Positions 1 through 64,000 of a stretch of DNA of 64,000 bases are shown piece after piece; positions within the stretch are counted from its first letter, which is position 1, and each line of letters begins with the position of its first letter. The position numbers and the translations under genes are program-made. The DNA is from Stropharia rugosoannulata (taxonomy: Eukaryota > Basidiomycota > Agaricomycetes > Agaricales > Strophariaceae): NCBI GenBank assembly GCA_028532985.1, contig JANCIK010000007.1:1922001-1986000 (forward strand). Reading direction: 5' to 3'. Under the pieces are notes generated by a model. It was not told the DNA's origin, did no database searches, and saw only the letters and a program-made list of their open reading frames with translations.

Positions 1-1249
1 AGCCATGATATTACAGTCTTCCTTTCGTATTATCTAATACAAAGATTCATTGGATCACACTGCTGGCACTAGACGGTTGTTTGTAGAGAAGAATGTGAAA
101 AGATGTATAATATGTTTTTGAAAGAGTCCTTTTACTAGAGAAAAAGGCATCGGGCTTCCTATTTTAGGCAAGCCCGATGCAATTTCTTACGTTTATCTAG
201 CTGAAATATGTACTTCAAAGAAAGATAAAATATATTTTATTGCATTTTTACACAGTATGCATTGATGGTTGTCAGCAGTGTCATTGGGTGGGAAACGTGC
301 ATCTTTTGCCAAAAAAAAGTACAATTCTGGAAGAGATCCGCAGAGGTAAACACACCATGCCTGTTGATTAATGATATCATGCAATCTCCAAAACATACCA
401 ATTACAGTTATAAACGCAATCGTATGACATAGAATAAAAATATACAAACCCATGCTTCGAAGTTAAGTTGAACTAACTGCTCAACCGTATACGGTACACC
501 GTATTGACATGTTGATTCGTGCATAGATTCTCTTCGTTCGAACTTCGATCCTGGATCAAAAACTTGGACGCATTGGGAATTGAACCCAACACCTCTCGCA
601 AATCAACACTAACGATGCTAAGCGAGCGTGATAACCAACTACACCATGTGCCCTGTATTCCATACTGTGAGATTCACAGAACCAATTTTTGTCACTGTAA
701 CTCATACACAAAGCCTGTATCTTCTTATATGACTTTGAACTTCAATGTTGAGCAGTGAGTATGGAAGAACATGCTGGAGTGTGGAGATGGGCGCCAAGCC
801 ATTGTGTTGCGAATGCCAAGCGCATCCGAATAGGTTGGTGGGTCCCCTGTCCAGTTTTGGAAATACCCTCCGCTCTGTTCCGTGGGACATGTACCACCCA
901 ACCACCCACTACAGCGTCTAAGAAATACCCCCATGTTGCTCAAGATTTTGTATATTACCATATATATAGACCGGGAGGTACAAAGTGGTGCTCCACAGCT
1001 TTTATAGACCTCGTCAATGATTTTCTTCGTCAGTACTATTGCAATGCTATGCCTGCTATTACCACCTACTGAATTTTCTGCCAAACCTTTGATGTCATCC
1101 TTGAAAGATTTTCCAATATAAGTAGTACTTAAAGTCAGTCTCAGAACAAAATCTACATCAGGTGAGCCATTTACTAGCGTTTTAGCAGCGGATTACGATT
1201 CTCGAACCAGCCCTTTTAAAAATCTATTACCGGTACAAGCTTACCTCAT
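1..1249. other. Intergenic, apart from one tRNA
   Basis: No protein gene can be supported here. Overlapping open frames of about 105-119 codons occur on both strands around 725-1084, but neither has a recognisable motif or splice context and they shadow each other. The only supported element is the tRNA-Ala on the minus strand at 565-653. Confidence 0.6.
565..653 (-). tRNA. tRNA-Ala (anticodon AGC), intron-containing
   Basis: Read on the minus strand, the sequence starts GGGCACA, has a D-arm (GTGTAGTTGGTTATCAC), an anticodon stem CTCGC/GCGAG around a loop reading TTAGCA (anticodon AGC), a short intron of roughly 15-17 nt just after the anticodon, and a T-arm with GGGTTCAATTCCC. The acceptor stem closes with TGCGTCC, which leaves one A-C mismatch at the fifth pair and one G-U pair. 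A second copy at 54408-54505 has the same exons but a fully paired acceptor. The intron sits at the position expected for nuclear tRNA introns. The mismatch may mean this copy is decaying. Confidence 0.85.
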
Positions 1250-4200
1250 TTGCGCCATAAAAAGCACAATTCCTATACTTTGCTTCTTCCTCTATGCCCC
1301 CCAATATTGCCGACCATACCCCTTATCATGCTACGCTCAACAGCTATATTCAAGTACATAAACAATGACATCTCCCTAAATGACCTTTATAGGGGATTTC
1401 TTGTTTGCCTTCTGATTTGGGCCCCCAAGCCCAGCGGGTTTGACACCTACGAGATTCTCTTTTCGCTCTGGGCGGGCATTTTTATTGCCAATTTAGTCGG
1501 ATTCGACGACCAATATCAGGACAACAACTGCGACCACTGCGAGTCATCATCTGTCGAAACGCCCGCAGAACTTGTGGAAGCGTCGGGCAATGAATCAATC
1601 TCGCAGGGAGACGAGTCCGGCATGACCATTAAGCAGGTCCATGTAAGGCGGGATGAAGAAAATCTGGCAGAGGTCCTTGTGGAAAAGGAAGAAGAATCTT
1701 GTAATTTGGACCTTAGTGAGTGATCACGCTCCTCGTGTTTTATACTGATAGACAAGGACACAACTAGGCGATGTTGAAGTCGATGAGTTCTCTCTTTCAA
1801 ATGCTGATGATCCTCCCGGATTCAGGGAGCTCGTAAGTACGCCTCTGAGTAAGTTATTAATATTTCAACCGTAACTATTCCTACACTTTTATAACTCGGT
1901 TCTCAGCAGACGAAAAAGCTCATGGAACGCTCAAGAAGACACATGGCCCGGCGGCCTCTGAGACTCTCGAGGCAAAGGAGGAAGACAATGTTCTTCCCGT
2001 TCCGCCCCAGATACAATCAGACGCCACGCTAGTTGAAGGAGAAAACGTCACAAAAAACGCGACTGTAAACATAATAGCATATGGCGAGTTCCAGTCAACC
2101 TCAGGAGACACAGTCGTGGAGATTAAGATTGAAGTTTGCGAAACGAACGAGGACGCCGACAGTGTTGAGAATGAGCAGACCGCTCCGCCCGATGTGGAGC
2201 TTGCCGAGGCCAACCCTGTGGTGGAGCAGATATCCCAAGGGACACAGCTGATGGAGGAAGAGGAAGCCAGTGAAGGCGACAATACATCAGTCTATAGCTC
2301 GGCAAACGACGACAGCGCTGTATCTGAGTTGGAGTACTCGGTAAGCTATAACGCAAGCGTCCTAGTTTGTCAATTATTCTAAACTTAGAACGATATTTGC
2401 AAGGCGGACGAAAGTACTGACCCTGCTGGGGATTTGCAGCTTGCGACGCCTACCTATTCCCTCGCCGCGTTGGAGCAGACGTCCGCGGAAACCTCGCTGA
2501 TGGGCAAAGAAAATATCAGTGAACAAGAAGATCCTTCACTCTACAGCGCACTGAACGACGACGCTGTGTCGGAGGTGGATTTCGAAACATCGGTAAGCTC
2601 CAGAGTATCTGTGCGTGTTCCTCTATTTCCTTCTGAACCTTAGCTACAGGAAGAAGATACGCTCGCCGACACCGTCCGGATACCTTGGGCCGAGATGGAT
2701 GAGAGCGAGAGAGCGGAAGAATGGGTTAGTCAAGCAGTGTATCTCCTCCGAGATTTAAAGTGGGCCAGGGATTGATATTCAAATAACAGCACCACGCGCT
2801 TTGGACTCTAAGAAACAACCCACCAATCGTTGCACGCGCTGACCTTAAAGCGTCTGAAGTAAGTTTCTCTGTCTTACATATGAGAAATAAACTTCAATTT
2901 ATATTTCCTTTTTCCAGAGTTTGTCAGAAGCTACAAAGTTGCTTAACATACCAAAGATATTTGCTGCAGGCAGCTCGACCAATGCACCACCCAACCCGCG
3001 ATCTATTCTGACCGTGATTAAGGAGATGGATGAGAACGAGCAGAGCGAGAGTTGTGCGCCGACACACTCAAGAAAGGAGGCCAGTTAAGGCCAACATCCC
3101 AGGCAAACCTCCATGCTGATAAATTTCTAGGACTCGCCACATGCGTCAGTAATTATGGACGATATACCAGCTCCTCAAGACATACCTAACGACACGGCTG
3201 AGAGAGAGAGAGATACACAGAGCGAGAAATGGGTGAGCACATCGATGCTTTAGCTTGTGTATACTTGTCTAAGCTCCTGATTTCCAGAAACGCGACGTTT
3301 GGGCTCTGCTCAACTTTCCTTCACTGAAAGACTTAAGTATGACCGACTCTCAGGTATGCTTTCAAGCATTGAACTGGCTCGAAATTTTTGGTAATCAATT
3401 TCGTTCAGGACTCGAGCAACGATTCAGGAGTAGAGACAAGCGCTGCCGTTGTTGGCCCTGTTAACCAACTCCCTAGTAGTCCCAGCCTTCGTCAGTCTTC
3501 TGAAAGTGTTATAGACAAAGCGGAGATAATACCTGCATCCATCTGCGAAGAGTCTGAGGAGGAGCAGACGAAACAAAGCGACCAGGATAATTGGGTACGG
3601 TCTCCTGCTATACCGGCGCTAATCGAACGACTACTAACTTACTTGCTACTCGCGAAACAGAAGCTTTCTGTCCTGGCTCTGGCCAACTTTGCTCTGCCTT
3701 CTCCTATTGAGGAACGAGAGGTAAGCGCCGCATTTTTAGTTAAAAAATGATGTAAAATTAATCTGAAGGGTTTAGGTCTCAGCCGAAAGGAATGATCCAG
3801 TCGAAAAAATACTTCAAGAAGTGCCTGTTGCGCCAACGACCCAGTCCATAGAGTATGATCTCGGCGGCAGTTCAGCAAACATGGCCCTTCTTGCTGCCGG
3901 TCTCCCATCAGTTGAAGAAGGCAGTGACAAGGTAGCAGAAGAAGCCATTGAAAATGTCAGTGAAGTTATGTGAAGTCAAGAACCAGCACCGCTAACTTGA
4001 CATAGGCGCCTACAGAGTTCATAACGGTTACCATCGCCCCGATCAATGTGCGTACTCCATTTTTCCTCCTAGTCTGGCACGCGACAGGGTAAAATTCTCT
4101 CACAGGACTGCGGCGCGATATGTGCAGACAAAACACCTGTATTTATCGCCCTGGGGGGATATCGCAGGCAGCGCAAGCGTGCTAAGAGAAACAAAAAGCA

Positions 4201-4430
4201 GAAAGGCGGTATGGTTATGCCTGCGGCTAGTAGCAGCGAGTCGGAGGTGCTTACCTGCCTATTGATTTAATCAGGCAAGGCACTGATTCGAGCTTGGTTG
4301 TTAGGATTCGAGCAAGACCCAAGCAAGCGATAAGGCTGAACCTGCCGCCGCGAAAGGACCACGACGCCACCGCTCGCGCCAGAATCGCGCGCAGAGACAA
4401 AGACTCCAAGAATTAGAAACTAGGAATTAA
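1250..4430 (+). CDS. Large acidic multi-exon protein of unknown function with repeated exon modules
   Basis: No family is recognised. The first exon runs to about 1715 and encodes an N-terminus with hydrophobic stretches around residues 10-27, 45-58 and 67-85, then acidic Ser/Glu-rich sequence. The frame continues through about a dozen exons joined by short GT-AG introns (for example 1716-1767 and 1849-1906) to a stop at 4428-4430. Neighbouring exons carry related modules: NDDSAVSELEYS near 2310 and NDDAVSEVDFETS near 2560, plus exons ending in acidic-Trp runs just before the donor (MDESERAEEW at 2724, ERDTQSEKW at 3232, TKQSDQDNW at 3594). The penultimate part has a dense basic run (RRQRKRAKRNKKQKGG near 4165-4210) that looks like a nuclear signal, and the C-terminus is also basic. 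The hydrophobic start and the nuclear-like signal sit oddly together, so the true start may be a later ATG such as 1328. Coding nature is supported by open frame across consistent splice phases. Confidence 0.6.
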
Positions 4431-5340
4431 TCAGCGGCTGTTTCATCACAATCTATAGGGCACAAACACTTCCAAGATATCCGAACGCGCAAGAATGAGG
4501 CTGCAGAGTTGGGAAGCATGACAGGACAGGCAGATAACATTGAACGGGTGGCGGAGCTGCCAAGTTCTCCGTGGCCGTGCCTCTAGTAGAGCTGAGTTGC
4601 ACCGAGCATAGTCCAACAAGACGACGTGGCTTGGAACGCTGCAGTTCCTGAGCACAGAGTATCACTGACCAGAGTGTCCGATCTTCTGAGTGCTTCGGCA
4701 GTCAACGCGTAAATGACAGAAAGAACGCTGACGAGCGCAGCTGTCTCTTGTTAGAACACCCTACGAGAGTAAGGTTCGCCGTTTGCCTAGACCTCAATTG
4801 TGGCTTTTTACCTGCCATCACGGACCTGCACCAACTAGCAACCTGCGTCTTCCGAAGAGCTGTCCTTTCGTTTTTGGCCATTCACATTGGATGACAGTTC
4901 GTGCTCGCGAACCATTGTGTTCCACTTCTTACGCTCCTTTATTCATCTCTTCCCTTCTGTCCTTTTATAAATCAGTTAATGCCTTCCTGCGCGCCTTCCA
5001 AACCATACTAGACCATGACTGCCTTGTAGCATCCGTGAGGTCCTTACGCTTCAGAAAGGAACGAGTCTCTGCTTCTCTGCTTTCTGTATGAAGCTATGGG
5101 TATCATTAGGTCAGAAAACGGTAACTGGGTAAGGAGGTCCCGAGACGAAAGACTGTTGTACAGCAAGATGGTCTTTGTATCGGGCTAGACTTGACTTCGT
5201 CGTCAGTAATTTTGGAGGATTGAGGACCAGCATCCCGAGGCTTATAAAATTATATACACTAGTAGAAAAAAACTGGAAAATCAATGAGTAAAGTTACGAT
5301 TATATGCTATGAATTTACTCACCAAAGCAATAGAGATGTT
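4431..5340. other. Intergenic, nothing recognised
   Basis: Lies between the convergent 3' ends of the acidic-protein gene and the uS8m gene. The open frames present (up to about 102 codons at 4783-5091) have no recognisable content. Confidence 0.5.
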
Positions 5341-5802
5341 TTATTGAGCACGACATACCACCTCTCCACCAAGCTTGAGTTGCAGGGCCTCCCGTGCTTC
5401 AAGCCACATATGCTCTTTGTCCTCCGTCTTCACCATAGCCACCTCACCCATCCCTAGTGGTGGAATCTGTCCGCTTCGTCTCCCAGAGCACAGCAGTCGC
5501 AGGTCGCTTGGTTGCATATACACGCGTCGGCTTGGAAGGCTGATGAGCGACATCTTGCTCAGCACGGGCTGGTCGTCGCGGTACTTGAGCGAGGCCCAGA
5601 TGCGGCGCTCGCTCTCCTTTGCAGCAGGGAAGGCAGAAGGGTCGGGGCCAGTAATTGTGCCCCGCGTCAGTGATGAAATGAAGCCTGCGCGCAGGAGGAT
5701 AGATAGAATGCCGAGGTTTTGTGTCGAGTGGGGTACGGAGAGAGTCGCGTGGCGCGCGCGGAACGCGTTTTGAAGCTTCGAGCAGAGGTCGTGAGGAAGC
5801 AT
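5341..5802 (-). CDS. MRPS8: Mitochondrial small-subunit ribosomal protein uS8m
   Basis: A single-exon 153-residue protein starting MLPHDLCSKLQNAFRARH. It matches the fungal mitochondrial form of ribosomal protein S8, a 16S-type rRNA-binding protein of the mitoribosomal small subunit. Supporting motifs are the N-terminal LCSKLQNAFRARH helix, NLGILSILLRAGFISSLTRG (the S8 region that packs on rRNA) and the C-terminal basic SLPSRRVYMQPSDLRLLCSG segment followed by GEVVCRAQ. Length fits fungal mitochondrial S8. The ATG at 5802 is the natural start because the conserved helix begins directly after it. It is transcribed toward the acidic-protein gene. Confidence is high for family, lower for the gene symbol, which follows the yeast name. 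Confidence 0.85.
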   Translation of the reverse strand: MLPHDLCSKLQNAFRARHATLSVPHSTQNLGILSILLRAGFISSLTRGTITGPDPSAFPAAKESERRIWASLKYRDDQPVLSKMSLISLPSRRVYMQPSDLRLLCSGRRSGQIPPLGMGEVAMVKTEDKEHMWLEAREALQLKLGGEVVCRAQ

Positions 5803-6700
5803 TTTAGGCTACATAGTATACGTGAGCATGAATTAACCAATTTGACGAAGAAATGCTCACTATAGACGGAAAGTGCTGTGGTCAATGGACGGCGTAGAAA
5901 AGTAACATCAGTTCCGCTCGTGAGTGGTTGTTTGTACTTGTCTGGCTACACCTTCTCAAACTTGCCCGAGACAAGTTCAAATCAACCCCAACGAGCAACC
6001 TTCGAGCTCACTATGACCTCGCCTCCATGGTCGGTCGGCAACCGCCCTTCACGCAAAACCCATCTCGAGCAGACGTTTAAATGTTCTCTGTCAGAACAAG
6101 TTTAACTTCAAATACGACCAGACCGAGGATGTCAATGAAAAGAATTTGCCACAGTGCAGACCAAAGTGCTGGAATGTTTAGAAGGCTGATATCTGAAAGA
6201 CTTACGAGGGTCTTATTCCTGACCGGCGGTGACTGCTCTTCCAGCACCCTTCGCTATCGGTGCCATCACGTAACCTTTCCCTACTTCAGATTTGCAAAGA
6301 TATTCAACCTCTGGATTCCGACTTCTGAGGCTTTAATAACGGAGAAGAAGGGTCTACAGAAAGTACGACGAGAAAAGGGCTATCGTGGTGAAAATATGTT
6401 TTGATGACGTATGAGTAGCGGACACGAGTGAACCTCGCAATATGGAGTGTGCTACATTGTCACGCAAGTCGACGTGAATAGCTGATGATTATCGATTGAG
6501 AAGCATCTGGTTCTATGCATGATACTACTTCAAATGTTATTTTCTGCTCCTTGGGTTTACAACAGTCTTGCTCTTATCGGCACTCAACATTTCAAGTAAG
6601 GCTTACATAAATCCTAATTCCTAACTCATACGTTCGAACCTTCCAGCATAGATCAGGCGTTGGAAGGAATTCCTTGGTGCTGTGAATGAGGTGACTATAT
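5803..6700. other. Intergenic between uS8m and the retrotransposon
   Basis: Contains an open frame at 5878-6105 and a following one at 6081-6404. A stretch near 6013-6110 (MTSPPWSVGNRPSRKTHLEQ) looks coding-like in amino acid use and could be a small divergent gene, but no family is recognised and no convincing splice chain continues it. The 3' edge is the TATAT target duplication of the retrotransposon at 6696-6700. Confidence 0.4.
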
Positions 6701-6919
6701 TGTAAGGATGCTATCCTTACATCATGACATCACATGCCACTCTCACATAAGTAGCCGGAGCCACGCCTAGTCAAGACCGCTTTCCTTCTGCTTTTCCTGT
6801 CGTCTGTTCTCCTGTTGTAGCCACTCCGAATCCACACGCGCATTCAGTTTCTTTTTGTGTGTTTCCGTGAGTCTTCCTTCCATCCAAACTCCAGTGTTTT
6901 CCGCCTCGGCGGTTTTCCA
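6701..6919 (+). repeat. 5' LTR of the chromovirus
   Basis: 219 bp, identical to the 3' LTR. It opens with a perfect inverted repeat: TGTAAGGAT, a three-base loop, then ATCCTTACA. It closes with a second small hairpin (CCGCC-TC-GGCGG) just before the TTTTCCA terminus. Confidence 0.95.
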
Positions 6920-7220
6920 CTTTTTTTGAAACTTTGTGCGCGCCGTGTGATCTGTCCGTACAGTGGTACATCTCGCCTTTAACAAAATCGCCCAGTCCAA
7001 AGTCATTCCTTTTCTTCTTACCTCTCTTCTCCATGTTGTCCACACATTTTGAGTCCGTAAAAGTGCCTGAAAATACTAAGTTTAATGCAGTTTTGGGTGC
7101 TACTTTGGGAAGCGTTGCCACGTCTCTTCATGCTCCGGTTAAATTGGGCATTGCTTCGGTTCATTCGGTTGCTTCGTTATTGGGTGTTGCCTCGGCGGTT
7201 TCCAAGGGTGCTCCTCGTCA

Positions 7221-10200
7221 TTGCCTCGTATTATTGAAGATGAATTATTGGTGCCTCGGGTTCAAGATGCCTTTCTGTCTCGCAGATCTACACGTCGTCA
7301 CCCTATTGGACCACTCTTGGATGGCTCCACGTTACCTCCCGCACGTCTCTCCTCTCGCCGTCGCACCTCAGCAGTCGCCTTGCCTTTGTCGGAGTCTGCA
7401 TCACTGTCTTCTGTGTCTGTGTCGACTGCTCAGCCTCTGTTGTTATCGGAGCCACATGCAATGCCTGTTGCTACAGAAAACTCTTCAGACAAACACTCGG
7501 ATGATAATGATTACGGTAAAATAAAGAGCACCATCATGTCCATTGACTCTTTGTCCTCCTCGTTGTCTGGTGATAGCAGTGTTCCTTTTGCTCCTCTGCA
7601 TTTTAATGTTCAGCCAAACTATCTACACCACCACTTGTGGAAGGCAAATCTCCGTGCTACTCCGGATGCTCAGCCATTTGGCGTTATTCCTATCTTGTTG
7701 GACAATGGCTCTGGTTACGTTTTAATCCGAGCTTCTCTCGCTGATAACATGAACCTGTCTCGCACACCTTTGGACGAACCATATCACGCTTCAGGTGCCT
7801 GGGATAGTGTGGGCGAACAGGTTTTTACAGAAACAGTAACCTTGTTCATATCCTCCTCCTGTGATTCTTTTGCCTTGAAACCCGTCACTGCCCTTGTTGC
7901 AGATAGCTTGTCCTCGCCTATGATTCTTGGCCGGCCGGTTCTTGTGCACAACAATCTGATCGATGCTGGAGAACTTAACACAGTTATTTGCGGAAACTCG
8001 GGATGGGACCTCATTAATGAGAAGACGGCTCGTATTCCACACATTTCACTAAAAAAGCGTTTTCGGGGTGTTCCTCGTCCTGTCATTGCACGCCGTCAGC
8101 AAGCCCGAGATATCATGGCTGCTCGTCGCTGCCTCATGAATGAACTCAAGTGGAGAATCAAACCTCGTCGCTTGCATATTGAAAATAGCTCGGCCTCGAA
8201 ACCTGAACAAGTTGATGTTCCCATTATCGCCTCAATTGCATCTCGTATCGAACAACTTTCAAGTTTACAGATATTACACGATAAGGAACAGGAGATCAAG
8301 GCATACTATAAAGATATATTTGAACCAATTCCCCATGCAAATCTACTTCCTATGACGGAAACAGCACGCATTCGCTTAAAGGATGTTAACAAGAAGATTG
8401 CCACGAGAAATTATAGCTGCCCTCGGAAATTCAATGACCTTTTTCGTGAGCTCATTCAGCAGAAATTGGATCAAGGTTTCATTCGTCCCTCTAATAGTGA
8501 GCACATATCTCCCTCATTCCTTGTTCCCAAGCCAGGAGACAAATCAAAAATGCGTTGGGTTTGCGATTATCGCTCCCTGAATGATAACTCGGTGCCAGAT
8601 CAGTTTCCACTTCCCCGTGTTGATGACATCTTGCGCGACTGTGCCAAGGGCAAAATCTGGGGTAAGATTGATATGACAGAAGCTTTCTTTCAGACGAAGA
8701 TGGATCCGGACTCCATCAAATACACGGCAATCTCTACTCCCTTTGGTGCTTATGAATGGACTGTAATGCCTATGGGTTTTCGTAATTCCCCTGCTATTCA
8801 ACAACGGCGCCTCACCAATGCTCTGCGACACTTAATTGGCAAGATCTGCCATGTCTATTTGGATGACATTATTATCTGGTCAAATTCTCTCGAGGAGCAC
8901 ATGGTAAATGTGCAGCATGTCCTTGATGCACTTCGCCTCAATCGACTGTATTGTAACGCCTCGAAGACTAAACTTTTCTGCTATGAAGTCGAATTTCTCG
9001 GTCACAAAATTTCTCAAGAGGGCATTGAACCTTGCCACAAGAAAGTCTCAAAGATTCTAGAATGGCCAGTTCCTCGGTCATCAAAGGAAGTTCGACAGTT
9101 CCTGGGTCTCGTTCGATATTTGAATGCCTTTCTGCCCCATCTTGCTGCACAATCTCGCGTCCTTGATGAGCTCACGACAAAGGAATCTGAGAAGAAGTTT
9201 CCGGGGTGGTCAGAACGTTACCAGCATGCATTTGATGCTATCAAACAGATTGTTACCTCTCGTGATTGTTTGACTACTATTGACTACGACGACTCGACCA
9301 AGAAGATATTCTTGACCACAGATGCCAGTGACACTTGCTCAGGAGCGGTTCTCTCTTTTGGTCCTTCATGGCAGACTGCTCGCCCTGTGGCTTTCGACTC
9401 CATGACATTCAAAGGTCCGGAATTGAACTATCCCACCCATGAAAAGGAGTTATTGGCCATTATTCGCGCACTACGTCGTTGGAAGGTTGACTTACTCGGA
9501 GCTGAGTTTTCTGTCTATACAGACCACAAGACCTTGCTAAACTTTCAGCATCAGTCCTCCTTGTCACGACGCCAATCTCGCTGGATGGAGGAACTTTGCA
9601 TTTTTGATTGCCGCTTTGTATACCTGAAGGGGTCTGCTAATTCGGTTGCCGATGCACTCTCACGTTACCCACACACAGTTGAATCTCTTAAGGTTGCAGA
9701 GGCCGCTGCAAGTCACCCATATGGCTATATTGACGATGAGCCTGTGACTATTGCGTCAGTTAATTTAATCTCAGCGGAGACTGTCTGGCCTTCAGTCGTT
9801 GCACTCACGGATCGCCCTCAGACGGACTCATCCAGCTCTCCTCAACTCACTCAAGAAGTTATTACTGCCCTTCGTTCGGCCTACGCTCTCGATCCATGGT
9901 GTCAAAAGCTCTTAGTCGCCCAACGTGGAATGCCAATTCTAACTGTACGTAATGGGCTATGGTTCATCGGTGACAGGCTTGTTGTTCCTGAAAATTGTGG
10001 GGTACGTGAATATGTCTTCCGCATGGCTCATGATAATCTAGGGCATTTCGGTTTTGCGAAGACATATGACTCTATCAGACGCTCCTACTTCTGGCCCAAT
10101 ATGCGCACTCAACTTGAGAATGCTTATGTTCCCGGGTGTGACGAATGTCAACGAAACAAATCATCAACAACTACTCGCTCGGGTCCCCTGCATCCACTTC

Positions 10201-11351
10201 CTATTCCAGACAATCGTCTTGAAGATGTTGCCATGGATTTTATTGGTCCACTTCCTGAAGACGATGGGTCCGACTGCATTCTTTCCATCACTGACCGTTT
10301 AGGTGCAGACCTCCGCATTATTGCATGTCGAATGGATATCACAGCCGAAGATCTTGCTTTGATTTTCTTTGATCAATGGTATTGCGAGAATGGATTACCT
10401 TTAAACATGGTCTGTGATAGGGATAAGTTATTCTTGTCACGATTTTGGAAAGCATTAACTGCACTGATTGGTGTTCAGGTTAATATGTCGTCAGCCTTCC
10501 ATCCTCAATCGGACGGCGCCAGCGAAAGGTCTAACAAGACAATTAACCAGTCAATCCGTTTTCATGTTGAACGCAATCAACGGGGCTGGAAACGAGCACT
10601 GCCGCGCATACGTTTCCACATTATGAACTCTAAGAATGCCTCAACTGGATACACTGGTTTTGAACTTCGCCTTGGACGTCCTGCACGTGTAATACCACCC
10701 CTGGTTCATCGGGAAGGTGCTACTCATACTACTGACACATCTGCTAGACAGGTCATCGAGCGCCTCCACACTGATACTCAAGATGCCCGTGACAATCTGC
10801 TCCTCGCAAAAATCTCGCAGGCATATCATGCAAATGCTTCACGTCGCGATGACCAACAGTGGCTTTCGGGTGACCTCGTGATGCTTGACACGTCCAACCG
10901 TCATAAACGTCTTCGACATCCTACAGATCAACGTGCAGCTAAGTTTATGCCTCGTTGGGAGGGTCCATATACTATCGTTTCATTTTTTGCAGATAATTCG
11001 ACTGTGTTACTGAAATTACCTTCTTCCGCTTCGTCTAATGCAACCACTCGTAACCCAGAAGACCTTACTTACGAAGTCTTCCACACATCCCTGATCAAAC
11101 GCTACACTCCTAATGACGACTATCTTTTCCCTAACCGTGCGCGACCAACTCCGCAGACAGAAATGGTTGATGGAGAAGAAGAACATTTCGTCGACCGCAT
11201 TATCGATGAACGTAAAGTGCGGGGTCGTACTAAATACCTCGTCAGATGGAAAGACGAAGGTCCAGAGGCCGACCTTTGGTTGGAAGAAGACAAATTGCAG
11301 GACAATGTCGCTCTCGACAACTGGGAAGCTCTTGCCAGTACACGTTCTTGA
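7221..11351 (+). CDS. Retrotransposon Pol polyprotein: protease, reverse transcriptase, RNase H, integrase, chromodomain
   Basis: An uninterrupted 1376-residue ORF. A retropepsin-like region lies near residues 155-240 (ILLDNGSG, then MILGRPVLVHNN). The reverse transcriptase spans roughly 390-600 with the catalytic YLDD near 548. RNase H follows with TTDASDTCSGAV and a TDHKTLLNF motif. Integrase has an HHCC zinc domain (HDNLGH...CDECQRNK), then a DDE core (MDFIGPLP, CDRDK, GASERSNK). The C-terminus near 1310-1370 is a chromodomain (VDRIIDERKVRG, YLVRWKDEG, LWLEEDKL), a module that in chromoviruses directs integration to marked chromatin. The retropepsin reads DNGS where DSGA/DTGA is usual. The first ~130 residues are Ser-rich and match no gag domain I recognise. 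The intact frame fits a young element. Confidence 0.93.
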   Translation: MPRIIEDELLVPRVQDAFLSRRSTRRHPIGPLLDGSTLPPARLSSRRRTSAVALPLSESASLSSVSVSTAQPLLLSEPHAMPVATENSSDKHSDDNDYGKIKSTIMSIDSLSSSLSGDSSVPFAPLHFNVQPNYLHHHLWKANLRATPDAQPFGVIPILLDNGSGYVLIRASLADNMNLSRTPLDEPYHASGAWDSVGEQVFTETVTLFISSSCDSFALKPVTALVADSLSSPMILGRPVLVHNNLIDAGELNTVICGNSGWDLINEKTARIPHISLKKRFRGVPRPVIARRQQARDIMAARRCLMNELKWRIKPRRLHIENSSASKPEQVDVPIIASIASRIEQLSSLQILHDKEQEIKAYYKDIFEPIPHANLLPMTETARIRLKDVNKKIATRNYSCPRKFNDLFRELIQQKLDQGFIRPSNSEHISPSFLVPKPGDKSKMRWVCDYRSLNDNSVPDQFPLPRVDDILRDCAKGKIWGKIDMTEAFFQTKMDPDSIKYTAISTPFGAYEWTVMPMGFRNSPAIQQRRLTNALRHLIGKICHVYLDDIIIWSNSLEEHMVNVQHVLDALRLNRLYCNASKTKLFCYEVEFLGHKISQEGIEPCHKKVSKILEWPVPRSSKEVRQFLGLVRYLNAFLPHLAAQSRVLDELTTKESEKKFPGWSERYQHAFDAIKQIVTSRDCLTTIDYDDSTKKIFLTTDASDTCSGAVLSFGPSWQTARPVAFDSMTFKGPELNYPTHEKELLAIIRALRRWKVDLLGAEFSVYTDHKTLLNFQHQSSLSRRQSRWMEELCIFDCRFVYLKGSANSVADALSRYPHTVESLKVAEAAASHPYGYIDDEPVTIASVNLISAETVWPSVVALTDRPQTDSSSSPQLTQEVITALRSAYALDPWCQKLLVAQRGMPILTVRNGLWFIGDRLVVPENCGVREYVFRMAHDNLGHFGFAKTYDSIRRSYFWPNMRTQLENAYVPGCDECQRNKSSTTTRSGPLHPLPIPDNRLEDVAMDFIGPLPEDDGSDCILSITDRLGADLRIIACRMDITAEDLALIFFDQWYCENGLPLNMVCDRDKLFLSRFWKALTALIGVQVNMSSAFHPQSDGASERSNKTINQSIRFHVERNQRGWKRALPRIRFHIMNSKNASTGYTGFELRLGRPARVIPPLVHREGATHTTDTSARQVIERLHTDTQDARDNLLLAKISQAYHANASRRDDQQWLSGDLVMLDTSNRHKRLRHPTDQRAAKFMPRWEGPYTIVSFFADNSTVLLKLPSSASSNATTRNPEDLTYEVFHTSLIKRYTPNDDYLFPNRARPTPQTEMVDGEEEHFVDRIIDERKVRGRTKYLVRWKDEGPEADLWLEEDKLQDNVALDNWEALASTRS

Positions 11352-11562
11352 GTTTTCGTATGTTTTCAATTTTCTTCCTTCACGTACCTCTTACTTTCAC
11401 TTCTGCCTGCGGTAGCTTCCCCACAGGGGTTTGACGCACCCGTGCACGGATTTTTCTTTTGTCGCGTGTGACCCTTTTATCTCAGTTTAATTTTCTATCT
11501 CTACTAACTGCTCTATCTACATACGCTCTTCCCTCGCCCTTCTTTTTCTTGGGGGGGAGCAC

Positions 11563-11781
11563 TGTAAGGATGCTATCCTTACATCATGACATCACATGCC
11601 ACTCTCACATAAGTAGCCGGAGCCACGCCTAGTCAAGACCGCTTTCCTTCTGCTTTTCCTGTCGTCTGTTCTCCTGTTGTAGCCACTCCGAATCCACACG
11701 CGCATTCAGTTTCTTTTTGTGTGTTTCCGTGAGTCTTCCTTCCATCCAAACTCCAGTGTTTTCCGCCTCGGCGGTTTTCCA
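11563..11781 (+). repeat. 3' LTR of the chromovirus
   Basis: 219 bp, base-for-base identical to the 5' LTR by visual comparison. It is followed by TATAT, matching the sequence in front of the 5' LTR. Confidence 0.95.
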
Positions 11782-11786
11782 TATAT

Positions 11787-13020
11787 ATTCTCGCTATCAG
11801 ATCACTCTCACCGTCGACTAACAGTACCTAAACGTGTTCTCCGACCACTCAGCACAACATTTTTTCGCCTAAACCTTGTTCCATCATATGAGCCATGCAG
11901 TCTCAATTAACGGACATGCTGCCCAGAGAAGCGTGTTTTGGACACAAGTTGGCGCTGGGAATTCAGCTTACAAGACACATTCAATGTCACCCGGGCTCTC
12001 GCACCCATTCATCGGCTTTTGGTAGCATTTAGGACGGCTCACATGCTGCCGTGCGAGAATCTGCACAGCTATGCACCTGGTCTCGGGGACCGAGCGTCTT
12101 CCGTGGGAGCTCCGGAGGCCGCTGTTCACTCCGTGCGACGGAGCTGCTTCATCTGCGTCAGTGTCCCCACCTCCCTCCGTGGTACTTGCGACGTGCGGTA
12201 TGGAATGACAATTCTAATCTAACCATTATTCTATCTAGTTCAGTATGCTTATGATCAGTAAGACTTCTGTTTCAGTCACTGAAAATGCAAATGTCTGATC
12301 CTGCTTGTTGCTAGGACGAGTTGTTTAGTTACTTCAAGCCTTTAGAGAGTTCAACTGATCCATCATCCTGTCACGATTCCACGTCCTCGAACGTGTCAAT
12401 TCCACACAATTATGCTTCCGACTCGTTTACCATCGATCACATTTTGATGCCTACGTCCACCTCAAAAGCAATATGTAGTGCACAGTCCGTGTGTACATGA
12501 TATGTTGTTTTTTCGATGGGTCAGCCCTCTCTCACGCGCTATATGTTCCTCGTTCTCAACTGATCCTATCGCCTCCCCGCAAGAATGTCTTAAGTGATAT
12601 AGCTGCGCGACCCGCTATCAATACCCGGCTAAACAGAAAACCCACAGAACAGACACACTGGACATGGGATTCAGGTACTATTCGCAGTGCCTATTTTTAC
12701 CCTTGTTGACAGAGAAAGTCAAAAGTGCTTCAAAAAAGTGCTATTCCCACAGACTACGCGAACGTCTCCTGATGCATCAGCCTTCTTCTGGCCATTCGTT
12801 CCTTGCGCATTGCTATGCAATCTCTGCACTGAGAGCGTATCTGCAGATCGTGTAGGGAAGCAGCTATTTTTATTTGTGCGGGAAAGCTATTCCCAAAGGG
12901 CACGAATGTATCCGAGAGTTAGTGGGGTACTTATTGGCAGCGATCCGTGCTCCTTCTGGTTGCTTGCTCTTGCCCCTCTGCAGTGCCCACCCCGCGTCGA
13001 GCTCCAGACCCGCCAGCACC
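11787..13020. other. Intergenic upstream of the MFS gene
   Basis: No gene recognised. Short open frames only. The part nearest 13020 is presumably the promoter of the MFS transporter, but no specific regulatory element can be named. Confidence 0.5.
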
Positions 13021-15740
13021 ATGTCCCAAGAGAAGGTCCTCAACGAAAAGACTGACGCCGACTCGTCCACCCATGACTCGGCGTCGGACTTCGACATCTA
13101 CTCGTATCACGAAGCCAATGCTGGTCGTCTCATTATTGACCCTGAGTGCGTCCCATCCCATACCTCTACCGCGTAATATTGCTGAATACCGGTTCCCCGC
13201 TACTCAGAGAGGCAAAGATTGAACTGGGTGAAGCGGTGGCCGCGAAGCTGAAGTTAACGAAAGATGGCAAGACCGTCCTCTGGCCCCAACCCACCGACTC
13301 GGAACTCGACCCGCAGAACTGGTCCAGTCGTCGCAAGAATTTGCTGCTCATCATCATGACCCTTGCCGCCATCGTACCCGATTTTGACTCCGGCATTGGT
13401 GCGTCTATTCCTGAGCTAGAGTCGCTAATCTGACTTCGCCCGTTCCGCGGTGCCACAGGTATCGCCGGTATCTTCGCCCTCGCCAACCAGTTCAACACCA
13501 CCACGGGCGAGATTAACAACCTCACGTCGAAGTACGTGTATCTTTCCATAATTCTAATTTAATCAGCTGACATATCCTCCGCCCACAGTTGGAGTATTTT
13601 CCTGCTGGGTATGTGTATCGCGCGCCGCCTCGGCGTATTTACGGCTGCCGTTGTGATTGATCAGTACTGATGGGTGTCGCGCCTTTTAGGATGGGGAGGT
13701 CTGTTTGCCGTTATGCTCATCAGACGTGTCGGTCGGCTGCCAGTTCTATTTTGGTCGCAGGTGTGTACATTTGTTTTTTGCGCTCCCCAAATCCCTTTCG
13801 ACCTGGCGTGCGTGAGGGGCAATGCAGGGGCCGCATTTCTGTTTAGATTGGCACTAATTTTATTTTTGCACGGCACAGCTTCTCGCCCTCGGATTCCTCG
13901 TAGGCTGCACATTCGCGCCGACATTGAAGACCTTCACAGGTAACGTTACGATGTCGAAATGATAGGCGCGATTTGCTGACTGACGTGCGGTTCTTAGCCA
14001 TGCGCTGCCTGACTGCCTTCTTCGGGTGAGTGTCTCGGCGACTGATGTACACAGTAACCGTCTAACCGCCTGCGCATCGAAGGACCGCACCGCAGGTTAC
14101 CGTACGTCTTCTCCCTCCTCGAACGCGCCGCAGCGTAACTCAACTCGTTCTAGGGGCTCTATGTTGTCTCCGATCTATTTCCCTTCCATCTCCAAGCGCG
14201 GAAGGTATGTCATTCAGTGTTCTCGCTCTAATTGACTGGCTTGATCCTTACGACATTCTCGGCGTCTCCGTCTGTCACATTCAATTAACTTCGATCCGTA
14301 AACGCCATGCACACCTCCGCAGATCAACATCTGGACTATGGGTTTCCTCATTTCGCCGTTCCTGTCCCCCTTCGCGTTCGGTTTCCTTGTCGCACGAACA
14401 ACATGGCGATGGGCGTACGGCATTGGGTCTCTCTACGGCCTCGTCGTGCTTTTGTTGATTATTTTCTTCATGGAGGAGACGTGAATTTTATACCTTTTAA
14501 ATGATATAACGCGCGTTCTAATTTGATATGTAGAATGTACGACCGCACAGTGAAACCCATCCCCACTGCTGGAACTACTGGCCTGCGTTACCGCATCGAG
14601 ACTCTCCTCGGCATCACTGGGTGGCGCATGCAGAAGTACCGCATCCCATGGAGCGAATCTATCCTCAGCCCTTTTAAGATTGTATGGCGTCCGCATCTCC
14701 TTATGATATTGGTCTTTGAGGTATAGTCTACCTTCTTCTGTCTGTTTGTCACTTACTTATAATTATAAGGCCATGGTCTTTGGATTCAGTATTGGTATTA
14801 ATGTATGTAAATTTCTGAGCAACTACTATTGGTAGGTTTACTTAATTTTATACCAGGTTACCAACGCCGTTTTCCTCGGTTCTCCACCACCTCTCGGCTT
14901 CGGTTTCAGCCCGTTCGGTATTGCAGGAGGCTACGGTACGCCTATCGTAAGTTTACCAATGCGTTGCGTTGGTTATCATCAGAAGGCACATAATTTAATC
15001 TATCTCGCAGGTATCAGTTATCCTTGGTGAGCTCGTCGGTAGGTACACCAACGACTTTATCATGCGCTCGAGTATTCGCCGCAACAAGGGTGTGTTCGAG
15101 GCTGAGTCTCGTCTCTGGTAAGTAACCAAAGAGTATCTTTTTCGAATTGAAATATTCAAGCTATGCTACAGGGCATGCTACATTGCAATCCCCTTGTACA
15201 TCTGCGGCTTCGTCACGCTCGGCGCGTCAATCGAGAAGCACCTCAGCGTCGGCGCGCTCGTCATGGGCTGGGGAATCGCCGAGTTCTCAGTCATGATCAA
15301 CACTGTCGCTGTGTACGCCTATTGCAATGACGCGTTCCCGAAGCACCAAGGAGAAATCAGTGCTCTGATTAATCTTGCGCGTACACTCGGAGGTCTGTCT
15401 CAATCTTATTCAGTTATCAGAAGAAGGCAATTAACGGCCATTTGTGAATATATCAGGCTTCGCGGTGGCCTACTTCCAGGTGCCCTGGGCGCTCAAGCAT
15501 GGTGCCATCCAGACGTTTGGCGTTGAGGCAGCGTGAGTGCCTGATCTGCTTTCTTGTGCTGGATACTGTACCCTGAGCACATTTGGCTTATTAGGATTGT
15601 CACGGGTTTATTCCTACTTGTCGTACCATTTTTGCAGTTTAAGGGACGGGATCTACGGGTGCGTGATTTTTTTCCGTATGTGCGTTCTTCGGTGGCTTAC
15701 ACAGAGCTTGGGAACTCAGGCGAAATATTCTGCTCATTAA
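13021..15740 (+). CDS. Major facilitator superfamily transporter (DHA1-like)
   Basis: A multi-exon gene starting MSQEKVLNEKTDADSS. The cytosolic N-terminus ends in the fungal MFS signature DPQNWSSRRKN, after which transmembrane helices begin (LLLIIMTLAAIVPDF). Further helices are spread over about a dozen short exons: FLLGWGGLFAVMLIRRVGRL (loop with the MFS G-x-x-x-D/R-x-x-G-R/x pattern), LLALGFLVGC, MRCLTAFFG, WRWAYGIGSLYGLV and LYICGFVTLGASI, with LINLARTLGGFAVAYFQVPW near the end. The protein is a polytopic plasma-membrane proton-coupled carrier by family; substrate cannot be told. The 3' end has two readings. Splicing out the segment beginning GTGCGTG near 15659 gives a short tail ending at 15740 (QAKYSAH); reading through gives a stop at 15775. 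The spliced form is closer to family length. Confidence 0.82.
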
Positions 15741-16795
15741 ATCTCGTGTCAATATCGTGCCTGGCAGAAGTGTAAGAAGGGTTTTTGTTGAGTGAGGCTA
15801 TTATGTAGGCGAGACGCATGCGATGATAATTTTGGCCATGAAAGTGAAGACCGAGAGACGATCAAAGTGAGGACACGAAAACTCGGATTACACGACGACT
15901 TCCATTTCCCCCCTGCTTACATTAGTTTTATCCCACTGTTGTATTTCATGTTGATGTTTTTTTTGGAATGATAATATTAATGCTTCAATGTCTCTTCCCA
16001 CTCCACAGCTGTGATTGACAGTTTTGAATTTGGACAAGGCCTCTCATCACTTTATATTCTATAGCCTGCTTTTGATACATGGACTGTATTTGAGCTCACG
16101 CTGATCGTTTTGCGGTATTCCGGGCCCGAGGAGCACAAGGATCGATCTAGGTTGTAGTAGCATGGAGTTGTACTTCAATCTCCTTCGTTGTCACTGGTCT
16201 CCATAGAGAAGTTTGAATGTAGAAACAAAAGGCATAGATATTACAACGTTCAATTACCATACTGCCTGGCACAGCTACATGTCAAATAAAATATCATCTG
16301 TGGTGGGAACGCTAGTTTAGTATGTTCTGAATCCCTCTTGTGATTAGTTCCACAAGGCCCCGATATGTCAGAAGTTTTCCTATGCCGGAATAGATTTCGT
16401 TGTTCTGAATACTGAATTTATATGCCAAGTACATGATGCGAAGACTACTACTGGGTAGGCTTGCGGATACACACCATAGTACTATTGCTTTCCGACCCCT
16501 TTCGGTAATTTTACATCGAACGGAGGTAATTCAAGATAAACAAGGTGCGCAGCTGAGTATGCTTATTTGCGCAGTCTGTCACTCGAGGCCCGACAAACAA
16601 TTTGCCTACATATCGACTGACATAGACAGCCCAGCTATAATTAAAAGTATTTCTAAAATATCGCACATTCACAAGGCCCGAAAAGCCCACTCCTCAATAT
16701 ATGACACGCTGAGAGGGCGCAGAAACTCTATGAGCCCCTAGCCCCAGATCATGCACATGAGTAACTGTCCCTCAGGTATTGCGATACCTGGACAA
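15741..16795. other. Intergenic between convergent MFS and snurportin genes
   Basis: AT-rich, no supported gene. A 102-codon open frame at 16433-16741 has no recognisable content. Confidence 0.5.
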
Positions 16796-18611
16796 TTACA
16801 GTTCCATAGTCACGTCCGCAACCCCACTCTCACACGAGACATTAGTGGCGGCCGAATCGCCGCCAAGAGCAACAAGGTGCACGCCTGACATGACGTTTGG
16901 TGTCCTGGCAATCCTCTGCTTTACAAGCCTGCGAGATCCGGACAACAGAAAGGTGACATGAGAAAAGCGACATTATTAGAGAACGCAGATATTGGCGCAC
17001 CTGTGGAAAAGATCTAGGGGCCCCTCGTCCTGCCCCGTGGGTGTGGTACGCGGACCGGGAGTCCCGTCTACGGGCTCGTATCCCTGGATGGGCACCCAAC
17101 TGCTCAAAGGGCTTGTACCCGGCTCGTAACTCGCCTCAGCGACGTACAGCAGCAGGCCGTCTGGATACACCAGCGTGTTGGTGCTGACATTAGCCGGGGC
17201 AGACAGTACCTCGACTGACGGAGGCGTAGACTCTACTTCCATGCCTCCGCTCTCAGCCGACGCGCTTGCCTGCGACGGTTGAAAGGGCGCTGGGAGAATG
17301 ACAGGCACCTCACGTACGCTTCGCGCTGCCGGGATAACGTGTGTGTCCAGTGCGATCAGAGTAGTGCAGGCATGGTACGGAACGGGAATAAATGTCGTGG
17401 GATATGGGAAGGCATAGCGCGTCTGCTGTTTAGGCGACGGCGTGGGTTCAGCTGTGCCGGGCGGGAGTGCGGATGGTGCGACAAAGTGAAAAGTAGGCGG
17501 ATAAAGTTGAGTGAGCTCTGCCAGACGCGTATCACGCCACCAAAAACTGAAGACAGATGTTCAGAATACGAATGTACATATTATCTGGAGGAATATGCGC
17601 ACCGGAAACCTGCTTCACAATCTGCGATATCTTGGCCTTTCCAACGGACAACATCTAACACATGTAGGATGCCATTCTGCCTCCAGTTGTCGTCCAATAT
17701 ACAGTCCAACACTGTCAACGGTGGCAGGGGAGAAGGGAAACGCGGTAAAAGTGATTTGCCCAACAGCCTCGAACGCAACGTCGTATTTGGAACTAAATAT
17801 GAATTAGGTTTATGCACATATATCGGAAGAGACAGTGACATACCCACTCCCGCTACTCCTGCTGACTGTTGAGTGACTACCAAACATCGTTTTCCTTTGG
17901 GGACTGGTGCGACCGCCACCCAGCCATGTTCCAGGTCACTGGGAAGTCCATCATCGCCTCCGACTGCGTCCCAGATAGCATCCCCGTTCATTTCTAGGAG
18001 CTCGGCATACATGCACTTATCCGCCCACTGACTACTCCCTGCTTTATATTTGCTGCTGCTGGATGCCTTGTTAGCCTCTGAACGTCGTTTGTGCGAGTTC
18101 TTCCCTCCTCTTTTCCGAGTTTTCTTCGGTTCAGGAGCTTCAGTTGACATCTCAGAAGCCAAAGAGGCCTCGAGTTGTTCCTCCCCTTCATGAATAAATT
18201 GCTGCGCCTCTGTCTGAGGCTGGATTTCCATGGTGTCGTTGACATCTCCTGTTTGCAGCAAAGACACATATGCAGCAATAGAAGTGGGTGCTAATCTTGA
18301 CTCGGGGTCATCCTCTTCATCTTCAGAATGTTCCGCAAGACTCAAGCCAGCGAAGTCGAGCTGCCGTAATGAATCGATCTTGCTAGCTCTGCGCTGCGAT
18401 TCGACAATGAGCGCTCTCCTCTGCGTGGTCGAGTAAGCCAAAGCTTACGCGTTTCTGCTCTTCCAGAGCCTGAAGATGAGTTAGAGACGTACTTATGTCA
18501 GAAGGAGCACTGTCTACATACCTTGGCTCTTCTGGCCTCTTGAGAGATGAGCTTGTCGCGTATGGTGGTAGGAGGGAGCTTGTAACCCAGTTTTCTATTC
18601 GTAGCGGACAT
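16796..18611 (-). CDS. SNUPN: Snurportin-1, m3G-cap snRNA import adaptor
   Basis: Multi-exon gene. The start at 18611 gives MSATNRKLGYKLPPTTIRDK followed after an intron by an arginine-rich importin-beta-binding segment (RRALIVESQRRASKID, LRQLDFAGLSL). An acidic stretch and a low-complexity basic linker follow. Then comes the cap-binding fold with GKRCLVVTQQSAGVAG, LLPRFPSPLPPLTVLDCI and HVLDVVRWKGQDIADCEAGF, and the continuation in the exon at about 17000-17310. The family carries trimethylguanosine-capped U snRNPs into the nucleus with importin beta. The last exon is probably spliced from near 17010 to 16935, giving FHRLVKQRIARTP and a stop at 16796-16798; unspliced it would stop at 16976. 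The first intron is ambiguous: see findings. Its 5' 346 bp plus upstream DNA are duplicated at 23779-24308. Confidence 0.85.
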
Positions 18612-18795
18612 GACGATGACACAATTCTCGTTAATTCATATCCAGGCCGATTTCAATATACTTTCAAAGAACCAGCAGACGAGTGACAGCAAGACAGAAA
18701 CTAGTAAGTAGTAGTAGTAAATAAGTGAACGAACCTTGACCTAAGCGAACCATCAGGCCCATGTGAGAACCATGACATAATAAATTTATGGGCCA
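18266..18795. repeat. 530-bp direct repeat, copy 1 (snurportin 5' end plus divergent promoter)
   Basis: Matches 23779-24308 in the same orientation over 530 bp, with a constant offset of 5513 and only about five visible substitutions (for example CTTCTGGCC versus CTTCTTGCC, TCGTTAATTCATATCC versus TCATTAATTCATAGCC). It contains the first exons of snurportin and the upstream promoter. Its right edge (ATGGGCCA) is followed directly by GTTGTCGCA; the same nonamer lies about 18 bp beyond the edge of copy 2. Confidence 0.95.
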
Positions 18796-18812
18796 GTTGT
18801 CGCAGTCGGGCA

Positions 18813-21400
18813 ATGCCCGAAGGCATAGCCATATGTAAAAAAAAATTGTCCATCGTCCCCTTGCCACATACACTCAGCATCACAAACACTCCACGCAAAT
18901 CTCTTAGTACAGCAGAGAACTGCCCCGTAACGAAGCTTCGGCCCGAAATTGGCGAAGCAATGGCGAGCGAATTCTTAACATGTCCTATCAACAACTTTCT
19001 CGAACACTATATGCCGTTTGCACCTTCGGACGGCGCCGTCCAGAAGTTTATCCGTGAAAATCTTCCAACTACGGCAGGCCCAGACTCTTTGCTCTTCTTT
19101 GACGAAGAACATTGCCTCAGATTCCGTCAATACACACGTGCTCCGACTGCGGGCAAAGATCTCGAGAATGCCTATTACAAGGGGTTTGAGACCATCGCCG
19201 AGAAAATCCAAAGTTATCGTCCAGGGAATTTGGGCGCAACGGAGTACTACCACTGTCCTAACGTCAGCCTTGCGAGTGATATAGCTGGGTGCAATAACAG
19301 GACCGACGCGTGCTTCAAATTTCGGTCCGCCGGGAAGACCGGGGGCAATACACTCCATGTTACCTCCATTGCTGTAACGATTGAACAGAAGATACATCCG
19401 AAGCACAGACACATGGTATGCTTTGTGAATGGTGATATATGCAAGTTTTGGTCTGACGTCCCTTTGTGCAGAATCAATTACAGCTGCTATCCTTGAACTC
19501 CCATATCATGAACGACGATCCGCGTCGAATGACTATTCAGGGAGTGCGTACAACAATTTTCAGGCTCTATTCGTCCGTGCTATACATGTCGTTTATTTTA
19601 TAGATAACTGTGGAATCCGACGGCGTTACCATCTGGTTGCATACACGCTCTCATTCGGTGACTTCAGATACATTTAGTTTCATACAGGTGAGGCGCATCT
19701 GCCCTAGAAATTAGTTTTAATATTAATGCGACATAGAACCCAGAACTTCTGATCAAAGTATTCATGGCATTTTTATACGCAACTGAAGAGGAGTTGGGAC
19801 TCGACCCAATGATCAAAATGAATTCAGACCATTCATACACGTATGAGATTCCTCAGTTCGACTCCCAGAGCCGCTTTTTTCGCACAAAGCAATATTTATC
19901 TTTCTACCGTTCTAACAACATAACTGGCCACATGTCTCGCGTCTGGTCGGTCAAGGAAGTGGATGACAGTAGCGACCGAACATTTGTTCTTAAGGATGTA
20001 TGGCTGGATTATAGGTCAAGCACAGAAAAACAGATCCAGGAAGCAATTTTCCAAGATATTACATCATTTTGGAACGCACCTGCGCAACAACCCGAGGAAC
20101 TTCAACGCCTTTGGAAGAAGCACCAAATGATCGTTGAAAACGGCGGCTTCAAAAGATTCTTCCTCAATATCATCACCGATTGCACGGGGCAGACGTCAAA
20201 AAATGTTAGTCCTCTGGGGAAGAGGTCCTGGGCTTTACTCAAAGATATGAAGAAAATGCGTGATGGTCCACCCCAATCCAATTCGCCCGCAGTGTCTGCA
20301 GCTCGTCTTGCCGTACCAAGGCAAGAAACAAATACACCTCCTCGATCACAACAAACGCGCTCATGGAAAAAATATTATGCCGAGCGTGCATTCACGCCTA
20401 GGAAGCAATACCGGGTTGTGTACGACGAGGTTTGTACCCCTTTTAGTGAGCTGAATACAATGGGCGATGTGATAACTGCACTGTCGGCGGCCATCACACG
20501 TAAGTTCCCTTTTCTTTCCGATATTTAACTGAGGATCTAAACGGAACTTGATAGCTCTTGAACTTCTGCTGGGTGCGGGATGGATACATCGAGATATCAG
20601 TTGCGGAAATGTCTTGATTCATAGACGAGACGGTCAGTTCCAAGTTAAGTTAGGCGACCTCGAGTACGCGAAGAAATTTCCTAGTTGTGCACATTCGGCG
20701 AAGGATCCTAAGACGGTAAGCTTGTTGTATCCGCTCTGACTACGCTTCTCATATACCGCATATATAGGGGACACCTTACTACATGGCGCACGAGCTCTTG
20801 CAAGAGTGCCACCTTTTTAATTATCGATTAATACCTAAAAGCGTGAAATCTTCCCTCCTGTTTCCTCTTACTGCATACAGTGAGGGTCTCAAAACCGTTC
20901 TGCATAGCCCTCAACACGATCTTGAGTCTCTTTGGTGGATGGGTCTGCGAGCTGCGACCGCTCGCAGTCAAAAAAAAGAAACCCGAATTTGGGCCAAAGA
21001 CATATTTGGAGGATCCCTTGATCCGCCCAAGTCTCGAGTGAAACTGTTTACTGAAGATCCCTGGATACCCGAGCACCTGGTTGATAGATCTGTGCAGGAT
21101 ATCTCAACTCACCTGCATAGTCTCAGGGCCCAGTTAATCAGTCACTATGTGGAACGAGAGATGAAGTTAGATATGGCGAAGACCCACTCCTACGTCGAAA
21201 TTTTTGAAGAGTTCTGCAACGCCTTTGCTTCATTGGAAAGTACCCGGGACGTCTGGGACAAATATTCACTAGAGGCCAACCACAAAGCAGACTCGCATAA
21301 TCTCCCCCTTTTACCTGCCGAAGATAGTATAATTGAAACGGGGAAGCGGAGTCGAGATCCAGCTTCTCAGAGCGAGTTGGATGTCGGTGAAGGGCCGTGA
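18813..21400 (+). CDS. FunK1 fungal-type protein kinase, copy 1
   Basis: Multi-exon gene of the FunK1 class, a eukaryotic-like kinase family expanded in Agaricomycetes with mostly unknown substrates. N-terminal landmarks are TPRKSLSTAE, then LTCPINNFLEHYMPFAPSDG. A middle region holds LHVTSIAVTIEQK, MNDDPRRMTIQG, KVFMAFLYATEEELG and FYRSNNITGHMSRVW. The catalytic part has FTPRKQYRVVYDEV, GWIHRDISCGNVL (the HRD loop, intact), KLGDLEYAKK in place of a DFG motif as in relatives, and an APE-like GTPYYMAHELL, then HDLESLWWM. The open frame from the ATG at 18813 begins only 18 bp after the 530-bp repeat; alternatively the TPR exon starts after an acceptor near 18877, as in copies 2 and 3, with a first exon further upstream. 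The motifs look catalytically competent. Confidence 0.85.
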
Positions 21401-22057
21401 AAGAGGTCGATCTGGGAAGCGTTCTCATGTCTGACTTTCCTCTGACTCTATCAGCAATGGGTTGTAAACATTTAGTACTTTAGTATTCGGTGCATGAACG
21501 TTGAACACTGGGCACAGCTACGATTTAACAAATCTGGATGCACAATGTTTAATTTCCAGGTAGTTACGCTGCAGGTGGACAAGAGTTGCCTAGCGGTTAT
21601 GCGTGTAGAGCTAGTGTAAATAAATAGTTGTGTTTAGGCAGGAGGCCGGAAGCTTAAGATTATTGAAATTCTGTCTATGCAACATGTACACATCTCATTA
21701 TATCGCATTACATACATGTGTGATCGATGATGCATTGATGCCTCACCTGGACACCCAGACTTCGAAGTAGCTTGTGCTGTTTGTTTTCCTCTTGGTGCAT
21801 ACTTGACAATCCGATTCACAGGATAGTTCGAAAGAACTTAAGGACAAGCAACAAGCATTCCTGGAGCATCCTATTTACGGAAATGCGCGAGTGACACATT
21901 GGACCTAGTAGTAGGCACGACAAAAACAACAACAATTGCTAATTCAAAGCTTGACCGTTGCTTTGGCCCTCGAGCTTAAAGGGCCACCGAGGGCTACCGG
22001 TATCTTCTTCATTGCTCTCACCTCTCCTGCATCTGTCTCAAACACTCGGTACATGAT
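21401..22057. other. Intergenic between FunK1 copy 1 and the coiled-coil gene
   Basis: No gene recognised; likely FunK1 3' UTR and the promoter of the next gene. Confidence 0.5.
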
Positions 22058-23423
22058 ATGGCTTCTGGCGCCCTTGCATGTACCTCTCAAGGGAGCAGTA
22101 GCCCTGTAACGCGCCCCGGAGACACCGCCTCTATTCACAGTGAGTGGCAACGACCTACTTGCCTTGTCGAGTCAAGAACACATACTAAGACTTTGTGGTA
22201 GCGCAACCAGCTCCCACTGGTACTAGATCCAGCGGGCCACATGGCGGCTCGAGCCTACCAAGCATTGCGGATACTCAATCGATTGAACAAACAGTATCCA
22301 TGCTTTCTGAGCTGCATCGCACCAACAGTGCCCTCGACCTCAATGTCGCTGAGCTCCTGAAGCGAGCTAAGGCTATAGAAGCCAAGGCAGAGCGTCTCAA
22401 GCAAGCGTGGTTGATGGAACGCTCCCGTCGAGAGCGCGCACAAACCTGGTTCACGAACTTCCGAGAGAGCGCGCCGGTACTTGATTTCAGCAAGATATTT
22501 CTTCGCGGCAGGACTGTGCTCGTGGTACACGACGATGAGAATGGCCGGTTTGTTGAAGAGCTGGATGCAGTAACGATGGGCAAGCCCGAATATGCTGATT
22601 TGGTGCATTGGCACTTGTACGATGCCGAATCTGATGACGAAGGAGAAGAAGGCTCAAAGTAAGTATTGATCTGGACGTGCTCATATCTGTGTTCACTCAC
22701 TGCTACTATCCTGTCAGTAATACCGCGGGTGCGCTATCAGGTGTTCAAGGACCAGCAAACCCGTCTCCCAATGAACCTGCCAAAACGGCAACAGATATTG
22801 CACGAGAGAATGACACCTTGAGCAATGCGAAGCCCCATCTTGCTGAGAAGCGTATGCGCCCCCACTTATCCTATGGTCAGGCAGCCAGAGGGCAGTCGAG
22901 GGGTCAGAAGAGAACTGCGGCACAGATAGACAATCTCATATTGTCCGCTGAAACAAGGCGCATTCGTCGCAGAGTGAAGGTGCAACAAGAAGGTAGCAAG
23001 AAGAGTACGGCGACACAGCAAGAAAAAGGGCAAGAGTTACCAGGGAGTACTTCTGCACATCGCACGGCCGCGGCGAATAACCTCAATGGCCAGTGCTCGC
23101 CACCTCCTGAAGCTGCGCCAAAGGACAGTAGTAAAACTACGCCTTCGCAGTCTTCTGTGAACGAAGACGGCTTTGTCAGTCGTGCGAGGCAGATCTTCCG
23201 GATGTTTCCCTTCACTCGGCCAGACCCTCTCGCAAGCCCCCCTCCGGGTGGATGGCCCAGACAAGGCGATAATGGGCTGATACAGTCAGGACTGGGTCGT
23301 ATGCAGACTCCTACAGCGTTAGAGTGGGGGTTGATGCAGGCTGAGCCCCCTTCTGCTCTTCAAAATGAGCAACCACGCGCACGGCCTGCCCGCCGACAAG
23401 ATATTTCATTCCTCGTTGACTGA
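22058..23423 (+). CDS. Coiled-coil hypothetical protein
   Basis: Three exons. The ATG at 22058 gives MASGALACTSQGSSSPVTRP; the intron starting GTGAGT near 22140 and ending TAG near 22201 preserves the frame into an exon with a clear heptad-rich helix (LSELHRTNSALDLNVAELLK, then AKAIEAKAERLKQAWLMERS). A second intron begins GTAAGT at about 22661 and ends CAG near 22717. The C-terminal half is low complexity, basic (RRIRRRVKVQQ) and Pro/Ser/Gln-rich and ends RRQDISFLVD. No family is recognised. The acidic end of exon 2 (ESDDEGEEG) and the basic patch could fit a nuclear protein, but that is inference. The gene lies inside the interval bounded by the 530-bp direct repeats. Confidence 0.65.
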
Positions 23424-23778
23424 GTATATGCGCTTTATGGTATCAATGGGCATTCTACCATATTTTTAACACTCACCTTAATGACATTTATTTCTTCTTC
23501 GCATTGCATGACAAGGTCGAAAAAGATAGTGAAAAGTTTGCAATCAGTAGCGGATGGAAGCTGGGTGGGTAGGAAATCTATGGCCCGCTGTTTGCACGTA
23601 CGTGTCGACAGCCCGTCATTATCGATCAAGCTCAAGCAGCTTTACCTTGGCCAAACCTAAGCTGGACCAAAATTTCCAATACTTTCAAAACTAATAAACT
23701 CTCCGGTGGCAGAATTCACGGGCTTAACTAATGGTCGAGTCGAAAATTCTTGGATGAGACCTTGGATGTGAAACCGAA
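23424..23778. other. Intergenic, right edge of the repeat-bounded insert
   Basis: No gene recognised. It ends where the second 530-bp repeat starts. Confidence 0.5.
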
Positions 23779-24124
23779 ACATATGCAGCAATAGAAGTGG
23801 GTGCTAATCTTGACTCGGGGTCATCCTCTTCATCTTCAGAATGTTCCGCAAGACTCAAGCCAGCGAAGTCGAGCTGCCGTAATGAATCGATCTTGCTAGC
23901 TCTGCGCTGCGATTCGACAATGAGCGCTCTCCTCTGCGTGGTCGAGTAAGCCAAAGCTTACGCGTTTCTGCTCTTCCAGAGCCTGAAGATGAGTTAGAGA
24001 CGTACTTATGTCAGAAGGAGCACTGTCTACATACCTTGGCTCTTCTTGCCTCTTGAGAGATGAGCTTGTCGCGTATGGTGGTAGGAGGGAGCTTGTAACC
24101 CAGTTTTCTATTCGTAGCGGACAT
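23724..24124 (-). pseudogene. Truncated snurportin-1 5' fragment
   Basis: Within the second 530-bp repeat the start codon (24124), the importin-beta-binding exons and the acidic segment of snurportin are reproduced almost exactly (RRALIVESQRRASKID, LAEHSEDEEDDPESRL). At the repeat edge near 23779 homology stops, and the frame runs into unrelated sequence with a stop at 23724. It lacks the whole cap-binding domain, so it cannot be a functional snurportin. If expressed it would yield a short importin-beta-binding peptide. It is best explained as a by-product of the segmental duplication. Confidence 0.9.
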
Positions 24125-24308
24125 GACGATGACACAATTCTCATTAATTCATAGCCAGGCCGATTCCAATATACTTTCAAAGAACCAGCAGACGAGTGAC
24201 AGCAAGACAGAAACTAGTAAGTAGTACTAGTAAATAAGTGAACGAACCTTGACCTAAGCGAACCATCAGGCCCATGTGAGAACCATGACATAATAAATTT
24301 ATGGGCCA
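23779..24308. repeat. 530-bp direct repeat, copy 2 (upstream of CIAO1)
   Basis: Same length and orientation as 18266-18795, with about five visible substitutions. Its right end covers the ATG at 24301 and stops 62 bp before the likely CIAO1 start. Confidence 0.95.
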
Positions 24309-24369
24309 CTACAAGGTCACTGAGGGTTGTCGCACCTCCTTCGCTTCCCTACCTCAATATCCTATAATT

Positions 24370-25757
24370 ATGAACGTAGATCTTTCGCATACCATAGAGC
24401 CTGTAGCGGAGCTCCCAGGTAAGAACAATTTGTTATGTCAGACTCAGGGCTTATCTGTGCTTGCGATCTCTACAGGACACGAAGATCGCGCATGGCATGT
24501 TTCCTGGAATCCAACGAAGCCACTTCTGGCCTCATGTTCCGCAGATAAGACTGTCAGGATATACTCCTACACCTGCATGCCCTCACAGAATGATACTGCC
24601 AACAAATCGCGAAGATATACCTTTAAGACCCTTACGAGCATTCCGACTGGACATGCGAAGACTGTGCGATCCGTAGCCTGGGCTCCCTCTGGAGAGACTT
24701 TAGCAACGGCTTCATTTGACTCTAATATCGGAATATGGGAACGTGAAAAGGATGAAGGCGGCGACGAGTCTGGTGCAGGGGCGGACGATTGGGAGTGCAT
24801 CAGTACGCTGGAAGGCCATGAAACAGAATGCAAAAGTGTGGCGTATTCTTCAAACGGCAATCTCCTGGCAAGCTGCAGCAGGGACAAGACTGTTTGGATA
24901 TGGGAAGGTGCGTAAATGCTTGCCTGATATGTTCTTCAGAACGTGATAATAAACAGTTCATCCCGATGGCGATTTTGAAACTATATCTGTTTTAATGGAA
25001 CATACACAGGATGTCAAATACGTTGCTTGGCATCCAACTGAGGAGGTCAGTAATGAGCTCATGACGCGGACTTACCTGCTGTTTTACTCATGCGCTTCTA
25101 TCCAGATACTTGCCTCAGCGTCTTACGATGATACTATCAAGCTCTACATTGAAGATCCTTCAGACGACTGGTTCTGCTTTTCTACCCTCTCTGGGCATTC
25201 ATCTACTGTGTGGTCTCTGGCGTGGTCACCTGCATTCGACGTCTCACACGACTCACATTCTCATCTGGTAACCAAGAGCTACCTCGCATCCGCCAGTGAC
25301 GACAATACCGTGCGTATCTGGAAGCGCGTCGCCGAACATAAGTGGGAATGCGTCCTTGTTCTGGGTGGTCACCAGCGGACAGTATATAGCGTGAGCTGGG
25401 GGAGAGGAGACCTGTCCAATGCTTCAAAATCGGACGCCAGAGGCACATACCTCGGCTGGTTGGCGAGTGCAGGAGGCGACGGAAAAATTCTCATATGGGA
25501 ACTTTGGGTACGCACACATAATGTCAATTTTTGAGTTACAACTGGTTTTAACTCAACAGCAGGAACCCACTGCTGAGAAGGAAGCAGCCAAATCTGTACC
25601 ACCCTCCCATAAATTGATCGCCTCCCTTGATTCTGCGCATGGTGTCCACGACGTCAATTCTGTAGTATGGTGTCCTCGCAGCGGATTCGAAAATTTGCTC
25701 GCGACGACTGGGGACGATGGGCTAACACGGGTATGGGAGGTAAAAAGTGCTACATAA
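24370..25757 (+). CDS. CIAO1: Cytosolic iron-sulfur assembly WD40 protein
   Basis: WD40 propeller protein matching Cia1/CIAO1, a subunit of the CIA targeting complex that delivers Fe-S clusters to cytosolic and nuclear apoproteins. The start at 24370 gives MNVDLSHTIEPVAELPG; after a short intron the first repeat reads GHEDRAWHVSWNP. Later blades include LASCSADKTVRIY, TGHAKTVRSVAWAP, LATASFDSNIGIWER, EGHETECKSVAYS, LASCSRDKTVWIWE, HTQDVKYVAWHP, LASASYDDTIKLY, GHSSTVWSLAWSP, LASASDDNTVRIWKR, GHQRTVYSVSWG and LATTGDDGLTRVWEV, consistent with the seven-blade propeller. Introns lie near 24420-24476, 24907-24957, 25046-25106 and 25508-25560. An in-frame ATG at 24301 would add 23 residues; the inner ATG fits the family better. 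It is convergent with the GH51 gene, about 200 bp apart. Confidence 0.9.
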
Positions 25758-25962
25758 CCAAATAAAACAGGCTCGACGTAGTGCTGTGGTTCCCTAGAGT
25801 GAGCCACAACCTTGAACTCACGTATATCATTTGTCACTGAATAGATACAGGCTTTAGAAAGTCAAACAAGGTCACTGATTTATTTTGTGCAATCTGTGCA
25901 AGTACATGGCAGTTAATTCAATTTTGAAACCCGATTCACTGATACTTTCAAATTTAAATCAT

Positions 25963-28900
25963 TTAGAGGCACTGTGTATGTGGCAATCATCTAGTCAGTT
26001 CATTTTTCAAAGGGGGGAGAGGAGGGCAGCCCGACCTGGGAGTAATAATTGTTCGAGAATGTGCATGTCAGTCCACTCGCGCAGGTTGTCGGGCCCGTGT
26101 ATCCAGTGCTACATATCCCGCGCAACGGTGTCAGACCCACGATCCATAGCGCTCCCAGAAACCACACCACTCACCCGCCACACTGTCCATAGTGGCTTTG
26201 CACCGCGCCGCCCGCAGTTGTCGTCGGCGTCGCGCTCGTGCTCGTCCCCGCCGCTGTCGTGGACGCCGTGCCCGTCAACGACAGCGTGATGACACTGACA
26301 CTCACTGCGGGCGCATTGTAGTTGAATGTCGTACCCACAGTGATTGTGCTAGTGACGGGTGCGATGAGCGTCGGGTTCGACGGCGTGTTGCTAGCGGTCG
26401 CGGCGCCAGTAAGGAGCTGCAGCGAGGCGCTCGCAGCGACGTTGAAGGGCAGGTCGAAGGTCATTGCTGCTGTGGAACTTGCCGTGTTCGAGATCTGCCA
26501 TTGATAGTGCGAGCAATGATTAATGAGTATTGGGACCCAACGACCCCCGATCGGTTATGTACCTTGATTATAATCTGGTTCGCCGCAGTGTTGCGAACGA
26601 CGCTCCAGAAGAGAGTGCCAGTTGAAGAGGGGAGAGTGCTCGGGATGTAGCTGTCACCGCGGTTTACGCTGAAAAGCTGGAAAATGATAATCAGAAACGT
26701 GCAGTTTACTAAAGTCTTGAGCCGCACCAACCTTCTGGACGTAGTAACTAGTGGAGAGGTAGACTGAGCCGGCACTAAATGCGACGTGTGATGAGAAATG
26801 TACAGCGAAACTACAAAAAAGTGCATACTCAAAAGCAAGCAAGTTTGGGGTCTAGGCGATGCTAGTCAGTTACATCTGGCATTGCAGGTACGGTAGAAAT
26901 CACATACCCATTGGTTGTTGGTGATATGCTAGAACATACAATTTACTCAACGTCTAAGATAAAAAGAACGAGAACTTACCCCGAGCAGGGGAGCGTATGA
27001 AGCAGCGAACACAATGTCACTGTTGCGCTCCAATCCGGTCATGAAGGCGGCTTCTCCAGCAGAACCTAAGAAAATAAAAATATTCAATATGAATACGATG
27101 AACTCATACAACTAGTGGCTCACCCTGCATTATAGGATACGTGAATCTCCCCTCAGCAGGAGTGCCGTAAAGGTTGCTAGAGTTTGTCGAAATGGAAGCG
27201 TATTCGCCCTGTATATCTAAGTGTCAGTATATCCAGGAAGTGAAAGGCTAGGCGGTGCAGCTCTAAGCGTACCTCGAAGTATTTGGTACCATCGCGCTAG
27301 GCCATTTGAGCAAATACAGAAACTGAAGCGTCAGAAAGAACACTTACAGCGAAGGTGTCATAGTAGAAAGAGTTTTGTGCAAACCAGGCTATATATCGGA
27401 TCAGGATTTTCTCTCTCTGGTGTACTCAACAATGCGCTCACTTGGAGATTGATACACGTGGACATCGTACTCCGTTGGCTTGGGAGTGAGAACAGGGTTG
27501 TTGACGTAGCTCGTAGCGATGAATTCTGTTCCAAGTGAGTAATATAAACAGTATGTCAAATGCCAAGTACTTACGGATATTCGGGAACGCTGCTTTAAGA
27601 GCGTCGGCGAACGCAGTCCATCGGTAGGTATAACTATGACATTGTTTAACTCAGATACTGCTCAAAAAGACAGGACTGACGTGGTGGATGCGAAGAAATC
27701 TTCGTTTCCTATTTCAACGTAGTTGAGGGTGAACGGGTCCGGATGTCCCAAGGAGGATCGCATTGCAGCTATTTCAAGGTTCGGGAACAGGTTACGTTAG
27801 GCCCATTAAAGACATGATGTCTGTTAAAGTCCTGACCTGCAGCGCTTTGCGAAGGATCCCCGATTACGAAGTTAATCTGCATCAATCGTTCAGCTGATAA
27901 TAAAATGGGCCATGAACAGATATTTAGTATCCATACCTGATCAATTGCTTGCTGAATGTAAGGTTGAAGATCAGCCTGTGCGACACTTGTCCCCCCAAGA
28001 GTGTATCCTAGCCGATAACTGATCAGAAGGAAAATAACTGGACAGTGTGACTGAGTAAAATACCTGACCAGACGGCCATGATGGGTTGCATGTTTAGGTC
28101 CTCGCACCAAGTAAGATATTCGAATAGCCCAAGGCCGCTGTCAGATGGTTCAGCCCACAGATAGAACTCTTGTAGTACTGCCCACATACTCAGTGTTCAC
28201 ATATCCCCAGTCACCAGATCTGCCTGTAGATTTTGTTAGAATGTTGTTTCAATGACAAGGCTAACAGCTTACCAGGCCTGTCCAGGAGTGGTCCAACCTA
28301 CATGATAGGTAGTCAGCAATTGACAGACAGTCTCAGAGAACTTGCATAGCGCCATGCTTACTGTAGCGTTCCATTGCCATCTGGTGGCGGTCGTCTGACC
28401 TTCGAGGTTGTTACCTCCTGGGAGTCGGAAGAATGATGGGGCTGCCCCTTGCAAGGCCTATACAAATTCGAAGCTTCTCTTGAGTAAAAGTAAATAGCTG
28501 TATCCCTTACTAAGACTCACGGTAGCAATGTCTGCGCGCATACCATTCGCCCTGTTCTTGAATGTAGGAGGGAACAGGGAGAACATCGCAAAGTTGATGG
28601 TCTGGCCAGAAGCTGCAGCTCCATCGACGGTGACAGTGAACAAGTTGGTGAGCGCGCTGGCAGAGCTTGTCGGCGTGAATGTCACGGAGACCTGCTTCCA
28701 GGTCGTCTGGCTTCCGGAAAGAGTAGCAGTAGCCGAAGCAAACACCTGTCCGGAGGATGACTGAAGGCCGATGACCGCGTTCCCACTAAAAGAAGAGCTA
28801 GTTGGGAATCTGTAATAGAATGAAGCAGTGTATGTCGACCCCGCAGCAACCTTGATGCCTTAGCAACGGCAGAGAAACAGTTAGCTTAAGGTTGAGTAAA

Positions 28901-29638
28901 AGATAAGAGAACCTACCGTTATATCCTGAATTAGAGAAGCCAACCTGTCCAGTCTTGCCAGATGGTATTGTTACATGGAGGGCGTTGGGTAAAGCTGACG
29001 AAACCGGAGAAGTCTCCTTGATAACGGATATTCCGGCACCATTTATTGCGGCCCACGCGTTTAAAGCTGCGCTGGTCCCTAGAAACGCGTCAAAATCCAG
29101 TAGAGACAGAATCTAGGAGGAGCTTCAGATACCTGGTGTAACTTGCTGAAAGGCGCGATTTTGGATAACTGAAACGAAGTGCTCAGGAAAACATTTGATT
29201 TCATAGCTATTACAGAAACTTACGTTCAGCATATAAGCCTCCATCGCCGCTCTAGTAGACAGGAAACGTTCAAATTAGCTTGATTACACCTATGTCCCCA
29301 CAGACTATACGTGCGTGCTAAATCGCGTTCGATAGTCAGTCTCACGAGTTAACAGAGACTAACGTGATAACTTACACTGATATCCTGGTGGCAAGCGACG
29401 ATCATGCAATCTGTTACTTACTGTCATAATGGTAGTAAATCATGGAACGCACTTCAAACATCTGTCCCCCTAAAGATTGAAAAGTGAGAGCTTAGTTGGG
29501 ATACACAAAAAAAGACATGTACGCACATAGTGTAGTCGGGATAGGGTGACTAGCTGTCGCGCTCACGCTGACAGTCACCGCGACGGCAGCTTTTACCAGC
29601 CCCAAAGAGAGCAAACATACACGGAATGGACTCAACAT
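25963..29638 (-). CDS. Secreted GH51 alpha-L-arabinofuranosidase with C-terminal CBM1
   Basis: A gene of about fifteen short exons. The start at 29638 encodes a signal peptide ([20 protein letters not shown]), then [20 protein letters not shown], with the GH51 entry motif completed as MFE...GGLYAE in the next exons. A carbohydrate-binding-like segment ([13 protein letters not shown] follows it) leads to the (beta/alpha)8 part: [12 protein letters not shown] carries the acid/base Glu, and GEYAS at about 27190 the probable nucleophile. The C-terminal beta domain is followed by a Ser/Thr linker and a fungal CBM1: QSHYGQCGG, then [14 protein letters not shown] and NNYYSQ, with the final Cys-Leu-stop on a separate nine-base exon (25963-25971). 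The enzyme releases arabinose from arabinoxylan or arabinan outside the cell; the CBM1 suggests anchoring to cellulose. Divergent from the P450. Confidence 0.87.
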
Positions 29639-31359
29639 CGTCGCTTGGGTCAAGCTTCAGATACAGATGTAGCTGGATTCAAAGGCCTTTTATGAGCCCT
29701 GCAGACCCGCGAAAGGAAGTACTTCGTGCGTGCGTCATGATTTTACTGTCAATAAGCCCACTTTCCATTTCGAAAACAACAATTTCCTTGCTCCAGGTCT
29801 GCACCAAACCAGGTAAGAGATAACTCAAGGTATAAATAGAACATACACATGCTCGGGCCTCGTGATATTTATTGTAGAAATACGATTTAACATGCGCCTT
29901 CAATATGCGAGGTTTTGGCGGGTTTGTTTCGACCGACGGTATATTGACTCTTCTCTAATCCCGAGGTGCTTAAGCCTTCTGCGCAATGCAATATCGCGTT
30001 CGTTCTGCATGTGTTTGTATCAATAAGTGCTCCTGTAGCCCCTGTCTTCGATGGCTGTAGTGCTAGCTAGAAACAATCCAGAATGCACAATCGATATTTG
30101 AAGCGACGACCGCATGCTGCCCTGTTGGACGACAATCCATAAAGGTAGGTATTGCAATTTTGCCAGCAGAACTCCAAGTCAAGTCAACACATATCAATGC
30201 CAGACTTCATTCGGTTGCAATTCTGTACGCAGGATATGTTAAGGACAAGAGGCAAAGCAAGTCACGTCCAGAGCGCCAGCGCGTTGTTTGGCGCGGAACA
30301 AACAAATCGAAGGCCGTTGAATTCTCCCAAAAATCTCCGATAGGATTCTCATGAACACTTTTGAACAGTCACGCGCTTTCATTGATACTTCAAAGAACTT
30401 CTAGTGTCATCACTGGAGAGTAAGCTGGCAAGGTAGCAGTCTCAATCAAGTCTCAATCGAAATATACATACAGACCTCGGCCGCCGTAGCCAAGCCGTAG
30501 CGTATAGAAAGCCCACCGTGAGTAAAAACTCTCTATTCGCCAGAGGACCGTGTGAATTGACCAAGATTTTGAGGCAGGCGCGTAACCTTTTGGGAACATG
30601 CTTCCTATGCTCAGATCGGGGCGCGTATTGACAGCGTTTGGCAGTGGCAAAGACACTTTTTTGATGACAGAAAAGATGCACGGCCTGTAAGATTGCCCGA
30701 AACTCGAGTATAACTTGACATTTTCGTGTATTGGAATCCTTCTTTTTTCAGGGAAGTTAGAGAAGAACAAGAAGAATGTTGGCGTGGCTGTGCTCAAGGT
30801 GTAATCTGAAATTGAGGACTCTGCCAAAATGGACGGCACAATGATAAGTCCGTTCGCATAACGTCCGTGCACACTGAATTGTCCGTGCAAGTCCGTGCTC
30901 GGTGTCCGCAGGAGTCAATGAGGCGTCCGCGTTAGACACCATTGGGTAAGTGTACTTGATGTAAACACATAGTACGGACGTCCATGGACTCTAGGCCAAT
31001 TCAGGGCATTTTTTTCTTTTCGATTTGACCGTACCCCACCCCACAGAAGCCTCGCAGCAAATTTGGAACAGCTTCATTGTCGCACTCAAGAGACAACATA
31101 CATAACCGACTTCCTTTTAGGTCGGGAAATGACCAATGCCCCGCAAGTGATTCCTTATTTATAGCATGGCAGCGAGGCAAATATTTTCGGGTCGTATAAT
31201 AAGCACAATGAATATATTAAATTGCCGTTTAAAAATAATCTGACGTCTCTTTGCTTAGTGAAAGGATAAATGATACCTCCTTCGGTTCAGAACAACCAGT
31301 ACTATTATAACAACACCAGAACAGATAAGGACTTGGAAAGCCCCTTCATCGACTCCGCT
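29639..31359. other. Divergent intergenic region between GH51 and P450
   Basis: About 1.7 kb without a supported gene. A 145-codon minus-strand frame at 30453-30890 has no recognisable content. The outer parts should be the promoters of the two divergent genes. Confidence 0.5.
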
Positions 31360-33598
31360 ATGGATGCTCTTTCTATCTCCAAAATAGCTGTTTTCCTCAT
31401 CTTCGTGGTATCTCTGATTGTGTACAGACGTAATAGACCTGCAGCAATCTTGAAGCGCCCTCCGGGACCACCAGGAATACCAATACTAGGGAATGTTCTG
31501 CAAATTCCGACTGAGGTATCACTTTAACATACCGAGGCCTTTGCATGATCTGACTGTCACTAGCATTTAGCCACCCGCTTTCGAGAGTTTTTACGAGATT
31601 ACGGTGGGCTTGTATACTTGAACCTCGCTGGAATAGTGCGCGTCTTCCTTATCAGGTCATTTCTGAGTCTTGACATTGAAAACAGCCTGTGCTTCTTATT
31701 GGCGACGCGAAAACGGCAGAGAATATTATGGACAAGCATTCAGCAAAGTTCTCATCGAGGCCATCTATATACTACATTGTACGTGATCCTCAGCTCTACG
31801 GCAGCATGTGCAGTCGTCATACAAGGTTAACAATTACTAGGATCACTATCTCGACCCCATTGGGGCATACTGGGCATTCCACCCACCTACCGAAGTGTTC
31901 CGAATTGGTCGTAGACTGACTGCGGGGCTAATGTCGTCTGTACGCGCTGGCCAGACGGAGCCGCTTCATCAGTTTGAGACACTGTTGACTGTACAACACT
32001 TGCTTAGAGAAGGATCACACTGGCAGTCTCATCTTAGTCGGTAAGTCCAATAGTGAAATGGGGTATGCATTGGCTTAACGTGTCATCTAGGCTTGTAGGT
32101 AGTACAGTCCTCAGCGCAGCTTATGGACAAGGCTGTCCAAACGGAGATGAACCTGAGCTAATCGAGGCAGCATTTGTGAGTACGCTTCTCTACACTAGCT
32201 CATACATATACCAACCTCTGCTGCTTAACCAGATAGCAAGCGAAATTGTTGCTCTTTGTAACTTGCCTGCTTCAATTATAAACTTCTTTCCCATACTCGA
32301 CTGGATTCCCGGTCCAATGCCATGGAGAACAAGAATGAAAGCATTTCACAAGCGGGAGGGGGCTTTTTTCCAGAAACTGATTCACGAAGCCGTTTCTGGT
32401 AAACATGCTGGCATGAATACGTACGCTATGAATTCTTTTTATGCGCGGAGAACGTCTACAATTATTACATATAGGTGGGCAGCCGAATTTGCTAGAGAAG
32501 ACAGGCCTGAAGGGAATCAAAGCCGATCCATATATCAATTTACATCGGTTAGTATTTTATATTGTCCTTGGATGATACAATAATTGATTTAATTTTACAA
32601 ACTTAGGCTGCTTTCAAAACAGTGGGTATTAAGTATTGTGCTTTCCTAGTATGTGACTCACAAAATGCAATCGATAGACAAAAACAACGATAGAAACATT
32701 CATCCTTGCGTGCGTGTTATATCCGGAATGGGTGGTAAAAGCCCAGAAAGAGCTCGACGAGGTAGTGGGGCCTGACCGGGTACCGAAATTTGCTGACCGA
32801 GGACGCATGCCCTACGTTGAGGCTGTTCTACGCGGTATGCATGCTTGTCTAAGGCTGTAACGCAGAGAGCACTTACGTGATTATATTATAGAATCCCTGC
32901 GCTGGCGCCCAGCAGGGCGTTCAGGTGTGCCGCATATGTCTACAGAGGACGACATTGTAGAGCACAATGGCGAGAAATATTTCATACCTGCAGGGACAAC
33001 GGTCTTCGCCGTGTCGTGGTAAATTCTCAAAACCATGATGCATTCCCGCCATTTTGTCTGAACGTTTCACTTCTGACAGGGCAATTGACCATAATCCGCA
33101 AGATTACAAAGATCCTGACCGATTCGACCCAGAGAGATACCTTGATGAGAGCGGCGAGTTGAAGGACGACTACAAAACAAGTGCCTTCGGCTACGGACGC
33201 CGTTGTGAGTTATGGACTTTTAACAAAGCGAGAAAAACTTTTTTTAATCGTTTATTCAAAGCATGCCCTGGGAGCCCTTTTGCTGAAAGAATCGTCTGGA
33301 TGGCTATTGCGATGCTCTTATGGACATTCAATATCCGAAAGTCTAAGGAACCGGACCCCAAAACTGGTCTACCTTTCGAATACGATGCAAGTGACGCAGG
33401 CTTCTATGGAGATGTACGTACTGAATCTGCCTCAAAAACTTTAAACGATCTAACATTATGCAGCTTGAAAATGCTCCCAAAGAATTTCCTGCTGTATTTA
33501 CTCCTAGGTCAAGACAGCATGAGGCGGTAGCAAGGCAGGAATGGGAAGCCTGTGAGAAGGACCTAAATGTACTATTGCCGGCTTCAAAGAAGACCTAA
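31360..33598 (+). CDS. Cytochrome P450 monooxygenase, possibly defective
   Basis: Multi-exon P450. The ATG at 31360 opens a membrane anchor (ISKIAVFLIFVVSLIVY) followed by the proline hinge RPPGPPGIPILGN; an in-frame ATG at 31270 would add 30 residues. Later segments are VLLIGDAKTAENIMDKHSAK, FRIGRRLTAGLMSSVRAG, ETFILACVLYPEWV, the K-helix ESLRWRP, FDPERYLDE, and the haem loop FGYGRR joined over an intron to ACPGSPFAER, with the ligand Cys present. The stop is at 33596-33598. The family oxidises small molecules at the ER membrane with a reductase partner; the substrate is unknown. Two points raise doubt: the expected I-helix A/G-G-x-D/E-T is not clear (the relevant exon reads TKTTIETF), and the exon before it carries plausible family sequence in two frames. 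It could be a pseudogene. Confidence 0.72.
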
Positions 33599-34255
33599 AA
33601 GATGAAAAAGGGATAACTTCCGCTGCGTCAAGGTAGTTGGGTCTGTGTACAAAATACAAATACTGTTCATCGCTGTTAGGGACAGTGGGGCCACGCAACT
33701 TGACGTATTTGAAATACACACCATTAGAATTAAGTATATCAAACTTACATTTTCATGAGGTTGTATCAGTTCCTAAAACGCGTCCGGAGGTGCTCCTTCG
33801 AAATGAACTCCAAGCTCTGCATTTATACTGCTTTAGCGTTATCTGACAAGGAGGAAATCTGGTTTAACCCAGTGCCACGCAGTTTACTCACATATGCCAA
33901 TTGCATGCCAAGTTGCGACAGGTTTGATGGCGGACATTGAAACGCACAGCCATAGCCGTCGTAATTGAACATTGAGTTTGCGAAGACGGCTCGGACAGTT
34001 ATTTGGCTCGGATAAGTTCACTTGTTTCTGAACAAACTCATGCACGACCATTTTATGCAAGTGAGGAAGCTGCTTACTATGTAAAAACTTGGCTATAAGA
34101 GTTAGCGAAACAAAAAGGGCTCAAAACAATAGGTATGTCGACATGCTCAAATCTAATATTAATGTCTTTTATTGACCATTGTATGCACACCTTCAGATAT
34201 CTCGTTCTGACATAAAATAGGAGACCGTTTCTTTGACATGGGTAAATAATCCACC
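33599..34255. other. Intergenic
   Basis: No gene recognised; probably the P450 3' region and the promoter of the following membrane protein. Confidence 0.5.
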
Positions 34256-35359
34256 ATGCTCTCTCTCGCCGATAAGTCTCTCATTTATAGAGCCACCCTC
34301 GAAAGTGTACTCTACGGTAAAATATGATGAAGTTGTACTAAGGCTTTACACCACTTAATTCAAGCGATACTACAGGTTGCTACGTCGTCAGCTTTACTAT
34401 CTATAGGGAAAAGCAGAAAAAATGCCCCAAACCCATCCTCGTAACATTGGTGCCAATCTTGTTTGTCCTCTGCACCGTATTCGCTCTCTCCGACATTGTT
34501 CGCCAGTACATGATTATGGTATGGGTGATTACTTCTCTATTTATCACGAAATCGAGGTAAATCGTGTGTAGGTACACCCAAATGGATCCATGTCCGGTCT
34601 GGAAGCCATAAGGTCCACATTGTCAGTCATAATTGACATCCTAACTAAATATGCACTTGTAAGGCGATGGCAGCAGTTGTGTTCAAGACGATGATGCTTA
34701 CTCCACTTTGTGCTATTCATTAATTCATAGATATATCGCTGCAAGATGTGGTGGGGCCGAAGTCCGTATCTTCTTATACCTATTATACTCGCAACAATCC
34801 ATATAGGTGAGCTGGATCATTTCCCTACGGCGTCCTGTTTCTCAAAACGGACAAAAAGGAACATCACTTGTCAGTTCTATAGCCAGTCCGAAAATCCATT
34901 TCCCTTCCTGGATCTTAGCGCAGGGACAAGTTGGAAGCGAAACAGGTCACTCAGCAGACATAGCTATCTTCGTGTTACTCCTATTCAAGAGCAATGCTAT
35001 GGCGCGCAAACGAGATGCAGCTCTCTACGCCATCGACAAATTGTATCCAGGAACCCAAAGCTACAATCTATGGATTGATACTTCTTTAGTAATAAATTCT
35101 GTAGCATATCCGTTTGCCATGATAGGAAAGGTCTTCGAAGAGCGCTGCCCTTATATACCTCAATCCTGTGTTGGACTTCTCATGGTTGGTTATGTGAGTA
35201 CATCTACCGTATCTGTCCGGAGAACAAGCTATGTGCTAATCTCCGGTTTACTAGGGATTGGCAACGACATTGATATTCTTGGGCGCCACAGAGGATGAAA
35301 TTCTGTTTTCCAGAGCGGAACGGAGACGTGCTACAATTTCGACAAGTGTCGATTATTAG
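34256..35359 (+). CDS. Polytopic membrane protein of an Agaricomycete-type family, function unknown
   Basis: Several exons. The start at 34256 reads MLSLADKSLIYRATLESVLY, with the next exon giving GCYVVSFTIYREKQKKC and a strong helix ILVTLVPILFVLCTVFALS. Another exon has LSVIIDILTKYAL, then IYRCKMWWGRSPYLLIPIIL, the pattern 'YRCxxxWGR' seen in many lineage-specific multi-span proteins of mushroom-forming fungi. Further helices follow (LVINSVAYPFAMIGKV, VGLLMVGY), and the last exon encodes GLATTLIFLGATEDEILF with the stop at 35357-35359. Topology looks like about seven helices. Function is not established; sensor-like roles are only a guess. It ends about 140 bp from the convergent decarboxylase gene. 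Confidence 0.65.
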
Positions 35360-35500
35360 ATTATTAACATACTTATGCATTGTACAAGAAAACAATGGCA
35401 GATCTGCATAGTTTTGCATGTAGAACCGGAATCAGGCCCACGTACATACTACACGTCTCACCCCATTAATCCATTATGCCATCTTCCCAGAGCCCTACTA

Positions 35501-38500
35501 TCAATTGATCCCTCCCGGAGTCGGAGGTGCTGGTGAACGCTCTCCGACTGAATGTGTCCATCCCTTACCCTGCCTCTGCTTCCCTATCAGAGTTCCCGCC
35601 CTAGAACTTGTATCCACAGCCTGATCGCCGTTAGTATCCATGCGTTCATAAACCATGTTCCTCCACCCGGCTTTATCGGTCTCACTCATCCCCTTTCCCG
35701 TCTTGCTCGAGATTCTCCCTGCCTCTTTAAAGTCCTCCCTATTCAGCTCCGTGCAGTCCACAAACACGACATTACCCAACGTCATCGTTCCACTCGCCAG
35801 GGGCTGCAAAGCCGTGGAGAAGAACGGCTGTACGATCGCGTCCGTCTCAAAATCGGGAGCCAGCCCGGGGCCGCACGCCTTAGCTTCGTACGGGTCCGGG
35901 TAGACTTCCACGGTGATCTGAGAGCCAGGATGGAAGAAGCGAGTGGCGGGATTTGAGCTGGGATCGAAGGGCTGCATTGATCGCTCATGAATGTCGGCGT
36001 ACAGAAGAAGTCCCCCCGCCAGCTCGTCGTCTGTGAGGTCGCTATCGAGTAGAAGAGATACGCGCTCGGCAGTGAGCTGGACGTTGGGCGCTTTCACGAG
36101 CATGTGGTCGATGTGTGTCTCTACTGCGGTCCCGTAGAGATAAAACGGGCAGAAGTCGGCAGGATAGTCTGCATCGCGGTACTTGGAGCGCAGGGAGCGG
36201 TTCTTGATAACCTTGATGTTACAGAGGGTGCACTTGGTCACGACGGTTCCCCTGTGACTCGTCAATAAGTGCAAGGTTGCAGGAAGAAAGTTAAATCACT
36301 TACCGCCTATATATGAAACCGGTCAAGTAAGGCTGATTCAGAATACCATCGATCGTAGATGCCAGCGCCGAGAATATGAAAAGCTCGTTCGGATGTGCAT
36401 CTCGAGAGTTAACATATTGGGTCCATTCCCTCCCTTCAGTCATTTCCGCCGTCACGATGAACTGGTAGCGCCCATTTGCCTTGTGGAAGAGCGGACGGTT
36501 GACGAGATAGAGCACATCTGTCCCTTGCATGATGAAGATCTGCTCCTGGGGATACACAGTGTTACGAGCGACGACATGCTGCGATGGATACAAATTAGTC
36601 CCCGTGAGCCGAACATACTAATAGACACCTACCCCCATCTCTTCTATAAGAGTCTGCCGAAATATTTCCGCCAGTTCTTCTGTGAAGCCAGCTGTAGCCT
36701 GAAACGGTGACATTACGACATTCCTCAGCACAAATAGGCTCTGCGAGGATTCCGTCTCAAGCCCCAGACGTCGTTTGAGAGTAGTGAGGCACTCTCCATA
36801 GCCCTCCGCTTCAAATGTGGTGGAGGTGATATACATCGGCCTCGAAAGCGGGTCGTCTTTCGCATTGGTGACGGAAAGCCTATCAAAAATGCATTTGTTG
36901 AGATAATTTGCCTCCTCAACATCGTCATTATCGATCCACTGCCCAGGATGTGTCGGACTAGGCACGCGGAAGTTGCATGCGAAAACGTTGATGTTTAAAT
37001 CAGACCCAAGAAGCCGCATTTCAACCATAACCTCTGGATCGGGGTTGTTTACTATATAATGGTTCGACTTTCCAATGATGTTGTCCCGGATGAACTTCTT
37101 CTCGATTTCGGTGGATATGGGATGTGGTTCCCCGCGGAGTCTGTTCAAAGGGACGACGATATAAGGGGTCGTGATGTCGGACATTGCAGCCCAATGTGCA
37201 GATATCTACAAGGGAGCACTGCAATCAGTCGTAATCGCACACTGAGAGATAGGAGTGGCGTACTCTAGCTCGGCTGAAGCAGACTTCGCCTAAGAGACTG
37301 CCATGGCCTTCTTTGTGCAGTCCAACAACCGTATGATGTAAATACACCGATGCGGCTGCAGCTCCAGGTTTGCTGAATAAAAGAATGAGGTGTTCTGTCG
37401 GTAGAATAGTGCTATAAGCTCACCTGCCCTCGATGCCATATATCCCAATGCTTTCTCCGTTCTTCCCTTGGTTGATGTAAGGAGCCGTCCAAGTGACCAT
37501 ATGCCTCACGCGTCCGTCTTTATAGCACTTTACGGACGAATGTCAGCCATGCAGTTGACGACCGAAGAACAGGACTGAACTAGGCCCCCGGCGGGGTAAG
37601 GGCAATATCCACTCTTGTGGGGATCAACAGTGCACGAATCGGCATACTTCAGGGATTGAAGTTGGAGAAGAGTGTGGTCTTTGAGGGGCAAAGCAGGAAC
37701 GAATGCACGGTACGGGGCATTTATGTCTCTCGAAGGAGGGACGCCATTTGAAGGCTTGTGAGAAGGCTTATCACGTAGCATAGAGGCAAAATAGCCTCCC
37801 CATGCAGCATCTGCAGAATTTGTAGCAGAATTTCAAAGACACTAGCGCGCAGACAAACCTGCATGAACCAAGAAGGACAACCCGCGAGACTGAAATTCGT
37901 TTCTCAGTTTGACAATTTGATCCAGCGGATCCACCGCGCCCTCTTCCGTGGACCCGATTATGGCTACCACGGCATAAACAGCTTGCTGCTTCTGAAGACA
38001 TTGCTCCAGTTGAAGTCGGAGATTTTCAGCATCCATACGCGCATCTTCATCGACCTGCACAGTCACCATATTATGGGAGCCTATCCCCGTAAGAGCTATG
38101 ATTGACGGAGTAAGAAATGGTGAAGTCAAAATGGGAGGGGAAAGCACCTGCAGCCTTGGGCCAAGAATAATGCCTGGTGCTCGAAGCGAAGTACAGGGAG
38201 GCATACTCAATCTCATACTTGGCCTCATATAGGTCTTTCCCGGTAGACTGGATGATGTAAGGCCGCAGTGACCTCTCCAGGAACTTTGGAGTGATCGCGT
38301 ACTGGTCATGGAGACGGTTGGGGATCGACAGTATTTCGTCTGGGCGGAGGTTGAGTAGGTCCCAATGTTCCAGCTCGTAGAAGTTCGTGAGCTCATTTGG
38401 CGCCGCGCACTTGTGGACTTCGAACGAGTCTGCGATGAAGGATAGCGCCGCTCGCGGACGCATTGCCTCTTTCAGAGCGAGTGGATAGAATTTGAGATTG

Positions 38501-39200
38501 CGCGCTATGGACTTCTCGTCAATAAAGAAAAGGCAGACAATGCGAGTCACTGACCAGCCCTTGAAATGGATAACAGGTTATCAGAGTTTCATGTTCGTTG
38601 AAAAAGGACAGACCACATAGATTCCATATTCGCAACCGTACCATCACAGCATATATGCCCCCATGGGCGGGCGTCCCCCATGTCTGAGTATCCTATCATC
38701 TCGCAAAGTTGCATCCCAGCGTCAAGCTCCAGTAGAGTAGTGATAGGACTTGCTTCAAACGCGACGTTGTTTGGATTGAAGAGCATTGCAGCAAGCCATC
38801 CTAATATCGACGGCAAGCTGCTCTCAAACGACATGTGGCCAGCATACCGAGGAGAGTAGAACGGGATGGACTTTTCCTTGAGGAGCTCCGAGAGCGCTTG
38901 GAACTCCTTGTACAGGTTCGCTGCAGCGTCTTGGAAGGCCGCAGTCTCCTTAATTTCCTTTGTTATGAAAGCCTATAGTCAAACAATAGTTGAGAGTCGT
39001 ATATGAAAGCTGGTAACGTATTATCATACTCCGTCTTCGGGGTGATAGGCCAGTCTCGCTCGGGAATGGTAGTCGACCGTGTGGCTGAAAAAACGCTTGA
39101 GGAGGTCGGCATTTTCTGCTTGAGGTCCGAGGAACCAGGCAGATAGGGCTTCGTGTAGACCGGCGAATGAGGGCTCGTAGCTCGGTGTTGGATACGACAT
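35501..39200 (-). CDS. Noncanonical aromatic L-amino acid decarboxylase with C-terminal appended domain
   Basis: About ten exons. The start at 39200 gives MSYPTPSYEPSFAGLHEALS. The group II PLP-decarboxylase core shows SPRYAGHMSFESSLPSILGW, HICCDGTVANMES, HYSWPKAAG, GIGSHNMVTVQVDEDARMD, VVAIIGSTEEGAVDPLDQI, FLVHADAAWGGYF and the PLP lysine in TVDPHKSGYCPYPAGGLVY. The small domain follows (RISAHWAAMSDITTPYIVV, IRDNIIGKSN). Instead of ending there, the protein continues with a long extra region (HVVARNTVYPQEQIFIMQG, IDHMLVKAPNVQLT, ending PAPPTPGGIN). This layout matches basidiomycete decarboxylases such as CsTDC and the calcium-responsive Psilocybe ncAAAD, which act on tryptophan, tyrosine or phenylalanine. 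Substrate here is inferred, not shown. Reaction: amino acid to amine plus CO2, in the cytosol. Confidence 0.85.
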
Positions 39201-39741
39201 TGTGTTTCTTGCTAAGACCTAACAGTATTGCCGTCGCTTTCGATGTATTAGCTGGCAGTCTCGGATAATTGAAACACAATCGAAGACATGACGTTGACCA
39301 TGGTCATAAAAGGCCATGAAGTGAAGGAACACTGAGTACTAGTAGTACTGAGGTAGACCCTGACTTGAGAGTGACCGTCCCATCTGGGTTTTAAAATAGG
39401 GCAACCTTTGATGGCATTTTGACAGCGGCGGCTGGCACGCTCAGTCATTATAATATACCACAGGCAAACCACAGGCACCCGCGGAGACCAAGACCTACGA
39501 AGGCGTATTCGCCTAGAAGCACACCGCGCTACGGCGCGCCTCTCCCGCATCAATGGCTCGCTGTGTCGCCTGACACTTTGCTTCCTTAAATTCTTACTTC
39601 ATTTGTTCAGCTCACCGGGAGCGACTGGCACGATTTCCTTTTATACTCATGCCAGCAGCAAAGTGCACAACCATAAACAAGAGTTTATAGCAGGCTTTCA
39701 ATTGTATGAGAGGCCTTGCTTCCAGGCTAGCCGCCATAACC
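39201..39741. other. Promoter-side intergenic region of the decarboxylase
   Basis: No gene recognised. A near-perfect palindrome (AGTACTAGTAGTACT) lies around 39333-39348, upstream of the decarboxylase start; it may be chance or a dimer-binding site. Confidence 0.4.
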
Positions 39742-40495
39742 TATGGTGAGTTATTTGCACCATATTCTCACGCGCCCCCCCGGACTGATCTGAGTGCCCG
39801 CCCCCCAACTCAGAGGGCCGTAACTCATGGGTCGGCAGGTAATTGCTTCAGATGGTTCCTATTGTGTAAGCGTTGGATAATATCGACTCTAAATGTATTT
39901 TGTAGCATTTTTTCTCTGTCTAATTGCAAATTATTGATGTAAGGCAGTCACAACGTATAATCCAATTTCTGTTTCGATTCTGGAGTACCTTTAAGTGTAT
40001 TATACATAAATAAATTATAAAATACATATACTGTTAGAATCAAGTGAGGAAGACACTATATTCCCTGTGATTTCTGCATAAACTTGCTTGTTGTTGTAGC
40101 ATCAGGAAATTGTCCTGGTCATTCTGCTTATTATCATCGATTTGTTTCAAATAAAATACACATAACTAGGTTAACCCCTATCTATATACACTTATATGAC
40201 ATTGAAACCATATTCAAATTTGTTGCTCTGAGTCGGGGCGGGCAAACTTGAATGTCGGGGGGGGGGGAAATCAGGCGTGGGAATTAATCAAGCTCGGAAT
40301 GATGGCAGTGAAAATCGAGTGAATATTGAGCGAATACATATAATTTCATTGAGAATTTCACGAAGGGGGTTAGAAATATAAGTATGCTTGTGTACTTAAG
40401 TGATCCTTGCAAAGTACAGCACGATGAAAAGTGGTCTGGCTTGTATAGTTGGGGGGCAGGGGCGCGTGAGAATATGGTGCAAATAACTCACCATA
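39742..40495. mobile_element. 754-bp TIR element (MITE-like, non-autonomous DNA transposon)
   Basis: Perfect terminal inverted repeats of about 37 bp: 39742-39778 starts TATGGTGAGTTATTTGCACC, and 40459-40495 is its reverse complement. The element is flanked on both sides by ATAACC (39736-39741 and 40496-40501), consistent with a 6-bp target duplication. The interior is AT-rich with G/C-homopolymer tracts just inside each TIR and has no coding capacity, so it would depend on a transposase made elsewhere. Superfamily not assigned. Confidence 0.8.
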
Positions 40496-40868
40496 ATAAC
40501 CATCTCTTGCATCACCATGACTCATGTGAGTGGCACTTGCCCGACTTCTAATCTCGTTCCAGTCACCCAAGAGTTAAATACTACTATCATTAGCAGCGTG
40601 TACCCTGCGACTGTGAGTCGGGCCTTAAAGTGCGTTACCGTGGCGGCACACACTCGTCAGACTAGTCCGGGCATGCAAGTTACAGAATGTAGAAAGCTTA
40701 CTACGAAGCGCCTGTTTACATTCAAGGAAATAGCGAAAATTTATTGGAGTTCGTTTTTCAAGCATTGTTGATCTATCGCCCGTTGCATCTCCAATTCACA
40801 AGCATTGCCCTTTTTTGCAAGTTGCGTACTTATATGCATCAATTCCATTTCACGCTTGATCACTACTG
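40496..40868. other. Intergenic
   Basis: No supported gene; convergent side of the acetyltransferase. Confidence 0.45.
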
Positions 40869-41492
40869 TTACAAGCAAGTTGTCGTCATAATGCATATGC
40901 CGTCCTCGGTGTTCTCGCAGCCCATCTCCTCTTCGAAGCCCATGCCCACATATAACGCTTTTGCTGCATAATTGGTGGCATATACGGCAAGCATAACCAT
41001 TTTCACCACGCTAGCACCGCACTGCTCCGATTTAATAAAGTCCAATGCAGCTTGGATCAAAGTCCTCCCAACGTTGCGTCTCCTCATCGACGGGTGGACC
41101 CATAATTCAACTATCATGTACCGAGTCATTTTCCCACTGGCAAGCGCCTCTGCAACGCGCGGAGTTTTCGGGACAGAGACTGACGTAGACTCGAGCAGTT
41201 CGGGGTGTAGCACTGCCAGTGTTCCTACCCATTGCGTGTGGTCTAACTGTGAGTCGGTGCCTGGCTCAGAGTCGGTCTCAATTCGGCAGGCGACGAAAGT
41301 TGTTCGCCCTGGAGTCTCCACCCTCAGCTTCCACTGCTCAGGAGTGAAAAGAGACGCTTCTAAATAGATCGAGCGGAAGGCTTCGGGTTTCGTGTTTAAC
41401 GTCGCCAGGCGGATTTGCGCATATTCAGCAACGTCTTCTTGGGAGGCGGGGATCGGGATCTGATACACTGATATTTCTTCAGCAAGCATCAT
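40869..41492 (-). CDS. GNAT-family N-acetyltransferase
   Basis: A single-exon ORF of 207 residues starting MMLAEEISVYQIPIPASQED. It has the GNAT layout: an N-terminal helix region (YAQIRLATLNTKPEAFRS), a central strand WVGTLAVLHPE, the conserved strand/loop MIVELWVHPSMRRRNVGRTL where the R-x-x-G segment binds the acetyl-CoA pyrophosphate, then IQAALDFIKS and the C-terminal motif B region (MVMLAVYATNYAAKALYVGM, GFEEE). The family transfers acetyl from acetyl-CoA to an amine. The acceptor is unknown; given the nearby amine-forming decarboxylase an arylamine is conceivable but unproven. Two adjacent ATGs (41492, 41489) are equally possible starts. Confidence 0.8.
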   Translation of the reverse strand: MMLAEEISVYQIPIPASQEDVAEYAQIRLATLNTKPEAFRSIYLEASLFTPEQWKLRVETPGRTTFVACRIETDSEPGTDSQLDHTQWVGTLAVLHPELLESTSVSVPKTPRVAEALASGKMTRYMIVELWVHPSMRRRNVGRTLIQAALDFIKSEQCGASVVKMVMLAVYATNYAAKALYVGMGFEEEMGCENTEDGICIMTTTCL

Positions 41493-42131
41493 ATTGTGAT
41501 GCCGAAGGCGCTGCTGAGATTTCTACGGGCGGGGATATGGAAGCTGCTCGCTCTGATTGGGTGTTTGATAGAGTAAAGAAGATGTGATCTAAACGGAGAA
41601 CGACCGGTGTGAGCGTCCAATCATTGAGCGTCTTCATGACATTTGAAGCTGGCTGGCCGATTTGCCGACCGTGGGCCAATCGGGGCTCTAGTAGAGACCA
41701 GCAGGTTGCGAGCAGCACCCAAGAGTAATTGAAGACTGAAACGATTAATTATAACAAACGCTGCGGCTTAGTAGGGCGTGCACAAAGCAGTAATTGATGT
41801 TATAGTGAAGCAATTGTGTACTAGTAGTATAACATTACAATGGCATCACGGCACTATTAATGCACCGCGCAAGCAGTGCGCGCGGCGCGCTGTGCTCATA
41901 TACTCATGGGTACTTGAGTCATACTCTGTCAACCGCCGATGCGAGGTACGATAGCCTTACAAAAGTGTTGCGACTCGCTATGTTCAATCAAGCTTTCTAC
42001 TCCACTGAACCGCCGCATACAGTAGACTCTTTCCGAATATTGTACATTACATAGTACCATATGCCAAAAAAAAAAAAGAAGTACAATTGAGGTATGTACC
42101 AATGAAATAATCTTTATGACGAACTTGGTGT
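41493..42131. other. Intergenic between acetyltransferase and C4-hydroxylase
   Basis: No gene recognised. Contains a GC palindromic patch near 41876-41892 and a poly-A run at 42066-42078. Confidence 0.45.
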
Positions 42132-43225
42132 TCAATCTTCCTTGTTGAGCTCTCGCTTCTGCTTCTTCGCTTCTATATCTTGGCGAGTCAACCTGGTCCC
42201 AAGGAGCTTATCCCAATGAACGAAAAATGGCTGTGAAAAATTGGCCTTCAACCCCACCATCTGAACATAATAATGTCAACAAAAATAAGCTATAATTGAA
42301 CTCAGCATACCTGGTGGTGTATATCATGGTATTCTGCTGAATTTTCGGTGAACATTTGGAATGGGTCAAACGGGAATCGATATCCAGCGTGGTCATCTAC
42401 CGATTTCATCGTAGAAATTACGAAAAAGAGAAGAGCTTGCCGAGTGGACATGTGGGCGACGGCTTCTGCCAATGCTGCACCGAGAGAGTCGAGTAGAAGG
42501 CCCTCCATTGGATGATTATAGAGAGCACCATATGCATAGGGGACATAGAGTCGATGATGGTGTGAGTGTATGTTTTTGTAAAGAAATGGCACCGAATGAA
42601 ATAGGCGATGCCCGAAGTAAAAGTAAGTGTCCATGGTGAACCTAATTGTGTCAAAGTAAGTAAAATTATTGCAACGAGAAACTTGTTTGAGCACTAACAT
42701 TGCAAGCAGAAACTGAAACATAGGTAGAGCCCACCAGTACACATAATAGGTTAACTCCGGGAGAAATGCATTTCCTAATGTATTTCCAAATAAGTGTAAG
42801 ATGACTGGTCGAATTTTGTCTTCCAAATATAGCATCTGAGTGTATTGGCGTCCAGCTGGAACCGCTTCATCTGCAGAGAGCCACCAGATCCCAAGACAGG
42901 TTTGGAGAACCTGCTGAATAAGTACTCCTCGAAAAACTTGGGTCGGAGTAGCAATATTCAAAACTTGAGCGTGTTCAGGTGCGTTGATCCTGTACTTGTT
43001 GGGCCACTTCCATCCCGAGTTGTCCAATTTGTAAAAGACGAACGAGTATAGCCAATAAGCAATTATAGGAGCGATCAGTGCCAGAGTTTGGTCGGAAAAC
43101 ATTGGTACTAGTTGAGCCTTTGGAGAGTAATACATCGGATATTGATGGGTGACGTTATGCTCTTTGTAAACTTGATAATTACTAGAGCATTGTCCGATCG
43201 AGGTCGTTAGATTTATTGAAGACAT
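42132..43225 (-). CDS. SUR2: Sphinganine C4-monooxygenase (SUR2 type), fatty acid hydroxylase superfamily
   Basis: The start at 43225 gives MSSINLTTSIGQ. Membrane helices (LIAPIIAYWLYSFVFYKL) precede the di-iron histidine boxes of the fatty acid hydroxylase superfamily: HRLFH, HSHHH with RLYVPYAYGALYNHP, and HDIHH. This pattern and the PYAYGALYNHPMEG motif match Sur2/Syr2, which hydroxylates dihydrosphingosine at C4 to phytosphingosine in the ER. The final exon, after an intron near 42249-42308, reads MVGLKANFSQPFFVHWDKLL and ends in a lysine-rich tail (KKQKRELNKED). A 57-nt intron starting GTTAGT near 42700 is in frame and stop-free; splicing it joins FLLAM directly to FTMDTYFYFGHR as in the family. 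An upstream in-frame ATG at 43282 would add 19 residues. Confidence 0.85.
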
Positions 43226-44987
43226 GGATGTAAAGCAGTAATCAAGCTGGCCTTGCTTGCAAAATTGCGTACGGTACAGCAAGCTTTATACATTTATCAC
43301 AACAATATAGATAGCTCATTGAACGAATGTAATTGATGAAGTATTCTATTTTCAATCTGGGTATTGACAATTTCCTCCAGTATCGGCTGTTTCGAATGCT
43401 TTCCCAACAGAATTTGATACAGAAGGAACGAACAATACACGGGTTCTATCTCTTCATCAAGTTCGAATCGTCTCATTTTGTTTGTAGTTGCATTACGTAC
43501 CAAGTGTATATTAAAGTGAACACAGACAACTGTTTTGAATAAATCAAATCATTTTCGGTCCTTTTATGGGATATCATAGAAGCTAATTTCCCCAGTTTGG
43601 AGTTTTACTATCTGTAAGGCCGTAAAAATACTGTTTGGGTTAAATGTACAGGCTCATCAGTTTGGCAACTATTCCCATTGTTAAGGCAAGAAAGGAAAAC
43701 CAAAGCAAGTGGTATAGTAGATGTGAAAGGATTTACAAGTAGCTCACAAGAGATGCAGTACGGGCTTGCCTACAGGATGGTCCTTGCATTTTGATAGAGT
43801 GATGTACATATGCCCAATAGATCCGTTTTCCTCAGATGTTCTCAGAATGCCAAACCAAAATTTGATTGAATTGATCTTAGTACTTATATTAATAAATACA
43901 CGCCGGTTCAGCTTGTTGAGGAAGGTTAACCCATGATTGTATTTTCCCAAGACCTTATACCTCGCGTACATACCCTTTCACTGTGATTCTGTAGTTATTA
44001 AGTCAAAATACCTGGGAACTTGGCGTGTGCGTAGAAACTGAGTGCAAGCAGCTAATACGCCTCTTATGCAATTTTAGCGTTTTAGCGCCCACGCTTGATT
44101 GTCGGCCAATTGTTATTATTGAGTGTTGTTAGATCCAAGTTAAATCGTTCCTCGGCGTGCCGCAGGTTGCATATGTGAATGCAAGGTCTATTGAAATACT
44201 GGACTCGTACCTGTGTGCACAAGAATATGTCATACTAACAGCGCTGATGCTACATTTCTGTTTGGACATGGTCTAATGTACTTATCATGAGAATGAACAT
44301 GTCTTTGATGAGGCCGGGAGCGCTGGCATCTGCTGGCATCATCCATTTGCCATGATACGGCTGACTTCTTGATTTTAAAAGTTATCCGATAGAAACCTTT
44401 GTATTCTTATTATCTTCTTTTGATGATATCACACACTGTCTATGAAACTGCATTTATATTCTTACACTGTGATAGTGACCACAGGAAGCTACAGTCTATT
44501 TTGGTGTACTTCCTCCATCACGAAGTTCAGAATCTATCTGAGTTGCTATGATCCGTGTTGGAAGGAAGGGTTTGTCTATGTACCTGCCATGTGCTGTTGG
44601 TTCTCTTTTACTAAGTGTATGATAGTTCTTCCCATTGCTGGGTGCTCTAGATTACAACAATTCGTGTACGGATCATTCAGAAGCCGGGGACAGAGCCTTC
44701 TAACTGTTTCATTCCTACCAGAATACATATTAGCTGACAGCGGGTCACCCTGGTCCACCAGTAAGCTCCGATCAGCCAAAGAGCATCTTCCAGTTAGAAG
44801 TAAAAACGGTTCAAAGTGTTACTATCGATCATGGAAGCTTTGCATGTGCATGTGACGATGTGAATATTACTCATACAATAAGTATGGATGTAACTGTCTA
44901 GCACAGCCTTATCAACGTCTGATATTGTCACTATCCATAAGCGCTTAAGCCTCAGTATACCCTTGCAGACTCTTCAACTAGTACACC
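43226..44987. other. Intergenic, 1.76 kb
   Basis: Divergent region between the C4-hydroxylase and the DUF6534 gene. Open frames up to 137 codons (44442-44855) have no recognisable content or splice continuation. Confidence 0.5.
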
Positions 44988-46497
44988 ATGAGTGCCGATA
45001 TTTCACAGTCTGCTATATCCATGTAAGCACTTTCTTTGATTCTGATCAATTGCCATAGATTTCTAAAAAGCCTACCAGAATTGCAGCTCCTGTTCGTTTT
45101 CATTTGATCTCAACTCATCCGGCGTGTTTATTAACTTTCACCTATATACTGCACGTAGCTGATCAGTGTCCTTGTTAATTGGGGCTTTTTTGGGGCACTG
45201 TCAATTCAAGTTTGTGAGTGACTTACTAGCCGCTGGCGCAGGTAGCCTACGGCACTGTTAATGCAATCTAACTTGATTTGCCGTGACCATTAAGATTTCT
45301 ATTCGCAGGCATTTCCAAAAGACAATCAAATACTTAAATGCATGGTTTACGGTATATATCTACTTGAGACTGCCCAGACATTTCTACTTGCACAAAGAAT
45401 ATGGAAGGCAATAACCAACATTGGGGATGCAAAGGCCCAAGATACATTCGGCGTAGAAGCTTGGGTTGCTGTATGTGTGCTGGGGGGAACTGGTAGGTTG
45501 TCCGCAATTGTGTAAATATTCTGAGCTTACCCTATCATTCATACTAAACGTGTTAAATGCATGTGTAGTTGCCCTAATAGTCCAAATATTCTACGCCTAC
45601 AGAATTCGAAGTGTGTCCCAAAGCCTGTACATACCGTTGGTTATAATTCTTGTTTGTATCTTACTTGAATACTTCAGTTTGACTGCAACTAACAATAACA
45701 CACTATCTTGCTGCAATAGATGTCTGTATCCTCATTTGTTGGCGCAATAGGCAGTGGTATCTACATTTCCAAAGTCCATTACCTCAGCCACCTTTTAGAC
45801 AACAAAGCATTAGTGTACGCATTTGCTGGGGTATGTCTCTTTATATTGAAGATCACATTCATGGATAAATGACCTTTATCTCCGGCTTATTATAGCTTTG
45901 GTTAGGCGTTGGTTCTATGTGTGATATATTAATTGCTTTGTCGATGTGCTTCTATGTGAGTACTTGACTATTGAAGTCATTTGTGTCGCTTAAATTACTC
46001 TTGAAGCTGCAAAAGAGGGGAGAGGGCATACCATTTAAAGCTACTCAGAAAATGATATCCAAAATTATACGGCTCACGGTTGAAACTGGAACACTAACAG
46101 GTATGTTGCGAGTTTTCTACTACAACTCGGATAATTAACGACCGCGGATACACCGTTATTTATACTGACAGCATCCCTGTCTGTGGTTTCTCTGTTAATA
46201 TTCTGTGTGCGCTCTCTGGTCCGGGATTGGGAGGCTCCTCTTTCAGCCACAGCAAAAGTGTACTCTACTACGCTACTGGCCGTTCTCAATAGCAGAATGA
46301 GACTTGTGTCTGTTTCTACCACGGTGTCGGAGGTCAGATCAATACATTTGAGCCAGGAGACAGCGGCATCTTCCATCGCTTTTAGAGTCCCAGAATCATA
46401 TCAGCTGGGAGTCAAGTCTTCGTTGGCCTCGAACTATAGAGAGTCGGGAGAAGGTCAACCAAAGGGCATAATATCCATAACAGCTCATGATGCATAA
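44988..46497 (+). CDS. DUF6534-type multi-span membrane protein
   Basis: Several exons. The start at 44988 reads MSADISQSAIS. A helix with the typical WGFFGALSIQV follows, then IYLLETAQTFLLAQRIWK, VVALIVQIFYAYRIRSVS, an exon with SSFVGAIGSGIYISKVHYLS, and LWLGVGSMCDILIALSMCFY, ending with the family hallmark KMISKIIRLTVETGTLTASL and a final conserved region KVYSTTLLAVLNSRMRL before a hydrophilic Ser-rich tail. This is the Agaricomycete-specific DUF6534 membrane family, widely expanded and of unknown function; receptor-like topology has been noted but ligands are not established. It converges on the MFS gene, with about 200 bp between stops. Confidence 0.8.
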
Positions 46498-46695
46498 TGA
46501 TGGTACGCTTATAACGATTTTACCTTCTAAAAACTCACTAGTACTCCAAGTCATGTAACTATTCTTTTCAAAATAACATTGATGTGTCTGTAGAGTATGT
46601 CAGCTATCGGTATAGCCTAAGTAACGGATGATTTTTGTTAATAGCTATTCAGATCTAGACATCACCGGATCAATACATGTCTAACTATGTATACA

Positions 46696-48843
46696 TTAAC
46701 TTGAAGCTGCGGTGACATTTTTCTCAGCTTCAATGCCAGAACCCTCTGCATTACGAGTAGTGACTTGTTGTAGACCCCACGTTTCGTCCAATGCCTTTCG
46801 CATTTCTACCTCTTGCATGACTACACAGGAAAAAAGGCCCACCGAAGAGATACCAATCATAGTATACCAAATGTTCCTGAGCCCATTTGCAAAGACGCTT
46901 TGAACCTCCAGGCGTGTTACAGCAGATAGTGCTGGAATCTCCCTTATCAGCGCGTACACTGATTGTGAGCCTGATACACTAGTGACAATGCCTGATGGAA
47001 GGCCCTTTGCGAGTGTATTTTGTAGAGTTGCTCCTCCAATGACTGTTCCCCAGTTCTGGATCAGAATTTGTTAATCAGTTACGCTTCATAAAAAAGGAAA
47101 AGCGGTGGTGTACCTGCGCAAGGACCCTGACAAATGTAAAGAAAGAGAGCGCCCGAGAGTTATTGGAAAAGGGTAGTGGAGCCATTACCGGAAACTGAGT
47201 CGAAATCCATAAAATGCCAAGGCCTATACCGAGAACAATTTGAAAAGAGACAATTGCCCCTGTACGGCTGTCGGGGTGCAGGAGCGTCAGCAACCCAAAT
47301 CCAACGATAATGAACACCCAGCCTATAAAGTTCTGGACACGATATCGTTTGAAGTACTCAATGGAAACACCGGTGAGAATTGCAACAAAAGGAATGATTA
47401 GCGCCAGGCTAAGTATGTCTACTCCCGATCTCACAGGAGACGAGAGCTTGCATGCTTGAAAGTAGACAGGAAGATAGACTAGACATATAGATATTAGCCT
47501 TGGGCAGGTAGATGCAGAACTACATATCGCACAGATTGCAGCCATAGACACTAGCCCGTGTATAAGGGTTGCGGTGTACCTGCAAGTTATGTTTAGAAAG
47601 AAAGAAATGGGGCCCAACTCAGAAACAAATACTGACCCGCTTAGCGTGGTTCTGTTCAGAATGAACCGGGGGATCTGTTTATAAAATCAATGCCTATACG
47701 AGAGCGATTGCGGACTGCTTACTGTGGGGTATTTTGCAGACGTGAATTCCAGTGCGAGAAAGCTGAGAATGCATATAGGTCCTACAATAAGCGGTACCAG
47801 AACTTTGAAAGACGTCCATGGAAATTGATTGCCTCCCCACGCCAACGCAAGGCTCAATGCGGTTGTACCAGAGATGATGAGCAATAGGCCACTTCGCACA
47901 GGAATAAGTACAAGGGTAAACTGTTGGTTGGCAAGCTAAAGGTATGCTTACAGCCAATCCATTTCTTTTACCATATTCTTGAAGGGCTCGCGAGGCGCTC
48001 GTACCTTTAGGAAGAGGAGTGACAATATGAAGGCCAGGCCACATATGGGTATGTTGAGATAGAACAGCCACCGCCAAGAGTGCGACTGTCCCAAAGAGCC
48101 TCCAATGGGTGGTCCAATAGCACTGTACGTATTACACTGGCCCGTAAGTATACAAGCAGTGAAGTCAATGATCAGGTAATGGCATCATACCATGCTAGCG
48201 CCCAAACACTTTTCAAGACGTAACGGTCAGCGCTCGATCGACCTTGAACAGTGTTACCTCACGATGCGATGATTCCCAGAAATTTGCCTCGTTCAGGAAG
48301 TGGTACCAAGTCGGAATATATGATTTCTGTGATGGAAAGACATCCACCGCCGCCAATTCCTTGCACAACTACAAAGATATGGAGCTCGAGCGAGATGACA
48401 AAGGCGTGGGCCTACATACCTCTCCCAGAAATCAACATATTCATATTAACAGCTGATCCAGAGATTGCAGAGCCAAGAGCAAATAGGACTATCGATCCTA
48501 GGAGAACAGGTTTCCGTCCTATTGTCGACGCGAGTCCTCCAATAAGGGGGATACTTGCAGTTGACGCAATAGTGTAAGCACTCCCAACCCATATGAAGTT
48601 GGATGCACGAAGATTTTCGACTATTGCTGGGAGCGCTGTAGCAATGGCTGTCTAAGAGAAAGGGATGGCACATGTCAGTGCGTGGTCGTAACGTAGCAAC
48701 TTCAGGTAACTGACTAGGTCGAAAGCAGGCAAAAAATCGACCATAAGATTTGCAACGAAAACGAGCCAGAATCGCGAGTCACGACGAGACTCAGAGAAAT
48801 CATTGTCAGTCTGGGTAGTGAGTGCATCCTTGTCTTCGGGCAT
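46696..48843 (-). CDS. MFS transporter, DHA2-like drug:proton antiporter
   Basis: Multi-exon gene. The start at 48843 gives MPEDKDALTTQTDNDFSESR, then the first helix RFWLVFVANLMVDFLPAFDL. The following exons read TAIATALPAIVENL, FIWVGSAYTIASTASIPLIG, LASTIGRKPVLLGSIVLFAL and GRGIQGIGGGGCLSI, the classic DHA2 motif set. Later helices include IGPPIGGSLGQSHSWRWLFY with LNIPICGL, LISGTTALSLALAWGGNQFP, FIGWVFIIVGFGLLTLL, an NWGTVIGGATLQNTL motif and SVGLFSCVVMQEVEMRKALD near the end. Fourteen spans are likely. By family it exports toxic or self-made small molecules from the plasma membrane. An upstream in-frame ATG at 48945 is less likely. Confidence 0.82.
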
Positions 48844-49982
48844 ACTGATTTGAGAACGAAGGAAGGTCGAAATGACCTTACACGTTGACTCCACCACTTC
48901 TTTTGTCTCACACGGACAAAAATAGTAGGTCCATTGATGTCGCATATCTAGTAGTTTCGTCTATTCCGAACATCCATCATAGAGCAAAGATAGAAAGAAC
49001 CAGTTGAGAATCAGTTGGGAGATGAAGATGTTCATCTGCCAGATCATGTCACGGTGGGAAGAAGTTTGAACAGTCTGACTGTTAATATTCGGGCACAAAT
49101 AGAGACAAATAAGTGACCTGTCCGAGTCGGACTGTCCATGGACACTCGGAGGGGCGGACTCTCGAATACCGGAACGTCCTCGTTCATGATCAAACAATAT
49201 TATATTTGGCTTATATGTATGTAATTTTATAAGAAAGAATGATAGATACCATTCAAATCCCAATCCAATCATGATTCATGAAACTATACAGAAGTAAGAT
49301 GAGGTCCCCGGCTTCCATCTGTGCAGCTCAACTTCCACCAAAGTAGCAGCCCTCTCCCCCTTCTTGACTGCTCAAGTACTCGCCTCCAACTCGCTTCTTT
49401 GGCTTGATTCGTCCACAATCACCCCCACCATATATCTGATGGTCCGTGTTTTCCAGGCGAGAAGCATTGCTGTCCTATACCTTTGGGCCAACTCGTACCA
49501 TCAAATCAGATTGGGCGAGTAGATTTAGTGAGCAGAAAGAGAAAAGCATTTGCCCTGTTTTGAGCTTGGAGGAGAGCAAGAGAAAGGACGGGGTCCTTTC
49601 AAGTCTCAGATCCACGGTGACCGGTGACCGGTGACCTCCGGCGGTTTCATTGTCGTTCGTGTGCCGTTCCCGATATATTTTAAAGTTCAGGGCGGAATTT
49701 CAAAAGTGCTCAACTATCGACGTAGGTTCGGAGCAAGCCGCCGGTTGCTCCGGCGCGAGCGCAAGCAGCGGCACCTTCGCAGAAGGGGCTTGCTTCAGAG
49801 TCCATCAAAAAAATATGATCACTGTTCATCGACGCTATACCTCAAGACTCGGTGCTCACCCTAATTAAAAACACAAATTATATACTGAATATACATTGAA
49901 ACAACACAATGTACTATAAAACATTTGTTATTCCTGTGCGGTAAGCCTTGAGTTTACAGTAGATCATTCTACATTTGTATTC
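48844..49982. other. Intergenic
   Basis: No gene recognised. A triple GGTGACC microrepeat occurs at 49616-49636. Probably holds the promoter of the MFS transporter and the 3' region of the MYND gene. Confidence 0.5.
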
Positions 49983-51258
49983 CTAATTCTTTTGTCCTTC
50001 AGAGGGCTTGTCATGCAATCGCCAGAAGTGCTTATGAATACCGGCATCCATGACTGACATTGACGGAGGGATCATAGGGAGCTCTTCCACATACCGCGCT
50101 ACGTTAATGCCCACATATTTACCGAGCGCGTCTTGCGGGAGGTGTACTCTAAGCCTCGTCAGGTTCTTGGTGTCTTCTTGTATGCGACCGTTGAGCAAGC
50201 TAACCAGACTATAAGCCAGCGGCTCGGCACGAGTGAGCAGGTTATGTGACGTACTAACAAAACATCCTTTCCAAGGGCGCTTGTTCCGATGCTTTAAGGG
50301 GCTGGACAGCCTTTTTGATTAGATCGTGGTGCTGGTTCCTAGCGCAGCGCACAGAGATTTCATCAACGGTCACTGGCCCCATGATAATTTGCTCCGTTCC
50401 GTCCATATGGAAGTCTATAATCCCAACAGCTAAGACCTCTTTCGAATAATATTCCTCCGTCCAGTGAAGGTCAAGGTTGCCATCTCGCTTTACCAGGGCC
50501 AGAAATTTTGCACCAGCCCATACTTTTTCTCGTCCCGAGTCCATAAAAACAGCAGGGTCAAGCGCGCGCATTCCTCGTATCTGGAGCATGCCCTCGACAC
50601 CATTGGGATAGTCGGCCACCTTGCTCTTCCCAGTAGCAAGGCTTTTTACGATTTCCAGGGGGGGCTCAACGCTCAGATCGCACCGCGAGATATTGACTTT
50701 GTCAAACGTGAACTCTGTATCCACGCCTTGTGAAGCGACGAATATCTGGCGAAACATATGCGAGGTAGATGGATCGCTCAGAAAAGTGTGTACTAGCTTG
50801 AAAGAAATGGGGACCTTTGACTGTTTACATTCTTTCTTGTGTATCACCTTAATGCGCATTGCGCTTTATCAGCCGGTGCCATTCACTGAGTACAAGTTAT
50901 TTACTCACCAGTGTCTTTTCTGACACTACAGATCAAATATAAATACGTCAATGGATCATGGGACCAAAATAAAAGAGCATACCTCTTGCGCACAGTATAC
51001 CGCGATCTTGCACTTTCACGGGTTAATCAAGATGTATCACAGAAATTAAAGAGACCAAAATACCTTGGAACAAATCATCATATTCCGCAGCGCACCACCC
51101 CATCTGCAGCCAGAACAGACTACAACGTTTCTGTTCTGGCGCAGGTACTTCATCGAGCTCGGGGCGAGTGTCATCAATTCACCAGGTTTGTCTGGCCTCG
51201 TCCATGCCTTTTCTCTCTTATCCGCTGATGATGTAGATGGATTATCTCGCTTCTTCAT
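49983..51258 (-). CDS. MYND zinc-finger protein, tandem copy A
   Basis: The first exon (MKKRDNPSTSSADKREKAW, SSMKYLRQNRNVVVCSGCRW) begins a MYND zinc finger that continues over three small exons: VVCSGC, MMICSK, CKIAVYCAQE, CQKRH, VIHKKECK. The C-terminal domain follows (FKLVHTFLSDPSTSHMFRQI, GVDTEFTFDKVNISRCDL, YPNGVEGMLQIRGMRALDPA, VGIIDFHMDG) and, after an intron with a GTACGT donor near 50247, LVSLLNGRIQEDTKNLTRL to a stop at 49983. MYND domains bind proline-rich peptides; the fused C-terminal domain is an Agaricomycete type I cannot name. At the fourth exon the acceptor in this copy is one base short compared with copy B, so splicing must use an upstream AG, adding CAMRIK and replacing the usual Trp of the finger by Cys. 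Confidence 0.7.
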
Positions 51259-52079
51259 ATCGGCTTGTATTCGATGAGCTTATTGGCCTACGTGCAGAGT
51301 GTTTAACGGTCACAAAGTAATGACTGTGAAGACGTTACTTGCCAGAGGGGATGGGAAGGCGGTTTGTGGGAGGCGTTGGGCAATGTATTAGCAATGCGAT
51401 TTTAATATATGGCGAATGGCCGGTGAGGTCGATTAGTGAACTTTATGTAAATGCGAATTGACAGATTGGCCCTGCTTATTATAAGCGTGGCAATCGACTT
51501 CATATGAGCCCTGTGACTTGCTTCTCAGAGGCCAGCTTCTAAGCATCGTCCAATTTGAAGTGGTAGTACCGCACGGCAGACACGAATGTCAAAAGCTTGA
51601 CTACGATTCTGTGGATGTCGATGCGAGCTCGGGGAGTAGAGACTGCTCATGTTTCGTTTAACATAGGTCAGAATTCTAAACTTATCGAATTCACACATTA
51701 ATGACATTTCTGATAAGTATCACATTATTACATGGTATATATCCTTCCTGGCAAAACGTCAGAAAACGCCAAAAGTAGCCAAAATCATACAAAGGGAAAC
51801 CGTCACACCAGCACCAACCCATTAATGATTATTCGATCTTCTCCTCATGCCAAAATCTCCCGCGGTGTTGGTGCAGATATTTCAACGAGCTAATGGAAAG
51901 TGCGAATGTATACAGCCGACTTTACCAATGTTAGGTGGGAAACGTTGAGAGCAGTGACTACTGACCAGTGAAGATTGAATCAGCAATAAAATTGATCGAT
52001 TGAAGTATTTTACAGTATAATACATATGCATTGCGTTCCTAGTCCACTTCATCGCCAGAAGAATTCTCATGCGCTCACC
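51259..52079. other. Spacer between the tandem MYND copies
   Basis: The stretch 51290-51850 is recognisably homologous to 53360-53880 (shared GTGAAGACGTTACTTG, AATGTCAAAAGCTTGACTAC, CATTAATGA near the ends), showing that the duplicated unit of about 2.05 kb includes the upstream region. No gene is seen in it. Confidence 0.7.
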
Positions 52080-53310
52080 AGAAGTACGTGTGCATGCGGC
52101 CATTCATGCCTGACACCGCCGGTGGGATCAAAGGGAGCTCTACCACATATCGAGCCACGTTAATACCCACATATTTACCGAGCGCGTCTTGCGGGAGGTG
52201 TACTCTAAGTCTGGTCAGATTCTTCGTGTCGTCCTGTATGCGACCATTGAGCAAACTAGCCAGACCACAAATCAGCAGCTCGGTATGAATGAGCCTGAGG
52301 ATGTACGTAGTCGTTCCAAGGGCGATTGCGATTGTTCCGATGCCCTAGGGGACCTGAGAGAGTTGCTGATTAGGTCATTGTGCTGGTCCCTAGCGCAGTG
52401 CAACGAGATTTCGTCGACCACAGTTGGTCCTGTAATGACTTGCCCATATGAAAGTCTATAACCCCCGTAGCTATGGCCTCTTTCGCATAGTATGCCTCCG
52501 TCCAGTGAAGATTAAGGTCGTAATCTCGCTTCACCTCCGCCAGCAATTTTGCTCCAGCCCATATCTTTTCCCTTCCTGAGTCCATGAAAACAGCCGGGTC
52601 AAGCGCATGCATTCTTCGTATCTGGAGCATTCCCTCAACGCCGTTGGGATAGTCCGCGACCTTGTTCCTCCCACTAGCAAGGCTTTTTACAACTTCTAAG
52701 GACGGCTCGATGCTCAGATCGCATCGTGAGATGTGAACATTGTTGAATGTGAACTCTGTATCCACACCCTGAGAAGCGATGAATATTTGGCGCAAGATGT
52801 GCGAGGTGGATGGGTCGCTTAGAAAGGTGTGAACTAGCTTGAAAGATAAAGGGATCTTTGGCTATTTACATTCTTTCTTGTGTATAACCCTAGCGCGCAG
52901 GTGCGCTTGATCAGCCGGTGACATTCCCCGGGTGCTTTCGCACTCACCAGTGCATTTTCTGACACTACAGATTAAGGTGGAATATGTCAGTGAATTATGG
53001 GGATAATGAATGAAAAGAGCTCTACCTGTTGCGCACAGTATACCGCGATCTTGCACTAAGAACCGTTACCGGGTAACCTTGGTGTCTCATTCAAATACAA
53101 GGAGACAAATACCTTTGAACATATCATCATAGTCTGCAGCGAGCCGCCCGTTTTGCAGCCTACACAGATCACAATGTTTCTGTGCTGTCGCAGGTATTTC
53201 ATCGAGCTTGGGGGGAGCGTCATTAATTCACCTAGCTTCGCTGGTTTCTTCCATGCTTTAACTTCTTTATGGTCCGGCAAGGGTGCAGACCGAATATCCC
53301 GCCTCCTCAT
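52080..53310 (-). pseudogene. MYND zinc-finger gene, tandem copy B, broken
   Basis: A diverged duplicate of copy A. The first exon (SSMKYLRQHRNIVICVGCKT, MMICSK) and the small zinc-finger exons are intact, and its acceptor even restores the canonical CQKMHW-VIHKKEC pattern. Directly after HKKECK a TAG stop stands where copy A has CAG (near 52861). Further down a roughly 10-bp deletion after IDFHM (near 52450) shifts the frame, and the AG acceptor in front of SLLNGRI is replaced by GG (near 52263). The C-terminal exon (LTRLRVHLPQDALGKYVGIN) is otherwise conserved and would end at 52060-52080. Three independent lesions argue for loss of function; a truncated MYND-only product is still possible. 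Confidence 0.75.
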
Positions 53311-54407
53311 ATTGGTTTGTATCCGTCGAATTTAAATTTACTGGCCTTGGCTCCGAGGGTTACACAGCTGCAAAGCAGCGAGTGTGAAGACGTTACTTGG
53401 GAGAGGGGATGGAAAGAAGATTGGTGGGAAGCGTTAAGCAATGGATTAGTGAGATTCGTACATATATATGGCTGGTGAACTTTTATGTAAATGCGGCGAG
53501 TTAACAGGTTGGCTTGACCATTATAAGCGTGGCAATTGAATCAAATGAGCTGTGTCCTGCTTCTAAGTTCTAAGCATCGTCCAAGTTGAAGAAATAACGT
53601 ATGGGAGCCCCGAATGTCAAAAGCTTGACTACGAGTCAGTAGCTGTCGATGCGAGTAGGGCAGGATGTACTGTCCATGTCGTTTAACATGGGTCAGAGTT
53701 CTAAACTTACTTATCCCACAAATCAATGACATTCCCACAAAGTATCACATCACTACATGGTATCCTTCCTGGAAAAACGTCAGAGAGTTCCAAGAACAGC
53801 AGAAATGATACAAAGGGAAATTAACACACCAGCACCAGCCCATTAACGATTATTTGACCTTTTCCTCCTTCACCCTTCCCTTGCCGCATTCCGCCGCTCC
53901 TCAGCGCCAAAATCTCCTGCAGCGCAGCGACTAGTAGAGGTATTCACACACTCGCAAACGGGGGAGCGTCCACCGCATATATATACTTCGTAGGGAAATA
54001 CAGCAGTGTCAACATTCCCCTCGTACACCGCCTGCAGCTCATCCTCCACGTCGTCCCGCACATCTGCGTGTGCAGCCATCTTTTTGAAATAGTGTACGAG
54101 TTCCGCGAAGCTCACGAGCGTGTCCTGACTCCCCTATGCGTCCCCGAGCGGCCCCCGCCGTGGGAGCTCGCCGAGCTGCCTGTCGGATTCAGAGACGAGG
54201 CATAGTGCTTTGATAGTCCTGCTTTGATGCTCCAGTTTAAAATATAGCCTCCCCAGACACCGTGTCTTCGTTTAGTGTAGAGTAATCATGAAGGATGAAG
54301 ACAGAGCATTAACGTGGTGTGCACTCCATGACGCCAGTTTGTGACTCATTCGGCTATGGAACGATTGCGTAAATGATTATGTAACGTGCCAGAGCCTGAT
54401 CAACATC
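53311..54407. other. Intergenic, upstream of MYND copy B
   Basis: The first 550 bp are the upstream part of the tandem duplication. An 81-codon minus-strand frame at 53870-54115 (MSFAELVHYFKKMAAHADVR) lies in sequence absent from the copy A unit; it is coding-like but unrecognised. Confidence 0.5.
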
Positions 54408-54505
54408 GGGCACATGGTGTAGTTGGTTATCACGCTCGCTTAGCATGTCACAGTTCTTATGTGATGATTTGCGAGAGGTGTTGGGTTCAATTCCCAATGT
54501 GTCCA
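54408..54505 (+). tRNA. tRNA-Ala (anticodon AGC), intron-containing, second copy
   Basis: The exons match the minus-strand copy at 565-653: GGGCACATGGTGTAGTTGG, anticodon stem CTCGC/GCGAG with loop TTAGCA, and T-arm GGGTTCAATTCCC. The acceptor stem GGGCACA/TGTGTCC is fully paired apart from one G-U. The intron (from about 54447, GTCACAGTTCTTATGTGATG) is longer than in the other copy, unrelated in sequence, and can fold (TCACA/TGTGA). Confidence 0.9.
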
Positions 54506-56011
54506 TTATTTTTGGCATATTCCAGTACCGATGCCGTTGTGTTTATACGGTTTATACTGTTTACATAATACATAGTGAAGTGTAGACTCCGAACTCGCGT
54601 CCTTCGAATAGGAGCTTCGTCTTCAGGAGCTCAATCATTTGAAATACACCATGTTCCAGTCCGTGATCCGTTGGGGGGTTTGTTGCCGTGCCTGGTTCTA
54701 ACATTTATTGGGCAGTTCGTATCCACCCAGATCCCCAAATTCTTTCCTGGAATCATGACACATGCATACAAATGCATACGTGCCCATTGCACAGTATAAG
54801 ATGTGCAGTACGTATGGTAGTAGTAATGGACGCCCTAGGCGTGAATGCATTTTGACTGTTATGCACACTTGTTCGGCTCATCTAAACAGTCGCCCCTTAC
54901 TTATCGTGTAGATTAGCGCCCAATGCCGTTGACGCTGATAATTACATACGCAATTCCTCTAATCGCATACAACTCGACGGCCCCGAGTGGTAAGGATTAC
55001 AGTAAGCAACACTGAATTGCGTAGGCAATGGGGGTGGGAAAATAGAGCGCTTCTCTGCGCAGCGAAAAGGTCGCGCACCGGGCTCTTGTCGTACGATTGG
55101 CAGACCCAGCGGACCCGCGAAAGCCCAAGAGAAAGAATGCTGCGCGCTCATTGGGTCATACACATGGGCAGGGTGCTTCGTCTGTTCAGTCTGGCAGCCC
55201 AGCTCATTTTTCACCCTGTGGAAGGAGGCGATAAAGGTGTTCGCTTGTCGCGAAGAATGGAGGTGTCATGCAAGCAAAGATAGAGCGCCAGACAGATTTG
55301 GGTGGATTGGCCGGTGTATTGCTGGGTTGTATTGGACGTAGAGCGAGCGGTGGACGGCTTGCTTGCGTGGATAGAGTGCGGGACGCTATTTCAGGTGATA
55401 ATGGCGCATATATGCGGCTAATTGGTGAATATATGCGCCCTGAAACGCTTCTGGGCAATGTATTCTGGGAGTAGTGTGCGGCAGTTATCATGGCGCACCG
55501 AGAGTCCCGGCCTGTGGCTGCGCACGTTTACCAGAGAAAGGGTTACCTGGGTAAAGCAGAGAAGCCTTGTACAGGCCCAAGTAGAGGATGAAGTGAGTGA
55601 CGGCGACGTGAGAGTGGAAGGATGCGAATAGCACCATAAATTTTCGCCGTCGCGCCTCGGAGTATTGGACGACGGATCAGAGAACTAGCCAATCGGAGGC
55701 GGTGCACAGGCTCTGAAGTCTGTTTTTTTGTACAGCTGCCCACGATGCGGGGGCACAGGGCCCGACAGATATCGGACGATGAGGGGCGCTAGGACGATTG
55801 GGGAGCGGCTGGTGGCTGGTGCGAGCTGATGTGGGCCGAGAATGAGCGTGCATTATCCGTGCGAATTTTGGGGGCGGTCGTGAATTTTGAATGTTTTGGA
55901 CAGTAATCGCACCAGATCTGGTTTCTAAATCGGACCAGGGTCTTTCGCATTTTCTTTTATATATCAACCCACTTTCTGCCTCTCCACCCACCTCTCTTTT
56001 CTCCCTCCATC
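54506..56011. other. Intergenic, promoter side of ATP-citrate lyase
   Basis: No gene can be supported. Several 70-105 codon frames on both strands (e.g. 54987-55283, 55204-55491) overlap each other and lack recognisable content. The stretch just before 56012, with a TATA-like TTTTATATATCAACC near 55955 and pyrimidine-rich leader, looks like the ATP-citrate lyase promoter. Confidence 0.5.
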
Positions 56012-59000
56012 ATGTCCTCCAAAGGTAATCCGCCACGCGTCGTCGCCCCGCCCTTGCTCACCGTCTTCCACAGCCATCCGCGAGTACGACGCCAAGCTCC
56101 TCCTCGCCTACTGGCTCGAACGCGCGCCCCCCGTCGCCCCCCACGCCCAGGTCAAGACCAAGTTCCAGTACCCCGCCGTCAAGGTCGCGCAGATCTCATG
56201 GGACGCTGAGACCAACTCCATCACCCCAGACACCAAGCTCCCCGGCTGGGTCTTCAACACCAAGCTCGTCGCAAAGCCCGACCAGCTCATCAAGCGTCGT
56301 GGTAAGGCTGGTCTCCTCGCCCTGAACAAAACCTGGGACGAGGCAAAGCCCTGGATCGCTGCGCGCGCCGGAAAACCCCAGAAGGTAGGTCTCGTGCACT
56401 GTATTTTTGTGTTCCCCGCCGCGCTTAATCGGCCTCGCTGCATCGATCAATGCAACGTGGGCTTTATCCATCTCATCGCGATGTATATCGCCCTGTGTTT
56501 GGACCCTGCATAGATGCCGTACAGGCCTCGCGATGCAGTTGAGGCTTTTTACGCCTGGCGGCTACGCGCCCTACAAAACTGTACACGTGATGGGTTAATT
56601 GACAATCGATTTCATTTTAGGTTGAGGCCATTACTGGTACCCTAAACAACTTCATCGTCGAGCCCTTCCTTCCCCATCCTTCGAACACCGAGTACTATGT
56701 CTGCATCACCTCCGCTCGCGAGGGAGATTCAATCCTCTTCACACACGAGGGAGGTGTTGACATCGGCGATGTCGATGCCAAGGCCCTAGTCCTCAATATT
56801 CCGGTCACCCAACCTTTCCCTTCCCGCGAGACTATCGCCCAAACCCTGCTCACTCACGTGCCTGCAGAGAAGAAGGAAACTCTCGTCGACTTCCTCATCC
56901 GCCTCTACAGTGTATATGTCGACCTCCACTTCGCCTACCTCGAGATCAACCCCCTCGTGGTCCTTGACGCTGTCAATGGCGGTGAACCACAAGTCTGCTA
57001 TCTGGACATGGCTGCCAAGCTCGACCAGACTGCGGAGAGCATCTGCGGTCCCAAGTGGGCTATCGCTCGCGACCTCTCTGTTTACGAGCGAAACGAAGAC
57101 GATGCTACCAAGACCGCTTCCGCCAAGGGTGGTAAAGTCTCTGCCGATCGTGGACCCCCTATGGTACATTAACCCGAAATGTTCATTTTGTACGTATGCT
57201 GATGAGCACTTTATCGCATCATAGGTCTGGCCCGCACCTTTCGGCCGCGATTTGACCAAGGAAGAAGCGTACATCCAAAAACTTGATGCATCTACCGGTG
57301 CATCGCTCAAGCTCACCGTGCTGAACCCTGAAGGCCGTATCTGGACGATGGTTGCCGGTGGTGGTGCTAGTGTCGTCTACTCCGATGCGATTGCTGCTCA
57401 CGGCTACGCTGATGAGCTCGCCAACTACGGTGAATACAGTGGTGCCCCCACTGAAGGTCAGACTTACGAGTATGCGAAGACCATTAGTGAGTTTCATGCC
57501 TCTATCAACTGTTTTAGTAAATATTAATATGCTCTGAACAGTTGACCTGATCACTCGTGGCACTCCTAACCCCAAGGGCAAAATTCTGATCATTGGTGGA
57601 GGTATTGCCAACTTCACCAACGTTGCTGCTACATTCAAGGGCATCATCCGAGCCCTCAAGGAGTACAAGAACCAGCTTATCAGCCATCAGGTCAAGATTT
57701 TCGTTCGCCGTGGAGGTCCCAACTACCAAGAGGGTCTCAAGGCCATGCGCCTGCTCGGTGAGAGTTTGGGCGTCCCCATCCGCGTTTTCGGTCCCGACAC
57801 CCACATCACTGAGATTGTCCCCCTGGCCCTTGGAATTGATATCAGCAAGACCAAGGCGAGCAACGCTGGTCTCAACGGACTCAAGTCTGTTCAGGTCGAT
57901 ACTCCCCCCGCGCAGGTGGCCCCCGCTGGCGAGCCAGGCTCTGCTGTTGGCTCTATACACCCTGACGGTGAACGTACTCAGCCCTCTGACGTTCTTGTCC
58001 ATTTCGACACCAAGGGAAGCACTGCCCGTCCCTCGTATAGGCCGTTCGATGCCAACACCCGCTCGTTCGTGTACGGTCTCCAGCCCCGTGCCATCCAGGG
58101 CATGCTCGACTTCGACTACTCGTGTGGTCGCGAGACTCCCTCCGTCGCTGCCATGATCTACCCCTTCGGCGGCCACCACATCCAGAAGTTCTACTGGGGA
58201 ACCAAGGAGACCCTCCTCCCCGTGTACACTACCTTCAAGGAGGCCGTCGCTAAGCACCCCGATGTTGATGTTGTTGTCAACTTTGCCAGCTCGCGTAGTG
58301 TTTACTCGAGTACTCTCGAGTGTCTCGAGTTCCCTCAGATTAAGGCCCTCGCTTTGATCGCTGAGGGTGTTCCTGAGCGTCATGCTCGTGAGATCCTCTG
58401 GAAGGCGCAACAGAAGGGCGTTCTCATCATCGGCCCTGCCACTGTCGGTGGAATCAAGCCTGGATGCTTCAGGATCGGTAACTCTGGAGGGTGAGTTATT
58501 TTTCCAGCGGTCTTTTTGAATTTGAAGCTAATGCTTTTTCTCTTTCGTCTTCAGTATGATGGACAACATCATTGCTTCCAAGCTCTACCGCCCTGGATCC
58601 GTCGGCTACGTCTCCAAGTCTGGAGGCATGTCCAATGAGCTTAACAACATCCTCTCCCTCGTCACCAACGGTACATACGAAGGTATCGCCATCGGTGGTG
58701 ATCGCTATCCTGGATCCACCTTCATTGACCATCTCCTGCGCTACGAGCAAGACCCTGAATGCAAGATGCTCGTCCTCCTCGGTGAAGTCGGTGGTATTGA
58801 AGAGTACCGTGTCATTGAGGCAGTCAAAAAGGGCATCATTCGCAAGCCCATCGTCGCCTGGGCTATCGGAACTTGCGCGAAGATGTTCACCACCGAGGTG
58901 CAGTTCGGACACGCCGGTTCTATGGCTAACAGCGATCTCGAGACTGCCGATGCCAAGAACAAGGCCATGCGCGACGCAGGCTTCATCGTCCCCGACACCT

Positions 59001-60069
59001 TCGAAGAGCTTCCCCATGTTCTCCGCGAGACTTACGAAGCCCTCGTCAAGAACGGTACGATCAAACCCAAGCCCGAGGTTGAGCCTCCCGTCATCCCCAT
59101 GGACTACAAGTGGGCCCAGGAACTCGGCCTCATCCGCAAGCCTTCTGCTTTCATCTCGACGATCTCGGACGAGCGTGGACAGGAGTTGCTCTACGCCGGT
59201 ATGCGTATTTCCGATGTCTTCAAGGAGGATATTGGCCTCGGTGGTGTCGTCAGTTTGCTGTGGTTCAAGCGCCGCCTCCCCCCTTGGGCAACGAAGTTCA
59301 TCGAGATGGTGCTTATGCTCACGGCTGACCACGGTCCGGCTGTGTCTGGTGCCATGAACACGATCGTTGCGTCCCGTGCGGGCAAGGACTTGATCTCTTC
59401 GCTCGCATCTGGATTGTTGACCATCGGTAGCCGGTTCGGTGGTGCTCTCGATGAGGCTGCTGCCATGTTCTCGAATGCCCGGGACACTGGTCTCACTCCT
59501 CGTGAGTTCGTGGACAACTCGAGAAAGGCGAACAAACTTAGTGCGTATTTGATTTCATCTGTTGTCTTTGCCATGTCACTTACGGTGTGAACAGTCAGCG
59601 GTATTGGCCACAAGATCAAGAGCGTCAACAACCCTGATCTCCGTGTCGAGCTCGTGAAGGAGTACGTCGTCAAGAACTTCCCCAGCCACAGCCTGCTCGA
59701 TTATGCCCTCGCTGTCGAGAAGGTCACCACCTCGAAGAAGGATACTGTAAGTCGCTGTTTTCATGGTTTATTTTAAACCATATATTAAATCATATCCTAC
59801 AGCTCATCCTGAACGTCGATGGTTGCATTGCTGTCTGCTTCGTTGATCTTTTGCGCGACAGTGGTGCATTCACGCCTGAAGAGGCAGACGAGTACATCAA
59901 GATCGGCACGCTCAACGGCCTGTTCGTCCTCGGGCGCAGCATCGGCTTCATCGGTCACCACCTTGACCAGAAGCGCCTCCGTGCACCTCTATACCGCCAC
60001 CCCGCAGACGACATCTTCATCAACATGGCGGATGTGTCGCAACCACGTGTGTTGGGCCGCATGCAATGA
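56012..60069 (+). CDS. ACLY: ATP-citrate lyase, single-polypeptide form
   Basis: Starts with a 13-base exon (MSSK) followed after an intron by [20 protein letters not shown]. The N-terminal ATP-grasp/CCS part includes [16 protein letters not shown] and [20 protein letters not shown]; then [19 protein letters not shown], the CoA-binding segment ([51 protein letters not shown]), the catalytic His in [12 protein letters not shown], and the citrate-synthase-like C-terminal domain ([64 protein letters not shown]). The stop is 60067-60069. About eight exons. It makes cytosolic acetyl-CoA and oxaloacetate from citrate, CoA and ATP. The fused form is typical of basidiomycetes and animals; ascomycetes split it in two genes. 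All key motifs are intact. Confidence 0.95.
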
Positions 60070-60770
60070 GTGATCAGTTTTTGATCCCTTCATGTATGCG
60101 TCTTCGGTCTCTTTCATTTCTTGTCTTTTTTCTTGGATCCCTCCTGTTCCCGATGCATACCTACCTACCGCTTGCCATGCCACCTATATCCCCTCGCAAT
60201 TGTCTGTAATTACCACAACACCTACCTCCTAGAAGTTTGTTGCCATCATAGTGGCACGACGCTCACGACATCGATATATCCGTACATACACACATACACT
60301 CCATGACGCCCTCGCGCACAAAAATGATTGTAATACTGCAAATTAAATTAGAGAAGCTTTTTGATCTTGTGTATGTGAAGGATAAGAAACGTTTTGTTTG
60401 AACGTTTTGCTTGTTTCTTATTAATATTGACTTTGCGTCGATGTTCAGTTCTCAGCGCTCAGCTTCATATCAACTTGACATTCCACCACAGAGTGTTGTC
60501 AGTCGGTGCGCACGCCACGTGCCGTTTGCAATTGCGTGCCGTACCACTGAGCCATCCATCTAACCCCAAACCAACCACCAATTAGTAGCCTCGCACCATT
60601 TTTTCGGAACTTTCGCGACATAATTTTGCCCAAAAGGGTCACTGTATAAAATGTATCGAAATACCTCGGGAGTATTTTCCTTGCGTTGGCCTTGCGTTGA
60701 CGAAACTTCTAGTGCGCGTTGAGTGCGTGAGTGTAACTCTTACTTTTCACTATCTGGTATACTATAACTC
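60070..60770. other. ATP-citrate lyase 3' region and intergenic
   Basis: Pyrimidine-rich 3' UTR-like sequence, then AT-rich DNA. No gene recognised. Confidence 0.5.
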
Positions 60771-60783
60771 ACGGGAACTTTTG

Positions 60784-60960
60784 TAGCTCTTCGCTTACTA
60801 ATGGGCGCCGGCTGGGTACACACTCAGCTGCGGCAATATCATAGTGGACGATAACAATCAGGTGAAGTTGGCTGATCTTGAATACGCAACAAGGTTTCCG
60901 CCCCCCGCTGGCACTGCCCCTGCCTCTGACCCCACGACAGCCAACCAACAACACCGCCAC
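60784..60960 (+). pseudogene. FunK1 kinase catalytic-loop fragment
   Basis: A short relic of a FunK1 gene. It starts at an acceptor-like TAG with a frame reading ALRLLMGAGWVH, and after a 5-base deletion continues in another frame as SCGNIIVDDNNQVKLADLEY and ATRFPPPAGTAPASDPTT. Compared with the intact copies (GWIHRDISCGN) the deletion removes the catalytic Arg-Asp. The rest of the kinase is absent. Confidence 0.85.
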
Positions 60961-61127
60961 AGTCAATCTCCACGTTGCAATTGTAAGCATCACAGGCCCT
61001 TTCTGTAATTATCTCTCATTTGTTTGAACGTTCTGCAGTCCACAAGATACTCCAAGGCGAACTATAAGTGACGGCGGAGACAAGTCAATCCCAGATCTAC
61101 GCCCGGTCATAGCAATTGAAATTTGAA

Positions 61128-63555
61128 ATGGATAGAGAGTTTGTAACATGTTCTGTTCCTCAGTTCCTTGCGCATTACATGCCATTCGCTCCAAGTGATG
61201 AGGTGGTCGACAAATTCGTTGAGGAAAATCTGAGGACAACAAATCCAGATACCGTTCTCGAAACACATCATGACAAACTGGTTTTCAAGTCTTTCCTGAC
61301 AGCGCCCACGCAGAACGGCCCCAAGGAATCAGTAGCATATATGCCATTGCTGGATATTGCAAATGCCATTTCCAAATACAAGTCCTTCCCAGGTCGACGT
61401 AAAACTGGCACATTTTACCACCACTGTTCAGAAGACCGCCTTTTCAGCGACATTAGTGGAACCAATACAAATAGAATCGACGCCTGCTTTCGCCTGCAGG
61501 AAGAAGAACGGCTCCATGTTACAAATATTGCGGTATCAATCGAACAGAAGCTTGACGTTTGGGAAGCTTATCAAGTGAGTGAATGCATTGCATTAATATA
61601 CTTTTGGTGACGATTCAAACTCTACTCCTTGCAGAATAATATTCAGCTTGTTTCAATGAATGTCCATACCATGAATGACGATCCTCGCCGCAAGTTTGTT
61701 TTCGGCGTATGTATCAATCCTTTCTATATATTTTCCAACTGTATCTGACGATTAGTACAGATCACGTTTGAATCCGGCAAGGGTACTCTGTGGTACCAAT
61801 GTAGATCTCATTCTGCTGTTTCTCATCCCTTCGATTTTGTTGAGGTATGCCTTTATGGCTAAGTCGCCTTTGATGTCCTTGAATTAATCCATGCATGTTT
61901 TAGGATCCTAAAACGCTTATAAAGATGTTCATGGCTTTTCTATTTGCCACACAGGAAGAGCTTGGATATGATCCCATGGTTACGAGGTCTGAGGCTCATG
62001 ACGATGGTTCTTACACGTATATCTACCATATCCCACAGCAGGGGACCGACCAGATTCGACATTATCGAGTAGAAAAACATCTTTCTTTCTACCGCACAAA
62101 CAACATCACCGGAAGGATGAGTCGTGTATGGCTCGTTCGAGAAGTAGACCAGTTAGGCCAAACAATAAGCGGTTCTAGAAAATGTGTTTTGAAAGATGTG
62201 TGGCTTAGCAGGGACGCGGACACCGAGAGTAAGATTCTTGGCTCCATTTTTGCGGATATTGAAGCATTTTTCCAACCTCGGGCCCTACCATTGGACGCCC
62301 ACATGCAGGAGATTCATAACCAACTGTCACCACTTGTCACTGATGGCTCTTACAAGAAGTACTTCATGACTATTCTGAATGAATACATCGGTGAAGTCTC
62401 CCTGCAGACAGCGCCAGGTTCTGTACCAAAACGAGGCCTTTTTGAGAAACCTACGACATTTCTACCAGTAGGATCAGCATCTTGTCATACAACTGGAACT
62501 TCTCATCCCATAGCATCCCAATCTGCTACAAAGGACGATATTTACCGCGAATACCTTCCGCGAAAACAATACCGTGTCGTTTTCGAAGAGGTTTGCGATG
62601 ACCTTGAGAACATTAAGACCCTGGGCAAAGTCCTCACCGCCCTGTTTCAGGTACACACCGGTAAGCAGCTAATTGAAGTATTTTGCGCCCCACTGTTTCT
62701 TGACGGGCTCTATTTTCCTCTTTCTCTTTTTTGTTCAGCTTTGAAACTCCTTTTTGTCGGGGGGTGGGTCCACAGGGACATTTCTTGCGGTAATGTCATG
62801 CTCTATGAAGCTAATGGTACATGTCAAGTCAAGCTCTCGGATTTGGAATACGCAAAGAAGTATCCTCCCAAAGACGGCACACTTGGTGCTGCTGATCCCA
62901 AGACGGTTCGTTTGTCTATGCTTTATCCACATTTTTGGGGGACTTATTTGCCGCACAGGGTACAGCCATGTTCATGGCATATGAAATTTTGACAGAAATA
63001 CCCATATATAAAGGGCCAGTATTGACGGGAGACTTTGACAGCAGTGCTGCGGCTGTAAACATCGTCACCACTCATGGAGGGATCATACATAACTTCCAAC
63101 ATGATCTAGAATCCATTTGGTGGATGGTGCTTTATATGCTTATTTACCGATCCAAACACACAGGCTCTCATCAATGCGCAGACCGACTATTTCGCTACAC
63201 TGGCTCCAGCTTTCGTTCTCGCTGGTTCCTTTCCGAGAAAGCGAACGCTACGCTGGAGAATATAGTAGACCCTTCCCTCATTGGTATTGCACGTCTGGTG
63301 GATCAACTTAGGCTCAAACTTCTCGAACACTATATAGTGCGACAACGTGACGGTAATGTAGGGAAGCCCGAAACATATGCCCAAATCATGTTGGTTTTTG
63401 ATAAATTCTGGTCTGCCGTTGAAGAAAGCAGGGATACATGGAATGAGATTGAACTAATCAAACGAAGGCCGGGCGAAGTCGCTATATTGAAGCGAACCAA
63501 CCCTAGCTCTAGTGTCGCAGAAGGTTCGAACAAATCAAAGCGCGCCCGAAGGTAA
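61128..63555 (+). CDS. FunK1 fungal-type protein kinase, copy 2
   Basis: Multi-exon FunK1 kinase, clearly homologous to the gene at 18813-21400. From the ATG at 61128: MDREFVTCSVPQFLAHYMPF, then LHVTNIAVSIEQKLD, MNDDPRRKFVFG, LIKMFMAFLFATQEELGYDP and FYRTNNITGRMSRVWLVREV. The catalytic part reads YLPRKQYRVVFEEV, GGWVHRDISCGNVML, KLSDLEYAKKYPP and GTAMFMAYEILTEI, with HDLESIWWM in the C-lobe; it ends in a basic tail (NKSKRARR). The kinase motifs are intact. Upstream, the exon that encodes the family's TPR start (TPRRTISDGGDKSIPDLRPV, from about 61051) is separated from this frame by one extra base at ATTGAAATTTGAAATGG, so the full N-terminus cannot be read through. Either translation starts at 61128 or the copy is recently damaged. 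Confidence 0.82.
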
Positions 63556-63737
63556 TCACTCGAAGTACCCTACACCCGGACTTTCTATTACTACATACGT
63601 CATTATGTGGATTGTTGTAGAGTAGCTATCTAGAAAATAGGACTTACGAAGTAGATCTATCCCTCAAAAAGGTCGTGAATGCAATGGTAGAGCGTCTAAG
63701 ATTTTGATAAAGCACAGTACAAATTATGTATTTGTGA

Positions 63738-64000
63738 TGTCATTGTTTGTGCCAGGCAAACATATCGCCGCCGTCGAGACCGAGAACCGTGAACGAATGT
63801 AACTCAAGTGCAACTAGTAAGTTGAATACTGTCGTCTTGTTGCCACCTGCGTGCCCTCCTCTTGTTTCTTCGCAATCTCTTATAGGCCAATAGTGACACC
63901 GCGGGAGACTGTAACAAAGGGCGCGAATATCACAGTTCCAGACCTGCGGCCTATCATTGAATCTGAAATGGACTCGGAGTTGTTAACGTGTCCGATCGAT
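63738..64000 (+). CDS. FunK1 fungal-type protein kinase, copy 3, 5' part only
   Basis: Runs off the window. The second exon, after an acceptor near 63886, reads PIVTPRETVTKGANITVPDL, then RPIIESEMDSELLTCPID, matching the N-termini of copies 1 and 2 without a frameshift. A first exon at 63738 (MSLFVPGKHIAAVETENRER) with a GTAACT donor joins in the right phase and is a plausible start; a stop follows if it is not spliced there. The class is certain, the first exon is not. Confidence 0.65.

Follow-up and report, generated by a model that had tools for sequence, protein, structure and literature searches.

FunK1 kinases are specific to fungi and of unknown function; the FunK1 passages of one paper describe lineage-specific duplication, enrichment in non-syntenic regions and an active-site stretch in which serine replaces lysine (PMC3203195), and the passage on Fusarium in another places them among the least understood of the expanded kinase families (PMC6001611). 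Judged by titles and the starts of abstracts, none of the papers listed in our literature searches deals with the means by which FunK1 copies spread. Known transposons leave target-site duplications of a few bases. FoSTeS/MMBIR events bring in a segment from a site tens of kilobases distant, keep its orientation, duplicate a short local stretch and show microhomology at the joints. Finally, in aromatase excess syndrome a coding region is reportedly placed behind the promoter of another gene. The rearrangement in that syndrome is presented as cryptic in the part of PMC3272822 that concerns us here.

The locus described here, where a segment with a FunK1 gene (hereafter X) lies between a snurportin and a CIAO1 gene, can be compared with each of these systems. 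Like a transposon with its target-site duplication, X is flanked by direct copies of its target; unlike transposons, the copies measure 530 bp, far above a few bases, and the X exons scanned hold no transposition gene. As in FoSTeS/MMBIR, the likely source region of X is tens of kilobases away, in the same orientation, and the insertion comes with a local duplication, although the counterpart of the joint microhomology is here a 3-bp overlap at one of the two joints. The position of the FunK1 coding region behind the promoter region of another gene, a putative promoter capture, recalls aromatase excess syndrome, with the difference that here the promoter region is duplicated and both original genes keep theirs. 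The locus also agrees with the lineage-specific FunK1 expansion, where copies multiply by duplication and are enriched in non-syntenic places. The passages cited concern ascomycetes and do not describe junctions (PMC3203195, PMC6001611), whereas this locus allows both its junctions and a decayed relative of the source to be read.

The duplicated block and the segment it encloses

We analysed a window of 64,000 nucleotides, corresponding to bases 1,922,001-1,986,000 of contig C7, and searched the genome it belongs to (48 Mb, 20 contigs). Both flanking genes named in the initial annotation were confirmed. The snurportin gene (16976..18611, minus strand, approximate exon limits, start codon at 18611) carries the snurportin m3G-cap domain PF21974 in 17581-18441 with 37.7 bits against a cut-off of 27, and a further match in 16976-17308 on the same strand, at 17.6 bits, falls under the cut-off. 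The CIAO1 gene (24370..25757, plus strand) has WD40 repeats according to Pfam and is similar to named CIAO1/Cia1 proteins; its start at 24370 was set by homology, as MNVDLSHTIEPVAELPG resembles MDVDLPYKIEPVADLPG of P0013. Its first part found 814 proteins, and among the 120 listed the top match is an 84% identical fragment and the closest named protein, from Phlegmacium glaucopus, shows 60% identity. Those of the listed names that we recognised belong to Agaricomycetes, which makes this very probably the genome of a mushroom-type basidiomycete.

Between these genes lie the two copies of the block, which align without gaps over 530 bp with five substitutions (0.94%), in agreement with the direct repeats and the roughly five differences reported initially. 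Copy 1 (18266..18795) comprises the first 346 bp of snurportin and 184 bp of intergenic sequence facing the FunK1 gene, and copy 2 (23779..24308) a truncated snurportin 5' part and the CIAO1 upstream region, with its end 61 bp from the CIAO1 start. Four of the substitutions fall in the 184-bp intergenic part (2.2%) and one in the 346-bp snurportin part (copy 1 positions 18534, 18630, 18641, 18653 and 18714). In a scan of 15000-28000 for repeats of at least 40 nt, this was the one direct-repeat family, with a spacing of 5513, and no inverted repeat of that length was found; in the genome search with window positions 16800-26000 as query, the block had no further place among the best candidates scored, a list that also gave no separate entry to the match between the two copies. 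The outer side of each copy runs on into its native neighbour gene. We discarded a reading of the repeat as LTRs because it consists of snurportin and intergenic host sequence with no further genomic place listed; the X exons scanned against Pfam also contain no retroelement family. Copy 1 may extend by 9 bp (GTTGTCGCA, 18796-18804), a word that the CIAO1 side holds too, beyond a gap of 17 bp; an arrangement as good was given by 40 of 200,000 random window starts, and the recurrence is possibly a trace of repair.

As 530 bp of the shared control region were apparently duplicated, neither housekeeping gene would have been broken by the insertion, and both have an intact upstream region. On the minus strand at 23720-24124, copy 2 retains the snurportin start, exon 1 and part of exon 2 and then passes into X in antisense. 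Read by eye, this stretch could encode a putative shortened snurportin that ends in a few new residues.

The interval between the blocks, X itself (18796..23778, taken on the plus strand), measures 4983 bp, exactly as first annotated, and it does contain a FunK1 kinase gene, as was also claimed. This gene (18813..21400, plus strand, with a possible start at 18813) has an open spliced frame with exons 18878-19415, 19472-19540/19543, 19604-19687, 19737-20499, 20555-20715 and 20768-21400, whose limits were set by comparison with paralogues. One exon matches PF17667 in 19764-20504 (plus strand) with 43.4 bits against a cut-off of 24.1, and the genome-wide profile search matched two places in the gene. 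The frame carries the motif HRDISCGN, in which, by our own mapping of the position, serine stands in place of lysine as in the FunK1 active site of the passage in PMC3203195. Its closest public protein, best of 7997 word-sharing candidates, is from Pleurotus djamor and 36% identical, and nine proteins matched at E <=0.001 among the 7997 candidates sharing most words. A second gene follows (22058..23423, plus strand; exons 22058-22139, 22202-22658 and 22718-23423, drawn by eye), labelled coiled-coil in the initial annotation; neither of the two exons scanned reached the cut-off of any Pfam family. No transposase or other transposition-gene family was found by Pfam in the X exons scanned.

A decayed relative in the nearby FunK1 cluster

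Searched with window positions 16800-26000, the genome gave a list of five matches, one being the locus itself, two short and weak, and the other two neighbouring pieces of a single relative, U, at C7:1995454-1995952 (96%) and C7:1995946-1997972 (95%). U lies 52 kb downstream of X on the same contig and strand, within the FunK1-dense stretch C7:1.98-2.06 Mb, a cluster whose near end is about 37 kb beyond CIAO1. The part of X that aligns with it is 20997..23781 on the plus strand (U being C7:1995461-1997972), with 62 substitutions in 2498 columns (2.5%) and indels of 10, 241, 7, 13, 23 and 6 bp, a list that excludes a 1-bp gap at the left edge. Among the best candidates of the search, U is the sole close relative of the right 2.8 kb of X, and the left 2.2 kb had no close match and no donor there; nor did this search yield a full donor for X. 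Given this unmatched left part, U would at best be what remains of the donor; otherwise X would have come from a different allele or from a copy since lost. U is decayed, its FunK1 gene being reduced to the last part and its second gene frameshifted by the 13-bp gap, and the second gene is open in X. The last exon of that gene has two genomic matches, itself and the U copy. Between X and U the second gene shows 11 synonymous and 15 non-synonymous changes (pN/pS 0.43), numbers too small to support a statement on selection.

Several other repeats were seen in this part of the contig. Window positions 6701-11781 hold identical 219-bp direct repeats around a 1376-codon open frame and read like a young LTR element, with what appears by eye to be a Ty3/gypsy-type polyprotein with a chromodomain-like end. 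At C7:2010431-2018656, identical 197-bp direct repeats (2011925-2012121 and 2017145-2017341) accompany frames that look Ty1/copia-like by eye; this element splits a FunK1 gene whose halves match the continuous paralogue C7:1985816-1988783. Identical 619-bp direct repeats around open frames labelled gag- and pol-like by eye indicate a young LTR element inside the FunK1 cluster at C7:2018824-2026463. Window positions 50000-53867 contain a tandem pair of stretches of about 1.85 kb, 75% alike and 209 bp apart.

At the joint between X and copy 2, the homology with U runs to 23781, unbroken identity with the block starts at 23779, and U then diverges; the stop of the U homology at this boundary is what a copy ending there predicts. 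The overlap, ACA at 23779..23781, is 3 bp long and belongs to the one joint with source sequence to compare, and as evidence of microhomology it is weak. With U 52 kb away and its homology halting at the junction of X with copy 2, the initial proposal that snurportin, block and CIAO1 were once contiguous, and that the FunK1 segment arrived with a duplication of the block, is probably correct, on the basis of one genome. The claim that the event was recent is weakened and is not established: the blocks differ by 0.94%, less than the 2.5% plus indels between X and U (Fisher P = 0.033), and their intergenic part by 2.2%. A single event is compatible with these figures if the block was slowed by constraint or conversion, or if the donor allele had already diverged.

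Based on these observations, we consider it likely that X stems from the local FunK1 cluster by dispersed segmental duplication and that its insertion duplicated 530 bp of the target, by a mechanism of the kind outlined below. A piece of about 5 kb from the cluster would have been copied, with its orientation kept, into the snurportin/CIAO1 intergenic region, where 530 bp of the target were duplicated. Under a first route, repair or replication would have left the block, entered the CIAO1 leader, changed over to the cluster as template and copied about 5 kb, then returned to a position inside snurportin and gone on through the second block copy into CIAO1. Under a second, a tandem duplication of about 52 kb, with the block and the end of U as its limits, would have preceded the deletion of whatever then separated the CIAO1 leader from the start of FunK1, with the same product. 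For the right 2.8 kb of X, U provides the nearby same-strand source that template switching calls for. Of the order of events and mechanisms that we infer, template switching with two switches appears the most likely, and neither it nor tandem duplication with deletion needs a transposon. Both are preferred over transposition because the exons scanned have no transposition gene, and because X has no inverted ends of at least 40 nt and a single partial relative listed. The initial annotation had also remarked that no FunK1 mobilisation route was known to be described; our data do not establish one, and with a likely source cluster nearby and oriented the same way, none is needed.

Other FunK1 loci and competing explanations

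A different possibility, which we regard as unlikely and yet the best placed of the competing explanations, is that FunK1 segments have a way of spreading of their own: they would insert recurrently, leaving direct duplications of 0.4-0.8 kb and sparing the host gene, perhaps as DNA circles into which some target sequence had been taken up and which integrated by one crossover. Its bearing was assessed at 11 loci, namely the snurportin/CIAO1 locus and ten FunK1 loci outside the C7:1.98-2.06 Mb cluster, in a genome where the FunK1 profile search gave 94 PF17667 matches, counted exon by exon. For five regions 20-30 kb each were examined (C10:1.20, C9:0.93, C13:0.63 with two FunK1 genes, C3:0.80 and C5:1.55 Mb), and for five further loci about 1.5 kb beyond the match (C10:1.51, C14:0.16, C3:0.65, C6:1.33 and C6:1.30 Mb).

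The main support comes from C10:1200081-1205325, where a FunK1 gene on the minus strand is bracketed by two direct repeats, 809 and 820 bp long and 90.4% identical. Both represent the 3' part of a gene of the UVB_sens_prot (RUS-like) family; the right copy has an open frame, the left one a frameshift. A direct repeat of about 375 bp (77%) at the C14 locus also brackets a FunK1 gene, but is a member of a dispersed family, other pieces of which are found on C5, C1, C8 and C2. No long host-gene direct repeat was present in the 20-30 kb examined at each of C9:0.93, C13:0.63, C3:0.80 and C5:1.55 Mb, the C13 region showing a 186-bp direct repeat (73%) between its two FunK1 genes, and no nearby host-gene repeat was found within about 1.5 kb of the match at C10:1.51, C3:0.65, C6:1.33 and C6:1.30 Mb. 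The suggestion that other FunK1 genes with duplicated flanks might be found in the genome was thus borne out in part: a long host-gene repeat clearly wraps FunK1 at 2 of the 11 loci (our own included), in an uncontrolled sample chosen for FunK1, and C14 is a weaker, dispersed-repeat case; the remaining loci gave nothing of the kind. Across the 264 kb examined there were 14 direct pairs of at least 150 bp no more than 10 kb apart, which we read as seven FunK1-FunK1 pairs, three LTR pairs, one tandem (75%), the C13 pair, and the two formed by this locus and C10.

The FunK1 genes of X and C10 are not close (a single tblastn match of 24 residues, E = 0.30), and the words common to the ends of the two cassettes are 9- to 14-mers at E 0.8 or worse, hence at chance level; both points also speak against a dedicated route. 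As donor of the C10 cassette, the best candidate is a partial match of 83-84% at C4:1054008-1054963, which falls short of both junctions. Beside the end of that cassette, about 340 bp (C10:1204051-1204391) have five relatives of 72-75% on C6, C9 (two), C8 and C13, and would by this pattern be a dispersed repeat. A 3-kb FunK1 segment common to C14:155833-158884 and C7:1638692-1641706 (93%) is apparently an inter-contig duplication, and two FunK1 copies on C6, about 29 kb apart, are 82% alike; from such comparisons FunK1 segments appear to duplicate often in this genome. X itself looks like an ordinary gene duplication, with one other FunK1 locus similarly wrapped.

Even less probable is the reverse order, in which X was already in place and a copy of the block was added on its right afterwards, or U was copied from X. 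X is indeed the more complete of the two, with its FunK1 and second genes open and U decayed, but completeness gives no direction, and the end of the U homology at the boundary with copy 2 would have to be a coincidence; an ancestral X with U as its copy is unlikely because that homology stops at this joint. An assembly error from merged haplotypes, which the 99% likeness of the blocks might suggest as it would for two alleles, is highly improbable, as merging two snurportin-block-CIAO1 alleles cannot place X between them, the joint with copy 2 is base-sharp and coincides with the end of the U homology, and contig C7 is 3.5 Mb long.

Upstream region of the FunK1 gene and implications

A copy inserted from the local cluster, the reading that we favor, would also account for the beginning of the X FunK1 gene. 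The left edge of X is 82 bp before the FunK1 exon at 18878, and paralogues have further exons upstream; by eye, four of the six paralogues compared (five in the C7 cluster and one on C5) have a first exon bearing an ATG. The X gene lacks this exon and adjoins the CIAO1-facing half of block copy 1. Its own upstream sequence being limited to 82 bp, any promoter that it has comes from block copy 1, and we propose a putative promoter capture in which the gene would be transcribed from the borrowed promoter of that copy. An in-frame ATG is available at 18813; another ATG, inside the block at 18788, begins a frame of 16 codons, which runs across this start and would count against its efficient use.

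Three points are therefore added to the initial description of the locus, namely the decayed copy U at a distance of 52 kb, an upstream region that FunK1 has lost and apparently replaced by a borrowed one, and a second, similar FunK1 locus. An RNA-seq set and a few PCRs could test both the birth of this FunK1 gene and the takeover of a housekeeping promoter, and the second wrapped FunK1 gene, on C10, makes a genome-wide census worthwhile. If, against our expectation, insertion is recurrent and duplicates 0.5-0.8 kb of target, so that housekeeping genes survive and a new FunK1 gene may borrow a promoter, such a route would offer a mechanism for FunK1 expansions that are large and non-syntenic. 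Several lineages have seen this large fungal kinase family expand, and at this locus one copy can be read together with its joints, its new upstream region and a decayed relative of its source.
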